Part shown: positions 1-64,000 of the stretch, in pieces
How the letters are laid out: the number at the start of each line of letters is the position of its first letter
Position numbering within the stretch: position 1 is the first letter of the stretch
IMG/VR virus record: IMGVR_UViG_3300036766_001793
Coordinates: 62,001 to 126,000 of that record
Strand: one strand, 5' to 3'
Length of the DNA stretch: 64,000 bases
DNA from: a virus
Program-made: the position numbers and the translations under genes
Notes under the pieces: model-generated
Databases searched by the model: none
What the model saw: only the letters and a program-made list of their open reading frames with translations
What the model was told of the DNA's origin: nothing

Positions 1-422
1 GAGACAGACTGGTCCTTGTTGGGAGGTTTGGCTCCCTTCGGCCATTTCCAGCTCTTCCCTTTGGTCGTGCCGCCCGCCAGGCGTCTGGGGTCGTCCTCGG
101 GCCATTTATGACCCAGAGTTGGGGTCTTGCCGGCCCTCTTCTCTCGCAGCTTTGACTTGGTCTCGTCGCTGTGGACGCCGCACCCGCACCCCTCCTGGCA
201 CGGCTGGCGGCCGGCGGGCTCGATCCCGAGCCTCTTGAATGCGTAGCTCACAGCGGAGACAGAGCACCCGACCTCCTCTGCGACGTGCCTCAGGGGCTCC
301 TCTGCCCTGGCGATGACCCAGTCCTGGTCTGCTAGCTGCGGATACCTTGGCACGCTCACATGATACCGGATCCACCGACGGACAGGGTGCAGGAAGTAGC
401 AAAGGCTCGCTCTGCGCTCCAT
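1..422 (-). CDS. Homing-endonuclease-like protein, N-terminal part (cut by window edge)
   Basis: An open frame runs from an ATG at 422 off the left edge. Residues about 25-70 read as a helix-turn-helix of the kind that opens many phage HNH/Vsr endonucleases (YPQLADQDWV, then AEEVGCSVSAVSYAFKRLGI). It is followed by CQEGCGCG and a NUMOD3-type stretch (SDETKSKLREKRAG). The nuclease domain itself would lie beyond the edge, so its class cannot be told. It sits downstream of the capsid gene and its terminator hairpin, a typical place for a free-standing homing endonuclease. No strong ribosome site precedes the ATG, and a GTG about 20 codons in is an alternative start. Confidence 0.6.
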   Translation of the reverse strand, partial: MERRASLCYFLHPVRRWIRYHVSVPRYPQLADQDWVIARAEEPLRHVAEEVGCSVSAVSYAFKRLGIEPAGRQPCQEGCGCGVHSDETKSKLREKRAGKTPTLGHKWPEDDPRRLAGGTTKGKSWKWPKGAKPPNKDQSV

Positions 423-466
423 TGATGTCAGTATTAGGTGTCTTTATTATTGGACCATGGATAGCA

Positions 467-492
467 AGAGGCCCGCATCTCTGCGGGCCTCT
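467..492 (-). terminator. Hairpin downstream of the major capsid gene
   Basis: A perfect 10-bp GC-rich inverted repeat (AGAGGCCCGC paired with GCGGGCCTCT) with a 6-nt loop lies 28 nt after the capsid stop codon. On the minus strand no long T-run follows, so termination may be partial or the hairpin may protect the mRNA 3' end. Confidence 0.6.
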
Positions 493-519
493 GGTGGTCG
501 TCGTTGCTGGCGCTTGGGA

Positions 520-1938
520 CTAGGTCAGGTTTAGCCCATCGGAAAGATCCGTGATCTTGCTCTGCTTGACGAAGTCGTAGCAGCGCAGCTGGAGACTCGT
601 GAGAAATATGCCCTTTATCCCAAGCATATTGTTCTGCAGGTAGTCCCTCGACTCGAGGTACTGCGTGGTGAACAGCACCGGGAGCTCCAGGAACCTGGTG
701 TCGAGGACGTACACGTTGGCGCCGCGCCTCGAGTCGCCGTTCGCGGCGAGCTGGTAGGAGGTGGCGGAGTCGAAGTCGTGGAAGAGCGGGATGCCCTTGT
801 AGGTCGCTACCTGGAAGCCGGTCGGGTAGCCGAGGAGCGTGCCCTCCCCGCCCTGCTTCACCTGGAAGGTGCCCTCCCCGATGAAGTGCTGGTTGGCCTG
901 CAGGATGGTGCCGAGCCGGGTGACCTGCTCGATGCCGGTGTAGATGAGGTCCGGCTCGCCGGCGTTGCGGCGGACGCTGTCGATGGCCTGGTCGATCATG
1001 CCGGTGCTGAGGTGCCTGAGGGCCCCCGCGCCCTGCGAGAAGACCTGGCTGGCGCTCCAGGCGGCCGGGTCGCGGTCGGCGGTGACCAGCGAGCCGTAGC
1101 CCGCGGCCTCGGCGCCGGAGAACCCGGTCCCGTTGACGTTCAGCCCCGTGACGTTCACGACGTCGTCGAGGGACGAGAGGCCCGCCCTCTGGCGGACGTA
1201 CAGGATGCGGTCGGTCGTGGTCGTCTGGTCGAACTGCAGCGTGGTGCTGAGGCCGCCGACGGTCACGACGATGTCCTGGGACTGGCCCGCCTCGCGGAGG
1301 ACGTCGCCCTCGGTGAGCCAGGAGGCGTCGACCACGGCGACGTTGTTGTTGGCGGCGGCGCCGGTGACGACGCGCTGGTTAGAGGACGCGACCAGCATCT
1401 GGTTGACCCTCTTGATGTGGTCGATCATCGCGGTCTCCTGGGCGACGGCGAGGGCGTCCCCGATGCCGCCTTCGAGCGTCCCGAGGAACTGGGCCAGCGC
1501 CGAGACGCCGAGGGAGGTCACGATGAAGACCGGCTGGACGTACACCGTCTGGAGCGTCGGGCTCGCGATGGTCGGCAGGGCGCCGATCTCGGAGACCGCC
1601 CTCGTCGAAGTGTTGCGGCCGGACCTGATCCTGTAACCAGTGGTGTTGCCCCACGCGACCTTGCGGATCAAGTTGAAGACGCGGGTCTGGCTGTTGAGCG
1701 AGTCCCACACCTTCGAGCCGAAGGTATTCGTGAAGAAGGACGTCCCGATGACCGGCGAGCCGGCGGAGGTGATGTCCTTGGAGAGGACCGAGCTGCCGGG
1801 CCCGAAGTACCCGTAGTTCAGATCGACCCCGCTGCCACCAGGGGTGCGCTGCAGCCAGTCGGCGATGCTGCGGGGCTGGTAGATGCCGGTCCCGAACCCG
1901 TCGGCCTTGGAAATCGTGGAAGCTGGAATTGACGTCAT
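520..1938 (-). CDS. Major capsid protein (HK97-fold type, probable)
   Basis: This 472-residue protein has the size and composition of a phage major capsid protein. It has no signal peptide or long hydrophobic segment, and a C-terminal half rich in strand-forming residues with receptor-free structural character (for example GYPTGFQVATYKGIPLFHD, where a capsid typically contacts its neighbours). The position is typical: a scaffold-like acidic gene ends 32 nt upstream and a terminator hairpin follows. AGGAG lies 10 nt before the ATG. I recognise the family from general pattern and gene order, not from a diagnostic catalytic motif. A tail sheath or other abundant structural protein is the main alternative. 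The window holds no other capsid candidate. Confidence 0.75.
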   Translation of the reverse strand: MTSIPASTISKADGFGTGIYQPRSIADWLQRTPGGSGVDLNYGYFGPGSSVLSKDITSAGSPVIGTSFFTNTFGSKVWDSLNSQTRVFNLIRKVAWGNTTGYRIRSGRNTSTRAVSEIGALPTIASPTLQTVYVQPVFIVTSLGVSALAQFLGTLEGGIGDALAVAQETAMIDHIKRVNQMLVASSNQRVVTGAAANNNVAVVDASWLTEGDVLREAGQSQDIVVTVGGLSTTLQFDQTTTTDRILYVRQRAGLSSLDDVVNVTGLNVNGTGFSGAEAAGYGSLVTADRDPAAWSASQVFSQGAGALRHLSTGMIDQAIDSVRRNAGEPDLIYTGIEQVTRLGTILQANQHFIGEGTFQVKQGGEGTLLGYPTGFQVATYKGIPLFHDFDSATSYQLAANGDSRRGANVYVLDTRFLELPVLFTTQYLESRDYLQNNMLGIKGIFLTSLQLRCYDFVKQSKITDLSDGLNLT

Positions 1939-1970
1939 TTTCGTGTGCTCTCCTGCAGTCCCTGATGGGC

Positions 1971-2846
1971 TTAGATGACGCCAGCCGGCAGATCGCCGAG
2001 CTCCACGCGGAGCCTGTTGATCTCGCTGAACGAGCGGTTCCTGAGGCCCTTCGACAGCTCGGCCATGTCGACCGCGCGCTCGGACTTATCAAGCTTGGAC
2101 GATGACCCGACGCCGGGGGCGACGGACTTGTTGATGCGGCTGACGCCGGCGGCGTCCAGGGCCTGCCTGACGCCGCGGTTGATCATGGCCTCCAGCCGGG
2201 CCGCGGTCACGAAGGTGCCCTGGCCCTTGCTGATCGGGCCCGGACCGGCGCCTGGGCCGCCCTGGACGATGGTGTCGTCCTCGCCCGGGTTCGTCTGGTC
2301 GTAGGGCCGGTTGCCTGGGGCGGTGTCGTCCTTCTCGCCGAAGCTCGAGGCCGCGTCGTCCTTGGCGACCTTGGAGCCGGCCTTGCTCGTCTTGGGCCCC
2401 TTGGACTTGCTGGCCTTGGACTTGCTGGTCCTGGCGAGGTTCAGGGCGTCCTCGTCCATGTCCTGGACGTCCATCGGGTCCTGCTCGCCCTCGTCCTCGT
2501 CCTCGGCCTCGTCATCGAAGCCCTCGTCGTCGAAGTCCTTCGTGAGCATGGCCTTCTGGACCTTGGCCAGAGCGTTGACGCTCTTGGCCAGCGCCCCGAG
2601 GCTCTGCTCGATGCGGCCCATCCTGTCGTCCGAGGAGGCCAGTTTCGTGCGCGGGCCGTGGACCCTCTTGCCCTTGTAGGCCAGGTCGTCCATGTCGTCC
2701 GCGGCGTCCCCCTCGGCCATGTCGTCGTAGTACTCGTTATCGCCGGTGCCCTGGTCACCCATGCTGCCGGTCGGGTCCCCGCCGAAGCCGTCGTCGCCGT
2801 CCTCCGGATTCGGGGCCAGCTTGATGAGGGTGCTCGTCTTTGACAC
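1971..2846 (-). CDS. Scaffold-like acidic virion assembly protein
   Basis: This 291-residue, strongly charged, low-complexity protein has acidic blocks near residues 13-55 and 103-132 (DDEGFDDEAEDEDEGEQDP), a helical segment about residues 75-100 (IEQSLGALAKSVNALAKVQKA), a Lys/Ser linker, and a predicted helical C-terminus. This make-up and its place directly before the capsid gene fit a capsid scaffolding protein. The C-terminal helix would be the usual capsid-binding part. The start is GTG with AGGAG 10 nt upstream. No protease motif is present; the prohead protease candidate is the large fusion at 27685-32547. Confidence 0.6.
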   Translation of the reverse strand: MSKTSTLIKLAPNPEDGDDGFGGDPTGSMGDQGTGDNEYYDDMAEGDAADDMDDLAYKGKRVHGPRTKLASSDDRMGRIEQSLGALAKSVNALAKVQKAMLTKDFDDEGFDDEAEDEDEGEQDPMDVQDMDEDALNLARTSKSKASKSKGPKTSKAGSKVAKDDAASSFGEKDDTAPGNRPYDQTNPGEDDTIVQGGPGAGPGPISKGQGTFVTAARLEAMINRGVRQALDAAGVSRINKSVAPGVGSSSKLDKSERAVDMAELSKGLRNRSFSEINRLRVELGDLPAGVI

Positions 2847-2939
2847 TGTTCAGTTCTCCTGTGCGCCCTTGCTTCCGGGCGCCCCCGGTGGGACGCACGT
2901 CGAGAGTATGTTACGCATGCTCCTTTGGGTAACGAAACC

Positions 2940-3323
2940 CTACTGGGCCCTGGCGCTCGGGTACACTTCAAAGATGGCCCTCTGCGAGAGCTGCTCCCTG
3001 CCGCTAGGGAAGAGGACCGATACCTGGATCACGTACCATCCGGGGTCCACCGGGACGGCGGATGCTGGGCTCCCGAGGGCCCAGTCGTACTCGGCCTCGC
3101 CCTTGGAGGCGTTGACGATGGTCATGGGCGCCCTGGCGAGCTCCGGCCCAAGGGGCGCCTTCCGGCGCGGATCCCACCGCCTCACGATCCCCTCGACGTA
3201 CGCCTCTCCGCCGAGGTTGACGTAGCCCCCGGAGTCCCACAGGAGGACGACCGAGATCGCCGGCCCGGTGTCCCCCGCGAACATCGGGCCGAACTTGACC
3301 GGAACCGCTATCTGCTCTGCCAT
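2940..3323 (-). CDS. Small beta-rich structural protein, baseplate/BppU-N-like
   Basis: This 127-residue protein alternates short strands and turns (GDTGPAISVVLLWDSGGY, then PGWYVIQVSVLFPSGREQL) as in the Ig-like N-terminal domains of upper-baseplate and fibre-attachment proteins. The 121-residue protein at 10058-10423 has a similar layout (a front strand, then a Gly/Pro turn, then a C-terminal strand pair ending near the stop). It lies between the propeller protein at 3340 and the scaffold-like gene. The role is inferred from context; no catalytic motif is visible. Confidence 0.5.
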   Translation of the reverse strand: MAEQIAVPVKFGPMFAGDTGPAISVVLLWDSGGYVNLGGEAYVEGIVRRWDPRRKAPLGPELARAPMTIVNASKGEAEYDWALGSPASAVPVDPGWYVIQVSVLFPSGREQLSQRAIFEVYPSARAQ

Positions 3324-3339
3324 CGCACCATTCTAGCCT

Positions 3340-6300
3340 CTAGCCCGCTGGATTGGAAGGCACAGCCGGCTCGTTGGTGCCCTCCATCCTGAGCCTGACG
3401 CGCCCGTAGTGCATCAGGAGCCTGACCGTCAGGCTGGACGTGACCGCGACCGACAGGGCCTCGGAGGCCGACGCCGAGTCGCCAGCGACGGAGTTAACGC
3501 CTGGTCGATCGACGGCGACGGCGGACTCCGCGAGGGCAATGCTGACGGCCAAGCCCTCCGAAGCGCCACCGGAGTCGCTGCTTGCGATGTCTATGATGGA
3601 CAGGATGACGGACAGGATGCCCAGGCCCCGGAGCGAGACCGTCGGGGTCTGGTCCCCGGTCGCCGCCGCGAGGTTCTCGCGGATGTCAGTCCACGCGCCG
3701 TCCGGGGGGTCGTCCATCCTCCAGGCCGGGGCCGAGTCGTTCTGGAGGCCGACGTACAGGGCCCTCGACCTGTGGTCGTAGGCCACGGCCGAGAGCAGCG
3801 ACGGCCGGTAGGGGTCTATCGGGTCGCCCACGTCCTGGAGCGTCCTCCAGCCCTGGCCCTCAGACTGCGACAGCAGTATCCTGGCGCTCCGCGCCAGGAA
3901 GCTCGGGTCGCGCCTGACCGCGTATATGGAGGATCCGCGCCTGGTCGCATCGACGAACGGCGCCCCATCGCCGTACTGCTGCGCGACTGCCCAGGTGGCT
4001 CCACTATCGTCCGAGGTCCACAGTGTGGCTGGGCCAGGCTGGTGGACCCCGATAGAGGATCCCGTTACATTATAGAATGCCACGAAGCCATATGTCCTAG
4101 GCGGAGTTACATTGCCGACCGCTGGGTAGGACGGTATCAAGATCAGGCCACCGACTATCTCCAGGGCATGCGATGTAGCGGCTACGCTAGGCGAAGCCGA
4201 CACAAAGGTCGGGGTGTTCGAGAAGCAGTCGTACTTTCTCAAGCCGCTGTTAGTGTAGCCACCGCCAGGATATAGCACGTAGGCCGCGTCCTGGTAGGCG
4301 GCGACGGCCGACACGAACCCTGGAACGCTGACGGCCCCGAGCCGCGCCATCGGCCCCGAGATCCCCACCTTGACCAGCTTGGAGTCCCCCGACCCCGGGT
4401 AGACGGTCACGAACAGGGCTGTGCCCTCGCCGGACACGGCGCATCCTGGGGTCCCGGCGTCCTCCCCGGAATCCAGCGTGAGGGCCGAGTCGCGCGTCGG
4501 GAGCGGTCCCGAGATGTCCACCTTCACGATTCTGGCTGGGGCGGTCCTCGTGACCGCGTACAGGAAGGACCCGCTCGCAGAGAGCCCGGAGGGCTCGGCC
4601 TCGCCGGCGTCGAGCGTGAGGCCCCCGTCCCTGACCATGGCCGTCGGGTCGGAGACGTCCACCTTGACTATGGTCCCTGGCGTCTTGAGGAAGGCCAGGT
4701 AGAGGTAGCTGCCCACGAGAACCGCCGACGACGGGTGGTCCTCGCCTGCGCCGAGGGCCAGCGTGCCAGCCACGCCGACGGGCTCGGTCGAGATCTGGAT
4801 CGCCGTCACGGTGGCTGGCGCCCCGGAGTCCACGACAAAAACGTGCGTGTCGTTCCCGACCGCGGTGACAACCGAGGCTCCGGTCAGGTGGTGATATTGA
4901 GATATGTTAGGGCCATAACTGAACCACCCGTCCGCGGTGATCCCCCACTTCCTCCCGGTGGAGGTGGCCCCCGCCGCCACGGCGGTCTGCGTGGAAGGAG
5001 AGGACCCTCCAGGAGTAGGAAATGAGATTATAAAGGAATTCCCATTAGAGAAGTCACTCCCTATCCGCACGTCGGCCCTGGTCCCGCCGAAGACGAGCCT
5101 CCCGCCGGCGGCGCCCACCGTGACGCTGTCGGTGTGCAGGGCGCCGGGGCCGGGATAGTGGGATACCTGGCCGACGGCCGGCAGGGCTACGGACCAGCTC
5201 TGCCCGCCGTCACGGCTCGCGGCCACCTGCAGCTCGTCGGAGAACCTAGAGCCGCGCGCGACGCCCAGGGCGGCCACGCGCAGCGGGTCGTCCGGGTCGC
5301 AGACGACGTGCGCGTAGCTCGGGTAGCTGCCGCCCGTCCCGTAGGCCTGGTCGTCCATGACGCGGCCCCAGGTGAGCCCGCGGTCGGCCGACCTGAAGAC
5401 CTGCCTCTGGACGACCGCCCACCCGCGCGGGCCGACCCCGTCCGCGTGCCCGAGGGGGTCCGGCGACGCAGGCCGCCCGCCGTCGTTCCCCACGCCGTAC
5501 AGGGAGCCGCCCGCCGCCAGGGCGATGCACGCCATCTGCGGCGGCCCGGCCGGCGCGAAGGCCCTTCCGCCGTCCCCGCTGCGCATGAGCGGCCCCCAGG
5601 CGGTCGGGCCGGTCGGGGTGCAGGCGAACACCACGCCCTTGTAGGAGACGTCGAGGTCCTCGAAGGCGAACAGCCTCGTGCGGGCCTCGTCCTGGACCGG
5701 CCCGCGGGCCTCCCAGCTGTCGCGGACGCCGGAGTGCACGTCGACCAGGCCGCCGGCGGCGGCCATGATCGCGTAGCGGACCCTGTTCTGCGCCTGGTCC
5801 GCGTAGGACCCGAGGACCCCGAAGGTCTCGAGCGCCGCCGCGCGGTCGGAGAACCGGAGGTCGAGGGCGAAGGCCTCGGCCGCCGACCCGGAGTCCGAGA
5901 CGTCCGGGCCGGCCCTGACGGAGTCCTCGCCGCGGACGGCCTCCGGGAGGAGGACAGTGAGCGAGAGCCGCTCCGCCGCGACTGCCGACAGGTCCCCCAC
6001 GGTCTGCGGCTCCGACAGGATCTGCTTGACCATGTCGAGCACCTCCGAGACCGAGCCGGACTCGGAGACGGGGACGGGAACGCCCGAGATCGTCACATCG
6101 GCGGCCATGCCTGAGTCGTCGACAAACACGTCCACCGTGACGAGAACCATATCCGCACCGATGGCCTCCTCAGAGGCCGCAGACCCGACTGTGAAGGCGA
6201 ACGACTCGGCCGCCGAGGCGGCGTCGAGGGCCGAGCGCCCTATCGGCCCGACGGAGTCCGAGGCGGATGCCGAGTCAGAGACCGACCTCGCCTCGCCGGC

Positions 6301-7527
6301 GGTGGGCACGACGTCGACCGCCGTGGCCGAGTCCGAGACCATCGGCCCGGCCACCAGGGCCTCGAGGGCGGCGGAGGTGTCCGCCACGTTCTTGAAGATG
6401 GCGACCGCGACCGAGGCGAGGTAGACCGTGTACCCGTCCAGCCCGGGGTCGACGCCCTCGGCCCACTGCAGCACCAGGCAGTTGTAGTCGCTGACGTCGC
6501 GCCCGAGCCTCAATCCCCGCCACGCGCTCGCGCCTGGGTCAGTGTCGAGGTCGTACCTCGTCGAGAGGTCGGAGGTGTAGGAGATCCTGAGCTTCCGCTG
6601 GTCGCCCGAGACGGTCTCCGTCCAGCCGACGATCCACTGGCCGAAGTACCTGGAGACGGCCTGCGAGGCCGCCTGGGCGGCCACCGTCTGGGCGGCCCCG
6701 AGAGCGTTGGTCTGGGCCTCCCAGGTCCTGAACTTGGCCGTGCCGCCCTCGACGTAGGCGATGCCGAGCCTCCCGTTGGGGGCGTCGTCAGGGTCGGGGT
6801 TCCACGCCGCGTCAAGCGGCGCCGCCGGCGTTGGGGTGACGAAGAAGGTCTGCGCGGCGACCCACGCGAGGAGGTGCTGGGTGGGGGACAGGACGGTCGC
6901 CGACCTGGAGATCCTCACGAACCCGTCTAGCTCGAACAGGAGCCCCCACCACTCCACCCCGGGGAGGAACCTCAGGACGGGCTGGATCGGCTGGGCGCCG
7001 ACGGCCGCCGCCATGGCGTCCGACGCGGTGGCGGAGCTCAGGTCGAACGGGGCGTTGGAGGCGAGGGCCCTCATGACCGCCTGGGTCGCCGTCTTCTTGT
7101 AGAAGGCGGCGGCGAGGTAGCCGTTCGAGTCGACGTCCACCACGGCGTTCGAGAGCCCCTGGGACGCGGACCCTGCCTCGACGACCGCCTCGCCGGTCGC
7201 TGCCCACCCGGACCCGTTCCAGACGAGCACCCGGTACCAGACGCCCCACGCCGAGCTGAGCGCCGGGTCCCCGGGCCTGCTGTAGACGAGGTGGACGTCG
7301 CCGGTCCCGCGGTTCATCGCGCCGGCGGGGAGGACGTCCTGCCTGCTGCTGATCTGGGACTCAGCCTCCCAGGTCTGCCCGAGGTCCGAGGACGCGCGCA
7401 TGACGAGGCCTGTCGCCCCGAGCGAGCCGGCCTGGTAGACGGCGAGCACGGTCCTCGAGATGGGGTGGGCGAAGAGAGCGGCCGCCCCGGGCGGGGAGGT
7501 CGCGGACGGCGAGGAGGACAGGCTCAC
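3340..7527 (-). CDS. Large tail/fibre protein with BNR-like propeller and Ser/Ala repeats
   Basis: The likely start is the GTG at 7527, whose GTGA overlaps the stop of the upstream gene; AGGAGG lies 5 nt before it. This gives 1,395 residues. The N-terminal half has sialidase/BNR-like blades (SSDLGQTWEAE, RSADRGLTWGRV, ASRDGGQSWS, TSDDSGATWAVA). About residues 400-600 and the C-terminus carry degenerate repeats of the type SDSASASDSVG and AAEAFALD, each beginning with an acidic-Ser cluster. Such repeats behave as spacers in surface-exposed phage proteins. The protein probably builds part of the host-contacting apparatus. No glycosidase Asp/Glu pair can be assigned, so a lectin-like or structural role is more likely than sialidase activity. 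Confidence 0.6.
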   Translation of the reverse strand: MSLSSSPSATSPPGAAALFAHPISRTVLAVYQAGSLGATGLVMRASSDLGQTWEAESQISSRQDVLPAGAMNRGTGDVHLVYSRPGDPALSSAWGVWYRVLVWNGSGWAATGEAVVEAGSASQGLSNAVVDVDSNGYLAAAFYKKTATQAVMRALASNAPFDLSSATASDAMAAAVGAQPIQPVLRFLPGVEWWGLLFELDGFVRISRSATVLSPTQHLLAWVAAQTFFVTPTPAAPLDAAWNPDPDDAPNGRLGIAYVEGGTAKFRTWEAQTNALGAAQTVAAQAASQAVSRYFGQWIVGWTETVSGDQRKLRISYTSDLSTRYDLDTDPGASAWRGLRLGRDVSDYNCLVLQWAEGVDPGLDGYTVYLASVAVAIFKNVADTSAALEALVAGPMVSDSATAVDVVPTAGEARSVSDSASASDSVGPIGRSALDAASAAESFAFTVGSAASEEAIGADMVLVTVDVFVDDSGMAADVTISGVPVPVSESGSVSEVLDMVKQILSEPQTVGDLSAVAAERLSLTVLLPEAVRGEDSVRAGPDVSDSGSAAEAFALDLRFSDRAAALETFGVLGSYADQAQNRVRYAIMAAAGGLVDVHSGVRDSWEARGPVQDEARTRLFAFEDLDVSYKGVVFACTPTGPTAWGPLMRSGDGGRAFAPAGPPQMACIALAAGGSLYGVGNDGGRPASPDPLGHADGVGPRGWAVVQRQVFRSADRGLTWGRVMDDQAYGTGGSYPSYAHVVCDPDDPLRVAALGVARGSRFSDELQVAASRDGGQSWSVALPAVGQVSHYPGPGALHTDSVTVGAAGGRLVFGGTRADVRIGSDFSNGNSFIISFPTPGGSSPSTQTAVAAGATSTGRKWGITADGWFSYGPNISQYHHLTGASVVTAVGNDTHVFVVDSGAPATVTAIQISTEPVGVAGTLALGAGEDHPSSAVLVGSYLYLAFLKTPGTIVKVDVSDPTAMVRDGGLTLDAGEAEPSGLSASGSFLYAVTRTAPARIVKVDISGPLPTRDSALTLDSGEDAGTPGCAVSGEGTALFVTVYPGSGDSKLVKVGISGPMARLGAVSVPGFVSAVAAYQDAAYVLYPGGGYTNSGLRKYDCFSNTPTFVSASPSVAATSHALEIVGGLILIPSYPAVGNVTPPRTYGFVAFYNVTGSSIGVHQPGPATLWTSDDSGATWAVAQQYGDGAPFVDATRRGSSIYAVRRDPSFLARSARILLSQSEGQGWRTLQDVGDPIDPYRPSLLSAVAYDHRSRALYVGLQNDSAPAWRMDDPPDGAWTDIRENLAAATGDQTPTVSLRGLGILSVILSIIDIASSDSGGASEGLAVSIALAESAVAVDRPGVNSVAGDSASASEALSVAVTSSLTVRLLMHYGRVRLRMEGTNEPAVPSNPAG

Positions 7528-10055
7528 GGGGTCCTCCTGAGGACGCTGTTGAAGGCGAGGTCCCTCTCGCGCCCGGCGGCCTGGTCTGACATGTGGAGGT
7601 TGAGGCTCCACTCCACCTGGGAGCCGCCGGCCGCGGAGAGCCTCCTCTTGGCCTCCACCGACACGACCGCCGTCCGGCCGACGGACAGGGTGCCGCCGAG
7701 TCCGAACTCCACCGGCACAGCCGCCGCCGACGAGGACCTCCCACTCGCCTCCGCGAGGAGGACGCCGGACCGGAGGACCGAGGTCCTGTCGCCGAGCAGC
7801 CAGGCTATCGCCTCGCCGGTGATAGTGAACGCGCGCGGGTCTGCGGCGGCGGCCCCGAAGGCCCCGCCGGAGAAGGGGAAGAGCTGGATCCTCTTGGACC
7901 CCGCCGCGCCCACCGCGACAACCGTCCCGTTCGGGTGCCAGCCGGCGCCCCTGGCCGAGATAGGAGCGCCGCCGAGAGACGGGGCGACCACCAGGGCCCC
8001 GAACCCGGAGGCGTCGCTCCAGTGGAAGGTGAAGGTGTACGGTGAGTTCGCGTTGCTAGTGACCGTGATGTAGTCCTGCCCAGGCGCCCACGCGACGCCG
8101 TAGGCGTTCGGCACGGGGGACGGAGGCGAGGGCATCTTCACCGTGAAGCCGGTGACGTCGTTCCACCTGTAGACCTCTATGCCCGGGCTCGTGGCAATAG
8201 ATACAGCAACAAAATTACCATTTGGTGAGAAGGCCATCTTTTGTATGCCACCAAGCGGGGGGACTCCCGGCGCTGAATAAGCTGGACCGAACCCGCCTGC
8301 CCAGCGATAGGCTCTAAGCCACGGGGTGCCCTGTGTTGCCAAGGCCACAGCGTTCCCAGACGGCGCCCAGGCGACGTCGTACACAACAGAGTCCGGAAGG
8401 GGCGACGGATTAGCGTACTTAGTCCCGAAGCCACCGGCTCTCCCGGACCACACGTAGGCATGCAGGTAAGGGGAGAGCGTGGACCCGCAGACGATAACCA
8501 GCCCGTCAGGGGAGAACTTTACCCCCAGCACCGTGCTCCCCACCGGGGTGGCCTGGTCGGCGTACCTCTTCCCCCACCCGTTCTGCCATGCCCACGCTCT
8601 GAGAAACGGGGCGGAAGTGCCTCCCTCGGCGACGGCCAGCCTATCCTTCGCGACATCTAAGCTATACCCGGCAGACGGTTCATCGCCAGGGGGGAAGTCG
8701 GTGAAGGTCTTGAGGAAGGCGGGTCCGGCCACCGTGTATCCGATGAGCCCCGAGGAAACGGCCCCCGCCTCGAAGACGGCATCCGACAGCTGCTCCTTTG
8801 CTGCGAACGAGAGGACGGCCTGTATCCCAGTGTATAGACTCGGCGGATTCCGAAAGACGTTCCACAGCGGGAGGCCACCCACCATCGGAGAGACGGAGAC
8901 GGCTGCCATCGGCCAATCTACCACCGCTACTGCCTGGGACGGGGCAAATACATCGGTCTTATAGTCCCCATTCTGACCCAAGGACGAAAGAATGGAGAAG
9001 CCGTTAGCCTCGGCTACCTGGAGACCGATGAATGAGAGCATCCTGTCATTGTAGAACTTCGTCGTCGGGTAGACCGGCGCTGGAACTGAGCTGGTTAAGG
9101 CGGAGACACTAGAGAGAGTCGGAACGGCGGACAGGTACTCCCTGGCGTTCCGGTAAACCCTCAGGATGTAAGAGTGCTTGGAGGAGGCAGCTAGCGTAAA
9201 CACCCAGGACGAAGGCTCGCCAGAGAACTCCTTGCAAAGGACAGCCCCGTAGAAGCCCCCGGATGCCAGCGACCCCCGGACCTCCCAGCCTGACAATCCC
9301 CCGGACAGGACGGCCGCCGCGCTGCCGGCGAAGACGAAGAGGAACCCAACGTCCCCGTCCTGGGTGCCGGCTGGCTTCGTGACCGAGACCCCCACCCCGG
9401 TCGTGGACATCCCGTAAGAGGAGGCAACGTAGACCGGCTGGATGTGCCTCCCGGCCCCCTTGACGACCACGGCCGCGGCCGCAAAGTCCGAGGAGGACCT
9501 GGCCATTATGAGAGCCTGCGAATAGTTCATTCGGTCCCCCGCCCCGAAGGTCGACCAGTTAAGCGGGTTTGTCTGCCCCGGGACTGTGTCGAGGAGGTTG
9601 TTGGGCGAGATGCCCCCAATCACGAGGTCCCCCGCAACCGCTCCAGCCAGGCTGAAGACGATATCGGCTGCCGACGGGACACTGGACCCCTGATTGCCGG
9701 TGGAACCGAACGGGGTGCTCTGGTTCACGTCGGAGAGTATGTAGACGGCGACTAGTGGCTGCATGCTGCCGGAGCCGCCGCGCGAGATCACCAAGCTGGT
9801 CGCGATCGCGCTCGGGCTGGCCAACCCCCAGATCTCGACCCTCTTCCTGTAGGTCGCGTCGTAGATCTGGGTCCTGGACTCGAGCAGGGTGAGGCCGACC
9901 GAGTTCCAGGTCACCGCCGAGGAGAAGTTCGTCGCCCCGGCGCCCTCTACCCAGGACACGACCGCCACCATGGCGGCGTCCGCGAGGTCGGGATAGACCT
10001 CGGCCGCCACGGAGAGGCCGCTAAGGCTCACGAAGGCCCTCTCTACCTTGGCCAC
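7524..10055 (-). CDS. Tail/fibre protein with WD40-like propeller
   Basis: This 843-residue protein begins with two Ig/jelly-roll-like stretches (VSWVEGAGATNFSSAVTW; PAGTQDGDVGFLFVFAG). From about residue 460 it contains at least six propeller-type repeats with the signature FSPNG/WAPSG...VA...PWLRAYRW (for example GVKFSPDGLVIVCGS, DVAWAPSGNAVALAT, KMAFSPNGNFVAVSI). The same blade type recurs in the protein at 16309-19077. The role is probably virion-surface binding. Its stop overlaps the next gene's start, so the two are translationally coupled. Confidence 0.6.
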   Translation of the reverse strand: MAKVERAFVSLSGLSVAAEVYPDLADAAMVAVVSWVEGAGATNFSSAVTWNSVGLTLLESRTQIYDATYRKRVEIWGLASPSAIATSLVISRGGSGSMQPLVAVYILSDVNQSTPFGSTGNQGSSVPSAADIVFSLAGAVAGDLVIGGISPNNLLDTVPGQTNPLNWSTFGAGDRMNYSQALIMARSSSDFAAAAVVVKGAGRHIQPVYVASSYGMSTTGVGVSVTKPAGTQDGDVGFLFVFAGSAAAVLSGGLSGWEVRGSLASGGFYGAVLCKEFSGEPSSWVFTLAASSKHSYILRVYRNAREYLSAVPTLSSVSALTSSVPAPVYPTTKFYNDRMLSFIGLQVAEANGFSILSSLGQNGDYKTDVFAPSQAVAVVDWPMAAVSVSPMVGGLPLWNVFRNPPSLYTGIQAVLSFAAKEQLSDAVFEAGAVSSGLIGYTVAGPAFLKTFTDFPPGDEPSAGYSLDVAKDRLAVAEGGTSAPFLRAWAWQNGWGKRYADQATPVGSTVLGVKFSPDGLVIVCGSTLSPYLHAYVWSGRAGGFGTKYANPSPLPDSVVYDVAWAPSGNAVALATQGTPWLRAYRWAGGFGPAYSAPGVPPLGGIQKMAFSPNGNFVAVSIATSPGIEVYRWNDVTGFTVKMPSPPSPVPNAYGVAWAPGQDYITVTSNANSPYTFTFHWSDASGFGALVVAPSLGGAPISARGAGWHPNGTVVAVGAAGSKRIQLFPFSGGAFGAAAADPRAFTITGEAIAWLLGDRTSVLRSGVLLAEASGRSSSAAAVPVEFGLGGTLSVGRTAVVSVEAKRRLSAAGGSQVEWSLNLHMSDQAAGRERDLAFNSVLRRTP

Positions 10056-10057
10056 GT

Positions 10058-10423
10058 CTAGGCGTCCAGCCGCCTGGCCGGCACGAGGACGAGCTTCCCT
10101 GACCCGGCGAGCCAGGTGTCCCCGTTGTTCTCCACCAGCTCGAGCTCCCAGTCGTACGAGCTGCCGCCAGGCCCGCCCCTGTCGACCGTGTCGGCCGGGG
10201 CGAAGTCTATCCTCATGACCCCGCCAGGCCCGTTCGTCACGACCAGGCCGGCCCCGACGGTCTTAGTGAGCCACGGCGTCTGCGGGCCGTCCACCCCGGT
10301 ATTGGGCTCGTAGGCGGCGAAGGTCATCTGGGCCCCCACGAGGCTAATCGGCTGCCTCGTCTGGTCCTTGATGGTGAAAACATGGCGAAATGTAGTCCCT
10401 TCCGGAAACCTAATAGCTGGCAT
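10058..10423 (-). CDS. Small baseplate/fibre-attachment-like protein
   Basis: This 121-residue protein starts MPAIRFPEGTTFRHVFTIKD and has a beta-sandwich pattern with the phrase QPISLVGAQMTFAAYE, which resembles BppU-type N-terminal domains (tail-attachment domains of baseplate proteins that read like ...G.P.DLTGA.V.F...). It ends 2 nt before the propeller gene at 10055 starts, so the two are likely co-translated and may interact. It overlaps the upstream endonuclease gene by 14 nt. Confidence 0.55.
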   Translation of the reverse strand: MPAIRFPEGTTFRHVFTIKDQTRQPISLVGAQMTFAAYEPNTGVDGPQTPWLTKTVGAGLVVTNGPGGVMRIDFAPADTVDRGGPGGSSYDWELELVENNGDTWLAGSGKLVLVPARRLDA

Positions 10424-11087
10424 TTGCCCTACCTATCTTCAAAAGCTCGGCCTCTGTGAACCTCACTACCGGCAGGCCATGCTCCTCCAGCAGCCAGGCG
10501 TCTCTCGCGGCGTCCCTGGCCGGGTCGTGCCAGCGCAGGCCGTCGGCCTCGAAGGCCATGTGGACCTCAGGCACGTAGGCGTCGACGAAATACCTCCCGA
10601 ACCGCTCGCCGGTCCTGACCTCCTGGAACCCTGCCAGCAGCACTCCGACCAGTATCCTCTCTATCCGAGTCCCGCTCGTCCTAACCCCGCGAGGGCCGGA
10701 ACATGGGATGCAGGCGCACCCAGGGACTGTCCCGATATGCTTCTTCACCCCTGCGCTGATCCTGGCCTTTCGCTCTTCGGTCACCGAGACAGTCGGGCCC
10801 CTCAGGGACCTCCTCTTCTGCCCCACGGACCTAGCGGCCTCAGGGTTACATTCCATGCAGAAGGGATGAGCCTTCCCGCATGACTTCACAGTCACTAGGC
10901 CCCCACCCTCCAACTGAGCTTTAATCCGCTGGCTCATAGCTTGCCGGTGCTCCTCAGTCCGAACAGCCCCCTTGCCCCACTGATTCCCCTTGAACTTTAC
11001 AGCAGTAGCCGGGCTGCACTCGCGGCACCAGGGGTGGGCCTTCCCACAGGACTTGATCGAGAACTGGACAGGGAACAAAGGCACCAC
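10410..11087 (-). CDS. Vsr-like (EDxHD) homing endonuclease
   Basis: The 225-residue product has two zinc-knuckle-like repeats at the N-terminus (SCGKAHPWCRECSP and SCGKAHPFCMECNP), a linker, and a C-terminal nuclease of the Vsr/EDxHD type: RYFVDAYVPEVHMAFEADG, then HDPARDAARDAWLLEEHGLP and VVRFTEAEL. The acidic residue in VDAY, the E in FEADG and the H in WHDP fit the family's catalytic set. It is related to the gene at 22922-23992. Such genes cut allelic sites and spread by gene conversion. It interrupts the tail operon between two structural genes. Confidence 0.8.
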   Translation of the reverse strand: MVPLFPVQFSIKSCGKAHPWCRECSPATAVKFKGNQWGKGAVRTEEHRQAMSQRIKAQLEGGGLVTVKSCGKAHPFCMECNPEAARSVGQKRRSLRGPTVSVTEERKARISAGVKKHIGTVPGCACIPCSGPRGVRTSGTRIERILVGVLLAGFQEVRTGERFGRYFVDAYVPEVHMAFEADGLRWHDPARDAARDAWLLEEHGLPVVRFTEAELLKIGRANASY

Positions 11088-11135
11088 CTCTCAACCCATA
11101 CTGTAAGGCCCGGGCAGCCGGGCCAGGGGCCCTTC

Positions 11136-13196
11136 TCAGCCCCCGGAGCGGCCCCTCGCCACGACGAGCACCGCCCGCGCGGCCCTCACGACGACCAGGG
11201 TCCCGCGGCCGCCGATCCTCGTGTGGTCGGGCGGCTGCCGGCCGTCGCTGTGGGACCACTGCACCGCCCCCGCTGCCAGGACCCGCCTGAGCGCCTCCGC
11301 GACGAGGCCGGCGGCGGCCCCGGAAGCCGCCTCGCTGGACTCCCAGGCCGCCGCGGCGAGCGGCGCGAGGGCCCTGGCGGACTCGGCCTGCTGGGGGCCG
11401 GCCGGCGCGAGCCTCCTGATCCGCTCCGCCGGCTGCGCGGCCGCTGCGACGAGCGCCCTCTTCCACTCCGCCGGCAGCCCGCCCTGTACCGGGAGCAGCC
11501 TCAGGACGTCGACGTTGACGCGCCCCGTCTGCGAGACTATGGTGACCGTCTGGACCAGGTGCACCGCCTCCACCCCGGCGGTGCCCTGGATCCTGGTCTT
11601 GAGGAGGGCCTCGATGGCCTCAGCGGCGGCCCGCCTGACCGCGAGGACGAACTCCGCGCCGGCCGCCCCGCTCGCCCGGAGGAGGCGGGCAGACTCCGCC
11701 GGGGCGGCCGCCGACGAGCCCGACGGCGCCAGGAACTCCCACCACCCCTGGGCGGCGGCGGGGACCTGCCGCTTGGCCTCCAGCGGGAGGGCGGCATAGG
11801 CGCCCAACAGCCTGATGGACTCCCAGTCGATGGCCGCCGCCGCGATGATGGCCGAGGACACAGCCTGGGCGGACTCGACGAGGACGACGGCCTGCCGGAG
11901 GACCCCATTGCCGTGTGCCTCCAGCCGCAGGAGGGCCGCCTGGCCGAGCCGCTCGAGGGCCTCCAAGACGAATGGGGCCGCCGACGCCAAGAGGCCGACG
12001 GCCTCGACCTCCGCGTTGGCCGATCCCGGCTCGGCCGCCTCGTTGGCCTCGGCACCGGCCGCCGCCTGGGAGAGCGCGGTCGACTGGGCCTCGACGTACT
12101 GGACCTGGTCGGAGCTCGAGTGCCCGCGGGCCTCGACCGCCTCGGCCGACTGGCCCGAGGTGTAGCCAAGTGCCTCCAGCGGCTCCGCCGCGGAGTGGCC
12201 CACCCTCTCGTTAGATTCCAACGGCCCCTCGGCCGCTGAACCTGAGGCCTGCTGGGCCTCTATGCCACCATCGGCCTGCTGGGCGGAGGCCTCGTTCGAC
12301 TCCATGGGCCCTGGGACCGGCGAGCTGAGCCGGTTCCCGAACTCTACCGGCCCCTCCGATAGCGAGTCTACCGCCTGCCCGGCCTCCAGCGGCCCCTCGG
12401 CCTGGGAGCCCACCCCCAGCTGGGCCTCCAGCGGGACGGCAGCCTGGGCCGCGCCGGGCGCCTGGGCCTCCAGCGACCCGTCCGCCTGGGAGGAGATAGC
12501 CTCGTTGGACTCTGCGCCGGTCTCCGCCTGGAAGGAGGACAGGGCCTCCGACTCGAACGGCTCCACGGCCTGCGCCGCTGAGTAACCGGCCGACTCGAGC
12601 GCCCCCACCGCCTGGGACGCCGAGTGCCCCTCGGCTTCGACCTGGGCCTCAGCACCGCCTGGGCCAGCCTTTTCGTTCGACTCGACCGGCGCCTCCGCAA
12701 CCCCTGGCCCCGCGATCTCGTTGGACTCGAGGGACGCATCTGCCTGGGAGCCAGAGGACCCCTTGGCCTCGAGCGGGGTCTCCGCCTGGGCCGCGCGGGA
12801 CGCCATGGCCTCGAGCGAGGTGCCGGCGGGCGCGTTCACGCCGAGGTTGGATTCGAGCGCAGCCTCGGCGTCCCCCGGGCCCGCCGTCTCGTTGGCCTCC
12901 AGGGCCACCTGGGAGGGCGAGTCTACTGCCTGCCCGGCCTCCAGTGGCTCCGATGCCAGGGACCCGGTGGTCTGCCCGGCCTCCAGCGGCTCCGAGGCCG
13001 GCGAGCCGACTGCCTGCCCGGCCTCCAGCGGCGCCTGGGCAGTGGCGGAGGCGTCCTCGAGGAGCCTGTACAGCTGGGCGAGCTGCAGCCCGTCGCCGGT
13101 GCCGGCGAGGGACCCGTCCGGGACGGGCAGCAGCCGTGGCGCCGGCAGCCCCAGCCCGATGAGGGAGGACCTCCGGTCCCTCGTGTCTACGGCCAC
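11136..13196 (-). CDS. Giant repeat protein, 14-residue LE-repeat, copy 2
   Basis: The 686-residue protein is built almost entirely of repeats 14 or 15 residues long. Each starts with LE/VE and has a conserved QA near the middle, for example LESAGYSAAQAVEP, LEAKGSSGSQADAS and VESNEKAGPGGAEAQ. The 15-residue form carries an extra Gly in GPG. The N-terminal 60 residues are unique. The C-terminus ends in a Val-rich strand pair (GTLVVVRAARAVLVVARG) shared with the neighbouring larger protein (GTLVVRRVVEGQLTVVR). Such periodicity suggests a beta-solenoid or other fibrous fold, probably in a tail fibre or a capsid surface filament. Function is unknown. Confidence 0.6.
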   Translation of the reverse strand: MAVDTRDRRSSLIGLGLPAPRLLPVPDGSLAGTGDGLQLAQLYRLLEDASATAQAPLEAGQAVGSPASEPLEAGQTTGSLASEPLEAGQAVDSPSQVALEANETAGPGDAEAALESNLGVNAPAGTSLEAMASRAAQAETPLEAKGSSGSQADASLESNEIAGPGVAEAPVESNEKAGPGGAEAQVEAEGHSASQAVGALESAGYSAAQAVEPFESEALSSFQAETGAESNEAISSQADGSLEAQAPGAAQAAVPLEAQLGVGSQAEGPLEAGQAVDSLSEGPVEFGNRLSSPVPGPMESNEASAQQADGGIEAQQASGSAAEGPLESNERVGHSAAEPLEALGYTSGQSAEAVEARGHSSSDQVQYVEAQSTALSQAAAGAEANEAAEPGSANAEVEAVGLLASAAPFVLEALERLGQAALLRLEAHGNGVLRQAVVLVESAQAVSSAIIAAAAIDWESIRLLGAYAALPLEAKRQVPAAAQGWWEFLAPSGSSAAAPAESARLLRASGAAGAEFVLAVRRAAAEAIEALLKTRIQGTAGVEAVHLVQTVTIVSQTGRVNVDVLRLLPVQGGLPAEWKRALVAAAAQPAERIRRLAPAGPQQAESARALAPLAAAAWESSEAASGAAAGLVAEALRRVLAAGAVQWSHSDGRQPPDHTRIGGRGTLVVVRAARAVLVVARGRSGG

Positions 13197-13205
13197 GCGC
13201 CACCC

Positions 13206-16200
13206 CTACTCATCGAACGCCCTCACGACGAGCACACCGGAGCCGAGGCGGACGACCGTGAGCTGCCCCTCGACGACCCTCCGGACGACGAGGGTCCCGA
13301 CGGAGTTCGGCCCCGCCGGCTCGGGGAGGAAGTCTCCGAGGTCGCCGGACTCCCAGTTGACCGCGGCCGCCGGCGGCTGGGCGCGGCCTGGGGCCTCGAC
13401 GTTCTCAGTCGCGGCCCCCGGCCCGCCGCCGGCGAGGGATTCTGCGTTCGTCTGGGCCGTCCTCCTCGCGGCCCCGAGGTGCTCCACGTTGGTCGCGCCG
13501 GCAGACGAGGCCCTCCTGTGGGCCTCCCAGCCGGCCGTGGCGGCAGAGAGGACCCGGTTGGCCGCCTCCATCTGGGTCTGGGCCTGCCACGCGGCGGCGG
13601 CGATGGTTTCGTAGGCCTCCAGCGCCTGGCGGGCGGTGGCCCTGAGCGACTCGTACCCCACCGCCGCCGCGGCGGCCGCGGCGGCGATGGACTCGTAGCT
13701 GGCCGCGGACTGCGCTGACAGCCGGGAGCTGGACTCCACCAGCACCTTGGCCGGGGCGACGATCGAGGTGCTGACGATGACGTACGGGAACTCCCACGGG
13801 ACCTCCGCCTGGGCCCTTACCGAGACGAGGAACTCCCAGCCGGAGTCCTCGGGTCCACGGGCACTCTTGAGAGCCTCGACCGCCGCCTGCGCCTGGCCGC
13901 CGACCGTCCGGAGGGCCTCGAAGACCACGAGGAACGCCGCGCTGGCCTCGAGGTTGCTCTCGACGGCCGCCAAGGCCGCAGCGGAGACGGCGGTCCCCCA
14001 CTCGATGGGGGCGGTCTGGACGCCGAACACGAACCCGCGCGCCTCGAGGCTGGCCGCGCCCGCGGAGTTCCTGTACCCTGCGGCCTCCACCTGGGCGCTG
14101 GAGGTGTTCGCCCTCCTCTGGGTTCGCTCCCAGCTCACCGCAGCGGAGGCCCTCTCCGTCTGGAGGGCCTCGAGTGTGGCCTCGGCGGTCTGGATGACAA
14201 AACCCGGGGTCTCCTCGTACGGAATTTCCACCTGCGAGACGATGCCGATGTTGAACTCGTGAGGCTCCTCCGCCGCCCCGGGCCCGGCGGTGGCGAGGGA
14301 CTCTAGATTCCCCCCTGCGGTCTGGCCGGCGGCCGCCTTGGACTCCATCGGGGCCTCGGCATAGTTGTCCCTGAGGGCGGTGAGGACCTCGAGACCCACC
14401 TCGCTCTGCTGTTTGGCCCCGAGGCTGGACTCGAGGTTGACCTCCGCCGACTGCCCCTCGGGCCCCTCGTTCGCCTCGAGGCCGGCCGCGGCCTGCGAGG
14501 CCACCACCGCCTTGGACTCCATGGGCACGGAGGCGCCCGAGCTGGCACGCCCGGCCGCCTCAACCGGCGCCTCCGCCTGCCCGGCCCCCGCGGGCTCGTT
14601 CGACTCGAAGCCTGCCGCAGCCTCCGAGGCTACCGCCCTCTTGGACTCGACTGGGGCGCCGGCCTGGCCGGCCGCGCGGCCTACGGCCTCGACTGGCGCC
14701 GCCGCGCCGCCGGGCCCCGCGACCTCGTTGGACTCGAGGCCGACCGTGGCCTGGTTGCCGGGGAGCCCGCTCGCCTCGACGTTCCCCTCGGCCGCGGCGG
14801 ACGCGGCGCCCGTCGCCTCCACCTGCGCGGCCGCCTCCTGCTGAACGAAGTACCCGCGGTTCTCGAGGTTGACCGCCGCCTGGGAGCCCTCCACGGCGAG
14901 GAGCGACTCTGCCGGCACGGCGGCGGACGAGTACACAACGGCGGCCGACTCGAGGTTGAATCTCGGGCCGCGGCGCTCCCACTGGATCTTCGCCTTGGCC
15001 CTGGCCGCCGGGCCGACGGCCTCCCACGCCGCCTCCGCGGCCTGGCTGCGGCCCGAGGTCGCCTCGACGGGGGCCACGCCGACCTGGGCCTCGCCCTCCG
15101 TGGAGCGCTGCCACTCGAGGCTGGGCGCCGCCTGGACGGACAGGAAGAGCCCGCTCTCTGCGGGGGCGGCGGCGGCCGCGGCCACGTTCCTCCCGCTCCA
15201 GTCCCACTCGACAGGGACAGTCGCGGCGCCTGGCCCGGCAGGCGCGATGGACTCGAGGCCGAGCTCCCTGGCGGAGGAGGCCCCCACGAACGGCTGCGTC
15301 TCGACGGGGACGCTGGCCTGGGCGCCCGGCTGCCCGTCAGGGAAGCCGGCGGACTCGAGGGGGGCCTCCGCCGCCGAGGACACCAGGTATCCGCGGCCCT
15401 CCAGGTTGACCACCGCGCCGGACTCGACGAGCCGCTTGCTCTCGATCTGCGCGTGGGCCAGGAACGGGGCCAGGGCCTCGAGGCCGGCCTCCGCCGACGA
15501 GGCGGTCGTCGGACGGAGGGACTCGAGGCCGGCCGCCGCGGACTGGGAGGCCGCCGCCTTCCACTCGACCGGGGCGATGGCCTCGCCGGTGAGGAGGTAG
15601 ATCTCCACCGGTATCTCGGCCTGGGCCGCGGCGGCCGCTTCCGTGCGCTCCCACGGGAGGGAGGCCGCCGCGGACACGCCAGTGTTCTTCCACTCCAGCC
15701 GCATCTCCGCGGCGGAGACTATCTCGTAGACCTCGGAGAACTGGCGCAGCCACTCGAGGTTGGCGTCTGCCTGCCGGGTCGTGGCGAGCCTTCCCTCGAG
15801 GTTCGTCTCCGCGGTCTGCGAGACGGCCCGTTTCCACTCGATCGGGATCTGGCCGAGCCCGATGAGGGGAGACTCGAACGGGATCTCAGCCGTCGAGGAT
15901 ACTGACAGCTTGGATTCGAGATTGACCTCGACGGCCCTCTCGACGAGCCCCCTGGCCTCCAGATTGATGAGGGGCAGCTGCGCCTGCTGGGTGACAGACT
16001 TTGCGGATTCCACCGGCACCGAGCTGGACTGGCCAGCCGCTGCCTTGGACTCTAGGTTTACTGTGCCCTGGCGCTGTATGAGGCCCTTGGCCTCTATGTC
16101 GATGGGGGCCTGCTGGGTGACGGACTGTCCGCTGGACTCGAGGTTGACTGAGGCCGTCTGGCTGACCGGGGTCAGGGGCGAGACGAGGTCCGGCAGGGGC

Positions 16201-16301
16201 TCGCCGGCGCGCCAGGCCTCGAACCCGGACGTCCCGGACGTGCCGAGCCCTGGGTACGGCTGCCCGCCGCGGAAGTACTCGAAGCCCTTCGTGTCCGCCA
16301 C
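13206..16301 (-). CDS. Giant repeat protein, 14-residue LE/LEW-repeat, copy 1
   Basis: The 1,031-residue protein opens with a doubled motif (GFEYFRGGQPYPG and GFEAWRAGEPLPD) of a kind common at the start of phage fibre proteins. It then carries several tens of 14-residue repeats such as SAAEAPLESAGF, SQTAETNLEGRL and GQIPIEWKRAV. Towards the N-terminus the repeats end in IEWK/LEW; later ones are LESN/VEA with GPG insertions, like those in the 686-residue neighbour. The two genes are 9 nt apart and share the C-terminal Val-rich strands, so they look like paralogues. A fibrous structural role is likely. No enzyme motif is seen. Confidence 0.6.
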   Translation of the reverse strand: MADTKGFEYFRGGQPYPGLGTSGTSGFEAWRAGEPLPDLVSPLTPVSQTASVNLESSGQSVTQQAPIDIEAKGLIQRQGTVNLESKAAAGQSSSVPVESAKSVTQQAQLPLINLEARGLVERAVEVNLESKLSVSSTAEIPFESPLIGLGQIPIEWKRAVSQTAETNLEGRLATTRQADANLEWLRQFSEVYEIVSAAEMRLEWKNTGVSAAASLPWERTEAAAAAQAEIPVEIYLLTGEAIAPVEWKAAASQSAAAGLESLRPTTASSAEAGLEALAPFLAHAQIESKRLVESGAVVNLEGRGYLVSSAAEAPLESAGFPDGQPGAQASVPVETQPFVGASSARELGLESIAPAGPGAATVPVEWDWSGRNVAAAAAAPAESGLFLSVQAAPSLEWQRSTEGEAQVGVAPVEATSGRSQAAEAAWEAVGPAARAKAKIQWERRGPRFNLESAAVVYSSAAVPAESLLAVEGSQAAVNLENRGYFVQQEAAAQVEATGAASAAAEGNVEASGLPGNQATVGLESNEVAGPGGAAAPVEAVGRAAGQAGAPVESKRAVASEAAAGFESNEPAGAGQAEAPVEAAGRASSGASVPMESKAVVASQAAAGLEANEGPEGQSAEVNLESSLGAKQQSEVGLEVLTALRDNYAEAPMESKAAAGQTAGGNLESLATAGPGAAEEPHEFNIGIVSQVEIPYEETPGFVIQTAEATLEALQTERASAAVSWERTQRRANTSSAQVEAAGYRNSAGAASLEARGFVFGVQTAPIEWGTAVSAAALAAVESNLEASAAFLVVFEALRTVGGQAQAAVEALKSARGPEDSGWEFLVSVRAQAEVPWEFPYVIVSTSIVAPAKVLVESSSRLSAQSAASYESIAAAAAAAAVGYESLRATARQALEAYETIAAAAWQAQTQMEAANRVLSAATAGWEAHRRASSAGATNVEHLGAARRTAQTNAESLAGGGPGAATENVEAPGRAQPPAAAVNWESGDLGDFLPEPAGPNSVGTLVVRRVVEGQLTVVRLGSGVLVVRAFDE

Positions 16302-16308
16302 GGCGGGC

Positions 16309-19077
16309 CTAGGTCACCGAGAGGTCGTCGAAGAACGCCTTCCCCGTGGTGCTGCCCGGGGACCCGGGCGCGGCGAGCCTGATTGTGACGAACCCGGCGG
16401 CGGTCGGGGTGAAGGTGAGCGAGATCTGCTCCCAGGCCCCGGACGGCCCCACCATCTGGGCCTCGTCGTCGGCCACGCCGATCTCGGTGCCGCCGAGGAC
16501 CGACATCGTGGGGGCGTGGTTGAACCGGTACCCGTACATCGAGTACGCGCTGGCTGCCGCGAACTCGTTCATGCTCACCACGTACTTGCCCTTGCCGATT
16601 ACCCCGAGACCGCCGCCGGCGCCGCCGAGCACCGTGCCTGGGCTGGCCACCTTGGTCCCGAACGCGCCGGCGCTCCACGGGTAGAAGTGGATGTATGGGG
16701 AGGTCCAGGTGTGGACCCCGATGTAGTTGCCGCCGGCCAGCCAGGACAGGCCGCCGTAGTCGGCAGGGGCTCCTGGGAGGGTTCCCGGGTCAGAGACCTT
16801 GGCCCCGAAGCCGGTCGTGAAGGGCCAGACGACTATGAACGGGGTGGTCCTCCCGATCACCCCGACGTAGGCGCCGTCCGGGCTCCAGGCCAGGCCCAGG
16901 CTGTTGCCGCCCGCCAGCGTCCCGGGATCGGCGACCTTGGCCCCGAACCCGGCGCTCCACGGGTACACCGAGATGAACGGGGTGGTCGTGTGCGCCACGG
17001 CTATGTAGGTCCCGGCCGGGCTCCAGGCCACCTGGCCGCCTGTGTCGGCCGGCAGGGTCGCGGGGTCCGCTACCTTGGCCCCGAAGGCGCCCCCGCTCCA
17101 CGGGTAGACACTCACGTACGGGCTGGTATTGTGCGACACCGCTATGTAGTCGCCGGCCGGGCTCCACGCCACCGAGTGGGCCACGCCGGTCGGCAAGGTG
17201 GCCGGGTTGGAGGCCGCGGCCCCCACCGCTCCCGTGGCGGCGTCGAACGGGAAGACCTGCACGTACGGACTGCCGGAAAAACACACGGCCAGGTAGGTCC
17301 CGTCCGGGCTCCACGCGCAGGCCCCCTGGACGCCGCCCGCGAGGGTGGCCGGGTCCGGGGACCGCCTCCCCATCTGGCCTGTGGACGGGTCCAGGGAGTA
17401 GACCTGCAGAGTGACATTCCCGGAGACCGCCAGGATCCACTTCCCGCCGGGGTGCACGGCCACGTTCACGTACGGGCCCAGGACGTCCTGTATCGGGGCG
17501 ACCTGGTTGCCGTACTTGAACGCGGCGTAGTTCGAGTCGTACCTGGCGTACACTCTGACCGTCGTGGCGGCGGCGCCGACCGGCAGCAGGAAGTCCCTCG
17601 ACCCGCCCTGGTCGAACCTCAGGGAGTAGGAGCCCGTGCGGATGGTGGAGGCCTCCCTCGCCGCCGACGGCAGCTCCAGCGCGCCGGACGTCACGGTCAC
17701 CTTGGCCGACGAGGGCCTCGACGACCTGGTCAGGTCCTCGCCGGCCGGGGCCACCACCCCCTCCGCCGCCTTGCCGAGCCCGCCAACCGCGTCGAACGGC
17801 GTCCCGAACTGGAGCGGCTGGGCGCCGAACGTCCTCTCGTGGCCGAACGCGAAGAACGGCCCCGGGTTGTTCACACCGAGCAGCGACGTGTTCCCGCCGG
17901 CGGTGACGTTCGTCCCTATGGCCGGGGCGCTAGCCCCGTGGGACAGCCAGACGTTGTTGTTCTCGGTCACCTGTCCCGACGTCATGTTCAAGAAGACGGC
18001 CGTGGCGCCCCCGCCGACCATCCCGACGTTGTAGAAGAGCTTCCAGTTCCTCGTCGGCACGCCGGTCACCTTGCCGCTCGCGCTCAGGGTCGCGAGGATG
18101 TTCGACGACAGGTCCCCCATCATGAACGTGCAGTGGGTCACCGTAAGGTCGGACAGCTTGACGGCGCTGTCGGTGCCGGTTGAGCCGTTGCTAGATGCCA
18201 GCAGTATCCTGGGGACGCCCGACGGGGCCAGGCTGAGGAACATGCAGTTTCGCACCGTCATCCCGAGGGAGAACTCCGTGGTCGTCCCGCTGACGGAGTA
18301 GTTTATGTATATGTCGGGGATGTTGCCCGCGCCGGTCGTCCAGAAGTAGCACCGGTCGAGGAGTATCTCGCCCACGGACTTGGCCGACGCGGCGAGCAGC
18401 ACGTTGAAGTTCCCCCGCTCCGCGTTCACCGTGGTGGTCCCGATGGAGGACTTCAGGAACGCGCAGTCTATGAACCTGAATATGTTTCCCGCCGTGCCGT
18501 TTCCGACGGTGACGCCCTTGGCGCCGCCGGGGTTGAAGCTGACGTTGCGGAACTCCAGCGCGGTGGCGTTCCTGAGGTCGGCCGCCCCGAGCTGCACCTC
18601 TCCGGGGGAGTCCCCGGTGTGGGACCCGTCGTAGTCGCCCTGCACGACGACCGTCCCGACCTGGCCCGGTGAGGCCCCGACCGTCCAGGCGTCCGAGCGG
18701 TAGTCGCCCGGGCCGACGTACACGGCGTCCCCCGCGATCGACACCGGGGCGCCGTTGACCGTCTTCAGGTCGAACACTGCCTTCTGGAGTGTGAGGAACG
18801 CGCCGCCCACCGTCCAGGTCCGCCCGGTCTGGGTGGTGCCGAGGGCGGAGCCGAGCGTGAGCGTGTGGGCGTCGGGGACGGCGACGATCTTCCTGATCGA
18901 GACGGTCGTCGTGTTGACCTGGACGTAGTGGCCGACGTCGGCCGAGGTCCAGGCCGCGGAGGCGGACGTGAGGGTCGTGTTGCTGGCGGAGACCCCGTCC
19001 GTGCCGGTGCTGCGGACCGCGGGCGAGGTCCCGCCGTTCGCGTCGGAGCCGGCCTTCCTGACGTAGAGCGCGGTCAC
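16309..19077 (-). CDS. Tail spike-like protein: beta-helix plus propeller plus jelly-roll
   Basis: The 922-residue protein has three parts. Residues about 1-430 read as a right-handed parallel beta-helix (phrases such as FLTLQKAVFDLK, ALEFRNVSFNPGG and FRFIDCAFLKS), the fold used by tail spikes. Residues about 520-800 hold seven or so propeller blades with the signature WSPDGTYLAV...PYVQVFPFD. The last 90 residues resemble a carbohydrate-binding jelly roll (GAWEQISLTFTPTAAGFVTIRL). Together they suggest glycan binding on the host surface. No pair of catalytic acids can be assigned. Its ATG overlaps the stop of the upstream NUMOD3 fragment (ATGA). Confidence 0.6.
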   Translation of the reverse strand: MTALYVRKAGSDANGGTSPAVRSTGTDGVSASNTTLTSASAAWTSADVGHYVQVNTTTVSIRKIVAVPDAHTLTLGSALGTTQTGRTWTVGGAFLTLQKAVFDLKTVNGAPVSIAGDAVYVGPGDYRSDAWTVGASPGQVGTVVVQGDYDGSHTGDSPGEVQLGAADLRNATALEFRNVSFNPGGAKGVTVGNGTAGNIFRFIDCAFLKSSIGTTTVNAERGNFNVLLAASAKSVGEILLDRCYFWTTGAGNIPDIYINYSVSGTTTEFSLGMTVRNCMFLSLAPSGVPRILLASSNGSTGTDSAVKLSDLTVTHCTFMMGDLSSNILATLSASGKVTGVPTRNWKLFYNVGMVGGGATAVFLNMTSGQVTENNNVWLSHGASAPAIGTNVTAGGNTSLLGVNNPGPFFAFGHERTFGAQPLQFGTPFDAVGGLGKAAEGVVAPAGEDLTRSSRPSSAKVTVTSGALELPSAAREASTIRTGSYSLRFDQGGSRDFLLPVGAAATTVRVYARYDSNYAAFKYGNQVAPIQDVLGPYVNVAVHPGGKWILAVSGNVTLQVYSLDPSTGQMGRRSPDPATLAGGVQGACAWSPDGTYLAVCFSGSPYVQVFPFDAATGAVGAAASNPATLPTGVAHSVAWSPAGDYIAVSHNTSPYVSVYPWSGGAFGAKVADPATLPADTGGQVAWSPAGTYIAVAHTTTPFISVYPWSAGFGAKVADPGTLAGGNSLGLAWSPDGAYVGVIGRTTPFIVVWPFTTGFGAKVSDPGTLPGAPADYGGLSWLAGGNYIGVHTWTSPYIHFYPWSAGAFGTKVASPGTVLGGAGGGLGVIGKGKYVVSMNEFAAASAYSMYGYRFNHAPTMSVLGGTEIGVADDEAQMVGPSGAWEQISLTFTPTAAGFVTIRLAAPGSPGSTTGKAFFDDLSVT

Positions 19078-19313
19078 GGCGACGCCACCGCCCTCTTGGC
19101 CTCGAGGGACAGCCTCACGGAGGCGGAGATCCTGGCCCGGACCTCGGGGGCTCGGGGGACGCCGCGCTTCGAGGCGGCTATGGCCTCGCGGGCCTCCGGC
19201 GTGCGGCGGCGGCCGCGGTTGGCGCGGCCGATGGCCTCCCTGGCCTCCGGGGTGTGCCGGCGCCCGTGGAAGGGGTTCGCCTCGCCTCGCCTGCCGGCCT
19301 TCGCCTGCTCCAT
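19074..19313 (-). CDS. NUMOD3-only fragment of a homing endonuclease
   Basis: The 79-residue product consists of NUMOD3-type DNA-binding repeats (NPFHGRRHTPEAREAIG, RTPEAREAIAASKRG, RAPEVRARISASVR) with no nuclease domain. It probably derives from the GIY-YIG gene upstream. In the 160-nt gap before it, another frame encodes a tail-like peptide (ALTEGQHTAYRRGKARRAA), a sign that this locus has decayed or been rearranged. Confidence 0.55.
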   Translation of the reverse strand: MEQAKAGRRGEANPFHGRRHTPEAREAIGRANRGRRRTPEAREAIAASKRGVPRAPEVRARISASVRLSLEAKRAVASP

Positions 19314-19476
19314 GCGGGCATCTTAGGCCGCGGGGGATGGATTATGTAACCTCCGCGGCCCTCCTGGCCTTGCCCCTGCGGTAGGCGGTGTGCTGCCCCT
19401 CGGTCAGGGCGAACCCGCCGCCGGCCCTGGCCGCGGAGCGTCCTGGAGGGGGATCCACCGAGCGCGCCGCCAATGG

Positions 19477-19965
19477 CTACTGGTGGTCGGGGGGTGGATC
19501 GACGGCCTCCGACTCTCTCGGCAAGTGCGCGCCGGCCTGGCGGCGCCGCACCCACGCCTCGAACGCGGCCTGCGAGAACGACTCGCGCGCCTCGTCGTTG
19601 AACGTGCGGCCACGGCGCGCCGCTCCCATCTTTTGCTTAGTCTCGTCTGAGGCCTTCCTCCCGATGCTCGCTTCGCGGATGTGCTGTTTGTGCTCCTCGG
19701 TCAGCCTCTTCCCCGCCTGCGCCTTCTTCTGCGATTCTGACATCTTCGCCCTAGTCTCGTCGGAGCGCCTCTGGCCAGTGTGCGAGGCCGCCATCCTGGC
19801 CCTGGTCTCGTCTGAGGCCTTCCTCCCGGTGAGGGTCCGCGAGATCGCCTCTCTCTGTTCCTGGGGGATAGTTCTGCCGCGCTGGGAGTCGCTGATCTTC
19901 CTCTTGGTCTCCTCGCTCTGCGGGTGGCCAACGCGCTTCTTGGGCTCGTCGCGCGAATCATCCAT
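19477..19965 (-). CDS. NUMOD3 repeat protein (second part of a split GIY-YIG endonuclease)
   Basis: The 162-residue product has about five NUMOD3 repeats in a row (PQSEETKRKISDSQRG, ASDETRARMAASHTG, RSDETRAKMSESQ, LTEEHKQHIREAS, ASDETKQKMGAARRG), then FNDEARESFSQAAFEAW. Its start overlaps the end of the GIY-YIG gene by 8 nt, in another frame. The pair may be one endonuclease broken by a frameshift, or two coupled subunits. NUMOD3 units bind DNA as modular minor-groove readers, so this ORF could add target specificity. Confidence 0.6.
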   Translation of the reverse strand: MDDSRDEPKKRVGHPQSEETKRKISDSQRGRTIPQEQREAISRTLTGRKASDETRARMAASHTGQRRSDETRAKMSESQKKAQAGKRLTEEHKQHIREASIGRKASDETKQKMGAARRGRTFNDEARESFSQAAFEAWVRRRQAGAHLPRESEAVDPPPDHQ

Positions 19966-20542
19966 CCTGTCGGCCCTGTCCTTTCAGAGCACGCCGTCGC
20001 TCCATGCTCGCCCTGCTCATCGGGTTCCCATCCCCTGACGCCCTCTCGCTCGCGGCGTCCTTGACCTCCCGAGTGCGTGTCCTGCCGCGATTGGCGTCAC
20101 CGATCTTCTTGCGGGTCTCTCCAGTCGTCTCGTGCCCCATTAAGGCCGCGCTGAGCTTCTTCCGCGTCTCGTCAGATACGACTCGCCCGATCATGCTGGC
20201 CGACACCTTGGCCCTGGTCTCGGCAGAGGGAACGTAGCCTTTCGGCTGGCCATCCCCTCCGGAGGTCACGTTGAGGAGCGGCACGCCTTTCGACTTGAGC
20301 TCCGCTATCCACCATCGTTCCGCCTCGTCGATGTCCTCTGGGTCTTCCTCGAGAACGATCACGTCGGGGACGATGCCACGAGAGCGGATCCAGTCGCAGA
20401 GAGGGCTCCTCCGCTTCTTGATTGGGTGGGTCGCGGCCCAGTAATGCTGGTCGCGGCGTTTCTCAGCGGCCAGTGTCGTCTTGCCAACATACCTGACGAG
20501 GAACTTGTTCTCTGGTTCATGCAGGGCGTAGATGATCTCCAT
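19958..20542 (-). CDS. GIY-YIG homing endonuclease with NUMOD3 repeats
   Basis: The 194-residue product has a GIY-YIG nuclease at residues 1-90. Its motif is degenerate at the first position (IYALHEP) with VRYVGKT as the YIG half, the conserved Arg in EKRRDQHYW, and Glu in EAERWWIAEL. LNVTSGGDGQPKGY is the usual junction to the DNA-binding part. Three NUMOD3 repeats follow (SAETRAKVSASMIG, SDETRKKLSAALMG, TGETRKKIGDANRG). The ATG at 20542 is preferred to an upstream TTG. It stands alone between tail genes, with a terminator of the upstream unit 130 nt before it. Confidence 0.8.
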   Translation of the reverse strand: MEIIYALHEPENKFLVRYVGKTTLAAEKRRDQHYWAATHPIKKRRSPLCDWIRSRGIVPDVIVLEEDPEDIDEAERWWIAELKSKGVPLLNVTSGGDGQPKGYVPSAETRAKVSASMIGRVVSDETRKKLSAALMGHETTGETRKKIGDANRGRTRTREVKDAASERASGDGNPMSRASMERRRALKGQGRQDG

Positions 20543-20671
20543 GAAGGCATAGTACCACAACAGAGAGATTTATTGGTTAGATAGTCTGCCCGCTAAGCTA
20601 TCTCGTGCATCTGGCGGCTGGCCCCCAAGCCGTTCCGATGGGCACAACTAGCCTGGGATGGACAAAATGTC

Positions 20672-20704
20672 TAGAGAGAACACTGGCCGGTTTCCCGGCC
20701 AGTG
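20672..20704 (-). terminator. Intrinsic terminator after the 251-residue structural gene
   Basis: A perfect GC-rich hairpin (CACTGGCCGG with CCGGCCAGTG, loop GAAA) starts 26 nt after the stop at 20730. On the minus strand it is followed by TTCTCTCT. It separates the tail gene unit upstream from the GIY-YIG endonuclease cluster. Confidence 0.8.
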
Positions 20705-20729
20705 CCCTGTCTCATAGCAGAATAGTGTT

Positions 20730-21485
20730 TTACACACTCTGCCCCGCTATTTGTGACGTATAGGTAGATTTAATGGGAGCTTCTGCTGCGCCCAGGGCGA
20801 GCTTGAGCCACACGCCGATCCTGGAGGCCGCCGCGAGGTCGGTGCCCGGGACGTTCTTGTCGGTGTCGTCGAACGTGTCGGGGTCGAGGGTGTTGGCCGC
20901 GGACGGCGCCGTGAGGCGGTTGGCCGAGGTGGCGGTGTCGTTGACGGCGGCCGCGATGAGGTGCGTGATCTTGCCGGTCGGGTCCGCCGACTGCTGGACG
21001 ACCGCGTTGAGCAGCGCCAGGGTGGCGTGGGTGTTCTTCCAGAAGAACTTCATGTAGTAGTCCTTCGCGCCGACGTCGGAGAAGGCGTTGATGAACAGCC
21101 TCGTGAAGCCGCGCTCGCCGGCCGGGATGACGCCGATGGTGGTGTCGCCCGTCGCCCTGCGGACCGTGACGGCGCCGGCCGCGTCCGAGGCCAGGAGGGC
21201 CTTCTGGACGCGCTCCACGGCGGCGAGGGTGTCGAAGGTGATGAAGGTGACCCCGGTGAGGGCCTTGGTCTGGGAGACCGTGGCGCCGCCGGCGGACCTG
21301 CCGGTCACCGTGAGGTTCATGGTGTCGCCGGCGCTCGAGGAGACGGCCTCGACGTCGTCGGTCGCGGCGATGTCGGTGAAGACGACGCGGTTGTCGACGT
21401 CGACGGCGCCGCCGACGGTCGAGGACTCGTCCTCCGGCATGCTGAGGCCGGCGTAGGCGACGAGGTCTGAGGCGACGATAGGCAT
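20730..21485 (-). CDS. Virion structural protein, unknown type
   Basis: The 251-residue protein has no signal peptide or enzyme motif. It begins MPIVASDLVAYAGLSMPEDE and ends with a predicted helical and strand region (SRIGVWLKLALGAAEAPIKS). The middle (VGAKDYYMKFFWKNTH) and the early part (ATDDVEAVSSSAGDTMNLTVTG) suggest a beta-rich virion protein such as a fibre shaft, tube-like or decoration protein. It is followed by a strong terminator, so it ends a transcription unit and may be made in quantity. Confidence 0.45.
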   Translation of the reverse strand: MPIVASDLVAYAGLSMPEDESSTVGGAVDVDNRVVFTDIAATDDVEAVSSSAGDTMNLTVTGRSAGGATVSQTKALTGVTFITFDTLAAVERVQKALLASDAAGAVTVRRATGDTTIGVIPAGERGFTRLFINAFSDVGAKDYYMKFFWKNTHATLALLNAVVQQSADPTGKITHLIAAAVNDTATSANRLTAPSAANTLDPDTFDDTDKNVPGTDLAAASRIGVWLKLALGAAEAPIKSTYTSQIAGQSV

Positions 21486-21574
21486 TTCTGGCTGCTCCTT
21501 GGGCCGGGCCGCCCGTGCCGGGGGCCTCTGGACTATATCCTAGGCGGGCCGGGGGCCGGCGCGAAGCCCCCGCC

Positions 21575-22204
21575 CTAGTTGAGCCTGTGCCAGCGCACGA
21601 ACGAGCCGGCCCTCACCGTGACGGCGGCCCCGCCGGCAGTCGACGAGGCGAACCTGAGGGTGAGCTCGCCGGCGGACGCCCCGTTGCGGAGCGTCCCGAC
21701 CACCTCCGCGAAGTTGTCGACGTTCGCCGCGTCCACCGAGGCGGTCGGGGCGCCGCTGTCGTACGCCCTGGCCTGCCCCAGGACCACGGAGACGAGGGAC
21801 GTGGGGATCGCGGTCTGCAGGGCCACCGAGACCGGAGACGCCGGGCCGCTCACCGCGAGGGCGATCCCCCTGTTGGTCCCGGCGGCCCTGAAGACGATCC
21901 CGAACTCGAAGTAGTAGTCCGCGCCGGCGTCCACGGGGAACGACAGGCCGGCCACGTCGGCGAAGGAGGTGGCGCTCCTCGTCTGGTCCGACCCGAGCTG
22001 GGCCGAGGACACCAGGGCCCCGGCGACCATGAGGTCCCAGAAGAGGCCGGGCGGCCGCGCGGCCGCCGAGGCGAGGTGGGCGCCGGTGCAGACGTAGGTG
22101 CCGGCGACGTCCTGGCAGGCGTCCCCGACCTCGTACAGCGCACCGTCCTGCCACGCCCCCGTCCAGGTGAAGGTGAACCTCTGGAAGGAGAGCGCGAAGG
22201 CCAT
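21575..22204 (-). CDS. Fibre-like protein with carbohydrate-binding-module-like N-terminus
   Basis: The 209-residue protein starts with WTGAWQDGALYEVGDACQD and then AGTYVCTGAH, a pattern like CBM5/12-type modules that appear in phage fibres. The rest is beta-rich (AGADYYFEFGIVFRAAGT, ELTLRFASSTAGGAAVTVRAG). A host-surface glycan-binding role is plausible. It is the last of three closely packed small genes (22873 to 21575). Confidence 0.5.
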   Translation of the reverse strand: MAFALSFQRFTFTWTGAWQDGALYEVGDACQDVAGTYVCTGAHLASAAARPPGLFWDLMVAGALVSSAQLGSDQTRSATSFADVAGLSFPVDAGADYYFEFGIVFRAAGTNRGIALAVSGPASPVSVALQTAIPTSLVSVVLGQARAYDSGAPTASVDAANVDNFAEVVGTLRNGASAGELTLRFASSTAGGAAVTVRAGSFVRWHRLN

Positions 22205-22207
22205 GGG

Positions 22208-22558
22208 CTAGGCCGCGGGGCCGCTCCACAGCACGCCGCGGAGCCTCGGGCTCACGGCGGCTGTCACGTTGATGAACGAGACCTTCGTCGCGACGGCGAG
22301 CGCCTGGTCGGCGTAGCCCTCGCCCTCCCTGATGAGGACGTCGGTCGTGGTGGCGGTGGCGTCGAACCTGATGGCCGCGTCCCCCGGCCCCTCGTTGATG
22401 ATCGACACGTTGCGGCCGACCTTCACGCCCGGGACGAGGACGAGGTCCTCTGCCGTCGCCGGCACCGCGAGCGTGACGTCGAAGGGCGTGGCCTCGTCGG
22501 CGGCCAGGGTCGGGACGTTCACTGTCTGGGTCACGTTGACCCTCGGGTAGATTGGCAT
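22208..22558 (-). CDS. Small virion protein, paralogue of the next gene upstream
   Basis: The 116-residue beta-rich protein ends in FINVTAAVSPRLRGVLW, closely matching the end of the 100-residue neighbour (FVNLVTGETPRVRGIIW). The middle segments also align (ATATTTDVLIREGEGYADQ with DDALELQAGESYSEDG). It sits in a run of fibre-like genes, so it is likely a small trimeric cap or decoration protein. No further assignment can be made. Confidence 0.5.
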   Translation of the reverse strand: MPIYPRVNVTQTVNVPTLAADEATPFDVTLAVPATAEDLVLVPGVKVGRNVSIINEGPGDAAIRFDATATTTDVLIREGEGYADQALAVATKVSFINVTAAVSPRLRGVLWSGPAA

Positions 22559-22572
22559 GGCTGGACCCCCTC

Positions 22573-22875
22573 CTAGTTCCCCCAGATGATCCCCCGCACC
22601 CGCGGGGTCTCGCCCGTCACGAGGTTCACGAACCTCAGGCTGCTGAAGATGACGCCGTCCTCGGAGTAGCTCTCGCCGGCCTGCAGCTCCAGGGCGTCGT
22701 CCGGGGTCAGCTCCCCGGAGGCGTCGAACCCGATGAGGATGCCCTTGTCCGTCGTGACCGTCAGCCGGTGGCCGAAGGACATCCTGGACCGGTCTACCCG
22801 CGCGAGCGTCTCCGCCTGCCCCGCCGCGGCCAGCTGTCTGTTGAACACCTGGTGGGCCCCGTAGAGGCTGGGCAT
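22573..22875 (-). CDS. Small virion protein, paralogue of the next gene downstream
   Basis: This 100-residue protein shares its C-terminal strand pattern (FVNLVTGETPRVRGIIW) with the product of 22208-22558, which suggests tandem duplication. The N-terminal part (VFNRQLAAAGQAETLARVD) differs. It lies directly downstream of a Vsr-like endonuclease gene (46 nt), so the endonuclease is inserted at the edge of this small-gene group. Confidence 0.5.
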   Translation of the reverse strand: MPSLYGAHQVFNRQLAAAGQAETLARVDRSRMSFGHRLTVTTDKGILIGFDASGELTPDDALELQAGESYSEDGVIFSSLRFVNLVTGETPRVRGIIWGN

Positions 22876-22921
22876 GGCTCCCCTGGCACCATCCTAGGTC
22901 GCGCCGCGCGCCCGCCGAAAC

Positions 22922-23992
22922 CTACTCCGCCAGGGCCGCGATGTCCGCCTCGTCGAACCGCACCACCGCCGCGAGGCCGTGGTCCCGCACCAGCGCCGCG
23001 TCCCTCTTCCTGTCACGCCACACCTGCTGCCGGGTGAGGACGTGCCACCGGGCGCCGTCCGCCTCGAAGGCGATGTTGTACTCCCTGTCGTAGAGGTCCA
23101 CGGAGTACCGGCCGAAGCCTATCTCGCACTCCACGTCGTGGCCTGCCTCACGGAGGAACCTGTAGAGTGCCGCGTGGATCCTGCTGGGCCACCTCCGGTA
23201 GCCGAGCTGCCGGGCGCTCTGCCGGCCCTTCCTCTGGTGCTCGGTCCACTGGGCGACCAGGGCCGGGTTGGTCCTGCACAGTTCGCTACGCTCGGCCCTC
23301 TGCTCGTCGGTGAACTTGCGCCCTGAGTTCGGGCCGGTCTTGCCGAGGCTGGCCCATGTCGCTCGCGAACTCTCATTTCGCGCCGCCATCACGTCTGGCT
23401 GGCAAGTCGTTGTGTAAGAATGTGGACCGCCGCACGCCCGGCAGGTCGGCTTCGCGCGGCCCGGGTGCGTCTTCCCGGCGTTGGCCTTACCAGAAATTCC
23501 ATCGTGCTTCCGACACTGGCAGCCAGATTCGCAGGCCTTCCCCGGCTGTCCTGCCCTAGCTGCCCTAATAGCAACCTTACGCGCCTCACGCTCTTCATCA
23601 GTCATGTTAGCCCAACGGAGTTTCACCAACTGCCCGATTCGAGCCTTGACTGGCTGCATCCCTGCCGAGATAGCAGCCCGACGCTTCTCAATGGTACCGT
23701 CCTCTTTAGACCGAGCCCATCCTTGCGCCGCACTGAGACTTTGCCGGTCCCTCTGTTCCTGTGTCTTCTTGACTCCAATCCGAGGTGGTCGATTCTCTTT
23801 TGGCTTAGGGCCTCCTCTGGTCCCCATGCCAGTTCGCATCTCTGTTCCGAGTAATTTGAGATGTGTCTGGATCGGCCGGAAGCTGCAGCCTATTTCCTTG
23901 CCGATAGCATTGAGGCCGGACCCCGCCTCGTACATGGACAGGATCCGGCCTGACTGTTCCTCTGTGAAGCTTATCATGCACTCATTGTACAC
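22922..23992 (-). CDS. Vsr-like (EDxHD) homing endonuclease with HTH and zinc knuckle
   Basis: The 356-residue product begins with a helix-turn-helix (SGRILSMYEAGSGLNAIGKE then IGCSFRPIQTHLKLLG). The middle has zinc-binding pairs (CESGCQCRKHDG; CRACGGPHSYTTTC). The C-terminal nuclease is of the Vsr/EDxHD type (GRYSVDLYDREYNIAFEADG, then ARWHVLTRQQVWRDRKRD and VVRFDEADI). It matches the nuclease end of the gene at 10410-11087. The first codons include a second ATG six codons in. It stands between tail genes. The 5' flank uses more A/T than neighbouring genes, which fits acquisition. Confidence 0.8.
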   Translation of the reverse strand: MYNECMISFTEEQSGRILSMYEAGSGLNAIGKEIGCSFRPIQTHLKLLGTEMRTGMGTRGGPKPKENRPPRIGVKKTQEQRDRQSLSAAQGWARSKEDGTIEKRRAAISAGMQPVKARIGQLVKLRWANMTDEEREARKVAIRAARAGQPGKACESGCQCRKHDGISGKANAGKTHPGRAKPTCRACGGPHSYTTTCQPDVMAARNESSRATWASLGKTGPNSGRKFTDEQRAERSELCRTNPALVAQWTEHQRKGRQSARQLGYRRWPSRIHAALYRFLREAGHDVECEIGFGRYSVDLYDREYNIAFEADGARWHVLTRQQVWRDRKRDAALVRDHGLAAVVRFDEADIAALAE

Positions 23993-24041
23993 TACTTAGC
24001 CCCAGATGTAAACAGTTGAAATTAAGTTTAGGTTATGCTCT

Positions 24042-24719
24042 CTATGAGAACGTCACCGTCTCCGAAAGCGACCAGGACGACCCCGAGCTCTTCGTGCCGA
24101 GCGACTGGACCACGCGGTTGAGCATCGAGCCGCCCGAGGCCGCGTTGAAGGTCCCGACCTCGTTCCAGACGAAGTTGGCCTCCGAGGAGCCGAAGGTGGA
24201 CTGGAAGGTGATGGTCGGGGCGGAGTCCACCGGGTAGGTGGCGTTCATGGCCTTGCGGAGCTTGTTGGACGAGGCCTGGAGGTCTGTTTGGGCCACGTTC
24301 GTGCCGGTCGTGGAGTCGCCGACGCCGAGGTAGGCGCTGGCGTTGCTGAAGACCGTGTCCGAGTCGCCCTTGAGGAGGTTCAGGAGGACCGCGATGCCGG
24401 CGGTGACGAGGATGTTGCCCTCGCGCTCGATCACCTCGTAGGGGTCCGCCTCGAGGAACATGCGGTGGAGGGCCTCGTCCACCTGGCGGCCAGGAGTCCA
24501 GAGCTCCCTGACGCGCCCGTCCAGGCCGGGCTCGGACAGCCACGCCCGGATGGTCTCGACGCCATCCATGAACCTGCGGGCGTCGAGCCCCCCGGAGGCC
24601 CTGCCGCCTGAGAGGACGCGCGCGGCGTCCCCGCGGTTCTCGAGGATGAAGTCCTCGACCGACCCGGCCCTCTTCTCGAGGCGCCACTCGGTGCGGTGGG
24701 TTGCTGAGTCGTTCGACAC
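24042..24719 (-). CDS. Phage structural protein with fibre/tail-like C-terminus
   Basis: The 225-residue product has a charged helical N-terminal half (residues 1-95: VEDFILENRGDAARVL, VDEALHRMFLEADPYEVIER) and a beta-rich C-terminal half (AYLGVGDSTTGTNVAQTDL, PTITFQSTFGSSEANFVWNE). The second half resembles the conserved tail-protein domain in which a Gly-Ser-rich surface protein starts with VGDST.... It closes a gene group; an A/T-rich spacer follows before the Vsr-like gene. Confidence 0.5.
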   Translation of the reverse strand: MSNDSATHRTEWRLEKRAGSVEDFILENRGDAARVLSGGRASGGLDARRFMDGVETIRAWLSEPGLDGRVRELWTPGRQVDEALHRMFLEADPYEVIEREGNILVTAGIAVLLNLLKGDSDTVFSNASAYLGVGDSTTGTNVAQTDLQASSNKLRKAMNATYPVDSAPTITFQSTFGSSEANFVWNEVGTFNAASGGSMLNRVVQSLGTKSSGSSWSLSETVTFS

Positions 24720-24842
24720 TTGCCTAGCTCCTGGGCGGTTCTGCCCTGTTGATCGTATCCAGCCGGCGCCGCGTATAGAAACCTACCGCGCGGCCGAGCC
24801 ATCGGGGGCCCCGAGCCCGCGGGCTGGCACCGCCGAGCGGGC

Positions 24843-25673
24843 TTACGCCCACTCGCCGCGGGTCACCGTCGTCGCGTCGTCGGACACGGCCGAGGTCGCG
24901 ACCGGCGTGGACCCGTCGTCCTTCATGAGCGTCCCCAGGCTGGCGGTCTGGGTGATCTTGTTGCGCGCCAGCTCGAACAGCCAGTTGAGCGCGGCGAGGG
25001 CGCTGGCCGTGGCCCCTGGCACCGCCGCGAGGTCGCTCATGGCCTTCGCCCAGATCTCGTCCACCGCGTCCGAAGCCAGCGCGTCGGCGTCGATGGCCCC
25101 GGTGGCGATAGACGCCGCCGTGATGGCGCCCGATGCCCACGCTGTGCCGCCGGCCTGGACGGCGTTCACGCCGAGCTGCGCCGTGGACGTGCTGACCGCG
25201 GCGTTCGCGATGTTCTTCAGGTTCACCTCGGGGATCCCGGCCGTCGCCGGGGCCGAGACGGCTGTGCCGCTCCAGGCGTCCACGTCCGCCTTGGGCTTGG
25301 CGGCAACGCCCTCGGCCGCCATCAGGCGGAACTGGCACGCGATGAACGAGACGGTCTGGCCATCCACGGTGACCGAGGAGACCACGACCGTGAACCAGGC
25401 CCCGACGGTGTAGAACCCGGCGTCGCCGTTGTCGCCCGTGTCGATGCTGAACCCGTGGACGCCGGTGATGCCGTCGAAGTCGATGCCATCCGTGTCGAGC
25501 AGGACGTACCCGGAGTCGGACGCCCTCTGGGTCGTGCCGCCGTCCTTGTAGATCTCGATGTCAGTGACGGCCAGGCCCGTCATGGTGATGCTCGCGCCGG
25601 TCGCGCCCGCGAATGTGTCGAACATCACCGGGAGCACGTCTCCGGCCGGGACGTGGAAAACGGGGTAGCCCAT
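24843..25673 (-). CDS. Tail/baseplate protein, BppU-like N-terminus and helical C-terminus
   Basis: The 276-residue product opens with a beta domain (PVMFDTFAGATGASITMTGL then VTDIEIYKDGGTTQRA) of a type common in baseplate or fibre proteins. A helical part rich in Ala and Ile follows (ITAASIATGAIDADALASDA), as in trimeric fibre shafts, and it ends with SALNWLFE-like helices (LAALNWLFELARNKITQTAS). The role is inferred. Its ATG lies directly after the stop of the His-rich collar protein (25674). Confidence 0.55.
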   Translation of the reverse strand: MGYPVFHVPAGDVLPVMFDTFAGATGASITMTGLAVTDIEIYKDGGTTQRASDSGYVLLDTDGIDFDGITGVHGFSIDTGDNGDAGFYTVGAWFTVVVSSVTVDGQTVSFIACQFRLMAAEGVAAKPKADVDAWSGTAVSAPATAGIPEVNLKNIANAAVSTSTAQLGVNAVQAGGTAWASGAITAASIATGAIDADALASDAVDEIWAKAMSDLAAVPGATASALAALNWLFELARNKITQTASLGTLMKDDGSTPVATSAVSDDATTVTRGEWA

Positions 25674-26954
25674 CTAGCCCACCAGCCTCCTGTTGCCGAA
25701 TGCTAGCAGTTTCCCGCCTACGAGGGGACCCACTTTCGATGCTGCTTCTCTGATAATGAACAACACCGTATAAAACGGCGGCTCGGCTGTGCCAGAGTCC
25801 ATGCCGGGGTCGCCCGTGCCCGCCCACGACTGAGCGGCGCCAGAGGTTGAGGCGGTGTGGGTGTGCGCCGAAACGTGCACGACGTAAGTGGGGCCCTCCC
25901 CGAGGCTAGCCGAAGAGCCAGTCGCCCCCGCCAGTGTTACCGTGCCAAGCGTGTGAGTGTGCCCTGTGGCGGTCGTGTGTGCATGGCTATACGTATGGGC
26001 GTGGGCATTGGCTCCTCCGGTTCCGCCAGCATCGCCATTGGCGCCCTTGAGCATCCTGTTATCGAGATTGGGAGTGCCGGTCCCGTTACAAAGCGACCAT
26101 CCCGCAGGAATAGAGCCGACCGTCCCTGTCCAAATGGCTATGGTGTTGACCGGCGCCGCCGTGGCGGCGTCTGCCTTAATGTGTGTCACCGCGTAGTAAG
26201 GCGGGTTGTTGCTGCCGGACCCCGAGCCCGTGGACTGCCCCGACAGCGTGTCGGTGGCGGCTGCTATCGTCCCGGAGGGGGCATGGGTATGCGAGCCGAC
26301 GAGGTACACCGTAATATAGTCGTTCGAACCCGCAGTGCCCGGTACGGTCGTACCTATCGTAAGTGTATGGTCGGTGTGCGACGGATACGTGTGGGTGTGA
26401 CTGGACTGGGTGTGAGTGTGGCTTGCCGCACCACCCGTGCCACCACCATCTCCGCCAGTAGTCATGCCTTTAAGATATTTGTCCCCTGACGACGCGAGCG
26501 CCGTGAATCCAGTCGGCGCAGACGCGCCGTCGTACCATGCAACGACACCTGTCGAGATGTCGGTGGTGCCGTTGCTCTGGATAAAAATCGCGCGGATGAA
26601 CGACGGCTCGTTGCTTATGGTGTCGCTGTTTGCGGCACTTGAGGCGCCCGAGGTTTGCGTGGAGGTGGCGTAGGTTTGGGTGTGAGTGTGGGACAGGCTG
26701 GCCCCGGTGTCATCCGTGTTAACGGGCTGCGTATCGGTCGGGATGCTCGTGTCGGCGCTAACGTGACTGTGGCTCGCAGAGTGCGTGTGGGCCGGGGTGT
26801 TGTGCAGGTGGGTTGTAGCTCCACCCGTACTGCCCACTGTGGTCAGGTTACCCTTCGGGAAGTTGGCATCTAACGCAGTGACACGCGACCAGCCAGCGGG
26901 AATGCTGGCGCTTGTGCCAGTCCACGCCATGACGATGCCGTTCGGGAGGGCCAC
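25674..26954 (-). CDS. Tail collar / fibre-tip protein with His-x-His metal-binding clusters
   Basis: The 426-residue product has three tail-collar-like units: each begins with a PxGIVMAWTGT or NTIAIWTGTVGSIPAGWSLC segment and continues into clusters of alternating His and Thr/Ser (HLHNTPAHTHSASHSH; SHTHTQSSHTHTYPSHTDHT; HAHTYSHAHTTATGHTHT). HxH clusters coordinate iron in the needle-like tips of T4-type long tail fibres, so these units probably form a metal-bound trimeric tip that contacts the receptor. It is the most clearly fibre-like gene of the window. Confidence 0.75.
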   Translation of the reverse strand: MALPNGIVMAWTGTSASIPAGWSRVTALDANFPKGNLTTVGSTGGATTHLHNTPAHTHSASHSHVSADTSIPTDTQPVNTDDTGASLSHTHTQTYATSTQTSGASSAANSDTISNEPSFIRAIFIQSNGTTDISTGVVAWYDGASAPTGFTALASSGDKYLKGMTTGGDGGGTGGAASHTHTQSSHTHTYPSHTDHTLTIGTTVPGTAGSNDYITVYLVGSHTHAPSGTIAAATDTLSGQSTGSGSGSNNPPYYAVTHIKADAATAAPVNTIAIWTGTVGSIPAGWSLCNGTGTPNLDNRMLKGANGDAGGTGGANAHAHTYSHAHTTATGHTHTLGTVTLAGATGSSASLGEGPTYVVHVSAHTHTASTSGAAQSWAGTGDPGMDSGTAEPPFYTVLFIIREAASKVGPLVGGKLLAFGNRRLVG

Positions 26955-26956
26955 GG

Positions 26957-27172
26957 CTAGGCCGCCTTGGTGTCAGGCGCCGCCGGGAGGCTCGTGACAG
27001 CGAGTTTGAGGGCGGCGAGCTGGGAGTCGAGCTTGGCGCGCGCGAGGTTCACCGCCGCCTGCGGGAGCACGTCTGAGAGGCCCTCCAGCGCGACTACCCG
27101 GTCGCGCACGCGGACGAGGGCGCCGACCACCAGGTTTAGTTCGTCGATGAAGGCCTGCGTCTGGGAGTTCAC
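26957..27172 (-). CDS. Small helical protein, unknown
   Basis: The 71-residue protein is predicted mainly helical (FIDELNLVVGALVRVRDRVV and LARAKLDSQLAALKLAVTSL) and may form a short coiled coil. Its ATG overlaps the upstream stop by 4 nt, and it precedes the collar protein by 2 nt, so it may be a fibre-assembly chaperone or adaptor. That role is inferred only from position. Confidence 0.5.
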   Translation of the reverse strand: MNSQTQAFIDELNLVVGALVRVRDRVVALEGLSDVLPQAAVNLARAKLDSQLAALKLAVTSLPAAPDTKAA

Positions 27173-27492
27173 GGCGCGTCCCCCCTCAGCTCCGTCACGT
27201 GGGCGACGCGGTACGCCTGGCGCCTGACCGCCCGCATGGCCTTGGCCACCGCGGCGGCCTCGTCCTGGGCGATGACCTGGACCGTCGCCAGGTCCACCAG
27301 GTCCCCGCTCTCATAGTCCGCCCACTCGAAGGCCTGCACGGTCCATGAGTAGCTCGCCACGTGGGCATCCGGGCCGTCTGCCACGTCCTGGTCGTAGGGC
27401 CAGAGGTACTGGCCGTGCAGCCGCGGGCGCATGGCCGTCCCCACCGGCATCGAGGACCTGGGCATCTTTACCATTCTGTTGCTCTGGGGCAT
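27169..27492 (-). CDS. Hypothetical protein, 107 aa
   Basis: The product has an aromatic central part (YSWTVQAFEWADYESGD) and a helical Ala-rich end (AQDEAAAVAKAMRAVRRQAY). I recognise no family. It lies in a tight series of small genes between the protease fusion and the fibre genes, with a 1-nt gap before and a 4-nt overlap after it. Confidence 0.5.
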   Translation of the reverse strand: MPQSNRMVKMPRSSMPVGTAMRPRLHGQYLWPYDQDVADGPDAHVASYSWTVQAFEWADYESGDLVDLATVQVIAQDEAAAVAKAMRAVRRQAYRVAHVTELRGDAP

Positions 27493-27493
27493 G

Positions 27494-27685
27494 CTACCTC
27501 CCGGCCGGGTGGTACGCGTCCACCAGGGCCATGATCTCGTCGACGAGGGAGTCGGCCTTCCGGAGCGCCGACAGGTCGGGCCCGCCGCGGCCGTCGGTCG
27601 GGACCATGCCGGACACGCGGTCCTCTACCTCGGCCCTGAGCTGCGCCCTGGACATGGCGCGCGCCTGGTCGTAGATGCTCCGCAT
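27494..27685 (-). CDS. Small hypothetical protein, 63 aa
   Basis: The ATG at 27685 overlaps the stop of the protease fusion (TGATG), so I choose this start rather than any longer in-frame one that would run inside that gene. The product (MRSIYDQARAMSRAQLRAEV at the start) is helical and has no known motif. Confidence 0.55.
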   Translation of the reverse strand: MRSIYDQARAMSRAQLRAEVEDRVSGMVPTDGRGGPDLSALRKADSLVDEIMALVDAYHPAGR

Positions 27686-30600
27686 CAGCCCGGCCCCACC
27701 GTCGTCCGCCCGCCCGCTTCCCTCGCCGGGGCCGCGCTCTTGGCTGGGCCGCCCTTCCTGAACTGCTCCGGCTCCGCGCCTGACACCTGCCCGACCCCGC
27801 GATCGAGCGAGACCTCGAACCTCTCGCCGGCGGACACCAGCCACAGCCTGTCGATGGCGATCGGCGAGGTCTCGGTGACCGGGATGCCGCGCCGCTCGAG
27901 GTCGTCCATGCCGGCCGGGTCGTACCTGAGGGTCATGTGCGGCGTGAACCCGTGCCTCCCGTCGACCGGGACCCCGACCTCCCTGAGGGCACCGACGAGC
28001 TTGGCCCTGAACTCCGAGAGGCCAGGCACGTCCACGAGGGCGACGAGCGGGACGCGCCCGTCGTCCCCCGGGGAGAACCTGCCTAGGCCCCCGATGCTGC
28101 CGTCCATCGGCCTCTGCTCGAGGGCGCAGTGCCTCAGGACCCCGAGGGCCCTCTCGACCCCGTCGTCCCCGAGGTCGTTGGCGGCGTCGTCCGTGAGGTA
28201 CGCGATGGTGACGTGGAGCTCGTCCGCGTCCTCACCGCCGTCGGTCGCGAGCTGCCTCGCCAGGCCGCTCTCCGGGAACCAGGCCACCATGGCGCCTGGG
28301 TGCGGGCCCTCAGCCTCCAGGTGGCGCTCCTTGAACCCCTCCGGGAGGTTCTCCGGGCCGCCCTTGTTGGAGAGCCCGTCCAGGTCCTCCGGGCCCCTGA
28401 TGGTGTCGCTCTTCTCTGACTGACCGAGGTCCCCCCTGAGGCCCCGGTGGAAGTCGTCTGCCCCGCCCTTGGAGACCCTGCCGAGAGCAGCGTCGGTCTT
28501 GGCGACGTCCTTGTAGGTGCTCCCGGCGCCGGCCTCCTTGATGATCCCGTGCTCCGGCTCCTCGCCCATCCTCACGTACTGGCCGAGCGCCATGCCTTCG
28601 ATGACGCTCTCCGCGTCCTCGTAGAGGGACCCAAGCGCCGCCATGACGGTGGGGTCGAGGTTGCCTCCCCCGTCCCCGACCGCGGCCTCCAGCTGCTTCC
28701 TCACGCCGTCGAGGGCGGCCGCCGGATCGCCCCGCACGGTCGAGTCCCATGCCTTGGCGAGGCCTGACAGCGCGGACGGCGGGAGGCCGGGGGCCAGGGT
28801 GGCCGCCCTCACGATCGCCGCGGCCTTGCCGGCCGCCTGGCCGGCGGTGAGCGGGACCGACTTCCGAAGCCTCTCCTGGGCTACGCCGGCCGCGTTGAGG
28901 GCCTCCCCCGCCCCCGCCCGCGTCGCCGCGTCCCTGAGGCCCTTGAGGAGCCTCCCGAGCCTGACGTACGCCCGGTCAGGCCCGAAGGCAGTCCCGTCAG
29001 TCCAGAGGACGAAGTCGCTCCTCTGCCCCGGGATCCAGGTGAGGCTCGGGCTGCCGAACCTGATGGCCGCCGCCGCCGCCCTGGCGTCCCCCTCGAGCCC
29101 CTTGTCCAGCCTGACCGAGTCCACGGCGGCCTCCACGGCCGCGAGGACCTCCTTGATGACCATCGGCACGTACGAGTTGTCAGGGGCGGCCAGCTTCGGG
29201 GTCTTGACCTTCCCCTGCGTGACAGGCTGGACCTTCTCCTCGTCGCCCTGGACGAGCCTGAAGCCGCCATGCGACGCCCAGACGTCGCTGAGGTTGAGGT
29301 ACTGCCTCTCCCCGTCCGGGTCGGCCAGGGGGGCGTCCGGGGCGACCCCGTACGTCGGCCTGGGCCCGTACCGCTCGGCCATCTCCCGGGCGCCCGGGGT
29401 CTCCACGCCCGCCCTCGCCCGCTCGAGCTTGGCGGCGGACGCCGGGTCGAGCTTCCCCTCCTCGCCCCCCTCCTCGGCCAGGACCTTCGAGTAGTACCTC
29501 GGGTCCTCCGCGAGGTGGTCCCTCACTATGTTGGCGATGGAGCCCACGTCGCCGCCGACGCTCTCGTAGTGCTCCGCCGACTCCGTCTCCAGGCCCTCGT
29601 CGAACTCGTCGACCCCGTCCCGGGACTTCCCCACCGCGGAGGTGGCCTGCCTGGCCAGCTTCTCTATGTCGCCCGCCTGGTCCTTGAGCTCCTCCCTGAG
29701 GGCGGGGTTGTCCCCGATGTGGTCGGGCTCCCACCAGGCCAGGGCCTCGAACTGGTCCCCGTCGGGATCGTCCGGGTTGATCATCTCGTCCCGCTCCCCT
29801 AGGGGGAGGAGGTCCTCCCCGTCGATCCTCCACACGAACCCGGCGTATACTCCGTCCGGCGACTCCCACTGGGAGGCCAGCCCGCCCTCGGGCAGCGGCC
29901 TCCCGACCTCCTCTGCCCACTCCCTCTTGGCGGCCCCCAGCGGACTCTCCCCCGGCTCGAGGCGCCCCCCGGGGAACTCCCAGGTGCCGCCGGCCGGGTC
30001 GTCGCCCTCAGCCGCCCTCTGGAGCATAAGGACGCGCCCAGTGTCGCCGGCGACCACCGCCAGCCCGGCCGCCCTGACGCCGCCGCCGACCGGCCCAGGG
30101 GCGTCCTTGGCGATGGACCCGAACTCCCTGTCTATCATCGCCTGGACCCTCGGGTCCACCATCCCCCTCAGTCCCTTCAGGAACTTGGCGAACTTCGGGG
30201 TCGTCGGCTCCGGCACGAGCCGGTTGGCCGGCGAGGGCGGCGTGGCCTCCGGCCCGCTGGACTCCAGGCCCTTCGGGCCGGCCGCCTCGTCGGCGACGCC
30301 CTCGAAGAGCATCCTCCCTGACTCAGAGCGGTAGCCCTTCAGCACCATGGCCGCCTGGGCCGGGGTGACTGGGCAGCGCCCGTCCCCGCACCACGCGGAC
30401 GCGGCGAACTCGCCCGCCTCGTCGAAGGACTTCGAGATGACCGTGAACTTGGCGTCCTGGTTAACGGGGCTCTCGCAGTTGTGGACGACGCCCTCCTTCA
30501 TGGTGTAGGAGTTGTCCTCCTCGACCTCAAGGTTGTACACGGTGCCCTTATACGGCTCGGTGCCGATGGTCGTCACCCTCACGAGGGCATTCCCGGCGAA

Positions 30601-32547
30601 CTCCTCCACAATCGGGGCCACATCGAGCCCGTTCACCTCCGACTCCCAGAGCACCAGAGTCTCGTAGCCATGCTTCGCGAAGTGGTCCAGGCGGTTCTGC
30701 GGGTCTTGACCGCTGTGGAAATAGTCCCCGTAGAGCTCGATGAGCTTCGTCCCGCCGTCCCAGAAGTCCGGGCCCCTCCCGCCGATAACGAGCTGCCCGT
30801 CGCCCACGAACCTGAAGCCGTACGTCCTAGCGAGTGGCTCGAACACCTTCTCCAGCTTGTTCTGCCCGACGTTCCGCACCGCCATCTGCCTGGCCACATA
30901 TGCCGGATCCCTCCACTGGGCGGATGTGATGGCCCTCCTCTTCGCGCGGAACCCGTCGGTCTTGACAGAGGCCCTTTGGACCGCCCTGCCGGCCTCTGTT
31001 TTAATGCCGCCCTTGCCGGGATGTCTCAGCCCCCTGACCTTAGCCGCATGAGAGATAGCGCCAGGGTCGCCTGAGGCTACTGTCTTGCCCCTCCTGTTCG
31101 GGACTTTGGCCTTGCACTGGATGTCGCAGAACTTCTTAGTTGGCTTTGAGGAGAACATGGGGGCGCCACAGGCCTCGCAGAGCCGAGAAGGCTCGTGATA
31201 CGAGATGAGGTCGCCCACGACGAGGTCTTTTGCCGGCACCCACTCGTACTTCGATCCCTCGCCCCTGCCCCTATACCTCATCACCCTGAACGGGTGCTCG
31301 CCCGTCGGACTAATGATCCCCCGCTCGGTCGTGATCCTGACCAGGTCCTCGTCGACCTCCCGCTGCATGGTCCTGACGACCGGGCGCCACCTGTTCTTGT
31401 GGGTCCACACGAGGTCCCCGGTCATAACGTCCTTGATCTTTTTAAGCCCGGACTTCGTCCACACGGGCTCATTTCCCTTAAAACAAAGTGTAACTTCGTA
31501 TAGTACGATTTCGTCTATCACCCAAAAGCATGTCCCGCCCGCACACTCGTGGCGCCTGGACTCGAACGGGGCGTCGGCCGAGATGGAGAAGGCCGCGAGC
31601 TTCCCGCTCTCTATGTCGTCGATGACCTTGTCGACGATCGGCGGGCGCGCCGCGTCGGTCCTGACCCTGACCACGGTGAAGAGGCCGACCTCGTCGACTT
31701 TCGTCTCGTACCGCTCCCCGGTGCGTGGGTTGGTCCATGACGGAATGACTTCCCCGACCTGGACGTTCGAGTTATGGTAGATGACCCCCTTGCCGGCGTA
31801 GGAGTGGTCGTCCTCCACCTCGAGGTTGTACACCCACCCGTCGAACGGGATCTTCTCGGCGGAGAGGACCTCCACCCCATTCGTCACGACCTCCCTGGCC
31901 TCCTCGTTCCTCCTAGCGTTGGAGGCTTCCCTGGTCCTCTCGGTTATGTGGGACGAGTCGCCCTTGAAGAGGTAATTCCTTGGGTGCTGGTCGGCTAGCT
32001 CCCACGACCGATGGCCCTTCTTAACCAGGTGGTGGAGCATGTCCCCTGCCACAAGGTCGCCGGCTCTCGTCCACCCCTTCCCGACCACGAGCACCTGGTG
32101 CTCGTCTGTGATGTGGACTGTCTCCCCGTTGCCGAGACGGAGCTCGACGACCTCGTTTGGCCCCTTGTGCTTGAACACGTGGGTGACGGGCATGAGCCTG
32201 CCCTTGTGGGTCAGCACCCTGTCGCCCACCTTGATGACCTCTATCCTGGTGAACGTGGACCCAGAGACCCCATTGCCTCCGACCTTAATCGGGGTCCCGG
32301 CCTCAAGGCAATGGAGCAGATTGACGTTTCTGTAGTGCGGATGCGCCATGAACCTCGGGAGGTCCCTCGCGAGGGCCTCCTTCGTGATGACGTGCTTCTC
32401 GCGGTCCACGATTTGTGGCGAACTGTAGCCGGCCACGATGAGGGGCTCGCGTCCCTCGGCCTTCTGGAGGACGGAGACCGCGCCGTACCTCCTGAGCGGG
32501 TACTGCGTCACGGAGGACTCCACCACGGACGACCAGCTGTCAGCCAT
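27685..32547 (-). CDS. Prohead protease - Nudix - 2H phosphoesterase fusion with two inteins
   Basis: The 1,620-residue precursor would splice to about 1,104 residues. The host protein begins with a prohead-protease-like domain (residues 1-79, 260-354, 691 to about 715): FMAHPHYRNVNLLH holds the catalytic-His region, KLAAFSISADAPF the Ser region, and IVLYEVTL then CESPVNQDA the typical C-terminal motif. Intein 1 is at 80-259 and intein 2 at 355-690. Residues about 826-945 are a Nudix hydrolase (box G860 to G882 with REWAEEVG). Residues about 1425-1575 are a 2H phosphoesterase with two HxT motifs (LHVTIAYL and FTPHMTLRY). About 500 residues between are Ala-rich and unassigned. The protease would mature the capsid; roles of the other domains are unknown. 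Confidence 0.8.
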   Translation of the reverse strand: MADSWSSVVESSVTQYPLRRYGAVSVLQKAEGREPLIVAGYSSPQIVDREKHVITKEALARDLPRFMAHPHYRNVNLLHCLEAGTPIKVGGNGVSGSTFTRIEVIKVGDRVLTHKGRLMPVTHVFKHKGPNEVVELRLGNGETVHITDEHQVLVVGKGWTRAGDLVAGDMLHHLVKKGHRSWELADQHPRNYLFKGDSSHITERTREASNARRNEEAREVVTNGVEVLSAEKIPFDGWVYNLEVEDDHSYAGKGVIYHNSNVQVGEVIPSWTNPRTGERYETKVDEVGLFTVVRVRTDAARPPIVDKVIDDIESGKLAAFSISADAPFESRRHECAGGTCFWVIDEIVLYEVTLCFKGNEPVWTKSGLKKIKDVMTGDLVWTHKNRWRPVVRTMQREVDEDLVRITTERGIISPTGEHPFRVMRYRGRGEGSKYEWVPAKDLVVGDLISYHEPSRLCEACGAPMFSSKPTKKFCDIQCKAKVPNRRGKTVASGDPGAISHAAKVRGLRHPGKGGIKTEAGRAVQRASVKTDGFRAKRRAITSAQWRDPAYVARQMAVRNVGQNKLEKVFEPLARTYGFRFVGDGQLVIGGRGPDFWDGGTKLIELYGDYFHSGQDPQNRLDHFAKHGYETLVLWESEVNGLDVAPIVEEFAGNALVRVTTIGTEPYKGTVYNLEVEEDNSYTMKEGVVHNCESPVNQDAKFTVISKSFDEAGEFAASAWCGDGRCPVTPAQAAMVLKGYRSESGRMLFEGVADEAAGPKGLESSGPEATPPSPANRLVPEPTTPKFAKFLKGLRGMVDPRVQAMIDREFGSIAKDAPGPVGGGVRAAGLAVVAGDTGRVLMLQRAAEGDDPAGGTWEFPGGRLEPGESPLGAAKREWAEEVGRPLPEGGLASQWESPDGVYAGFVWRIDGEDLLPLGERDEMINPDDPDGDQFEALAWWEPDHIGDNPALREELKDQAGDIEKLARQATSAVGKSRDGVDEFDEGLETESAEHYESVGGDVGSIANIVRDHLAEDPRYYSKVLAEEGGEEGKLDPASAAKLERARAGVETPGAREMAERYGPRPTYGVAPDAPLADPDGERQYLNLSDVWASHGGFRLVQGDEEKVQPVTQGKVKTPKLAAPDNSYVPMVIKEVLAAVEAAVDSVRLDKGLEGDARAAAAAIRFGSPSLTWIPGQRSDFVLWTDGTAFGPDRAYVRLGRLLKGLRDAATRAGAGEALNAAGVAQERLRKSVPLTAGQAAGKAAAIVRAATLAPGLPPSALSGLAKAWDSTVRGDPAAALDGVRKQLEAAVGDGGGNLDPTVMAALGSLYEDAESVIEGMALGQYVRMGEEPEHGIIKEAGAGSTYKDVAKTDAALGRVSKGGADDFHRGLRGDLGQSEKSDTIRGPEDLDGLSNKGGPENLPEGFKERHLEAEGPHPGAMVAWFPESGLARQLATDGGEDADELHVTIAYLTDDAANDLGDDGVERALGVLRHCALEQRPMDGSIGGLGRFSPGDDGRVPLVALVDVPGLSEFRAKLVGALREVGVPVDGRHGFTPHMTLRYDPAGMDDLERRGIPVTETSPIAIDRLWLVSAGERFEVSLDRGVGQVSGAEPEQFRKGGPAKSAAPAREAGGRTTVGPG
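30478..31485 (-). other. Intein 2 in the prohead protease, with Vsr-like endonuclease
   Basis: The 336-residue insert (residues 355-690) starts CFKGNEPVWTKSGLKKIKD and ends VVHN before Cys+1. It has block B (ERGIISPTGEHPFRVM) and the C-terminal pair NLEVEEDNSYTMKEGVVHN. Between these lie a zinc-binding segment (CEACGAPM...KKFCDIQCK, residues 457-478) and a Vsr/EDxHD-type nuclease (RGPDFWDGGTKLIELYGDYF then HSGQD, residues about 590-640). An intein with this nuclease class is less common than LAGLIDADG types. Confidence 0.8.
31771..32310 (-). other. Intein 1 in the prohead protease (mini-intein)
   Basis: The 180-residue insert (residues 80-259) starts CLEAGTPIKVGG and ends VIYHN before Ser+1. 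It has the N-terminal splicing block (CLEAGTPIKV), a block-B-like GNGETVHITDEHQVLV with TxxH, and the C-terminal block NLEVEDDHSYAGKGVIYHN. No endonuclease domain is present. The insertion point follows His79 (NLLH), the proposed catalytic His region of the protease. Confidence 0.85.
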
Positions 32548-32824
32548 TGGCTACATCGTATTTCGGGGGCCGCCCCCTGCGGAGCCCCCCGCCGGCCGTC
32601 GGGGTGCTCACGTCCCGCCCCACCATCGGGGCGCCGGTCGCCGGCCCAGCGCCGCCGTCACCCCCGCCGGCCTCCTTCATGACCGCCGCCGACAGGCGTA
32701 TGGCCAGGTCGAGCGCCGACCCGCGGGCCACCCTCCCGCGGGCGAGGGCCCTACCGGCCGCCCGCTCCCTTGGGCTCCTGCTCCTCATGAGCTGCTTCGC
32801 CACCGCCCGCCTCGGGTTCTGCAT
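32540..32824 (-). CDS. Small basic hypothetical protein, 94 aa
   Basis: The ATG at 32824 has GGAGG about 10 nt upstream. It overlaps the preceding PC4-like gene by 74 nt and the protease start by 8 nt. The product is Arg-rich (SRSPRERAAGRALARGRVAR) with a helical middle and a Gly/Pro-rich end (GGGLRRGRPPKYD). The long overlap lowers confidence; a shorter start at 32788 would reduce it. Confidence 0.45.
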   Translation of the reverse strand: MQNPRRAVAKQLMRSRSPRERAAGRALARGRVARGSALDLAIRLSAAVMKEAGGGDGGAGPATGAPMVGRDVSTPTAGGGLRRGRPPKYDVANG

Positions 32825-33071
32825 CCCCTGCCTCCAGCCTCCCCGCCGCGAGGTCGTCGGCCATGAGCCCCAGGGCGTACAGGACGTCGTCGAGCGAGCC
32901 CATGTTGAACGCTATCCCGCGGCCCGGCGTCGGAGCCCCTTTGTCGTCGGGGTAGTACTCCCTGACGTGGGCCTTCCAGGACCCCTTCCACCTCACCGCG
33001 GAGACGCGGAGCTGCGCCCGCTCGCCCCTCCTGTCGTACAGCGGGATGGAGGTGTAGATCCTGTCTGGCAC
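32751..33071 (-). CDS. PC4-like single-stranded DNA-binding protein
   Basis: The likely start is the GTG at 33071, giving 106 residues. The core (RWKGSWKAHVREYYPDDKGA then PTPGRGIAFNMGSLDDV) matches the PC4/Sub1 family pattern of a strand, an IREYY segment with Asp, a PGrkGI turn and a final helix. PC4-like proteins bind single-stranded DNA and act in transcription or replication in several phages. The acidic C-terminus (about residues 85-106) may interact with other proteins. It is the first gene after the tRNA array. Confidence 0.7.
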   Translation of the reverse strand: MPDRIYTSIPLYDRRGERAQLRVSAVRWKGSWKAHVREYYPDDKGAPTPGRGIAFNMGSLDDVLYALGLMADDLAAGRLEAGDAEPEAGGGEAAHEEQEPKGAGGR

Positions 33072-33111
33072 GCGTCGATTATAGGGCGCGGGAACCTTCA
33101 GCGCGGCCCTC

Positions 33112-33186
33112 TGGCTCCGCCCGAGGGCATCGAACCCCCGCCATCCTGGTCCAACGCCAGGCGTGCTACCACTACACCAGGGCGGA
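33112..33186 (-). tRNA. tRNA-Gln(UUG)
   Basis: Cloverleaf with acceptor TCCGCCC/GGGCGGA, U1-A72, G73 (Gln identity features) and encoded CCA. Anticodon stem CCTGG/CCAGG encloses loop CGTTGGA, so anticodon UUG and G at position 33 in place of U. Confidence 0.8.
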
Positions 33187-33272
33187 GTCTGGCTCCATCG
33201 GATGGACTCGCACCACCGTGACATGTTTCAGAGACATGCATCCTACTGCTAGATGACGATGGAATGCCTGGG

Positions 33273-33701
33273 TCAGTCCCACATGGACGGGAGGGCGACC
33301 GCGAGCTCCACCAGGCACCACGCCGCGAAGCGCGCGCCGTAGAACTCCTCCTCGTCCTTCTCCGGGTCGGCCTGGGCCACTTTGTAGGCGACGATCCTGT
33401 CGTAGATCCCCTGGAGGCCCGGCACCTCGCCGTGGTAGGCGGCGAACGACTCGTCGTGCTTGCAGGCCCAGACGTAACCGCCGACGAACTGCTCGAGGAG
33501 GGAGAGGACCGTGCCCTCTGTGTCCCAGTAGTGGGGCACGTCCACGTGGATAGCCCTGAACGGGTTGTCCAGGTCGTGGGTCATGTGCCCACTGAGCTTC
33601 CGCTGGACTGCGTCGTGGACGCTTGCGAACCTGTCCTCGAAGGAGGACTTGCCCTGCGGGAGGGCGGACTGGTCTTTCTTCTTCTTCAGCTTGAGATCCA
33701 T
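33273..33701 (-). CDS. Hypothetical protein, 142 aa
   Basis: The product starts with a Lys-rich stretch and has a helical body (residues about 20-140), including DLDNPFRAIHVDVPHYWDTE and LSLLEQFVGGYVWACKHDE. I recognise no family. It is the first protein gene in the tRNA array, between tRNA-Gly(UCC) and tRNA-Gln(UUG). Confidence 0.6.
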   Translation of the reverse strand: MDLKLKKKKDQSALPQGKSSFEDRFASVHDAVQRKLSGHMTHDLDNPFRAIHVDVPHYWDTEGTVLSLLEQFVGGYVWACKHDESFAAYHGEVPGLQGIYDRIVAYKVAQADPEKDEEEFYGARFAAWCLVELAVALPSMWD

Positions 33702-33714
33702 GCCATGAGTGTAC

Positions 33715-33790
33715 TGGAGCCGCCTGCGGGGATCGAACCCGCCCCTCGCGGTCGGAGGCCGCGCGTACTAGACCATTATACTGAGGCGAC
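33715..33790 (-). tRNA. tRNA-Gly(UCC)
   Basis: Acceptor GTCGCCT/AGGCGGC, U73 (usual for Gly) and encoded CCA. Loop CCTCCGA gives anticodon UCC with C33 instead of U33. Position 8 is also C. Confidence 0.85.
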
Positions 33791-33796
33791 TGGCCA

Positions 33797-33904
33797 CTAC
33801 GGGAGCAGCACCCACTCCAGGACAACGTGCCCGCAGGCGCAGGTGCAGACGCGGATCATGTCGTCGAGCAGCGGCCCTATTGAGTAGGAATGCGAGTGGG
33901 CCAT
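33797..33904 (-). CDS. Small Cys-rich protein, 35 aa
   Basis: An ATG with GGAGG 5 nt upstream opens a 35-codon frame (MAHSHSYSIGPLLDDMI at the start) ending in RVCTCACGHVVLEWVLLP. The CxCxC...H cluster suggests metal binding. It ends 7 nt before tRNA-Gly(UCC) begins, so it uses the short spacer efficiently. Confidence 0.55.
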   Translation of the reverse strand: MAHSHSYSIGPLLDDMIRVCTCACGHVVLEWVLLP

Positions 33905-33923
33905 CTTGCCCTCCTTCCTGTCT

Positions 33924-33999
33924 TGGAGCGCCAGGCGGGTCTCGAACCCGCGACCTCCTGCTTGGGAAGCAGGCACACTGCCAACTGTGCTACTGGCGC
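33924..33999 (-). tRNA. tRNA-Gly(CCC)
   Basis: Acceptor GCGCCAG/CTGGCGC, U73 and encoded CCA. Stem CCTGC/GCAGG with loop TTCCCAA gives anticodon CCC. U33 is present. It is 1 nt from the next tRNA. Confidence 0.9.
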
Positions 34000-34000
34000 G

Positions 34001-34074
34001 TGGGGCCGGCGGGGGGACTCGAACCCTCGCTTGCTCTTTACGGGAGAGCCGTCCTGCCTCTGGACTACGCCGGC
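34001..34074 (-). tRNA. tRNA-Thr(CGU)
   Basis: Acceptor GCCGGCG/CGCCGGC, C73 and encoded CCA. Stem GCTCT/AGAGC with loop CCCGTAA gives anticodon CGU. Position 33 is C, not U. Confidence 0.85.
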
Positions 34075-34146
34075 ACGCTTAAACTGAGACGTCTGGGCTC
34101 CGTCCGCCTTCGGTGGACTGATCAATCTTACATCTAGTGTATTTCT

Positions 34147-34220
34147 TGGAGCTGACTACGGGACTCGAACCCATGTTAGCATCTTACCAAGATGCCGTCC
34201 TGCCTCTAGACGAAGCCAGC
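34147..34220 (-). tRNA. tRNA-Thr(GGU)
   Basis: Acceptor GCTGGCT/AGTCAGC, U73 and encoded CCA. Stem GCATC/GATGC with loop TTGGTAA gives anticodon GGU and a normal U33. Confidence 0.9.
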
Positions 34221-34221
34221 C

Positions 34222-34297
34222 TGGGGCCCTCGGCAGGGCTCGAACCTGCAGTGTCCCGCTTACAGGGCGGGCGCCGTGCCAGTTGGGCTACGAGGGC
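34222..34297 (-). tRNA. tRNA-Thr(UGU)
   Basis: Acceptor GCCCTCG/CGAGGGC with encoded CCA. Stem CCCGC/GCGGG with loop CCTGTAA gives anticodon UGU, with C33. It is 1 nt from tRNA-Thr(GGU). Confidence 0.85.
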
Positions 34298-34324
34298 GAT
34301 GGCGGGGGCGGCTGCCGAGCAGTC

Positions 34325-34855
34325 CTAGCGCCCCAGGGCTCGCATGGCGGCCCCCAGGACCCGTATCTGCTTCACGCAGTCGTCCTGCGCTACGTGGTCA
34401 GTCAGGCCAGCGCCGGCAGTCCTGTACGCGTCGCGGACGACCCCCTCCGGCACGAGCGAGAAGAGGGTCCTGAGGTCCCTGACCCCGCGGCGGCCCCAGG
34501 CCGGGGCGAGCCCGGCCTCGGCGAAACGCCTCGAAAGCATCACGGCGTCGTAGGTCGCGTGGCTCCACATGGCGGCGCACCCACTCCCGCGGTAGTACGC
34601 GTTGGCGAGGAGGAGGCCCTCCCTGAGCGGCACCCGGCCCTCGGCGCGGAACACCCCCGCGACCGCCTCAGGCGACTGCCGCAGCCACCAGAGCACGGTC
34701 TCGGTCGACGGCAGCCCACTGCACGTGAGCGGGTCGATGTCGATAGTGGCGCCCTGGAGCGGGAGGAAGTCGGCCGTGTCGAAGGCCACCATGCCCACCT
34801 GGACGAGCAGGTCATCCCCCAGGGCCTCGATGTCCACCATGCACTCTATCGCCAT
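34325..34855 (-). CDS. DEDDh 3'-5' exonuclease (Rv2179c-like)
   Basis: The 176-residue product has the three exonuclease motifs: Exo I MVDIEALGDD (Asp and Glu), Exo II WSHATYDAVML (the conserved Asp), and Exo III LTDHVAQDDCVKQI with the His and last Asp. The order and spacing match DEDDh exonucleases of the compact Rv2179c type that trim RNA or DNA ends. Its place inside a tRNA array suggests a role in tRNA 3'-end or RNA processing, which is inference. A second exonuclease of the same kind is cut by the right edge. Confidence 0.75.
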   Translation of the reverse strand: MAIECMVDIEALGDDLLVQVGMVAFDTADFLPLQGATIDIDPLTCSGLPSTETVLWWLRQSPEAVAGVFRAEGRVPLREGLLLANAYYRGSGCAAMWSHATYDAVMLSRRFAEAGLAPAWGRRGVRDLRTLFSLVPEGVVRDAYRTAGAGLTDHVAQDDCVKQIRVLGAAMRALGR

Positions 34856-34868
34856 GGGCCTCTCCTTC

Positions 34869-34942
34869 TGGTAGGGCCGGGCGGAGTCGAACCGCCGTTT
34901 GGTGTTTATGAGTCACCCGCACTGCCGCTGTGCTACGGCCCC
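34869..34942 (-). tRNA. tRNA-Met(CAU), elongator type
   Basis: Acceptor GGGGCCG/CGGCCCT, A73 and encoded CCA. Loop CTCATAA gives anticodon CAU. The anticodon stem ends in an A31.A39 mismatch. It lacks the GGG/CCC stem of the initiator; a tRNA-Ile2 that becomes lysidine-modified cannot be excluded. Confidence 0.8.
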
Positions 34943-35153
34943 GCAGACCACAGGCCGGATCCGGCCAGCCGCTCCTTCCAGAACCTCATGGACGGGGGAG
35001 GCCTTCCTCGGGTCGTACTCGCTCGCGTGGCCGGCCTCATGGATGAACTGGCTCTCCACGACGTAGGCTGTCCCCCTGCCGCGCCCTCCTCACCATCCAG
35101 TGGGGAACGCCGCACGAGCACTCGTTCACCTCGGCGTCTGGGCCGTAGGCCAC
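34913..35153 (-). pseudogene. Frameshifted small zinc-binding-like ORF
   Basis: A GTG at 35153 opens a frame with NECSCGVPHWMVRRARQG, which stops after 38 codons (35037). Another frame continues the protein-like sequence: AYVVESQFIHEAGHASEYDP. The two join if one G of the G5 run at 35072-35076 is removed. The joined frame would end inside tRNA-Met. A sequencing error, true decay or frameshifting could explain this. Confidence 0.4.
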
Positions 35154-35167
35154 GGCACCAGCATACC

Positions 35168-35241
35168 TGGTCGGCCGGCCGAGAATTGAACTCGGATCAA
35201 GGGTTTATAAGACCCCCGTTCTTCCATTGAACTACCGGCCA
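35168..35241 (-). tRNA. tRNA-Ile(UAU)
   Basis: Acceptor TGGCCGG/CCGGCCG, A73 and encoded CCA. Stem GGGGT/ACCCT with loop CTTATAA gives anticodon UAU, which reads AUA. U33 is present. Confidence 0.85.
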
Positions 35242-35246
35242 GTTCC

Positions 35247-35321
35247 TGGTCCCCCCGGAGTGAGTCGAACACTCGTTGCCGGTATATCAGACCGGCGCCC
35301 TGGCCGTTGGACGACGGGGGG
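35247..35321 (-). tRNA. tRNA-Ile(GAU)
   Basis: Acceptor CCCCCCG/CGGGGGG, A73 and encoded CCA. Stem CCGGT/ACCGG with loop CTGATAT gives anticodon GAU. It is 5 nt from tRNA-Ile(UAU). Confidence 0.88.
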
Positions 35322-35399
35322 ACGGGTGCCGCCCGGCGGGCCCGAACCGCCTCGCCCTCGCGGGCTTCGTCCATGGGTGCGCTTCCCCGGCGGCGCCTG

Positions 35400-35487
35400 T
35401 GGCGGAGGGCGGGCGACTCGAACGCCAGCGGCTCGCGCCGCCCGTCGGTTTAGCAGACCGCGCCAGGTCCACCCTGGTTCACCCTCC
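35400..35487 (-). tRNA. tRNA-Ser(GCU)
   Basis: Class II tRNA of 88 nt with long variable arm (CGGGCGGCGCGAGCCGCTGG), G73 and encoded CCA. Loop CTGCTAA gives anticodon GCU. Confidence 0.88.
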
Positions 35488-35856
35488 GCGCGGCGGGAGC
35501 CCGTGCCCCTTCCTTATCTCTTCTATCGTCTTTCTGGCGACGCCGGAAAGTTCCGCTTCCTTGAGAGCCCCGAGGGCCTCCCTGATGAAGTGGCCCTGCT
35601 CCGAGGTCCCATCGAGAATGGCCCTAGCCTCCTCCATCGGCGTCCACTCCGGCTCAGGCCTGTGGGCCGGCTGGCCGCTCCCCGTCCTGCCGCTCGCCAC
35701 GATCTGGCTGGCCGACCCGGCCATGAACACCGCCTCGTCGCGGGTGTCCCCGTAAGTCACGATGGAGAACTCCCTGTCCCAGGCTACCCAGTGAGTCCCG
35801 CCGCCATTCTGGTGGCCCGGCGGGTTGGGCCTCTCAACCACGCAGAGTCTGTCCAT
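35479..35856 (-). CDS. Hypothetical protein, 125 aa
   Basis: The first third (REFSIVTYGDTRDEAVFMAG) resembles the strand-helix unit of HicB-like proteins, but no toxin partner is near and length and C-terminus do not clearly match. The rest is helical (HFIREALGALKEAELSG). It overlaps the 5' end of tRNA-Ser(GCU) by 9 nt at its stop. Confidence 0.55.
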   Translation of the reverse strand: MDRLCVVERPNPPGHQNGGGTHWVAWDREFSIVTYGDTRDEAVFMAGSASQIVASGRTGSGQPAHRPEPEWTPMEEARAILDGTSEQGHFIREALGALKEAELSGVARKTIEEIRKGHGLPPRGG

Positions 35857-35875
35857 CCTGGGCCTCCCTTTCTTT

Positions 35876-35951
35876 TGGTGCGCCGGGCGGGACTCGAACC
35901 CGCGGTCACCTGCATGTCGAGCAGGGGCCCTGGCCGCTGGGCGACCGGCGC
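35876..35951 (-). tRNA. tRNA-Val(GAC)
   Basis: Acceptor GCGCCGG/CCGGCGC, A73 and encoded CCA. Stem CCTGC/GCAGG with loop TCGACAT gives anticodon GAC. Position 33 is C. Confidence 0.85.
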
Positions 35952-35954
35952 GTC

Positions 35955-36029
35955 TGGTGCCGCCCGCCGGAGTCGAACCGGCGCACCCTGGGCTTCAACC
36001 AGGAGCTCTTCCAACTGAGCTAGGGCGGC
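35955..36029 (-). tRNA. tRNA-Phe(GAA)
   Basis: Acceptor GCCGCCC/GGGCGGC, A73 and encoded CCA. Stem CCTGG/CCAGG with loop TTGAAGC gives anticodon GAA. Confidence 0.9.
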
Positions 36030-36032
36030 GTT

Positions 36033-36109
36033 TGGTAGCGTGGGGGAGGAATCGAACCTCCCGACCTCCGGGTTATGAGCCCGGTGAGCTGCCACTGCTC
36101 CACCTCGCG
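36033..36109 (-). tRNA. tRNA-fMet(CAU), initiator
   Basis: The 77-nt RNA closely follows bacterial initiator tRNA: it begins CGCGAGGTGGAGCAG, position 1-72 is an unpaired C.U, and the anticodon stem CCGGG/CCCGG holds the three G-C pairs typical of initiators, with loop CTCATAA. A73 and CCA are encoded. Confidence 0.92.
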
Positions 36110-36151
36110 TGACTGAGTGCGCCGGGTCCGGCGCCAGGCAGGAAGCGTCTT

Positions 36152-36227
36152 TGGTGCCCCCGGAGGGAGTCGAGCCCTCAACCTGCGGTTTAAGAGACCG
36201 CTGCTCTGCCAGTTGAGCTACGGAAGC
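36152..36227 (-). tRNA. tRNA-Lys(CUU)
   Basis: Acceptor GCTTCCG/CGGGGGC (two G.U pairs), A73 and encoded CCA. Loop CTCTTAA gives anticodon CUU. The T-loop reads CTCGACT, so position 54 is C instead of U. Confidence 0.88.
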
Positions 36228-36236
36228 ACATTGGGA

Positions 36237-36563
36237 TCATGCCTCTTGAGGACCCGCGCCTCTTGGGGCCCAGCCCTCCGGCGAATCCCCGTAGGGGTGT
36301 CTCCACAGCCGCGGCGCCGCCCACCCCAGGTAGTCCCGCAGTCGCTCAACGTCGTCCCTGCCTAGGTTCACCTCGGCCTGGTGCACCTGCCGCCCGCGGA
36401 GCGCGCCCCACGCCAGCCTCGCCCGCGCCAGCGGTCCGCCCGCCTGGAAGTAGCCGCCGATCTCGAGGAAGGCGATGTCCTCCTTGTCGTGGTCCTCCGG
36501 CCACGTCGTCACGGAGACGAAGTGGTTGCCGTGGCAGTCGCACCTCAGGATGATCTCTTGCAT
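36237..36563 (-). CDS. Hypothetical protein, 108 aa, with CxC metal-binding motif
   Basis: The chosen ATG at 36563 is preceded by a G-rich ribosome site; the longer frame upstream runs through tRNA-Cys and is rejected. The product starts MQEIILRCDCHGNHFVSVTT and has helical segments (LARARLAWGALRGRQVHQAE, DDVERLRDYLG). I recognise no named family. Confidence 0.55.
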   Translation of the reverse strand: MQEIILRCDCHGNHFVSVTTWPEDHDKEDIAFLEIGGYFQAGGPLARARLAWGALRGRQVHQAEVNLGRDDVERLRDYLGWAAPRLWRHPYGDSPEGWAPRGAGPQEA

Positions 36564-36580
36564 GCCCCACCCGCCTTCTC

Positions 36581-36655
36581 TGGAGTCCCCTGCCGGAGTC
36601 GAACCGGCCCCTGGGAGGTTGCAGCTCCCCGTCTTCGCCACTCGACCAAGGGGAC
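36581..36655 (-). tRNA. tRNA-Cys(GCA)
   Basis: Acceptor GTCCCCT/AGGGGAC, U73 (a Cys identity base) and encoded CCA. Stem GGGAG/CTCCC with loop CTGCAAC gives anticodon GCA. Confidence 0.9.
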
Positions 36656-36660
36656 GCGTT

Positions 36661-36736
36661 TGGTGCCCGCGGGGGGATTCGAGCCCCCACGCACCCCGTC
36701 TTAAGCGGGGCGGCTTTTCCGTTTGCCTACGCGGGC
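36661..36736 (-). tRNA. tRNA-Leu(UAA) with short variable arm
   Basis: Acceptor GCCCGCG/CGCGGGC, A73 and encoded CCA; stem CCCCG/CGGGG with loop CTTAAGA gives anticodon UAA. The variable loop is only TGCGT (76 nt in all), unlike normal bacterial Leu tRNAs. Position 54 is C (CTCGAAT). Confidence 0.8.
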
Positions 36737-36743
36737 CTGGTCG

Positions 36744-36929
36744 CTAGGCCTCCTCTTTCCACGCCTTCTCGCAGCGGTAGCACATCGGCGCCTCCCTGAG
36801 GCGGGCGTCCTCCCGCCTGCCGCGGTCGATGAGGAAGTTGCAGAAGGTCAGGCCGTTGCGTGCCGACCCCTCCCGGTGGGCCGCCCTGCCCCTGTGGGTG
36901 AACACGCGCCAAGGCGCCTCGTTGGACAT
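36744..36929 (-). CDS. Small protein with CxxC motif, 61 aa
   Basis: The ATG at 36929 has AGGG upstream. The longer frame extends through tRNA-Leu(CAA) and is rejected. The product (MSNEAPWRVFTHRGRAAHRE at the start) ends CYRCEKAWKEEA, a minimal zinc-knuckle-like pair. It ends 8 nt before tRNA-Leu(UAA). Confidence 0.55.
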   Translation of the reverse strand: MSNEAPWRVFTHRGRAAHREGSARNGLTFCNFLIDRGRREDARLREAPMCYRCEKAWKEEA

Positions 36930-36954
36930 GCTGGGCCCTCCTACAGGCATTGTG

Positions 36955-37031
36955 TGGTCCGGCCGGCGGGAGTCGAACCCGCACCCACCGGGGCTTGAAC
37001 CCGGCGGCTTTGCCAATTTGCCTACGGCCGG
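36955..37031 (-). tRNA. tRNA-Leu(CAA) with short variable arm
   Basis: Acceptor CCGGCCG/CGGCCGG, A73 and encoded CCA. Stem CCGGG/CCCGG with loop TTCAAGC gives anticodon CAA. The variable loop is TGGGT, so the RNA (77 nt) is class I in form. Confidence 0.8.
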
Positions 37032-37207
37032 GGCTGGCAGCATTCCTCGGCGAGGCCCCGATTGAACCAGATCTTCACGCACTCCTGGCACTGCCAGAGG
37101 CATAGATAGAGCTGGGGCGGGCAGCATATCTGAGCCTCCCGCTGGTCGGCGTGCCACTTCCCGCATCCGTGGCACTCCCACGCCCTCGGGACCTCTTCTG
37201 CGTTCAT
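37022..37207 (-). CDS. Small zinc-ribbon-like protein, 61 aa
   Basis: The product has several Cys pairs (WECHGCGKWHADQREAQICC, then WQCQECVKIWFNRG), as in a small zinc ribbon that may bind RNA or DNA. Its UAG stop lies inside tRNA-Leu(CAA), at tRNA nucleotides 8-10, so the gene and tRNA overlap by 10 nt. Confidence 0.6.
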   Translation of the reverse strand: MNAEEVPRAWECHGCGKWHADQREAQICCPPQLYLCLWQCQECVKIWFNRGLAEECCQPRP

Positions 37208-37234
37208 GCCCAGATCCTACCGGGAGCGTTCCGT

Positions 37235-37310
37235 TGGTGCCGACGGAGGGATTCGAACCCCCAACACTTGCGGTCTGAACGCAAGGCCTCTGCCGTTGGG
37301 CTACGCCAGC
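37235..37310 (-). tRNA. tRNA-Leu(CAG) with short variable arm
   Basis: Acceptor GCTGGCG/CGTCGGC, A73 and encoded CCA. Stem TTGCG/CGCAA with loop TTCAGAC gives anticodon CAG. The variable loop is GTGTT (76 nt in all). Confidence 0.8.
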
Positions 37311-37792
37311 ACTTCTGCTCTCTTCCGATTCCCGAAGGTCTCGGTCTGAGAGTGGCAGTTTGGACACAGGAACCTGAGATTGCTCACGCGATCATCGTGC
37401 CTGTTGCCGTCCACATGATCTATCTGAAGGGTGAGTGGAACCCCTCTCCATTCGCCTGAGTTCCCGCATCCCTCACATTCCCACCGCCTCCCCAGCTCGA
37501 ATAGTGCTCTCCTTAGGAGGGCGGTCTGCTCGTATCGGCCGCCCTTTGGTTTCAGAGTCAAGATAAGCTCGGGGGTTTTCCTCTCCGGCCCTCCGCTGTG
37601 TTTAGCCCCACGTCCGCTGCCAGCCGACCCGGTGAAGTGGGAAGTATCAATCCCGAACTTACTGAGCAGCTTCTTGATGTGTGAGTGTTGACCACCACTC
37701 GGTGCCATCCCCATGGCCCTCAGGACACCGGAGACGGACTCATTCCCCTTGGTAGCCAATTCCAGTTCATCCCTGGAGTACGAATATCTCAT
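37301..37792 (-). CDS. HNH homing endonuclease
   Basis: The 163-residue product starts with a helix-turn-helix-like part (SVSGVLRAMGMAPSGGQHSH) typical of phage HNH endonucleases. It then has a zinc-binding HNH domain: CEGCGNSGEWRG, LQIDHVDGNRHDD, and VSNLRFLCPNCHSQT. The HNH residues are in IDHVDGN and NLRFLCPNC. Its stop is a UAG at nucleotides 8-10 of tRNA-Leu(CAG). It is coupled by a 4-nt overlap to the upstream Cys-rich gene. It may target a tRNA-array site. Confidence 0.85.
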   Translation of the reverse strand: MRYSYSRDELELATKGNESVSGVLRAMGMAPSGGQHSHIKKLLSKFGIDTSHFTGSAGSGRGAKHSGGPERKTPELILTLKPKGGRYEQTALLRRALFELGRRWECEGCGNSGEWRGVPLTLQIDHVDGNRHDDRVSNLRFLCPNCHSQTETFGNRKRAEVLA

Positions 37793-38016
37793 GACTTGAT
37801 GATCTGATTACCGGAACAGCTCGAGGCGCTCCGACCGAATATCATCCTGAAGCAGCCGCAGCATACATAGGGGGTCAGGTTATGCCTGCGCCTCCGCGGG
37901 TCGTCCCAGGCGATCTCCTCGCCGATCTTATGAACCGCCGGGTCGCAGCAGATCCTGCATGCCTCCCCGGCGACGGACCCAGAGATGAAGTGCAGCACGG
38001 CCACCCCCAGACGCAT
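37789..38016 (-). CDS. Cys-rich hypothetical protein, 75 aa
   Basis: Cys groups at CRICCDPAVHKIGEE and YVCCGCFRMIFG suggest a metal-binding fold. The AVHKIGEE phrase is also seen in small phage proteins of unknown role, as I recall it. It overlaps the HNH gene by 4 nt (ATGA). Confidence 0.55.
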   Translation of the reverse strand: MRLGVAVLHFISGSVAGEACRICCDPAVHKIGEEIAWDDPRRRRHNLTPYVCCGCFRMIFGRSASSCSGNQIIKS

Positions 38017-38020
38017 TCTA

Positions 38021-38095
38021 TGGCACCCTCGGCAGGAGTCGAACCCGCAACTCGACGTTCGAAGCGTCGCGTCCTGTCCGTTGGACTACGAGGGC
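38021..38095 (-). tRNA. tRNA-Arg(UCG)
   Basis: Acceptor GCCCTCG/CGAGGGT, G73 and encoded CCA. Stem CGACG/CGTCG with loop CTTCGAA gives anticodon UCG. Confidence 0.9.
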
Positions 38096-38223
38096 ATTTT
38101 CCTGGTGCAGGCCGGATCGTCCGACCGTCCGGGCCTGTGTTTCCCGGCGGTGGAGCGTCCCGTAGGGTGCCTCAGTCGCCAGCGCACGTCCCGCATGGCG
38201 CGCCACCCCGCCACATCCTGTCC

Positions 38224-38298
38224 TGGGGCCCCCGGCGGGAGTCGAACCCGCATTCTCGATTTAGAGGACCGGCGCCCTATCCATTGGACGACGGGGGC
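38224..38298 (-). tRNA. tRNA-Arg(UCU)
   Basis: Acceptor GCCCCCG/CGGGGGC with encoded CCA. Loop CCTCTAA gives anticodon UCU with C33. The anticodon stem has a C27.A43 mismatch that a C-to-U change would repair. Confidence 0.82.
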
Positions 38299-38303
38299 GC
38301 GAA

Positions 38304-38380
38304 TGGTAGGCCGGACGGGACTCGAACCCGTAAATCTCCTCCTTCGCAGGGAGGCGCCCTATCCGTTGGGCCACCGGCCT
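38304..38380 (-). tRNA. tRNA-Arg(GCG)
   Basis: Acceptor AGGCCGG/CCGGCCT, A73 and encoded CCA. Stem CCTCC/GGAGG with loop CTGCGAA gives anticodon GCG. The stop codon of the next gene overlaps its first two nucleotides. Confidence 0.9.
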
Positions 38381-39251
38381 ATGCCCTGTACCTGTTCTTC
38401 CCGGTCCCGCCCTCGTGGGCGATCCGGTGGTACTTCATGTACTCGCACGTCCAGTGCTCCACGGCGGAGAGGCCGAGCCTGCCTCGGCCCTCTGCCGCGA
38501 CCGACGCGAAGTCAAGCCCGAGCCCGCCGAGCGTCTCGTCCTGGAGGTCCCTGAGCTGGGCCATGCACGTCACGGCCTCCCCCGGGGTGACCCGCCTGCC
38601 GAACAGCACCCCAAGCCCGCCGAGCGCGCCTGGCCCCGCCAGGGCCCACTCGTCCACGGAGGCCTGGGTCGCCGGCCTGGGGCCGTACGTCAGGTCCTGC
38701 GCCATCTGGTACCCGAGGAAGTTCCCGACGCCCGGGAGGCACCTCATGTGCTCGAAGACGTCCTGGAGGTCGGTCATCCTCTCCAGCCTCTTGGCCAGCG
38801 GGCCGGCGACCGACACCACGACCGGGAGCGCCTCCACCACAGTCTTGAGCGAGGGGGTCATGTGCGCGCCGGTGAACAGAGGCCTCCCGCTCTGCCGGCG
38901 GGCGTCCATCCTCCCGGCGAGCCACCCCTGGTCGAGGGCCTCGAGCCTGAGGAACCTGCCGCCGGTGACCTCCTCCCAGGAGTCCCGGTTGTTGAGCTCG
39001 CGGTAGAGCCACACGTTGAACACCGTGTCCGGCGCCTCGGCCCCGTCCTCCGCCGCGTCGGCCATCGCCCTCACTAGCCTGACCGTGCCGGCGTCCAGCT
39101 CCCGGAAGACGTTGGTGAACCGCCACTCCAGGAAGACCGGGTCCTCGGTCCACGGCGCCGGGAGGCCGTCCGCCCGGCGGCGCCAGATCGCCTGGCGCTC
39201 GTGGGCCAGGCGGTAGAACTCGTCGAGCTTCTCCTGGACCGGCGGCTGCAT
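38379..39251 (-). CDS. Thymine-hypermodification-type protein (HMUDK_hel / aGPT pyrophosphorylase-like)
   Basis: The 290-residue product has at its N-terminus FYRLAHERQAIWRRRADG then LPAPWTEDPVFLEWRFTNVF RELD-like sequence, which matches the helical domain of 5-hydroxymethyl-dUMP DNA kinase and the alpha-glutamyl/putrescinyl thymine pyrophosphorylase families. A glycosylase-like helix-hairpin-helix (LPGVGNFLGYQMAQDL) follows near residues 176-191. These families act in making hypermodified thymines in phage DNA. The P-loop kinase that usually partners is not in the window. The assignment rests on recognised motifs; the modification itself is inferred. Confidence 0.7.
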   Translation of the reverse strand: MQPPVQEKLDEFYRLAHERQAIWRRRADGLPAPWTEDPVFLEWRFTNVFRELDAGTVRLVRAMADAAEDGAEAPDTVFNVWLYRELNNRDSWEEVTGGRFLRLEALDQGWLAGRMDARRQSGRPLFTGAHMTPSLKTVVEALPVVVSVAGPLAKRLERMTDLQDVFEHMRCLPGVGNFLGYQMAQDLTYGPRPATQASVDEWALAGPGALGGLGVLFGRRVTPGEAVTCMAQLRDLQDETLGGLGLDFASVAAEGRGRLGLSAVEHWTCEYMKYHRIAHEGGTGKNRYRA

Positions 39252-39260
39252 GCCGCTAGC

Positions 39261-39377
39261 CTACCGGCACCGGTCGCACAGGGCCACGAAGCTCGTGGCG
39301 TAGTAGTCCGCGTGCTTGACCTCGAGGGTGTCGTCGTCGTGTCGCCCCAGAATGAGGCAAAGGATCAGTTTCTTCAT
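39261..39377 (-). CDS. Small protein MKKLILCLILG..CDRC, 38 aa
   Basis: A short frame from ATG 39377 gives MKKLILCLILGRHDDD at the start and ends LCDRCR. Small phage proteins of this shape (MKKL...GRH...CxRC) are common and bind metal. The ribosome site is weak, so the start is uncertain. It lies 9 nt upstream of the hypermodification-type gene. Confidence 0.5.
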   Translation of the reverse strand: MKKLILCLILGRHDDDTLEVKHADYYATSFVALCDRCR

Positions 39378-39460
39378 GCTAGCCAGCATACCGCGCCCTC
39401 GCCCCGTTCCCGCTAGGGAGGTCCGCACGATTTGCCTATGCCACCTATCGTTCCCGTCTA

Positions 39461-39550
39461 TGGAGGAAGGCGCGGGACTCGAACCCGCACGCCGGCTCGC
39501 CGCCGGCCTCACCGCTTTCGAGGCGGCGTACCACTCCCTTGGGGCCTTCC
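39461..39550 (-). tRNA. tRNA-Ser(CGA)
   Basis: Class II RNA of 90 nt; acceptor GGAAGGC/GCCTTCC with encoded CCA. Stem CCGC/GCGG with loop CTCGAAA gives anticodon CGA. Position 8 is C. Confidence 0.87.
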
Positions 39551-39551
39551 G

Positions 39552-39704
39552 TTACTCCGCCCTGAACTCCCTGAGGTCCGCCTGCCTCAAGACCCGGCGA
39601 CCGCTCCTGCGCGCCAGCTTCTTGTCCGCCCTGCTGTTTTCGAAGCACTTCCAAAAGATGCACCCGGCGTGCTTCGCGGAGACCTTCTTGTAGACGTCCT
39701 GCAC
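39552..39704 (-). CDS. Small basic protein, 50 aa
   Basis: The GTG at 39704 opens a frame of 50 codons that ends 2 nt before tRNA-Ser(CGA). The product (MQDVYKKVSAKHAGCIFWKC at the start) is rich in Lys and Arg (SRADKKLARRSGRRVLRQAD), as in small nucleic-acid-binding proteins. No family is recognised. Confidence 0.45.
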   Translation of the reverse strand: MQDVYKKVSAKHAGCIFWKCFENSRADKKLARRSGRRVLRQADLREFRAE

Positions 39705-39716
39705 GCGCCCATCCTA

Positions 39717-39806
39717 TGGAGGAAGGGAGGGGAGTCGAACCCCCACGCCCCTCTCGGGGCAACCCGCTCTCAAGGCGGGCGCCGCCACCGTTCGGCTGGC
39801 CCTTCC
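39717..39806 (-). tRNA. tRNA-Ser(UGA)
   Basis: Class II RNA of 90 nt; acceptor GGAAGGG/CCCTTCC with encoded CCA. Stem CCCGC/GCGGG with loop CTTGAGA gives anticodon UGA. Position 8 is C. Confidence 0.88.
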
Positions 39807-39807
39807 G

Positions 39808-40206
39808 CTAGCCCCAGATGCTGGTGCGCCTCGGCATGTGCGGGCGTCCCGCCAGCTTCGTCCGGTCGAAGACGGGGAACACGAGCAACGGGCGCTCCGA
39901 CTGTGCCATCCCGTCCAGGAAGTACGCCTTCCAGATGTCGCCGCCGTCCTCGCCCAACCCGGTGAGTGTGATGAGCACCCCGGGGAGCTTGGCGGAGGCG
40001 GCGATCATGTCCTCCTCCCACTGGTACCACTTCAACTCGCTGGACGACCACCCGTCCCGGTCGAAGATCTCCTCCCCGAGGGCGGCGTGCAGTGCCTCAA
40101 TGTAGTCGGCCCTCGGCGCCTGCAACGGGAGGAGCGACGTGTGCCCGTCGAGCTCTTGGTCCGTGAGCGGCCTCAGCTCCACCCTGAACTGCGTGTGATA
40201 GCCCAT
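39808..40206 (-). CDS. Hypothetical protein, 132 aa
   Basis: The ATG at 40206 gives MGYHTQFRVELRPLTDQELD; the longer frame runs through tRNA-Ser(GGA) and is rejected. GGAG lies about 7 nt before the ATG. The middle (WSSSELKWYQWEEDMIAASA then LPGVLITLTGLGEDGGDIWK) has the pattern of a widespread small phage/bacterial protein with a strand-rich body and an EDGGDIWK motif; function unknown. Confidence 0.6.
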   Translation of the reverse strand: MGYHTQFRVELRPLTDQELDGHTSLLPLQAPRADYIEALHAALGEEIFDRDGWSSSELKWYQWEEDMIAASAKLPGVLITLTGLGEDGGDIWKAYFLDGMAQSERPLLVFPVFDRTKLAGRPHMPRRTSIWG

Positions 40207-40220
40207 AGCTCGTCTCCTTG

Positions 40221-40313
40221 TGGAGGAAGGTAAGGGGTTCGAACCCTTGGGCCGCGCAAACCGCGACCACGCGCTTTCCAAGCGCGCCCGATAATCCCCT
40301 CCGGCAACCTTCC
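40221..40313 (-). tRNA. tRNA-Ser(GGA)
   Basis: Class II RNA of 93 nt; acceptor GGAAGGT/ACCTTCC with encoded CCA and variable arm GTCGCGGTTTGCGCGGC. Stem CGCGC/GCGCG with loop TTGGAAA gives anticodon GGA. Confidence 0.9.
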
Positions 40314-40314
40314 A

Positions 40315-40533
40315 TCAGCGGCGGATCACGTGCCCGAAGTGCCAGTACCCGCACCCGTGCAGGTAGGCGGCCATCCCCGGGTTCTCGAAGACGGCCATGG
40401 CCGCCTCAGCGTCCTCTCGGACGTAGTAGCACCTCTTGTTGGCCTGGTCGCAGAGTATCCGACCGCCCTTGGCCACGTAGGCCTTGGGCTCGTCGTTGAT
40501 CCTACCGGGCCTGAGGTAGAACTCGATAGACAT
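40315..40533 (-). CDS. Hypothetical protein, 72 aa
   Basis: The ATG at 40533 is chosen because the longer frame runs through tRNA-Ala. The product starts MSIEFYLRPGRINDEPKAYV and ends CGYWHFGHVIRR. It ends 1 nt before tRNA-Ser(GGA). No family is recognised. Confidence 0.5.
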   Translation of the reverse strand: MSIEFYLRPGRINDEPKAYVAKGGRILCDQANKRCYYVREDAEAAMAVFENPGMAAYLHGCGYWHFGHVIRR

Positions 40534-40554
40534 GCGGACATGGTACCGAGATGC

Positions 40555-40629
40555 TGGTGGATCTGGCGAGAGTCGAACTCGCATTCCCTCGTTGCGACGG
40601 AGGTGTTCTCCCATTGCCACTACAGACCC
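40555..40629 (-). tRNA. tRNA-Ala(CGC)
   Basis: Acceptor GGGTCTG/CAGATCC holds the G3.U70 pair that defines Ala tRNAs; A73 and CCA are encoded. Loop GTCGCAA gives anticodon CGC; the last pair of the anticodon stem is a C.C mismatch. Confidence 0.85.
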
Positions 40630-40862
40630 AACTTGGAGGCTCTCCACTTCCTCATGGAGAGTTTGTGGCACTCGCGGCACTTGCGCTTCTCCACCCGACC
40701 ATCAGCTGGACTGGCCTGCGTCTGGCGGTGCGCTCCGCGTGTAAGGCGGCCGCCTTCGCATTCCCCCAAACTCGAGAACCAGGTCGCAGTGATCAATCCG
40801 CGCCTGGTTGCTTCTGCGAGCGGTTTTGTGCCCTGGCAACGCCCCGAGGGACGTTTGGCCAT
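40620..40862 (-). CDS. Small Cys-containing protein, 80 aa
   Basis: The product starts MAKRPSGRCQGTKPLAEATR and ends with a zinc-knuckle-like CRECHKLSMRKWRASK. Its UAG stop is formed by nucleotides 8-10 of tRNA-Ala. Function is unknown; nucleic-acid binding is plausible from the Arg/Lys and Cys content. Confidence 0.45.
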   Translation of the reverse strand: MAKRPSGRCQGTKPLAEATRRGLITATWFSSLGECEGGRLTRGAHRQTQASPADGRVEKRKCRECHKLSMRKWRASKLGL

Positions 40863-40883
40863 GCAGTTTCCACCGTTCTCCTA

Positions 40884-40959
40884 TGGTCCCTCGTACCGGA
40901 GTCGAACCGGTCGTCTCCTACTCGACAGGCAGGCATGTTGGCCGATACACCAACGAGGG
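40884..40959 (-). tRNA. tRNA-Asp(GUC)
   Basis: Acceptor CCCTCGT/ACGAGGG, A73 and encoded CCA. Stem CCTGC/GTAGG with loop CTGTCGA gives anticodon GUC. Confidence 0.88.
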
Positions 40960-41088
40960 GTGTCCCGACGCCCTGCGGGGGCTTCCCCGCACTCCCCGGC
41001 CCGGCGGCCATCCCTTCGCGGGGGCGTTGCGATGCGCCGCTGGCTCGGCTAAGTCCCGGGCTGCGCCCTGGTATCCGGCGGCGGCCCC

Positions 41089-41919
41089 TTAGTCCGGGGC
41101 GTCGGTGCTGTGGTGCCGGCAGAGGGATTCGAACCCCCAATGCGCGGACGCGCCTGCTCTACAGGCAGGTGCCCTTCCTACTGGGCGTCGCCGGCGTGCT
41201 GCCCCACGATGGGGTTGCCCTGGCGGAACTCCGAGAAGGACCTGGCCCTCCCGTCGCCCCCTGGCCCCGAAGAGCTCGAGCGGCGCGAGGCCGGCGGCCG
41301 GCCTCGATGCGGCGCTGAGCCTCTGGTCCACCACCTGGCGTCCCCTGAGGTTGCTGTAGCTGGTCAGCAGGATCTCGCCCCCGGCGACGTGGGCCCTCTT
41401 GTTGCTCCTGGCCTCGCCCCGCCACTGGGAGGCCGCCCTGGCGTCCCTCGGGTCGAGGAACAGGGTCGCGTCGCTCCACGGGCCGCCGTCCCTGGAGGAC
41501 CGGCCGTCCTTGAAGGAGTACGACCCGCCCATCTTGGTCCTGAAGCCTGTCTCGCCACGCTGCAGGCGGCCAGGCTCCTGCGTCGCGCTTGGCCCGCCGC
41601 TGGGCGGCCCAGGGCTCCTGTGGGCGGCGGCCGAGCCACTGGGCAGCTGGTCGGGCCGGGCCGCCTCCGGTTTCGGCCGCCCCTGGCCGAACCGCTCACC
41701 GCGTTCCCCGTACCGTTTCGCCCACTCCTGCCTGGCCCGCTCGCCTATCGCCCTGCCTGGGTGGCCCCCTGCCGGGGCCTCGTAGTACCGCCCGCCCCTC
41801 GGGCCGACCTTGACGTCGGCGCCTGCCGGGGCTCTGCCCCTCCTGCCGAGGTGCACGCGGTTGACCTCGCCGGAGAGCGCGATGACTGAGTCCAGGGTGG
41901 AGGCGAGGTCCATCCGCAT
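41089..41919 (-). CDS. GPRGGR-module protein, apparently frameshifted near its C-terminus
   Basis: The 276-residue frame starts MRMDLASTLDSVIALSGEVN and carries the module GADVKVGPRGGRYYEAP at about residues 33-50. The rest is rich in Gly, Pro and Arg, with a coherent stretch to about residue 215 (SDATLFLDPRDARAASQW). After the G5 run at 41257-41261 the annotated frame becomes Arg-rich and runs through tRNA-Tyr. Removing one G gives a better end (SFSEFRQGNPIVGQHAGDAQ, stop UAG at 41178). So the true gene may end at 41178. Role unknown; probably virion-associated like its module-sharing relatives. Confidence 0.55.
   Translation of the reverse strand: MRMDLASTLDSVIALSGEVNRVHLGRRGRAPAGADVKVGPRGGRYYEAPAGGHPGRAIGERARQEWAKRYGERGERFGQGRPKPEAARPDQLPSGSAAAHRSPGPPSGGPSATQEPGRLQRGETGFRTKMGGSYSFKDGRSSRDGGPWSDATLFLDPRDARAASQWRGEARSNKRAHVAGGEILLTSYSNLRGRQVVDQRLSAASRPAAGLAPLELFGARGRREGQVLLGVPPGQPHRGAARRRRPVGRAPACRAGASAHWGFESLCRHHSTDAPD
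41111..41195 (-). tRNA. tRNA-Tyr(GUA)
   Basis: Class II RNA of 85 nt; acceptor GCCGGCG/TGCCGGC, A73 and encoded CCA, with variable arm CGCGTCCGCGC. Stem CCTGC/GCAGG with loop CTGTAGA gives anticodon GUA. Confidence 0.9.
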
Positions 41920-41960
41920 ACCATACCGCCGGCACCAACGGAATGGTACCCTTGTGCTGC

Positions 41961-42034
41961 TGGCTCCGGCGCAGGGAGTCGAACCCCGATGAACAGGTTA
42001 ACAGCCTGTCGTCTTACCCTTGGACGACGCCGGA
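41961..42034 (-). tRNA. tRNA-Asn(GUU)
   Basis: Acceptor TCCGGCG/CGCCGGA, G73 and encoded CCA. Stem ACAGG/CCTGT with loop CTGTTAA gives anticodon GUU. Confidence 0.9.
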
Positions 42035-42058
42035 ATGCATAGCTGACGCTGCTTTGAC

Positions 42059-42122
42059 GCGGGCCGTCCGTCTCGAGCGGACGCCTCCCCGAGGGGGTGT
42101 GCTGTCTTTACACCAGGCCTGC
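42059..42122 (-). pseudogene. tRNA remnant
   Basis: A 64-nt stretch keeps an acceptor-like stem (GCAGGCC with GGCCCGC, one A.C mismatch), a D-arm and a perfect T-stem with loop CTCGAGA. The anticodon arm has shrunk to CCCCCTCGGGG and no CCA follows. It reads as a decayed tRNA. Confidence 0.4.
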
Positions 42123-42125
42123 GCT

Positions 42126-42199
42126 TGGAACCCGCCGGCCGAGTCCAACGGCCACCTCCGGCCCCGCGGCCGGTGCGCTGACGCTACGCCAGACGGGTT
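42126..42199 (-). tRNA. tRNA-like gene, isotype uncertain
   Basis: Acceptor ACCCGTC/GGCGGGT, U73 and encoded CCA, with normal D- and T-stems (T-loop TTGGACT). The anticodon arm is one nucleotide short: CCGGC/GCCGG with a 6-nt loop CGCGGG. It may be a damaged gene or a base lost in a G run. Confidence 0.5.
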
Positions 42200-42203
42200 G
42201 CTT

Positions 42204-42290
42204 TGGTCGAAGAGGAGGGGGTCGAACCCTCACGCCCTTCCGGGCACAGGCCTCTCATGCCTGCGCGTATGCCGTTTCGCCACTCTCCGG
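42204..42290 (-). tRNA. tRNA-Leu(GAG), normal long variable arm
   Basis: Class II RNA of 87 nt; acceptor CGGAGAG/CTCTTCG, A73 and encoded CCA, variable arm TGCCCGGAAGGGCG. Stem CAGGC/GCCTG with loop ATGAGAG gives anticodon GAG. It contrasts with the three short-armed Leu tRNAs. Confidence 0.88.
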
Positions 42291-42365
42291 TTCTTGTGGG
42301 GGCGCGCTGAGCTCCAGTTGCTTTACGCCAGCGGCCCTGTGGGGCCTGTACCTCCCCCTGCTTGG

Positions 42366-42503
42366 CTATGCCCGGGAGCCGTCCTCCGACCCGGTGGTCG
42401 CCGGGCGCGGCGGGCCCTTGGGCCCAGACGGCCCCTGCGGGGACGCCTGGGTCTGCGGCTCCGGGGCCTTCGGTCTCTCGAGCACCTGCGTCTGGGCCGT
42501 CAT
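42366..42503 (-). CDS. Small Pro-rich protein, 45 aa
   Basis: The ATG overlaps the stop of the preceding 85-residue gene (ATGA). The product is Pro/Gln/Gly-rich (MTAQTQVLERPKAPEPQTQA at the start) and likely disordered. Translational coupling is the main support. Confidence 0.45.
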   Translation of the reverse strand: MTAQTQVLERPKAPEPQTQASPQGPSGPKGPPRPATTGSEDGSRA

Positions 42504-42757
42504 GCGGTCGCCGGCTTGGGCACGTTTCCGTACCAGCGCTCTATGACCTCCAGCGGGCGCCAGGCCTCTGCCGGGCACTCGGAGAACCCTTCCTGGGCCC
42601 GCCCGGTGAAGTTCACCCTCCGCTCGAGGCGGGCCGCCTGGAGCTCGGGGTACCTGTCGCAGTATTCGCAGGCCGCCGGCGCGTGGAGGACCTGCGCGTC
42701 GCAGTGCGGGAACGGCGCGTCGGAGTCGAACCCGTCGCGCTCCCTGGTGAATCTCAT
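42500..42757 (-). CDS. Hypothetical protein with CxxC, 85 aa
   Basis: The ATG at 42757 has AGGAG upstream. The product starts MRFTRERDGFDSDAPFPHCD and contains CEYCDRYPELQAARLERRVN, a zinc-knuckle-like pair. The longer frame reaches into tRNA-Lys(UUU) and is rejected. Function unknown. Confidence 0.55.
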   Translation of the reverse strand: MRFTRERDGFDSDAPFPHCDAQVLHAPAACEYCDRYPELQAARLERRVNFTGRAQEGFSECPAEAWRPLEVIERWYGNVPKPATA

Positions 42758-42778
42758 CTCGTGTTCTCCTACTCTTCT

Positions 42779-42853
42779 TGGTACCTCCGGCGGGATTCGA
42801 ACCTGCACTTCCTGGATTAAAAGTCCAGTACGCTGCCATTACGTCACAGAGGC
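42779..42853 (-). tRNA. tRNA-Lys(UUU)
   Basis: Acceptor GCCTCTG/CGGAGGT, A73 and encoded CCA. Stem CTGGA/TCCAG with loop CTTTTAA gives anticodon UUU. Confidence 0.9.
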
Positions 42854-42866
42854 ACCTTACACATTC

Positions 42867-42942
42867 TGGAGCGGCCGGCGGGGCTCGAACCCGCGGTCTC
42901 CGCCTTGGCGAGGCGGCGCGCTGCCAGCTGCGCCACGGCCGC
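42867..42942 (-). tRNA. tRNA-Gly(GCC)
   Basis: Acceptor GCGGCCG/CGGCCGC, U73 and encoded CCA. Stem CCGCC/GGCGG with loop TCGCCAA gives anticodon GCC with C33. Confidence 0.87.
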
Positions 42943-42944
42943 GA

Positions 42945-43003
42945 AGGGGGGGCGCATTGCGCCCCCGGTGGAATCCTACTCCGGGGACTGGCCCCGTTTC
43001 AGA
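42945..43003 (-). repeat. Two hairpins in a tRNA spacer
   Basis: The spacer before tRNA-Gly(GCC) holds a perfect hairpin (GGGGGCGC with GCGCCCCC) and, 12 nt further, CGGGG-CCAGT-CCCCG. The second has a loop like the C[C/T]AGTCA hairpins elsewhere in the array. No gene is seen here. Confidence 0.45.
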
Positions 43004-43082
43004 TTCGCTATTGCGGGGGACCGCCTGCCCCTTCCCCACGCACTCCGGCCCCCTCACCTGCGGGGCCGGCCCCGGACTTCCT

Positions 43083-43159
43083 TGGTCAGTGAGGAGGGAG
43101 TCGAACCCACGGCCTCTTCGTCCCGAACGAAGCGCTCTGCCAGACTGAGCTACACACTG
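43083..43159 (-). tRNA. tRNA-Pro(CGG)
   Basis: Acceptor CAGTGTG/CTCACTG with C1-G72 and A73 (Pro-like) and encoded CCA. Stem CTTCG/CGAAG with loop TTCGGGA gives anticodon CGG. Confidence 0.9.
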
Positions 43160-43286
43160 ACATTCTAGGCCGCCACGCGGCTGGTCACCAATTTTGGTTC
43201 GGCCCTCGCCAGGCCCAGCGGCGGTCAAGCCTCTGGCTCTCCCCGGGTCGGGCCTCCCCTCAACGACTGTCGACCGTCCGACCCGG

Positions 43287-43303
43287 CCCGGTGACTAGCC
43301 GAC
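43287..43303 (-). repeat. C[C/T]AGTCA-loop hairpin, copy 1
   Basis: On the minus strand GTCGGCTAGTCACCGGG forms a short stem around loop CTAGTCA. The motif GGCTAGTCACCG matches the other copies while stem bases differ. Confidence 0.5.
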
Positions 43304-43468
43304 ACCTGGTCCTGACAGCCTCACGTAGCCTAATCGGCAACGCCCGCTTCCCGCGCGCCGGTATGCCCTCTCGCTGGCCTCCGCCTGGCTGAGGCGCGCG
43401 ATCGGTCTTGGGAGGGGGCCGACCGCGCCGCGGCGGTCAACCCGCGAGGGCCGGCCCCCTCCCTCGGG

Positions 43469-43485
43469 GGCGGTGACTGGCCGCC
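43469..43485 (-). repeat. C[C/T]AGTCA-loop hairpin, copy 2
   Basis: On the minus strand GGCGG-CCAGTCA-CCGCC: a perfect 5-bp stem and 7-nt loop. The stem differs from copy 3 by compensating changes. Confidence 0.55.
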
Positions 43486-43518
43486 GTCCTCTCATCAGTC
43501 CGATCCTAATACAACCTT

Positions 43519-43592
43519 TGGTCAGGGAGGAGGGGGACGATCCCTCTCCACGCGGTCCCAAACCGCGAATGCAGCCCCTACACCACTCCCTG
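43519..43592 (-). tRNA. tRNA-Pro(UGG)
   Basis: Acceptor CAGGGAG/CTCCCTG, A73 and encoded CCA. Stem CGCGG/CCGCG with loop TTTGGGA gives anticodon UGG. The T-loop is unusual (ATCGTCC, A54). Confidence 0.87.
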
Positions 43593-43718
43593 GTTAGCGT
43601 CGCCCAGTCCTACTCCGATATGGCCATCTCTCAAAGAGTACCGAGCTCTCGGTTGGGCCGCCCGCCAGCATCTCCCGGGGGGCGGTCGTCCCTCAGCGCC
43701 TTTCGCCCTCTCCCCGGC

Positions 43719-43735
43719 GTCGGTGACTGGCCGAC
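43719..43735 (-). repeat. C[C/T]AGTCA-loop hairpin, copy 3
   Basis: On the minus strand GTCGG-CCAGTCA-CCGAC: a perfect 5-bp stem and 7-nt loop in the spacer before tRNA-Pro(UGG). Confidence 0.55.
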
Positions 43736-43761
43736 ACAGGTTACCGAGAGATCATCGCAAT

Positions 43762-43838
43762 TGGTCAAGCTGGCGGGGATCGAACCCACGGCCTCGTGAC
43801 CCCCAGTCACGCGCGCTGCCAAACTGCGCCACAGCCTG
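43762..43838 (-). tRNA. tRNA-Pro(GGG)
   Basis: Acceptor CAGGCTG/CAGCTTG, A73 and encoded CCA. Stem CGTGA/TCACG with loop CTGGGGG gives anticodon GGG. Confidence 0.9.
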
Positions 43839-44013
43839 ATGGCCCCGCGGCGCCAGGTTCGCCCCTGCAATCCCCCTCTTCGGGGGCCGGGGCCCTCCGG
43901 CCCTCGGGGCCGGCCTGGCGTGAAGGGAGTTACCGCCCGGCGGGGGGAGCTTGCCTTGCCACCCGCCGGGGGCCCGAGGTGGTCAGCGGACGGCAAGCCG
44001 CCCGCGGGGTTTC

Positions 44014-44087
44014 TGGGGTGCAGGACGGGATTCGAACCCGTATCAGCTGGGTCACAGCCGGCCGTTCTGCCCTTGAACTACCCGCAC
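44014..44087 (-). tRNA. tRNA-His(GUG)
   Basis: Acceptor GTGCGGG/CCTGCAC, C73 (His-like) and encoded CCA. Loop CTGTGAC gives anticodon GUG. The anticodon stem has a C29.A41 mismatch. The base before position 1 is T, so the G-1 needed for His charging is not encoded. Confidence 0.87.
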
Positions 44088-44188
44088 ATGGGGCCCCGTT
44101 GACTGCGGGCCCATTCCGCGACCGGCACGGAGCTCACACCGGCAGCTTGGCCTGGCCCTCGCGGACGCGTAGGAGGCTCTAAGGTGGA

Positions 44189-44262
44189 TGGTGGCCTCGA
44201 GGGGACTCGAACCCCTTCCTCGTCCTTGAGAGGGACGTGTCCTGCCGTTAGACCACGAGGCC
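44189..44262 (-). tRNA. tRNA-Glu(CUC)
   Basis: Acceptor GGCCTCG/CGAGGCC, A73 and encoded CCA. Stem CGTCC/GGACG with loop CTCTCAA gives anticodon CUC. Confidence 0.9.
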
Positions 44263-44299
44263 GCGGCCTGAGGCCGCGCTCTCGGCCTGGCTGGGTGGG

Positions 44300-44374
44300 T
44301 GGTGGTCCCGGCGGGGGTCGAACCCGCCCCTGGCGCTTGAAAGGCGCCCGTCCTGACCGCTAGACCACGGGACC
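44300..44374 (-). tRNA. tRNA-Glu(UUC)
   Basis: Acceptor GGTCCCG/CGGGACC, A73 and encoded CCA. Stem GGCGC/GCGCC with loop CTTTCAA gives anticodon UUC. Confidence 0.9.
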
Positions 44375-44537
44375 GTGGCTGCTTGCCCCCGGGTGAGCCA
44401 GTTCTTCGCTGGCGGCCGAGTCGGTACCGGTTTTCCCCGGGCGCAGTGGCCCGCCACTATTCGCGGCGCGGCGACTGGCGGCTCGTTCGGCCCTCCGACC
44501 GGGCCTGGCCGCTACGCTGCGCGCCGCTAGGCGGATG

Positions 44538-44612
44538 TGGTACCCGCGCCGGGAGTCGAACCCGGACCTCAACTTTAGGGGAGTTGCGTCCTATCCATTG
44601 GACCACGTGGGC
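44538..44612 (-). tRNA. tRNA-Arg(CCU)
   Basis: Acceptor GCCCACG/CGCGGGT with an A5.C68 mismatch, A73 and encoded CCA. Stem CAACT/AGTTG with loop CCCCTAA gives anticodon CCU with C33. Confidence 0.83.
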
Positions 44613-44689
44613 ATCTGTCTGGCGGCGGGGATGGCGCCCCGCCGCGATCTGAAGGTTCCCGCTGAGACCAGCCCCGCGGGAAGTGACCC

Positions 44690-44707
44690 CCGGTGACTAC
44701 TAGCCGG
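44690..44707 (-). repeat. C[C/T]AGTCA-loop hairpin, copy 4 (variant)
   Basis: On the minus strand CCGG-CTAGTAGTCA-CCGG: a 4-bp stem and a loop with a 3-nt duplication (TAG) relative to the other copies. Confidence 0.45.
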
Positions 44708-44771
44708 CGGACTATACCCCCCTGGGGCCGTCCTGAACCGCGATCGGAGGGCGCCGCGCGCCCGCCTTCTC

Positions 44772-44846
44772 TGGTGCCCCAGGACGGAATCGAACCGCCT
44801 GCTCCCTCCGTGTAGAGGAGGAGCTCTTCCGGTGAGCTACTGGGGC
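44772..44846 (-). tRNA. tRNA-Val(UAC)
   Basis: Acceptor GCCCCAG/CTGGGGC, A73 and encoded CCA. Stem CCTCC/GGAGG with loop TCTACAC gives anticodon UAC with C33. Confidence 0.87.
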
Positions 44847-44982
44847 GAGTCATCCCCCAGATAGTACCGGGGGCGGATTAGGTATTCGCGGGGCTCTCCG
44901 GCCCCTTGGCGGGCCGCCGGGCGGGGCGTAGCCCCGCCGCTGGCTGGTGTGAATCTGCCATAGCGACCCCTTTCGGCTTGAT

Positions 44983-45057
44983 TGGCAGGAGCGGCGGGAA
45001 TCGAACCCGCATCTTCAGTTTTGGAGACTGGCGCCCTAGCCTTTGGACGACGCACCT
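44983..45057 (-). tRNA. tRNA-Trp(CCA)
   Basis: Acceptor AGGTGCG/CGCTCCT (U4.U69 mismatch), G73 and encoded CCA. Loop CTCCAAA gives anticodon CCA. The anticodon stem has a C27.A43 mismatch. It is the first tRNA of the array in transcription order. Confidence 0.87.
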
Positions 45058-45117
45058 ACTGCCTGAATGACAGGATACCGCGCCGGCCGCGGCTTGTACA
45101 CCCCGCCCGGGCGCTTT

Positions 45118-45555
45118 TCAGTGTTTCCCCAGCCGCTCGAGGAATGAGATGAAGCGCCCGTTGGTCAGGGCCCCGGGCCTCCTGGACCTCATGTACCTGA
45201 TGAGCTCCGGCCCGGATCTGCCCGTCAGCTTGTGGACGGCCATCGCGTTGACGAGGGAGGACCTGTTCAGGCCGGCCGCGCAGTGGACCAGCACGCGCCC
45301 GCCGGACGACACGGCGGAGCACACCCTGGAGACCACCTCGTCGAGGTCCTCGCGGTCCGGGAGTGGCCCGTCCTCTATCTGCCACCTGAGCTCTGTGAAC
45401 GGCCCGCGGCCGCCGCCGCCGGAGAACGGTGGGTCCCCGTTGAGGTTCACCACGTAGTCTATGCCGAGGTCGAGGACCTCGCCCTCGCCCTCCCGGCCCT
45501 GGACAGACCCGGACTGCCAGAGCCTGCCGGGGATGATCTCATAGAGCTCGGTCAT
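45118..45555 (-). CDS. Dual-specificity / tyrosine phosphatase
   Basis: The 145-residue protein has the phosphatase signature VHCAAGLNRSS (HCxxGxxRS, Cys nucleophile at about residue 93) and an upstream acidic-loop region (WQIEDGPLPDREDLDEVVSR) where the general-acid Asp usually lies. The fold start (ELYEIIPGRLWQSG, then LGIDYVVNLNG) is typical of compact DSPs. It overlaps the module protein upstream by 4 nt. It may dephosphorylate proteins, RNA 5' ends or phosphoinositides; substrate is unknown. Confidence 0.85.
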   Translation of the reverse strand: MTELYEIIPGRLWQSGSVQGREGEGEVLDLGIDYVVNLNGDPPFSGGGGRGPFTELRWQIEDGPLPDREDLDEVVSRVCSAVSSGGRVLVHCAAGLNRSSLVNAMAVHKLTGRSGPELIRYMRSRRPGALTNGRFISFLERLGKH

Positions 45556-46550
45556 CCGGCCGCCCGCCGGGAGCTGACGGCCGCGACGACCGCCGCCGGG
45601 AAGACCCCCTTGGCCAGAAGGCCGCTGACGAGTATGGCCTCGTCGTGTGAGTAGCTCTTCTGCGAGAGGAGCGGGTCCACCTCGATGTCGATCTCTTGGT
45701 CGCCGAACAGGTCCGCCATCGGGTCGCTCTTCATGGCCTCCACGATGACGTGGTCGTCCTCCGCGGTCACGTCCAGGTCAGAAGCCCCGAGGGCCCTCTC
45801 CACGAGCCTGGTCGCCTTCTCCGCCTCTCCGTCGCTCCTGCCGCGCCCGTAGACCTCGAAGCAATCGTCTCGTGCGCTGATCTCGTACCCCGCGGTGGAC
45901 CTGCCGTCCGCGAGCTTCCTGGCCTGCGGGATCTTGGCGGCGGAAAGGATTTCCCTGATCCTGGCAATGGTGCTCTCGAATGGCTCCTCGACGTCCACCG
46001 TCTGGGAGGTCCTCGGGGTTGGCTTGACCTCTCTGGTGGGGTTGGAGCTGGGCTGCTCGGCGACCACCGCCATCGACCCCGCCCCGCGCTTCGCTCCGGC
46101 CTCCTGGGCGGCCTTCCCGCGGGTGGGAACCTCGAAGAACCTGCCGCCGCGTGGGCCCTCCTGGACGAACACAGACGGCGGGGCCTCCTCCCCCTCGCGC
46201 AGGTACTGGCGCTCCTTCGGGAGCGGGGACCTCTCCCCGGAATCGGTCTCTTTGACGGCGAAGTACTCCTGCTTCGTCTTCTGCCTGGTGAGTGCCGTCG
46301 GATCATGCTCCGGGCCGCCGCGGCGCCCTTGCGCCTTGGCCACGAACCTGGATACCTCCGCCGCCAGATCGACTAGGCTATTGGCATAGCTGTTGGTCAT
46401 CTTGGACTCCCTATCTGACTCCTCGAAGGACTTCCCCTGGTAGCCGTGGGCGTACGCAGCCCTGGCCTGGCGCTGGGCGCCAGCCTCGCTGGGGTACACG
46501 TGTCCGTGCTCGCCCCACTTGTAGCCGCCCTTGACCTTGTGAACTGGCAC
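45552..46550 (-). CDS. GPRGGR-module protein A, 332 aa
   Basis: The N-terminal 42 residues (HKVKGGYKWGEHGHVYPSEA then GAQRQARAAYAHGYQG) form a small motif seen at the start of many phage proteins. The shared module is at about residues 115-142 (RQYLREGEEAPPSVFVQE then GPRGGRFFEVP). The C-terminal half is a mixed domain (RKLADGRSTAGYEISARDD). No enzyme motif is evident. It likely belongs to the virion or its assembly, like the related proteins that share the module. It is coupled to the phosphatase gene. Confidence 0.6.
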   Translation of the reverse strand: MPVHKVKGGYKWGEHGHVYPSEAGAQRQARAAYAHGYQGKSFEESDRESKMTNSYANSLVDLAAEVSRFVAKAQGRRGGPEHDPTALTRQKTKQEYFAVKETDSGERSPLPKERQYLREGEEAPPSVFVQEGPRGGRFFEVPTRGKAAQEAGAKRGAGSMAVVAEQPSSNPTREVKPTPRTSQTVDVEEPFESTIARIREILSAAKIPQARKLADGRSTAGYEISARDDCFEVYGRGRSDGEAEKATRLVERALGASDLDVTAEDDHVIVEAMKSDPMADLFGDQEIDIEVDPLLSQKSYSHDEAILVSGLLAKGVFPAAVVAAVSSRRAAG

Positions 46551-46559
46551 CGTTCTATC

Positions 46560-47558
46560 CTACGCCAGCGCCGGCCTGCCACCAAACCTGCGGGACACCG
46601 AGGTGGCCAGGTCCATCGCGTCCTCCAGCTCTGACTGCGGCGACGGGCCCTCCCGCCTGATGCGCTCCGCCACCAGCCTCACGGTCCCCTCCCATTCCTT
46701 CCGCTGTCCGTGGAGGGTCATGGATCCGCCCTGCGAGAACCAGAGCCGGTCATATTCCTCGGGGTGGTAGGTCTCCATCCAGCTCTCGTAGAACTGGGCC
46801 GGCACCCACCTGTGTACCTGCTCGCGGCACTCGAGCTCGGCCCTGTCGGCTTCCTTCATCTTCTGGTAGGTTCGCCCACCGAGGCCCCAGTGGTCCCAGG
46901 GGAAGTCCATCCACTTGCCTCCGCCGGCTGGCTCCCACCCGTCCTTGAAGACGAGCTCCCTGGAATCGAGGTCATCGAGGATGGCCATTCCGTACTGGCC
47001 GTCGCTGAACTCGGCGACTGCGGCCACGTCCCTGCTCAGGTATCTCTGGACAGCCGCTCTCTGCCTGTCCCTCATGCCCCTGACGAACGGCGCGTACCGG
47101 CCGTCGTCCCGCCCCATCGCCTTGCCGGCGGCCTTAGCGACCTTCCCGCCGCCTCTGACGGCTATCGGCCTGGCTTCGAGCTCCATGAGCTCCCCCGCCG
47201 ACAGGTCGCGCGGTCTCGGTTCCCTCCTGAGCTCGAGCTTGGCCCTCGCCCTCGCCGCCTTCCGCCGCCCCGCAGTCCACTCCCTGTGGGCGTCGCTGCC
47301 GTCGGGAACGAAGAAGCGCCCACCGCGCTGGCCGGTCTGGACGTCCGCCCCCTGTGGGCCCTCCTCACCCTCGCGGAGGTACGTGCGGCGGCCGTCCTCT
47401 GGCGCCGCCTTCTCCTCCAGGGTGGCGCCCTCACGGATCTCCCTGATGGCCGCCACCATGTCAGAGTCGTCATTGAGGTCGTATTCGGAGTCGTCGGAAG
47501 CCCACGGCACGACCCCCCTGGGAAGCTGGATCGGGACCGGTCGGTCAGGCATCGCCAC
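46560..47558 (-). CDS. GPRGGR-module protein B, 332 aa
   Basis: The module is at about residues 59-86 (TYLREGEEGPQGADVQTG then QRGGRFFVPDG); the Pro is replaced by Gln. It is followed by a basic helical part (ARARAKLELRREPRPRDL) and a domain with aromatic content (GGGKWMDFPWDHWGLGGRTY; YESWMETYHPEEYDRLWF). Function unknown. It overlaps its neighbour upstream by 14 nt. Confidence 0.6.
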   Translation of the reverse strand: MAMPDRPVPIQLPRGVVPWASDDSEYDLNDDSDMVAAIREIREGATLEEKAAPEDGRRTYLREGEEGPQGADVQTGQRGGRFFVPDGSDAHREWTAGRRKAARARAKLELRREPRPRDLSAGELMELEARPIAVRGGGKVAKAAGKAMGRDDGRYAPFVRGMRDRQRAAVQRYLSRDVAAVAEFSDGQYGMAILDDLDSRELVFKDGWEPAGGGKWMDFPWDHWGLGGRTYQKMKEADRAELECREQVHRWVPAQFYESWMETYHPEEYDRLWFSQGGSMTLHGQRKEWEGTVRLVAERIRREGPSPQSELEDAMDLATSVSRRFGGRPALA

Positions 47559-49041
47559 CCCTTCCCCTCTCGTAGTACCTCTGCCCTATAGCGTACCCGG
47601 GGGACCCCTCCTCGAGGCTCTTGGCCCCGTCCCAGTCGTCGACGTAGTCGCTGAGGAGGAACGCCTTGCCGAGGTGCCCGCTCCCCTGCTTAGATTTGGT
47701 GCTCCAGGCGTGCTCCTTACCGTCGTCCAGGGCCGCAAAGTCCCATGCATGCTCCAGCCCGCCGTTCTCCCTCGAGAGCCTCTCGAACCTCGCGGCGTCT
47801 GAGTTGGCAAGCACCTGGCGCATCCCCTGCGACCCGAGAACCATCCTCTCGTCTCCCATCCTCACCACGTAGTGGTTTGGTCCCTCGATGCCGACGACCT
47901 CGCCATCGCCATGCTGGCTGTCAAACCTGGCGCCGACGGCTGGCTTGGTCGCGAGGTACCCCCTCAGCCGGCCCCTCATCTCCTCGGCCGCGCGGGAGCC
48001 TCTGAAGTCGTAGCCTTGGAGGGCCCACACGTATTTCCCCACGTCTATGTCGGCGTTCAGGTAGATGGAGGTGAGGCCGGCCGCCCTGTAGCTCTCCTCG
48101 GCCCTCTCGTTCAGCCTGGCGGCGAGCCCGCGGCCCTGGTGCTCGGAGGAGATCACGAAGGTGTCGTGCTCCACGGACCCGTCCGCGTTGAACGACCTCA
48201 GCATCGTGCCGACGTCCCTGCCAGTCTCCGGGTCGGTGATTGTGAACCGGACCTTCACGAACTCGTTCCCGCGCTCATCCACCTCGGCGCGGACTGAGAC
48301 CCCGGCCCCTCCATACAGCCTGGAGAAGTCCGCCGGGCTGCCGCGCTCTATCAGGTCCTCGAACCGCATGGAGGCCCTCGCCTGGATCTCGGCCCTGCCA
48401 GACTGGAGGGCGGAGCGGATCTGGTCCTCCGGGATCTCAGCGTCCCCGTCTGGGCCGCGAATCAGGGCCAAGCCCTCACGGACGTCGAGCACGTCGAACC
48501 GCTTCCCGCCGACGCTGATGGTCTCCCCGACGAGGTCGTTCCCGACGCCGTCGCCGTCGTCGTCCTCCATGGAGAGGCGGTCGTCGATCGAAGCCTCGTC
48601 CTCCACCGAGACCGCCCCGCTGCTGAGGTTCTTCACCTCGTACAGGCCGTTGCCTATGGCGCGCTGGACGCGGTAGACCTCCCCGCCGCCGACCCACTCA
48701 GCACCTGTGTAGTCGTCCCCCGGGTCGTCCTCCTCGTCTGGGGCCTGGGTGATCGTCCCCGCTGACGCCATGGCCACCACGTCCTCCCTGGGCACCCCGT
48801 CGTAGACCCTGCCGTCGTCCCTGAGCAGGACCCACGTGCCGTCGGCCGCCTCGTCCACGACCGTGAAGGACCTGCCGTTGGGGTCGTCCCACGCGAGGCC
48901 TGAAAGCCCTCCGGAGAGGCTGGTGGCCACCTCGCTGGTCTCGTAGTAGAGGCCTCCGCGCGGGCCCTCCTCCACCGTGGTGCCCGTGGGAGCCTCACCT
49001 GGGTCGTCCACGTATGTCTTTGGTTCGTCCAGATGCACCAT
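47545..49041 (-). CDS. GPRGGR-module protein C with GNAT-like acetyltransferase domain
   Basis: The ATG at 49041 is chosen because a longer in-frame start at 49080 would begin inside the terminator hairpin. The 498-residue product opens with EPKTYVDDPGEAPTGTTVEE then GPRGGLYYETS. A GNAT-like core lies at about residues 280-360: VEHDTFVISSEHQGRGLAAR (motif A, QGRGLA), then the helix LNERAEESYRAAGLTSIYLN and ALQGYDFRG. A similar GNAT arrangement is found in some phage virion-associated proteins. The N-terminal half holds small beta units (TWVLLRDDGRVYDGVPRED). Substrate unknown. Confidence 0.65.
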   Translation of the reverse strand: MVHLDEPKTYVDDPGEAPTGTTVEEGPRGGLYYETSEVATSLSGGLSGLAWDDPNGRSFTVVDEAADGTWVLLRDDGRVYDGVPREDVVAMASAGTITQAPDEEDDPGDDYTGAEWVGGGEVYRVQRAIGNGLYEVKNLSSGAVSVEDEASIDDRLSMEDDDGDGVGNDLVGETISVGGKRFDVLDVREGLALIRGPDGDAEIPEDQIRSALQSGRAEIQARASMRFEDLIERGSPADFSRLYGGAGVSVRAEVDERGNEFVKVRFTITDPETGRDVGTMLRSFNADGSVEHDTFVISSEHQGRGLAARLNERAEESYRAAGLTSIYLNADIDVGKYVWALQGYDFRGSRAAEEMRGRLRGYLATKPAVGARFDSQHGDGEVVGIEGPNHYVVRMGDERMVLGSQGMRQVLANSDAARFERLSRENGGLEHAWDFAALDDGKEHAWSTKSKQGSGHLGKAFLLSDYVDDWDGAKSLEEGSPGYAIGQRYYERGRGGDA

Positions 49042-49062
49042 CACATCATCCTGCCGAGGGCT

Positions 49063-49096
49063 AAAAAAGGGGGCCCCCACCGTGGCGGGGCCCCCT
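49063..49096 (-). terminator. Intrinsic terminator after the surface-protein gene
   Basis: On the minus strand AGGGGGCCCC... folds with GGGGCCCCCT, followed by TTTTTT. It is the clearest rho-independent terminator in the window and ends the unit holding the secreted protein (stop at 49117). Confidence 0.92.
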
Positions 49097-49116
49097 CTGG
49101 TCTGAGGACCAGCCTA

Positions 49117-51771
49117 CTAGATCCGCTTGGACCGCGCGGTGCCGGCCACTGCCGCCAGGGCCAGGGCCAGAACGAACGTCAGGAGGACGAAGTCACCGAG
49201 GCCGACACCGCCGCCTCCAGCTTGCGGCGTCTGGCCGCCGTTGCCGGTGTTAGGGGCGATGGGGGTTGGCGGCGCGCCGACCGAGCGAGGGGTCGGAGGC
49301 GCCTGAGTCGGGGTCGCGTTGCCAGCCGGCGGCGGGATGGCCGTCGGCGGCGTTGCGGTCGCCGTCGGCGACGCCTGGGCAGGAGCGGTCGGGGTGACGG
49401 CCGGCCCGCAGCCGATCAAGCACCCTGGCTCGTTCTTGACGTTGGTGAAGAACAGCGTCTGGACGCCGTCCGGCGAGGCGAAGACCGCAGTCTGGACCGG
49501 GCTGAGGGCTGTCCACCCAGGCGCGCCCGCCTCGGCGACGGTGTAAACGCACCCGGCCACCAGGTCCATGGGGCCGAAGACGACGTTGCCGCCGACATCG
49601 GTGACCTTGGACCCGGAGGCCCCGCACCCGCTGATGGTGAACACCCAGCCCTGGCCGTTGAAGCTGCCTGCGCCGGATGTCTCCGTCTTGTGGGCGTTGA
49701 GCGTCACGAACGCCCGCCGGTGGGTATTGGTGACGGTCGCGGAGGCCGCGCCGCCAGATGTCACGCTGACGCTGACCCCGCTTCCGGACACGGTCCAGTC
49801 AGGGCCGGGGTCGCTCTCGGCCACCGCGTAGGTGCCCGGAAGGAGGCCGGTGAAGACGCGGACCTGGCCCGCGGTGTACTGGTCGCACTCGCTGAGCGAC
49901 GGCCCGCTGACGCAGATCCGGAAGCTCGCGCTCGGGCTCGCCGGCCAGTTTTGCCAGTTGACCGTCTTGCCCACCTGAAGGCTGCCCTTCGGCAGGTGGC
50001 AAGTGACGACGACGAACGCGTCGGCATGCTCGGACGACTCGCCGAAGTACACCGTGGCGGTGTTCTGACGAACCACCGAGCCGGTCAGGCTCTGCGGGTT
50101 GTACTCGATGCCCTCGCAGGTGCGGGCCACCTCGTACTGGAAAGTCCGGGTCCCGGAGACGCCGGTGTTCGGGCCGCCTGGGTTGCTGTCTGTGACCGCG
50201 GCGGTCGCGTTGATCTGCCTGCCGGCGACGAATTGAATCGGCGCCTGAGCCGACGCCGACTCGCCCTGGCCGAAGCCGACTGTGGCAACGTTCAGGAACT
50301 GGTCGGCGTTCCCCCTCGTCCCGATGAATGAGCAGACGACCTGGGCCGAGGGCGGGAGGTCGAACGGCACGCCGCCAGGGCACACTACGGTCGCGCCTGG
50401 GTCGGAGACCGAGGTCACGTGGACGTTGTACGTTGCGTTCGGGTTTGTGACCGTGATGGTCCCGTTGAACGCGAAGTTGGAGTTGGTGGGGCCGGTCCGC
50501 GTCACCGTGACGGTGTAGTGGCTCGAGCCGCTGCCGCCGACGCCGAGGTCCAGGGCCGCCTGGTCGACGGACTTGGAGATGCCCCAACCGTAGGTCTGGT
50601 CGTACGTGCCGCCACCGGACTTCTTGGAAACGGCGGGGGCCTTGAGCTGTTCCTGCGGGTCCTGGTTAGTCACTGTGCACGTGATGTCCCCGACGCCGGC
50701 GGGGACGGTGATCTGGTGGCCTGCGTTCGGCGCGAGGCCTGAGTCGCACGCGTACCCGACCAGCGTAAAGCCGGCCGGCCCTGTCTCTCCGAGTGTGTAG
50801 GTGCCACCGATGGCCGCGGCCACGGAAGTGCTCCCGGCGCCGCTGCCGGCCGGGGCCCCGGAGATGGACACCGTGAAGGCGCTGGCCGGAGAGGTGCCCA
50901 GGCTGTGGTCTCCGTGGGCCACGGCCTTGTTCAGGATGAGCTTTCGCGCCGGCGGTGTGGTCTTATTGTAGGCGCAGACGTGGAGGGTGCCCTGCCCGCT
51001 CCATCCGCCGGCGGGGACGTCGGCTGCGGCCGCGAACGGCCCGTTGAACGCGTCTCCGTGCTCGCACTGGCTATTGCCAGGGGCCGGGACGGTGAACCCA
51101 GTCAGCTGATACCCGGCCTTGGCCTGCTCAGTCACCCAGACTTCCTGGTTGGGGGAATCGAGGAGGCCGAGCTGGTGGCCGCTGCCGTAGGACTGGCCTA
51201 CGGCCGATCCGGTGCGCACATCGAAGGTGAACTGCTCCTGGCCGGCTCCTTGATTCTGCCAGTGGCCGCCGTCCCAGAGGTACTTGTGCACCTGGATCTT
51301 GCAGGGGTCGACGGTCACGCGGGCGGTGGCGTCGGAGTCCATGCCGTCGCCCTGGAGGCCGTCGCTGTCGTTTTGGACATCCTTCCTGATGATCCAGCCG
51401 CCGTGTCCGTCACTCTTGGCGTAGTAGAGCTCCGCGAGCACATCCACGTCTGCCGGAGCCGCGTACGTCTTCACGAAGACGTCGTTTGTGTCGACGGCGA
51501 TGAACGCCGGGCCGCCGCGCAAAGTGTACTGACCGTTCCCGTGGGGCCTGTCATAAAAGTACAGGATGCGCCCAGGGGAGTTGATCTGCACCCCGTTCAC
51601 GTGAGCAGTCCGGCTCCCGCAGGAGCCTGACACCGTGACGGTAGGGCGGTTGGCGAAGGCCGTCCCGAAGAACAGCAACGCCGCGACGGCCGCGAGGAGC
51701 ATCGCTCCGACGCCCCCGGCCACCAGGCCGGCCCGGCGCCGCGGCGACTTGCCGTGTAGGGCAAGCGTCAT
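49117..51771 (-). CDS. Secreted surface protein with DUF11/SpaA-like domains and wall-anchor-like C-terminus
   Basis: The ATG at 51771 (AAAGAGGT upstream) gives 884 residues. A signal peptide follows (SPRRRAGLVAGGVGAMLLAA then VAALLFFGTAFA). Domains include Ig-like SpaA/prealbumin repeats (DQYTAGQVRVFTGLLPGTYA then VAESDPG; CVYTVAEAGAPGWTAL) and a DUF11-like stretch (KSV...SHYTVTVTRTGPTNSNF). A Pro/Thr/Ala linker (TPTAPAQASPTATATPPT) leads to APNTGNGG, a membrane segment (FVLLTFVLALALAAVAG) and a basic tail (ARSKRI). This is the plan of a sortase-sorted or membrane-anchored wall protein. It may change the host cell surface during infection, or derive from a host adhesin. Confidence 0.75.
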   Translation of the reverse strand: MTLALHGKSPRRRAGLVAGGVGAMLLAAVAALLFFGTAFANRPTVTVSGSCGSRTAHVNGVQINSPGRILYFYDRPHGNGQYTLRGGPAFIAVDTNDVFVKTYAAPADVDVLAELYYAKSDGHGGWIIRKDVQNDSDGLQGDGMDSDATARVTVDPCKIQVHKYLWDGGHWQNQGAGQEQFTFDVRTGSAVGQSYGSGHQLGLLDSPNQEVWVTEQAKAGYQLTGFTVPAPGNSQCEHGDAFNGPFAAAADVPAGGWSGQGTLHVCAYNKTTPPARKLILNKAVAHGDHSLGTSPASAFTVSISGAPAGSGAGSTSVAAAIGGTYTLGETGPAGFTLVGYACDSGLAPNAGHQITVPAGVGDITCTVTNQDPQEQLKAPAVSKKSGGGTYDQTYGWGISKSVDQAALDLGVGGSGSSHYTVTVTRTGPTNSNFAFNGTITVTNPNATYNVHVTSVSDPGATVVCPGGVPFDLPPSAQVVCSFIGTRGNADQFLNVATVGFGQGESASAQAPIQFVAGRQINATAAVTDSNPGGPNTGVSGTRTFQYEVARTCEGIEYNPQSLTGSVVRQNTATVYFGESSEHADAFVVVTCHLPKGSLQVGKTVNWQNWPASPSASFRICVSGPSLSECDQYTAGQVRVFTGLLPGTYAVAESDPGPDWTVSGSGVSVSVTSGGAASATVTNTHRRAFVTLNAHKTETSGAGSFNGQGWVFTISGCGASGSKVTDVGGNVVFGPMDLVAGCVYTVAEAGAPGWTALSPVQTAVFASPDGVQTLFFTNVKNEPGCLIGCGPAVTPTAPAQASPTATATPPTAIPPPAGNATPTQAPPTPRSVGAPPTPIAPNTGNGGQTPQAGGGGVGLGDFVLLTFVLALALAAVAGTARSKRI

Positions 51772-51863
51772 GTGTGGTACCTCTTTCCTTGTCTGTGCGC
51801 AGCCGGGCATCGCCCCGGCCCCTCGTCCCCGACGGGGGATTTGATGTCTCTATAGTACCGCGC

Positions 51864-52079
51864 TCAGCGCCTGCCGCGGGCCCGCCTGGACCGCCTGACC
51901 GCGTCGGAAAGCCGCGTGGACTGGGTGCCCCTCACCCTCACCGAGAAGGCGAGCCGGCTCCAGCCCGGGAGGAGCACGAGGTGCGTCCCGGTCCAGGTGG
52001 CGCTCAGCCCGAGCGAGGTAGCCACCCAGTCCGCCCTGGCCAGCCTACCGGCCAGCGTCCTCGACCGCCACGATGTCAT
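51864..52079 (-). CDS. Small basic hypothetical protein, 71 aa
   Basis: The product is strongly basic at the end (DAVRRSRRARGRR) with an amphipathic middle (LVLLPGWSRLAFSVRVRG). It overlaps the upstream gene by 35 nt. A short spacer of about 90 nt follows before the surface-protein start; it contains TATAGTAC but no matching -35 element that I can defend. Confidence 0.5.
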   Translation of the reverse strand: MTSWRSRTLAGRLARADWVATSLGLSATWTGTHLVLLPGWSRLAFSVRVRGTQSTRLSDAVRRSRRARGRR

Positions 52080-52248
52080 ACGGATGGGCTTGAAAATAGC
52101 CTAAACCCTCCCCCCAGAGGATGACCACATCGTCGCTGACGGCCTCCACCCTTGCCACGAGGAGCCTGGACATCCGCCCGTCCCCTCCCCTCGCCCAGAC
52201 GCAGTCCCCCGGGGCCACGTCCTTCGCCGCCACCACCGCGGCCGCCAT
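52045..52248 (-). CDS. Small SH3-like beta-barrel protein, 67 aa
   Basis: The product (VAPGDCVWARGGDGRMSRLL then VARVEAVSDDVVILWGEGLG) reads as a five-strand SH3-like barrel, as used for binding peptides or nucleic acids. The ATG overlaps the stop of the DUF3307-like gene (TGATG). No further function can be given. Confidence 0.5.
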   Translation of the reverse strand: MAAAVVAAKDVAPGDCVWARGGDGRMSRLLVARVEAVSDDVVILWGEGLGYFQAHPYDIVAVEDAGR

Positions 52249-52577
52249 CAGGCGGCCGCCGCGACGCCGACGGCGACCGCGGCCATCACTGTGAGGTGCA
52301 GGGCCTGGTCAGCCCGATAGTCGATGATGTTCCTGACCTTGCCCAGATCGACGGCGAAGTGGCTGACCCCGACCAGCAGCGAGACGACGGCCCACGGGCC
52401 GCCGAGGACGGCCGCGGCCACGCCGGCCGAGCCTGCCTGCACGGCGGCGTGGGCCACGAGCGCCCAAGTCCCCTCGAAGGTTCTGAGGGCTGCGCGCTTG
52501 GCCTCGGCGAGGTACTGGCCCTGGAGCGGGTAGTCCGCCACGAAGTGGGAGAGGGCGAGCGCGAGCAGGAGTTCCAT
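52248..52577 (-). CDS. DUF3307-like integral membrane protein, 109 aa
   Basis: The product has three or four membrane helices. The conserved family features appear: LSHFVADYPLQGQYLAEAKR at the start (H...DxxLQ) and VSHFAVDLGKVRN in the middle (H...D.K). DUF3307 proteins occur in phages and bacteria with unknown role. Close coupling to the two small genes after it suggests a module. A holin-like role is possible but not shown. Confidence 0.7.
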   Translation of the reverse strand: MELLLALALSHFVADYPLQGQYLAEAKRAALRTFEGTWALVAHAAVQAGSAGVAAAVLGGPWAVVSLLVGVSHFAVDLGKVRNIIDYRADQALHLTVMAAVAVGVAAAA

Positions 52578-52604
52578 GCAACCATGGTACCGGGCGTCAG
52601 AAGA

Positions 52605-55187
52605 TCACTCGTGGTCCATGTATATGGGATACACCGCCTCGACGAGGCGCTTGCCGCTCGAGATGATGACGGTCTGGGTCGGCCTGGAGGCCTTCCCGTA
52701 GGCCCTCAGGTACCAGTTGCTCCCGCCGTCGAGGGTGCCGTTCTGGATGACCGGCACCCCGTTGACCTCGAGCATCGAGAACTCGTGCCTGTGCCCGAGG
52801 AGGAGCAGCTCGGGCCTCGCCCCGAAGATGTCCGCGAGCGTCCACTGGGGGAGCAGCTCCCGGATCTTGATCAAGGGACCATGCCACTGGTCCCCATGCA
52901 TCGCCACCACCTGATGGCCGCACACGCTGAACCTGGACCACCAGTTCTCCTCGATGTGCCAGTTGATGTTGTCCTGGAGCTGGGCCTTGTCCCTGGCCCA
53001 CATGCAGGCGAGCGAGTCGAAGTTGTCCTCCGGGTCGGCGAAGTCGTTCTTTCCGTTGGCCCTCCCGTGGTTCCCCGGGACGGAGTAGACGTCGACCCCC
53101 TTCACATACGAGGCCAAATCCATCGCGACCCCGGCCTGGAGGTCAGCGGTCACCATGATCTGCTTTGTGAGACGGTGGGAATTGCCAGACCGATCAAGCC
53201 CAGTTATATTTTGACCGGCATAGATGAAGCAGTTGTGTCCGACGAGCCCATTGGCTGTGTAATTCTCCAGACCTTCCACCGTCAGATTGTACACGGGTTC
53301 CGCCAGGCTGGACTTGCTAACCTCCAGCACCTTCGTATACCTGGTCCCAGCAAGGGGGGCAATCCAGCCCTTCAGGTCCGTCCTGTATTCTGGTCTCCTT
53401 CTCGGCTGTGTTCTCTGCCCTGCCGAGAATCTCTCCTGATACCTAGGGTCGTGCGACCCTATCTCGCAATTGAGGCTGGGGGCTCCGAGTGTGAGAGTAT
53501 AAAGGTCCCTCTCTATTATCCTTCCGGTGGGCAGCTTTGTCCTCCCTGGCCGGTAGTGCACCTCTGTAGCCACCAACCCTAGCCCGTCGCAAAGGTGCCG
53601 GATGTCCTCCATCAGCTGTCCGTTAACGGACCCGAACACTACGACGCCATCCTTTGTCACGTGTCCGTCCGAGTCGATGTACCCCCGGAGGAAGGCCGCC
53701 CTCAGGTCCCTCCTAAGCCCGAACACCCAGCCTGGCACCCGCTTCTCGCGGGCCCTGCCTCCAAGGCCGAGGTCCAGTATCATCTGGGCCGCCGCGGTTG
53801 ACCCGAAACGGGCCATTCCGTCAGACCAGGCTGAGAACTTCACCGGATCCCCGTTCGCCTTGAAGAAGACCTTCTCGGCACCCTCGAGATATCGGGCGAT
53901 CCACTGAACCGCATTCTCCGCGAAGGCGATGCACACCACGTTCGGTTTCCCATCCCTGCCGCGTCCGAGGCACCCGTCGCCAAGGTAGAGCCCCAGGAAT
54001 TCCATGAGCTCCACGGAAGCATCGGTCCCCAGCGGGGTAGCGGCGTTCCCGCCGTCCGAGAATCTTTCCACCATCGCCACCAGGTCGCCAGGTTGCACCT
54101 CTCCTGCGCGTACGTAATTCAGGGTTACCTCGTACCGGTGCCGGTTCCGATACGAAGACCCAGACACCTCTGTGCGGCGCATGACCAAGAAGGGATGCTC
54201 GCCGTTCGCCCTAACCGTCCTGTCCCTGGTCCTGATTGTGTAGAGTGGGTCAATTCCAGTCATGGCCGCCGCGGATACTATAGCCCTCTCAAATCCCTCC
54301 CGACCGAGGGCCCATACTTCATCACCAGCGATGAAACTCTCTATCGGCTTCGGACCGTCTGGCGTGTCCACCAAGGTGCCGGCTGGGAGGCAGCCTTCTA
54401 GCATGTCTCCGGCGAACACCAGGTGGGCCCTATCCACCGAGTAGCCGGAGTCCCGGTACTGCTTCACGATTTCGTAGGTGGCCGCCATGAGCCTCGGGAC
54501 GCGCTGCTCCACGACGGCCCTCACACCGATGCCATTCTCCATTTTGCCTACCTGCCAATCCGAGCACAGGACGATGACCTCCCGCGCCCCCTTCGGCTTG
54601 TCGACGTCCCCCGGTCCCGGTTGCCTTCGCTCCGGGAGCAGCCACCGATTCTCCGTCAGGACCTTATTCACCTGGTACCTGAGGAACTCGCGCTGCGAGG
54701 TGAGCTGCTGCACCTTGCGCTGGAGGCGGTTCTTTTGGCCGAACGCCCTCGCGGCCATCTCCGTGCCGCTGGCCTCCGGGTAGAGGGATCCCTCCTCTGC
54801 GAGGATCTCCTCCTTCGTCCAGAGGCGCTCCGACCGCCTGCAGTCTGGGTGGTGATACCAGTGGCCGTCGTTCACAGGGGTGAACCGCTCTATGCAGTCG
54901 CGGTTCATGCAGCGGCGCCTGACCGCGAAGGGAAGGCCCTCGCCGTCGTCATCCCAGAAGTCGCCCACTGGCGCCGAAGGTTCGGCAGCCTGGCGGACTT
55001 CTCCGCTTTTCCGGTAACGATCGGCCCGGAGGCCCCTCATGTTCATCCTCTTGGCGATGCTGTCGTACTTTACGACCCCGTCGAACCCGTGCCGGCGAAG
55101 GACCTCCTGGGCGGCCTTCCCGCCGCCCGACGGGTACACCAGGCTGATCTCCTCCCAGACGCCGTCCGGAATAAGGCTGCGAGCCAC
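52605..55187 (-). CDS. Calcineurin-like metallophosphoesterase interrupted by an intein
   Basis: The 860-residue precursor splices to about 473 residues. The N-terminal 90 residues look like a DNA-binding helical domain, then zinc-like pairs (RRCMNRDC, YHHPDCRR) and a coiled coil at about 150-180. Metallophosphoesterase motifs follow: SDWQVGK (residues 209-215), FAGDMLEG (258-265), VPGNHGR (703-709), MHGDQWHG (763-770) and LLGHRHEF (796-803). The intein (266-652) cuts the GDMLEG motif. A strong AGGAGG precedes the ATG. It may process nucleic acids or nucleotides; the SDWQ variant of the first motif (Gln for His) is notable. Confidence 0.8.
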   Translation of the reverse strand: MARSLIPDGVWEEISLVYPSGGGKAAQEVLRRHGFDGVVKYDSIAKRMNMRGLRADRYRKSGEVRQAAEPSAPVGDFWDDDGEGLPFAVRRRCMNRDCIERFTPVNDGHWYHHPDCRRSERLWTKEEILAEEGSLYPEASGTEMAARAFGQKNRLQRKVQQLTSQREFLRYQVNKVLTENRWLLPERRQPGPGDVDKPKGAREVIVLCSDWQVGKMENGIGVRAVVEQRVPRLMAATYEIVKQYRDSGYSVDRAHLVFAGDMLEGCLPAGTLVDTPDGPKPIESFIAGDEVWALGREGFERAIVSAAAMTGIDPLYTIRTRDRTVRANGEHPFLVMRRTEVSGSSYRNRHRYEVTLNYVRAGEVQPGDLVAMVERFSDGGNAATPLGTDASVELMEFLGLYLGDGCLGRGRDGKPNVVCIAFAENAVQWIARYLEGAEKVFFKANGDPVKFSAWSDGMARFGSTAAAQMILDLGLGGRAREKRVPGWVFGLRRDLRAAFLRGYIDSDGHVTKDGVVVFGSVNGQLMEDIRHLCDGLGLVATEVHYRPGRTKLPTGRIIERDLYTLTLGAPSLNCEIGSHDPRYQERFSAGQRTQPRRRPEYRTDLKGWIAPLAGTRYTKVLEVSKSSLAEPVYNLTVEGLENYTANGLVGHNCFIYAGQNITGLDRSGNSHRLTKQIMVTADLQAGVAMDLASYVKGVDVYSVPGNHGRANGKNDFADPEDNFDSLACMWARDKAQLQDNINWHIEENWWSRFSVCGHQVVAMHGDQWHGPLIKIRELLPQWTLADIFGARPELLLLGHRHEFSMLEVNGVPVIQNGTLDGGSNWYLRAYGKASRPTQTVIISSGKRLVEAVYPIYMDHE
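53232..54392 (-). other. LAGLIDADG intein in the metallophosphoesterase
   Basis: The 387-residue insert (residues 266-652) starts CLPAGTLVDTPDGPKPIESF and ends GLVGHN before Cys+1. Block B is DRTVRANGEHPFLVM. The homing endonuclease has two LAGLIDADG motifs (LMEFLGLYLGDGCLGRG and LRAAFLRGYIDSDGHV). C-terminal block PVYNLTVEGLENYTANGLVG is present. All parts needed for splicing and homing seem intact. Confidence 0.9.
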
Positions 55188-55254
55188 ATAAGCCTCCTGT
55201 GGGGGTTGGGCGCAACCCCCTCGGTCTCTAACGGCAGGGTGCAGGGGTTACCTG

Positions 55255-55716
55255 CTAGCGGTTGATGCTCGCCGAGAGCTCTTGGACAAAGTCAAGCGCC
55301 TTGGACAGCTCGGCCCTGTTCAGGCCAGCCTGCGACCCTGGAGCGGCCTTGGCTGGCCAGCCGCTGAAGCCCAAGGACGGCTTCGCCGCGGGGGCGAGTG
55401 GCTTGGGCCTGGCGGGGAGACTGAAGCCAGTGCTGGCGGCCGGTGCTTTCTGGGGGGCGGACCCCTTCGGCTTGCCCCATTTGGCCACCTCCGAAGAGAC
55501 GGCCTCCGCCTTGCGGGCCATCCTCAAGAGGTCGTCCGCGGAGTCTCCGCCTCCGCCGCTCTCCGAGCGGTCCCCGCTGCCCCAGTCCTCGTCAGCCTTC
55601 TGCCCGCTGTCGTAGGCCCCGCCGTCGGCGCCCTCGATCGGGTCTTCCGTCGGGTCCATTGCCTTCTGGACGGCGAGGTTGAATCTGATGTCCGCGGTAG
55701 TGCCTTGTCTCTGCAT
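55255..55716 (-). CDS. Hypothetical Pro/Ala-rich protein, 153 aa
   Basis: The ATG at 55716 has GGGGG 7 nt upstream; an in-frame TTG two codons earlier is an alternative. The middle is a disordered linker (STGFSLPARPKPLAPAAKPS) and the C-terminus is a short helix (RAELSKALDFVQELSASINR). An N-terminal acidic part (DPTEDPIEGADGGAYDSGQK) gives a scaffold-like charge pattern. Function unknown. Confidence 0.5.
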   Translation of the reverse strand: MQRQGTTADIRFNLAVQKAMDPTEDPIEGADGGAYDSGQKADEDWGSGDRSESGGGGDSADDLLRMARKAEAVSSEVAKWGKPKGSAPQKAPAASTGFSLPARPKPLAPAAKPSLGFSGWPAKAAPGSQAGLNRAELSKALDFVQELSASINR

Positions 55717-55769
55717 GGTCAATCCCCCAGGGTTAGGTTACCGGGCAGGGGACCTGTATGGGAGCCTAT

Positions 55770-56555
55770 TCACCGTGTCCAAGGCGGGGTCCATGACTGA
55801 TCGTCTTGCACATCCCAGAGGGACCACCTGTTCCTCTGCCACTGGGTCTTGCCTATCCCGTACGTCTTGTAAAGCAGGCGCCTCCTTTCGGCGAAGGCAC
55901 GTTGCACCCTAGGCGGCAGCCCGGCCAACGAGACCGGAGTCCTCCCACGGTGCTCCCTGTCCAGCTCCCGCTGGGTGGCCGCGATGACCAGTTCCACCTG
56001 TGAGTCAGGCACCGGCTCTATGCCCTCGTCGACCCCAGGGTACCAGAGGTCTGAGTCGTCGAATGCCTGGCACGCCTGGGCCAGCTCATAGCCGATGAGC
56101 CACCCCAGGTCCTGGAGGCCGTAGTGGAGCTCAGGGTCCTTGGCGGTCGTGATCCCCTGGTGTATCGAGCTCATCTCGGTCACCATGTGCCGCGACGGGT
56201 CTATGCCGTCGAGGTTGATCCTGAGCTCTATGGATCCCAGCAGGTCGTGGAGGCTACCGTCCGCGAGGCACCTGTCCATCAGCTCGCCGTAGGTCATGTC
56301 CATGAGAGGAGACCCCGACTTGTCGAGTTCCTCTATAATCCTGGTGGCCCCCTTCGACTTGAGGACGGGCTCGACGAGCCACAGGAGAGCCCTCTCCCGG
56401 CGGCCCGCCATCGGCTTCCCCTTCGGGATGGACCTGATCTTCCTGACCGGCGTGGACCTGAAGTCCCCGTTGGTAACGGCCGAGAGGTCCTCTGGGGCCG
56501 GGGCTTGGGCCCCGTAGAGGGTCTCGTAGTCATAGCCGTAGAAATAGCCAGGCAC
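55770..56555 (-). CDS. Hypothetical protein, 261 aa, structural-looking
   Basis: The product starts MPGYFYGYDYETLYGAQAPA and has long predicted helices (ERALLWLVEPVLKSKGATRI; QVELVIAATQRELDREHRGR). The end has many Trp (RNRWSLWDVQDDQSWTPPWT). The size and position fit a virion or replication-associated protein, but no family can be named. The spacer to the next gene upstream (56556-56656) holds only a possible 12-codon frame. Confidence 0.5.
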   Translation of the reverse strand: MPGYFYGYDYETLYGAQAPAPEDLSAVTNGDFRSTPVRKIRSIPKGKPMAGRRERALLWLVEPVLKSKGATRIIEELDKSGSPLMDMTYGELMDRCLADGSLHDLLGSIELRINLDGIDPSRHMVTEMSSIHQGITTAKDPELHYGLQDLGWLIGYELAQACQAFDDSDLWYPGVDEGIEPVPDSQVELVIAATQRELDREHRGRTPVSLAGLPPRVQRAFAERRRLLYKTYGIGKTQWQRNRWSLWDVQDDQSWTPPWTR

Positions 56556-56656
56556 TCTAGACGTCCTCGTCCTGGGCAGACGGCCCAGGGACCATGTTCA
56601 GTGAGACAAGCTCTCCGCCACTATCCTACCACGCCCGAAGAGATCTGGGCGACCCG

Positions 56657-56797
56657 CTATGGCTCCACGTCTGGGGACGCCAGTTCGCGCTGCTGCTGGG
56701 GGCAAATCTCGTCTGGGGAGACGTGCGTCTCCCTCCAGGGGGCGGCGTCGGGGGAGGTGGCCGGGGCGATAGTCGGTGTGGTCGTGGTCGTGGGCAT
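56657..56797 (-). CDS. Small Thr/Pro-rich protein, 46 aa
   Basis: The ATG at 56797 overlaps the stop of the upstream gene (TGATG). The product starts MPTTTTTPTIAPATSPDAAP and ends CPQQQRELASPDVEP; it is probably disordered. Support comes from coupling only. Confidence 0.4.
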   Translation of the reverse strand: MPTTTTTPTIAPATSPDAAPWRETHVSPDEICPQQQRELASPDVEP

Positions 56798-57213
56798 CAG
56801 TCTGCCTTCTTTCCCTTTCTGTACTCGCTCTCGAAGAGCGGCATCATGATGGAGACGTCTACCTGCGAGTCCACCGGCTCCTCGGAAATCGCCTGCCAGC
56901 CCACTCGCAGGGCCACCCTGGCCGCGAAGGCCTTGCGGAGGACGGGCTTCCCGAGTGGGGAACCGCCTGAGGATTTCGCCTCCTGCGGAACCGCGTAGTC
57001 GATCGCGAAGCAGTCGTCCAGGGAGAGCGACAGACAGGCCTCCGGCTGTCCGTTTTCCTCGCAGAAGAGGATGCCCGTCGCTATCTGGTCATTGAGCTCC
57101 TGGCTTGTCGGAGGGATCTTCCACTGGTCCTGGCCGGACATCTCGTGGCGCACCTTGCTCTGGAGCAGCCACAGCTCCTCGAGCGTGAATGTGACCGGGG
57201 TTCTCTCAGGCAT
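56797..57213 (-). CDS. Hypothetical protein, 138 aa
   Basis: The ATG at 57213 with GAGG 6 nt upstream is preferred to a longer frame that overlaps the reductase. The product has helical segments (TPVTFTLEELWLLQSKVRHE; NDQIATGILFCEENGQPEAC) and the strand SLSLDDCFAIDYAVPQ. It lies just after nrdJ and may be co-expressed; function unknown. Confidence 0.55.
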   Translation of the reverse strand: MPERTPVTFTLEELWLLQSKVRHEMSGQDQWKIPPTSQELNDQIATGILFCEENGQPEACLSLSLDDCFAIDYAVPQEAKSSGGSPLGKPVLRKAFAARVALRVGWQAISEEPVDSQVDVSIMMPLFESEYRKGKKAD

Positions 57214-57293
57214 CTGTGCCTCCGCCGGATTACTATGCGCCCGCCGGGGTGGGATTGGGGCCTGCCATCGGCCACACTTTGCGAAGTTTCCCG

Positions 57294-59483
57294 TTACCCG
57301 CACCTCTCGAACGAGCAGGAGGGGCAGTGGGCGCACCCATTGGCGTGCCTCATCATCTGGCCGCACGCCGGGCAGGTCTCCCCGGTGAGGGCCCCGATGA
57401 TGGCCTCCTCAGCCCCTTGCGGGACCGCCCCGCCCCACCTGATCTCCATGTAGCGGACGATGTAGTCGATTATCGAGGAGGCGAACGGGATGTCGGGGTT
57501 GGCGGTCCGGCCTGCCGGGGCGAAGACCTGGCCGGTGAGCTTCTCGGTGAGAGCCCCGAAGTCCACCCCGTACTGGAGGCAGTACGACAGGAGCATCGCG
57601 ACGACGTCCATGAGGCCGTTCATCGTGCTGCCCTGCTTGGAGATGTTGATGAACACCTCCCCAGGCGCGCCGTCCTCGAAGAGGCCGACGGTGAGGTACC
57701 CCTCGACCCCGTCCACCTCGAACTTGTGGTTGACCGCGGACCGATCTGTCGGGAGCCTCCTGCGCTTCTGCGGCCGGGCGGGACTGTCCGGCTCCGCCTG
57801 CTGCTCCGCCATGGAGGCGGCGGTATGGAGCACCTGGGCGGCCCGGCTACCGTCGCGGTAGACGGACAGGCTCTTGCAGCCCTCGTCGTAGGCGAACATG
57901 TAGATGCGGGCTACGTCTTCCACGGTCGCGCTGTTCGGCAGGTTTGCTGTCTTCGAGATGGAGCTGCACACGAACTCTTGGGCGGCCGCCTGCATGAGCA
58001 CGTGCTCTTCCGGGGTCACGTCCATGGCGGCGACTACGTAGGCGGGCCTGGCGATTTTGTCCTCATAGGTGTCGGCCCAGTCGCTCTTGACCCAATACTC
58101 GCCGAGGCGGTCCCTCCTGAAGTACTTGAAGTCGAAGTACGGCTCGATGCCTGAGTTCACGCCTGTCATCTGCGAGATGGTCCCGGTGGGCGCGACCGAA
58201 AGGAGGTAGCAGTTCCTGATGCCGTACTCAGAGATGCCCCGACGAATGTCCACCGGCAGCCTCTTGATGAAAGGGCGCTTGAGGTACTCCTCGGCGATGA
58301 ACTCCGGGAATGGGCCGCGCTCGGCAGACAGGGCGACGCTCGCCCGGTACGACTCGTCGCGGAGCGTCCTGAATACCCTGGAGGTGAAGGCGAGGGCCTC
58401 CTCGGATCCGTACCTCAGCCTCAGGTCGAGGAGGGCGTCCGCCAGACCCATGACCCCTATGCCCATGCGCCTGATGCGCTGCTGGCTATCCCGGCACTCT
58501 GGGAGTGGATAGTGGCTCAGATCGACTATGTTGTCGTTGAACCTGACTGCGATTGGGGCGTACTGCTTGAGCTCCTCGAAGTCGAACACCTTACCAGTTC
58601 CGTTGGGGTCCTGCTTGACGAATGCCCTGAGGTTGAATGACCCGAGGAGACAGGCTCCGTAAGGGCCGAGAGTTTGCTCCCCGCACGGATTTGAAGCATA
58701 TTGCGTTTCGAAGTACCCTGAGTTGGCCTCCTTGTTGGCCCTCTCCATGAAATAGATCCCCGGCTCCGCGGATCTCCAGGCCGCCGCCACGATCTCGTCC
58801 CAGATCTGCCTAGCCCTCACGGTCCTGTAAACGCGCCCGCCCCACCTGAGCTCCCAGTCGTCGTTCCGCTTGACCGCCTCCATGAAGGAGTCCGAGAGGC
58901 AGACCGACATGTTGCATCCTTCGAGCCGCCCGGGGATCTCCTTGGCGTGGATGAACTCGAACACGTCGGGGTGGTCGCAGTCGATCATGATCATCGCGGC
59001 GCCCCGCCGGCTGCCGCCCTGGACGACCACGTCGTGGGAGACGTACGCGAAGAGCTGGGCCCACGTGACCGGCCCAGAGGACGTTCCGTTGACGCCCCTC
59101 ACCGGGTCCCCGGATGGGCGGAGCGAAGAGATGTTGATGCCCACCCCGCCACCCTTGGACTGGATCTCCGTCCACTGCATGAGGGACGTCCCGACGATGC
59201 CCTGCCTGCTGTCCTCGGGGCTGGGGAGGACGAAGCAGTTGAGGGCGGTGACGCCGGCCCCCGTGCCCATGGCGGCGAGTATGCGCCCCCCAGGGACGTA
59301 CCTGGAGTCCTCCATCAGTGAGTAGAACCTCTGGGCCCACTCCTCTCGCGCCGGCTCTGCCTCGGCCTCGGCGACGGCGCTGGACACCCTCCGCCACGCT
59401 TGGTGCGGGAACTGCTCCCCGTCGTGCGCGTAGCGGTCCTGGAAGGTCAGGACCTGGACATCTGAATAGACAGCACTAGTCAA
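57294..59483 (-). CDS. nrdJ: Adenosylcobalamin-dependent (class II) ribonucleotide reductase
   Basis: The 729-residue enzyme reduces ribonucleotides to deoxyribonucleotides with B12 radical chemistry. Key motifs are LNCFVLPSPEDS (Cys about 83 of the redox pair), GGGVGINISSLRPSG (residues 111-125), SNPCGEQTLGPYGACLLGS (thiyl Cys267 and Glu269 with Asn265), and PTGTISQMTGVNSGIEPYF. The C-terminus has CPACGQMMRHANGCAHCPSC, a Cys cluster found in this subgroup. The start is TTG with AGGAG about 10 nt upstream; the nearest in-frame ATG is inside the protein. It is oxygen-independent, so the phage can make dNTPs in aerobic or anaerobic hosts, if the host supplies B12. Confidence 0.92.
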   Translation of the reverse strand: MTSAVYSDVQVLTFQDRYAHDGEQFPHQAWRRVSSAVAEAEAEPAREEWAQRFYSLMEDSRYVPGGRILAAMGTGAGVTALNCFVLPSPEDSRQGIVGTSLMQWTEIQSKGGGVGINISSLRPSGDPVRGVNGTSSGPVTWAQLFAYVSHDVVVQGGSRRGAAMIMIDCDHPDVFEFIHAKEIPGRLEGCNMSVCLSDSFMEAVKRNDDWELRWGGRVYRTVRARQIWDEIVAAAWRSAEPGIYFMERANKEANSGYFETQYASNPCGEQTLGPYGACLLGSFNLRAFVKQDPNGTGKVFDFEELKQYAPIAVRFNDNIVDLSHYPLPECRDSQQRIRRMGIGVMGLADALLDLRLRYGSEEALAFTSRVFRTLRDESYRASVALSAERGPFPEFIAEEYLKRPFIKRLPVDIRRGISEYGIRNCYLLSVAPTGTISQMTGVNSGIEPYFDFKYFRRDRLGEYWVKSDWADTYEDKIARPAYVVAAMDVTPEEHVLMQAAAQEFVCSSISKTANLPNSATVEDVARIYMFAYDEGCKSLSVYRDGSRAAQVLHTAASMAEQQAEPDSPARPQKRRRLPTDRSAVNHKFEVDGVEGYLTVGLFEDGAPGEVFINISKQGSTMNGLMDVVAMLLSYCLQYGVDFGALTEKLTGQVFAPAGRTANPDIPFASSIIDYIVRYMEIRWGGAVPQGAEEAIIGALTGETCPACGQMMRHANGCAHCPSCSFERCG

Positions 59484-59543
59484 CTCGATCCATCTCCTCT
59501 GATGTCGTAGAAAACTCTAAGCAGTAACTAGGCAGGTGTGTCC

Positions 59544-61130
59544 CTACTTCAGCGGGCGCTGGGCGTAGGCGGCCCCCTTGTACACATTGGCCGAGCTCGG
59601 GACGACCACGGGATCTGAAGACCAGCGACCCATGCTCGGGTTGCGCTCGCCCGGACTCAGGGACGGGTGGTCGTTCCGAGCAGGGTCTTCATCGAGCCCA
59701 GCCGCAAACTCGGAGAAGATGTCCTCGGCGACGACCATGGCCGCCTGCTTGGCGACGTCTGGGTCCTCGTGCGGGTTAGTCCTCATGAACAGGTCTGCGA
59801 GCGGGTCCACGAGGTCGTAGGCGTCGTCGTGGCTGAGGTCTCCCGCCCTGGCGGACCTGGCCCACTCCCGCTTGAACTGGCCCTGCAGCCGCCCTCCCGC
59901 CGGATCGTTGTCCGCCATGTCTCGCATGCGCTCGCCGTAGTCGTCGGCCGTGGCCTCACTCTCCTCCCTCGACCTCTGCGGCCTGCGGACCTTCAGCGAC
60001 TGGACCTCCTCCACGTCCTTGGGGTGGAGCTGCCCGCCGCTGTCCGTGACGAACCGGCCGCCGCGCGGCCCCTGCTGGACGTTGGTCCCCTGCGGCGGCT
60101 GCTCGTCCGGCCTCAGGTAGCGGACGTCTTCGGCCGCCTTCTCCTCCCGGCGCTCGGCCGGCCAGTGACCCGTGCCCTCGTGCTCGGCCCAGGCGCAGAA
60201 GGCGTGCGGGTCGTCGACTGTGCCGCCGACGTGCTCCATGCACTTCGAGTGCGGCCCCTTCGAGACCGACTCCCAGAACTTCCTGGACGAGCCCCTGCCC
60301 CATCCCTTCGGCTTGCCGGCCTTGTTGGCGACCTCGCCGCTGGTCACGCTGCCGGAGTAGGGGCCCTCCGTCTCCGGGTGCTCTATGTCGTGCGCCACCG
60401 ACCCGTAGGCCGGGCGGGCCATCGACCCGTGGATCCCGTCGTCCTCCGGCTCGTCGGCCGGGTAGGACGGCTCGCCGACCGCCTTCAGGATCGAGTCGCT
60501 GACCATGACGACCGCGTCGAGGGACCAGGAGACTGAGCTCTCGAGCTCTTCGTCTGGGTCCACCTCTGGGCCCCTGGCCTTCGCGAGCCCCTCGCCCTTG
60601 AACGTCTTCCCGCTGCGGAGGGACGCCGTCTGGGTCAGGAGGTTGCTGCCGCTCGGCCTCCGCGGCGCCGGTTGGGCCGGCGGGGCCTTCGGCTTGAGGC
60701 TGAAGGTGTGCCCCTGGACGTCGGCGCCCTCGAGCATGTCGTCCCCGAGGATGCGTCGCGCGTCCGTCTCCCTGGTGGCCTGGATCTCCTGCAGCCTCCC
60801 GCGGAGCTCCTGGATGCGCCTCATCTCCGGCGGGTTGCACTCGCCCTTCCTGGCCTTGTCGTACAGGTCCTTGTACTCGTCGATGATCTTGTCTTCCTCG
60901 CCGTGCATCGGGTCGGCCGAGGCCTTCCTGTGCCTGAGGGTGACCGGGTGCTCCTCCGGATGGCCGAAATGGCGGTGGGTCAGCACCTTCCGATCTGGGC
61001 CGGTCTCCGCGACGTGAACCGGCCTCTGCGTATAGGAGGCCTCCACCGCCGGCACCGGGCCGAGCGGGGCTTGGGTCCCGACGGACATCCCCTGCTTGTT
61101 GACGACTGACTGGCCTACGGCGATAGTCAT
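59544..61130 (-). CDS. GPRGGR-module protein D, 528 aa
   Basis: The module is at about residues 348-378 (VRYLRPDEQPPQGTNVQQ then GPRGGRFVTDSG). A second recognisable unit (KFWESVSKGPHSKCMEHV then GGTVDDPHAFCAWAEH), about residues 283-320, with Cys pairs, is common in phage virion-related proteins. The rest is charged and helical. No enzyme motif is seen. It precedes nrdJ by 60 nt, and a weak ribosome site starts nrdJ. Confidence 0.6.
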   Translation of the reverse strand: MTIAVGQSVVNKQGMSVGTQAPLGPVPAVEASYTQRPVHVAETGPDRKVLTHRHFGHPEEHPVTLRHRKASADPMHGEEDKIIDEYKDLYDKARKGECNPPEMRRIQELRGRLQEIQATRETDARRILGDDMLEGADVQGHTFSLKPKAPPAQPAPRRPSGSNLLTQTASLRSGKTFKGEGLAKARGPEVDPDEELESSVSWSLDAVVMVSDSILKAVGEPSYPADEPEDDGIHGSMARPAYGSVAHDIEHPETEGPYSGSVTSGEVANKAGKPKGWGRGSSRKFWESVSKGPHSKCMEHVGGTVDDPHAFCAWAEHEGTGHWPAERREEKAAEDVRYLRPDEQPPQGTNVQQGPRGGRFVTDSGGQLHPKDVEEVQSLKVRRPQRSREESEATADDYGERMRDMADNDPAGGRLQGQFKREWARSARAGDLSHDDAYDLVDPLADLFMRTNPHEDPDVAKQAAMVVAEDIFSEFAAGLDEDPARNDHPSLSPGERNPSMGRWSSDPVVVPSSANVYKGAAYAQRPLK

Positions 61131-61372
61131 GACCTGGTTATCTCCCTGAGGGTGACTGGCCTCAGGCCCCCGCGGGGCTGCGGGTCAGCGCGCAGATCCC
61201 AGTTTACCCTGCGCCTCCTGATCTGGGGGACCCTGGAGACCGGGGCCGTGGCCATCATGAGGAGCTGGAACCACCTCACCCTGATCGTGCACCTGGAGCA
61301 CTTCTCGACCCCGAGCAGCTTGGCCGGGACCCAGAGCACCGCGGTAAGCAGGCGGTCGACGAGATCTACCAA
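61127..61372 (-). CDS. Small hypothetical protein, 81 aa
   Basis: The N-terminal half is hydrophobic (VDRLLTAVLWVPAKLLGVEK) and may insert in or lie on a membrane; the rest is basic (VSRVPQIRRRRVNWDLRADP). It overlaps genes on both sides by 4-7 nt. Function unknown. Confidence 0.5.
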   Translation of the reverse strand: MVDLVDRLLTAVLWVPAKLLGVEKCSRCTIRVRWFQLLMMATAPVSRVPQIRRRRVNWDLRADPQPRGGLRPVTLREITRS

Positions 61373-61827
61373 GATCTGTCCTCGCCGCAGTTGCAGCCAC
61401 CCTTCTTGAGCGGTATGGGGCCGAAGATGGCGCTCGCAAACCTGGTCGCCGCGTACTCAATGGGCATGCCCTTGGTGACCTTCGGGATCTGGTAGATACC
61501 GCCGTGCCCCCCGTCCTCAGACTTCCGGATCGCCTGGCCGGAGAGCTCGGCCCCAGTGACCGCGTACCAGCTGCCGCCCTTGTGCCAGAGCTCCGCGTAT
61601 CCCGCCGCGTTGTCCACGGAGATGACGTGCTGGAGCCCGCCGTCCACCGCCTTGGAGAGGTCGGGCCACCTGGTGGTCCTCGCTTTCTTGGCGATCCCCA
61701 GCAGGCCCCCGGCGGCGCCCGAGTACTCCGCGGCCCTGGAGATGGCGCTGGCCGACTCCTGCGGGCTGAACCCCGGCACGACCAGCGCCTGGTCGGCCTT
61801 CACGATGCTGAGAAAATCATGTGCCAT
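61366..61827 (-). CDS. Hypothetical protein, 153 aa, Cys-ended
   Basis: A compact mixed domain (LQHVISVDNAAGYAELWHKG; SWYAVTGAELSGQAIRKSED) ends in CNCGEDRSW. Gly-rich segments (EYSGAAGGLLGIAKKA) suggest an assembly or structural protein. No family is recognised. Confidence 0.5.
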   Translation of the reverse strand: MAHDFLSIVKADQALVVPGFSPQESASAISRAAEYSGAAGGLLGIAKKARTTRWPDLSKAVDGGLQHVISVDNAAGYAELWHKGGSWYAVTGAELSGQAIRKSEDGGHGGIYQIPKVTKGMPIEYAATRFASAIFGPIPLKKGGCNCGEDRSW

Positions 61828-61847
61828 ATTTCGGCCCCCTCAGAATC

Positions 61848-62357
61848 CTAAGCCATCTTCTCGGTCCGAGGGGCCCTCTTCCCCTTGGCGGCGACCGGCT
61901 TAGCCACCTCGACGGGCGACCAACTGGCGGCGTCCCAGCCCGCCACGAGCGTCTCCTCCACGTAGTCTAGGCCCGCTTCCTCGAGGCCCCGCTCATCAAC
62001 GCTCGGGGCTGGCCCGGGGCCATCAGCTCCGTTTGCCGTCGTTGGCTTCGCCCAAGGGGAAGCTGAGTCGAGGGCTGGGGACTCGTCGAACAGGCCCGAT
62101 TCAGCTACGCCAATGAAGTAGGCGGAGCCGAGCCTGTTCGTCGAGAACCCCCACTCCTCGTTGTTCCAGAGGAGGAGCGACTCGATCTTCCCGACCGGGA
62201 CCTGGCTGTCGATGATCTCTCCCTGGGCGGTGAAGTCGCCGGCAGAGGCGAGGACCAGGAAGTCCCCCGCGTCCGTCTTGCGCTCCCCGACCACCTCCCC
62301 GGAGACGACGCCGGCTCCCCTGAGGATGATCACCACGAACCCGCTGATTTCTGTCAT
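61848..62357 (-). CDS. Hypothetical protein, 169 aa
   Basis: The first 85 residues form strands (GFVVIILRGAGVVSGEVVGE; EIIDSQVPVGKIESLLLWNN). The rest is a Pro/Ala-rich linker and a basic end (AAKGKRAPRTEKMA). Function unknown. Confidence 0.5.
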   Translation of the reverse strand: MTEISGFVVIILRGAGVVSGEVVGERKTDAGDFLVLASAGDFTAQGEIIDSQVPVGKIESLLLWNNEEWGFSTNRLGSAYFIGVAESGLFDESPALDSASPWAKPTTANGADGPGPAPSVDERGLEEAGLDYVEETLVAGWDAASWSPVEVAKPVAAKGKRAPRTEKMA

Positions 62358-62370
62358 GCCCTAGTACCCC

Positions 62371-62610
62371 TTACTCCTCGTCGAACTGCACCCCGGCGGA
62401 CAGGTCATTCCCTGGCACGTCGGGGGCGTCCTTAACTGATGCTATCGTGAGGGCCACGTTCCCCGCCAGTTGGTACGAGGCCGCGGCGTCCTTCCACTGG
62501 CCGGCCTGCGAGGCGAGCTTGCCGTTCTCCATGAAGCTCTCGAACACCCGGGCAAGCCTCTCCGACACCTCCGCCTTCGTCGGGCCGAGGGCCTTCGTCT
62601 CCTCTGTCAT
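62371..62610 (-). CDS. Small helical protein, 79 aa
   Basis: The ATG overlaps the stop of the gene upstream (ATGA). The product has a helical body (AEVSERLARVFESFMENGKL; AGQWKDAAASYQLAGNVALT), with a TPR-like stretch that could be by chance, and an acidic tail. Function unknown. Confidence 0.55.
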   Translation of the reverse strand: MTEETKALGPTKAEVSERLARVFESFMENGKLASQAGQWKDAAASYQLAGNVALTIASVKDAPDVPGNDLSAGVQFDEE

Positions 62611-62966
62611 TTCCCCAACACGTCCTGGATTGAGAAGCTCCTCTCGTTGAGGGCTGCCCTCCATGCGGCGGCCGCGACTATCCTGAAGATGAGCTGATTC
62701 ACCCGGTCGAGGCTCCTTTCGAACGGCTGCCCGCGGCCGGCGTCGCTGACGACCGACTGGTAGATGGCGGTCATGTTGGCCTTGAGCGCTCGGTTGAGTG
62801 AGTAGTCCTTCTCGAGCCATGCCCTGAGGGAGGGCTCCTCTCTCTCGAGGTGCTCCAACGCCTCGTCGACCCACAGGTCTGCCGCGCGGATCTCTACCAG
62901 GGCCCCATGGTCCAGCTGCTGCCTCAGCAGCCTAGCGAACACCCCTCTTGCCGAGGCAGCAGGCAC
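62607..62966 (-). CDS. Helical hypothetical protein, 119 aa
   Basis: The product has a long helical plan (VFARLLRQQLDHGALVEIRA; DEALEHLEREEPSLRAWLEK) and ends RSFSIQDVLGK. It may be a small structural or regulatory protein. It is coupled to the following gene. Confidence 0.55.
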   Translation of the reverse strand: MPAASARGVFARLLRQQLDHGALVEIRAADLWVDEALEHLEREEPSLRAWLEKDYSLNRALKANMTAIYQSVVSDAGRGQPFERSLDRVNQLIFRIVAAAAWRAALNERSFSIQDVLGK

Positions 62967-62988
62967 TTCAACACCCCCCTAGCACAGA

Positions 62989-63342
62989 TTATACCGTCCT
63001 GGACTCAAGCCACCGCTCCAGTCGGCAGATTCTGATGTCCCTCTCCTGGATTATCGTGCTGAGCCTCACTATCTCGATTTCCTTCTCCATGACGAGGGCC
63101 TCGAGCCTGGAGATCTCTGCCCTTGACTCCTCCTTGGCCTGGGCTATCTCCTCTCGGAGGCTGTTGACCTGCTCGTTGAGGAAGTCCCGCTGCTTCTGGC
63201 TCTCCTGCCAGAGGTCTGTGGCGTCGGAGGTCGCTATCCTCCCCGAGGACGTCCTCCTGGCGGCGAAAAAGGCAAAAATGGGAGCCATCACGACCCCGAG
63301 TATTCCAAGCGCTACTGGCCACCACGCGTCAATCACGCCCAT
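62989..63342 (-). CDS. Membrane-anchored coiled-coil protein, 117 aa
   Basis: The ATG at 63342 overlaps the upstream stop (TGATG), so I prefer it to a longer start. A single membrane helix (WWPVALGILGVVMAPIFAFF) is followed by a long coiled coil (FLNEQVNSLREEIAQAKEES; EKEIEIVRLSTIIQERDIRI). This layout is like spanin- or lysis-accessory proteins, and the preceding gene is a two-helix membrane protein. Lysis function is inference only. Confidence 0.6.
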   Translation of the reverse strand: MGVIDAWWPVALGILGVVMAPIFAFFAARRTSSGRIATSDATDLWQESQKQRDFLNEQVNSLREEIAQAKEESRAEISRLEALVMEKEIEIVRLSTIIQERDIRICRLERWLESRTV

Positions 63343-63557
63343 CAAGACAGCCGCCCTGAGGGGATAACCAGCCCGGCGAGGTAAGCAAGCGACAGGAGAG
63401 CCCACGACCCGGCGACAGCCAGCCACCCCAGGGTGAGAAGAACCACAAGGTTAGCCCCCATGGTGCCGGCCAAAGCCACAGAAATGGGGACCAGGTTCCT
63501 CAGATGGAACCTACGCCATGAGTCGCATCCACGCCGAAAGTTCCCTGTGGCCATCAC
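63342..63557 (-). CDS. Small membrane protein, 71 aa (two helices)
   Basis: Two hydrophobic helices (LVPISVALAGTMGANLVVLL; WLAVAGSWALLSLAYLAGLV) follow a basic start. A holin or holin-like role is possible because the next gene is a membrane-anchored coiled-coil protein, but no lysozyme is seen nearby. Confidence 0.55.
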   Translation of the reverse strand: MMATGNFRRGCDSWRRFHLRNLVPISVALAGTMGANLVVLLTLGWLAVAGSWALLSLAYLAGLVIPSGRLS

Positions 63558-63592
63558 CCATTATTCCCGCAGGACGACGGTTTCGGGGGCCC

Positions 63593-63805
63593 TCACTCGA
63601 CCGCTATTCTCGGCCCCAGATCCACTATCGGAGAGACCGCCAGCTCGAACAGGTCCCCCACCAGCGGCGCCGAGTCCGGACGAACCTGCATAGAGAGCTG
63701 CACCGCCCCGTCCAGGCTCCGGCAGGACACCATCACTAGCTCCTCGCCCGGCGGCTGCTGGGCCCTCATGAGGGTGGTCTGAAACACCCTCACCTGGACG
63801 GTCAC
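63593..63805 (-). CDS. Small hypothetical protein, 70 aa
   Basis: The GTG start overlaps the stop of the exonuclease upstream. The product (VQVRVFQTTLMRAQQPPGEE then LVMVSCRSLDGAVQLSMQVR) looks like a compact beta protein. Function unknown. Confidence 0.5.
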   Translation of the reverse strand: MTVQVRVFQTTLMRAQQPPGEELVMVSCRSLDGAVQLSMQVRPDSAPLVGDLFELAVSPIVDLGPRIAVE

Positions 63806-64000
63806 AGCACGAGCTCCTCCGGCTCGGCGGCCGGGGAGTCTGGCGTGCTGGACGCGTCAATCGATCCCTGAGTCGATGAGTTGACGGACCTCCCACGGAG
63901 CATGGCGATGCACCTCTGGAGGTGCTCCGCCTGGGCGACGCAGTCGTTGAGCGCGTTGTGACCGCCGCCTCTGGTGTCGGCGTTGGGGAGCTTGGCCCCG
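63802..64000 (-). CDS. DEDDh exonuclease, C-terminal part (cut by window edge)
   Basis: The frame enters from the right edge and ends at 63802. GGGHNALNDCVAQAEHLQ contains the Exo III motif of DEDDh exonucleases (His and Asp), followed by a disordered Ser/Pro/Glu tail. It resembles the exonuclease at 34325-34855 in this motif. Confidence 0.65.
   Translation of the reverse strand, partial: GAKLPNADTRGGGHNALNDCVAQAEHLQRCIAMLRGRSVNSSTQGSIDASSTPDSPAAEPEELVL

What the first reader, a model, noticed from the sequence alone, without database searches (positions are those of the whole stretch)
36661..37310. Three leucine-anticodon tRNAs with short variable arms, in a row
tRNA-Leu(UAA), (CAA) and (CAG) are 76-77 nt with 5-nt variable loops, while the array also holds a normal 87-nt tRNA-Leu(GAG). 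Bacterial Leu tRNAs normally have a long variable arm. All three keep A73, a Leu identity base. Short-armed Leu tRNAs are known in mitochondria. They may be charged by LeuRS despite the missing arm, charged with another amino acid, or serve another role.
Basis: partly seen in the sequence, partly recalled or inferred. Interest (0 to 1): 0.7.

Follow-up and report, generated by a model that had tools for sequence, protein, structure and literature searches.

The report
Short-armed leucine tRNAs in a phage
This bacterial virus carries three leucine tRNAs that lack the long side arm of textbook bacterial leucine tRNAs, but such short-armed leucine tRNAs turn out to be common in viruses of bacteria and are even the only readers of two leucine codons in a Corynebacterium, so they are most likely ordinary working leucine tRNAs.

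Summary
Three tRNA-Leu genes (UAA, CAA, CAG; 76-77 nt, 5-nt variable loops, A73, encoded CCA) lie on the minus strand of a 41-tRNA array in a 165-kb phage contig; tRNA-Leu(GAG) keeps a 15-nt arm. The surprise mostly disappears. In phage contigs chosen by an unrelated tRNA, 55 of 95 distinct tRNA-Leu genes are short-armed, and named cultured phages of Mycobacterium, Streptomyces, Gordonia, Bacillus, Myxococcus and Cronobacter carry them. Actinobacterial chromosomes do too: in one Corynebacterium draft genome, whose 50 tRNAs I listed, short-armed tRNA-Leu(UAA) and (CAA) are the only readers of UUA/UUG. The short class keeps the bacterial LeuRS identity set (A73, A15:U48, A20a, U8:A14) in 52/55 cases against 1/897 other class I phage tRNAs, and the three genes here have it. 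The sister phage has three short-armed Leu tRNAs at the same place, with 5-7 compensated stem changes each. Best explanation: ordinary leucine tRNAs charged by the host LeuRS, which in E. coli does not need the arm (PMC9976931). Charging with another amino acid or a non-decoding role has no support. Charging was not measured and the host is unknown. A new member of a known, little-discussed kind.

The parts
36661..36736 (-). tRNA-Leu(UAA), 76 nt, 5-nt variable loop UGCGU, A73, CCA encoded; A15:U48, A20a, U8:A14; A13.A22 unpaired; G37
36955..37031 (-). tRNA-Leu(CAA), 77 nt, 5-nt variable loop UGGGU, A73, CCA encoded; A15:U48, A20a, U8:A14; A13.A22 unpaired; G37
37235..37310 (-). tRNA-Leu(CAG), 76 nt, 5-nt variable loop GUGUU, A73, CCA encoded; A15:U48, A20a, U8:A14; C13.A22 unpaired; A37
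42204..42289 (-). tRNA-Leu(GAG), 86 nt, 15-nt long variable arm: the array's class II leucine tRNA
33112..45057 (-). array of 41 predicted tRNA genes covering all 20 amino acids, with intervening ORFs

Best explanation
The three genes encode working leucine tRNAs of a short-armed class that is widespread in phages and native to some actinobacterial chromosomes. They are processed as ordinary tRNAs (CCA is encoded), charged with leucine by the host's LeuRS, which reads A73 and the tRNA corner (A15:U48, A20a, G18G19, U8:A14) and not the variable arm, and they decode UUA/UUG, UUG and CUG as part of a near-complete phage tRNA set. Shown here: structure, conservation, identity elements, and the bacterial precedent. 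Inferred: expression, leucylation, and the benefit to the phage (probably independence from the host tRNA pool).
For: Literature: in E. coli the long arm's sequence and fold do not matter for leucylation, variants lacking it remain active, and A73, A15-U48, G18G19 and A20a are the key elements (PMC9976931 section 12). All three tRNAs carry that set. In phage contigs picked by a tRNA-Asn pattern, 52/55 short Leu tRNAs carry A73+A15+U48+A20a+U8+A14, against 35/38 long Leu and 1/897 other class I tRNAs. In all fetched loci, Ser arms are 193 long to 2 short and Tyr 85 long, 4 short, 1 intermediate, as expected if loss is tolerated mainly where the synthetase does not need the arm. A position-wise classifier blind to anticodon and variable loop recovers the short-Leu class (486/524; 4 false calls among 2643 non-Leu) and puts all three window genes in it. 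A Corynebacterium genome with 50 tRNAs has exactly one Leu(UAA) and one Leu(CAA), both short, so they should carry leucine for UUA/UUG to be read as Leu. The closest relative found (major capsid protein 79% identical) has short Leu(CAG), (CAA), (UAA) in the same array order, with 5-7 base pairs changed on both sides and at most one broken per tRNA.
Against: No expression or charging data. The host is unknown, so its LeuRS was not examined. Trained only on long Leu, the whole-body classifier does not assign the three to Leu (Glu, His, Val, mostly by small margins; only 129/399 short Leu overall): apart from the identity positions the short class has its own body. G37 in UAA/CAA and A37 in CAG depart from the usual bacterial pattern and might alter modification.
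Confidence: 0.88

Rival explanations
1. They are charged with a different amino acid and deliberately misread leucine codons.
For: A class I shape could be accepted by more synthetases; the body does not resemble long-armed Leu when only long Leu is used for training.
Against: No consistent donor isotype. No G3:U70 for AlaRS (pairs C3:G70, G3:C70, U3:G70). A73 and the Leu-specific A15:U48 plus A20a combination are conserved across the class. CUG is 33% of the phage's Leu codons, so wholesale misreading would scramble its own proteins.
Confidence: 0.03
2. The genes are silent, decaying or an assembly artefact after loss of the arm.
For: Phage tRNAs often decay; elsewhere in the array one predicted tRNA has a 6-nt anticodon loop (42126-42198).
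Against: Three separate genes, complete stems, encoded CCA; same short arms in the sister phage with 5-7 compensated pair changes and at most one broken pair; the same class in hundreds of unrelated contigs.
Confidence: 0.05
3. The short arm is itself selected, to escape host tRNA-targeting toxins that grip the long arm, so that leucine decoding survives host defence.
For: MenT3 of M. [quoted passage not shown] phage tRNAs carry anticodon-loop changes thought to evade nucleases (PMC10264068), and two of the three have an uncommon G37.
Against: Short-armed tRNA-Leu is also a chromosomal housekeeping tRNA in Actinobacteria, so no phage-specific pressure is needed; the array keeps a long-armed Leu(GAG) and long Ser arms.
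Confidence: 0.04

Closest known systems
Chromosomal short-armed tRNA-Leu(UAA) and tRNA-Leu(CAA) of Actinobacteria (Corynebacterium, Nocardia, Mycobacterium, Gordonia and others)
   Same: 5-nt variable loop, A73, A15:U48, A20a, 13.22 unpaired; Leu anticodons
   Different: In Corynebacterium only UAA and CAA are short and CAG is long; in this phage CAG is short too. Bacterial copies have A37 (106 of 107), while the phage UAA/CAA have G37.
Short-armed tRNA-Leu of cultured phages (Mycobacterium phage Stubby, Streptomyces phages Samy and Wofford, Gordonia phage Phendrix, Bacillus phage P59, Myxococcus phage Mx1, Enterobacter phage phi63_307)
   Same: 5-nt variable loop and, in nearly all, the full identity set; Stubby has Leu(CAG), (GAG), (CAA) as three consecutive short-armed genes
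   Different: Sequence only about 74-87% identical over most of the gene; the actinophage copies inspected lack encoded CCA.
Short variable-loop tRNA-Leu(TAG) of a mycobacterial tRNA gene cluster (PMC6582537)
   Same: Published remark that a cluster-encoded tRNA-Leu has a short variable loop while the isoacceptor elsewhere in the genome has a normal one
   Different: Different anticodon; one example, no functional reading found in the passages shown.
Human mitochondrial tRNA-Leu(UUR)
   Same: Leucylated without a long arm; A73 and A14 essential (PMC9976931)
   Different: Charged by mitochondrial LeuRS; floppy anticodon arm; no evidence here of common descent with the phage tRNAs.

Membership tests
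Class II (long-armed) bacterial tRNA-Leu | variable arm of 10 or more nt | tested here: not met
   5 nt in all three; Leu(GAG) of the same array has 15
Short-armed tRNA-Leu class of phages and Actinobacteria | Leu anticodon with a variable loop of 6 nt or fewer | tested here: met
Short-armed tRNA-Leu class of phages and Actinobacteria | A73, A15:U48, A20a, U8:A14 | tested here: met
   all three; 52/55 of the class against 1/897 of other class I phage tRNAs
Short-armed tRNA-Leu class of phages and Actinobacteria | A9, C12:G23 and an unpaired 13.22 with A22 | tested here: met
   A9, C12, G23 and A22 in all three; class frequencies 0.91, 0.92, 0.93 and 0.98
Short-armed tRNA-Leu class of phages and Actinobacteria | charged with leucine in the cell | not testable with these tools
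   needs a charging assay; inferred from PMC9976931 and from sole-reader tRNAs in Corynebacterium
tRNA-Ala by G3:U70 | G3:U70 in the acceptor stem | tested here: not met
   C3:G70, G3:C70, U3:G70
tRNA-Ser | long arm and G73 | tested here: not met
   5-nt loop, A73

The most novel reading that the evidence does not exclude
Short arms in phage leucine tRNAs are selected as a shield: without the arm, the tRNAs are invisible to host toxins or processing enzymes that grip long-armed tRNAs, while LeuRS still charges them.
Probability: 0.06. Interest if true: 0.6.

Novelty: new member of a known kind. Interest (0 to 1): 0.3.

Why it matters
The individual genes are ordinary, but the survey gives a natural counterpart to the E. 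coli result that LeuRS ignores the variable arm: the arm is often absent in phage leucine tRNAs and almost never in serine tRNAs. 'Leucine tRNAs are class II' is not a safe rule for bacteria or phages, which matters for tRNA annotation, isotype prediction and orthogonal-tRNA design. I found only one paper in the library that mentions a short variable loop in such a tRNA.

Tried and rejected
[quoted passage not shown] (2) Whole-body isotype classification trained without the short class: inconclusive; it works only when the short class is a class of its own. (3) A phage-encoded LeuRS: no PF00133 match in the 165-kb record. (4) Host identification: the capsid protein has no match in the phage collection; DNA polymerase and ribonucleotide reductase give only distant mixed matches; terminase region weak. 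Unresolved. (5) UUA/UUG/CUG bias as an explanation: CUC 55%, CUG 33%, UUG 3.0%, UUA 0.4% of 1349 Leu codons in 22 long minus-strand ORFs taken as genes; two of the three tRNAs read rare codons, so simple codon compensation is weak. (6) Promoter and terminator scan of the region: nothing clearly above chance. (7) The two apparent short-armed Ser tRNAs in the survey look like mis-assigned tRNA-His (loop UGUGAAG).

Full report
What is there. The window is bases 62001-126000 of a 165,484-base virus record. Its minus strand carries a 12-kb array of 41 predicted tRNA genes for all 20 amino acids. Three of the four leucine tRNAs are 76-77 nt with 5-nt variable loops; the fourth, Leu(GAG), has a 15-nt arm. 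Stems are complete, A73 and CCA are encoded, and Rfam scores are 49.6-63.6 bits against a 29-bit threshold, so these are not chance matches.

Is it unusual? BLAST of the three against 50,697 phage records finds hundreds of records, the best mostly annotated tRNA-Leu, in mycobacteriophages and Streptomyces, Gordonia and Enterobacteria phages. To avoid choosing by the answer, I scanned for tRNA-Asn instead and looked at the Leu tRNAs in the 93 newly fetched contig stretches: 55 short, 38 long, 2 intermediate among 95 distinct genes. This sample still favours tRNA-rich contigs. Across all fetched loci Ser tRNAs are long in 193 of 195 cases and Tyr in 85 of 90; the two short 'Ser' look like mis-assigned His. 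Named phages were checked directly: Stubby, Samy, Wofford, Phendrix, P59, Mx1, XD2 and phi63_307 all carry Leu tRNAs with 5-6-nt loops.

Bacterial chromosomes. With exact patterns, which undercount, 59 of 101 genomes of the order of a Corynebacterium genome have a short Leu(UAA) and 30 of 198 of its phylum a short UAA/CAA gene; the reversed pattern gave none. For that genome (G008; locus title Corynebacterium yonathiae, draft) I read all 50 tRNAs that Rfam finds: exactly one each of Leu CAA, CAG, GAG, UAA, UAG; CAA and UAA have 5-nt loops, the others 13-18 nt. A short-armed tRNA is therefore the only tRNA found for UUA and UUG in this bacterium and should be leucylated there. That is inference from gene content, not a measurement.

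Identity elements. Reviewed experiments say that E. coli leucine identity rests on A73, the A15-U48 pair, G18G19 and A20a, that the long arm's sequence and fold do not matter, and that variants missing it stay active (PMC9976931). The window's three tRNAs have all of these. In the Asn-scan sample the set A73, A15, U48, A20a, U8, A14 occurs in 52/55 short Leu, 35/38 long Leu and 1/897 other class I tRNAs. The short class differs from long Leu at A9, C12, G23 and mostly C13, the part of the core that packs against the variable loop. A classifier without anticodon and variable loop recognises the class (486/524; 4 false positives of 2643 non-Leu) and assigns all three window genes to it, Leu(CAA) by a small margin. 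Trained on long Leu only, it does not, so the short class is not simply long Leu with the arm deleted.

Relatives. The closest relative found by the major capsid protein (79% identical) has an array in the same order with long Leu(GAG) and short Leu(CAG), (CAA), (UAA). Between the two phages, Leu(CAG), (CAA) and (UAA) have 7, 5 and 7 pairs changed on both sides with pairing kept, and 0, 1 and 0 broken pairs of 20. More distant relatives also carry short-armed Leu tRNAs. The UAA gene of the sister phage has a differently spaced D arm and may not be strictly orthologous.

Function. The conservative wobble rules used cover all but 6 sense codons and 90% of codons used. CUG is 33% of Leu codons and UUG plus UUA 3.4%. 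Codon compensation alone is therefore a poor reason for UAA and CAA; a self-sufficient tRNA set during host tRNA depletion fits better (PMC10264068 for the general idea), but this is inference. The phage record has no LeuRS-family gene, so charging must rely on the host enzyme.

Verdict. Real, but a member of a common and under-described class. Most likely leucine tRNAs charged by host LeuRS. Host, expression and charging are unknown.

Noticed in passing
window 36661-37031, also Phe, Tyr and Ser(UGA) tRNAs of the array: Five of nine A36 anticodon tRNAs have G37 instead of the usual A37 (phage survey 14%, bacterial survey 3%). May mean no i6A modification or evasion of anticodon-loop nucleases.
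   Followed up: partly
whole phage record, 22 long minus-strand ORFs taken as genes: AGG is 50% of Arg codons and AUA 20% of Ile codons in a phage with 65-74% GC, unusual for high-GC bacteria; an Arg(GCG) tRNA is present.
   Followed up: no
L011:18504-18580 (record 58504-58580, outside the window): Predicted tRNA with an 8-nt anticodon loop (AUUUCAAC), possibly a frameshift or UGA-reading tRNA.
   Followed up: no
window 42126-42198: Predicted tRNA with a 6-nt anticodon loop and an odd T loop (UUGGACU); isotype unclear.
   Followed up: no
window 36037-36110: tRNA-Met with GGG/CCC next to the anticodon loop and an apparent C1.U72 mismatch: looks like a phage-encoded initiator tRNA (read by eye).
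   Followed up: no
window 38379-39251: Protein with a 5-hmdU DNA kinase helical domain (PF18723, E=4e-54) inside the tRNA array, suggesting hypermodified DNA.
   Followed up: no
L013:12162-14684: Terminase-like ORF (840 aa) with inserted HNH endonuclease matches and other inserted segments.
   Followed up: no
window about 37311-37792: ORF with an HNH-like motif (IDHVDGNRHDDRVSNLRFLCPNCH) directly upstream of tRNA-Leu(CAG) on the minus strand (motif read by eye).
   Followed up: no
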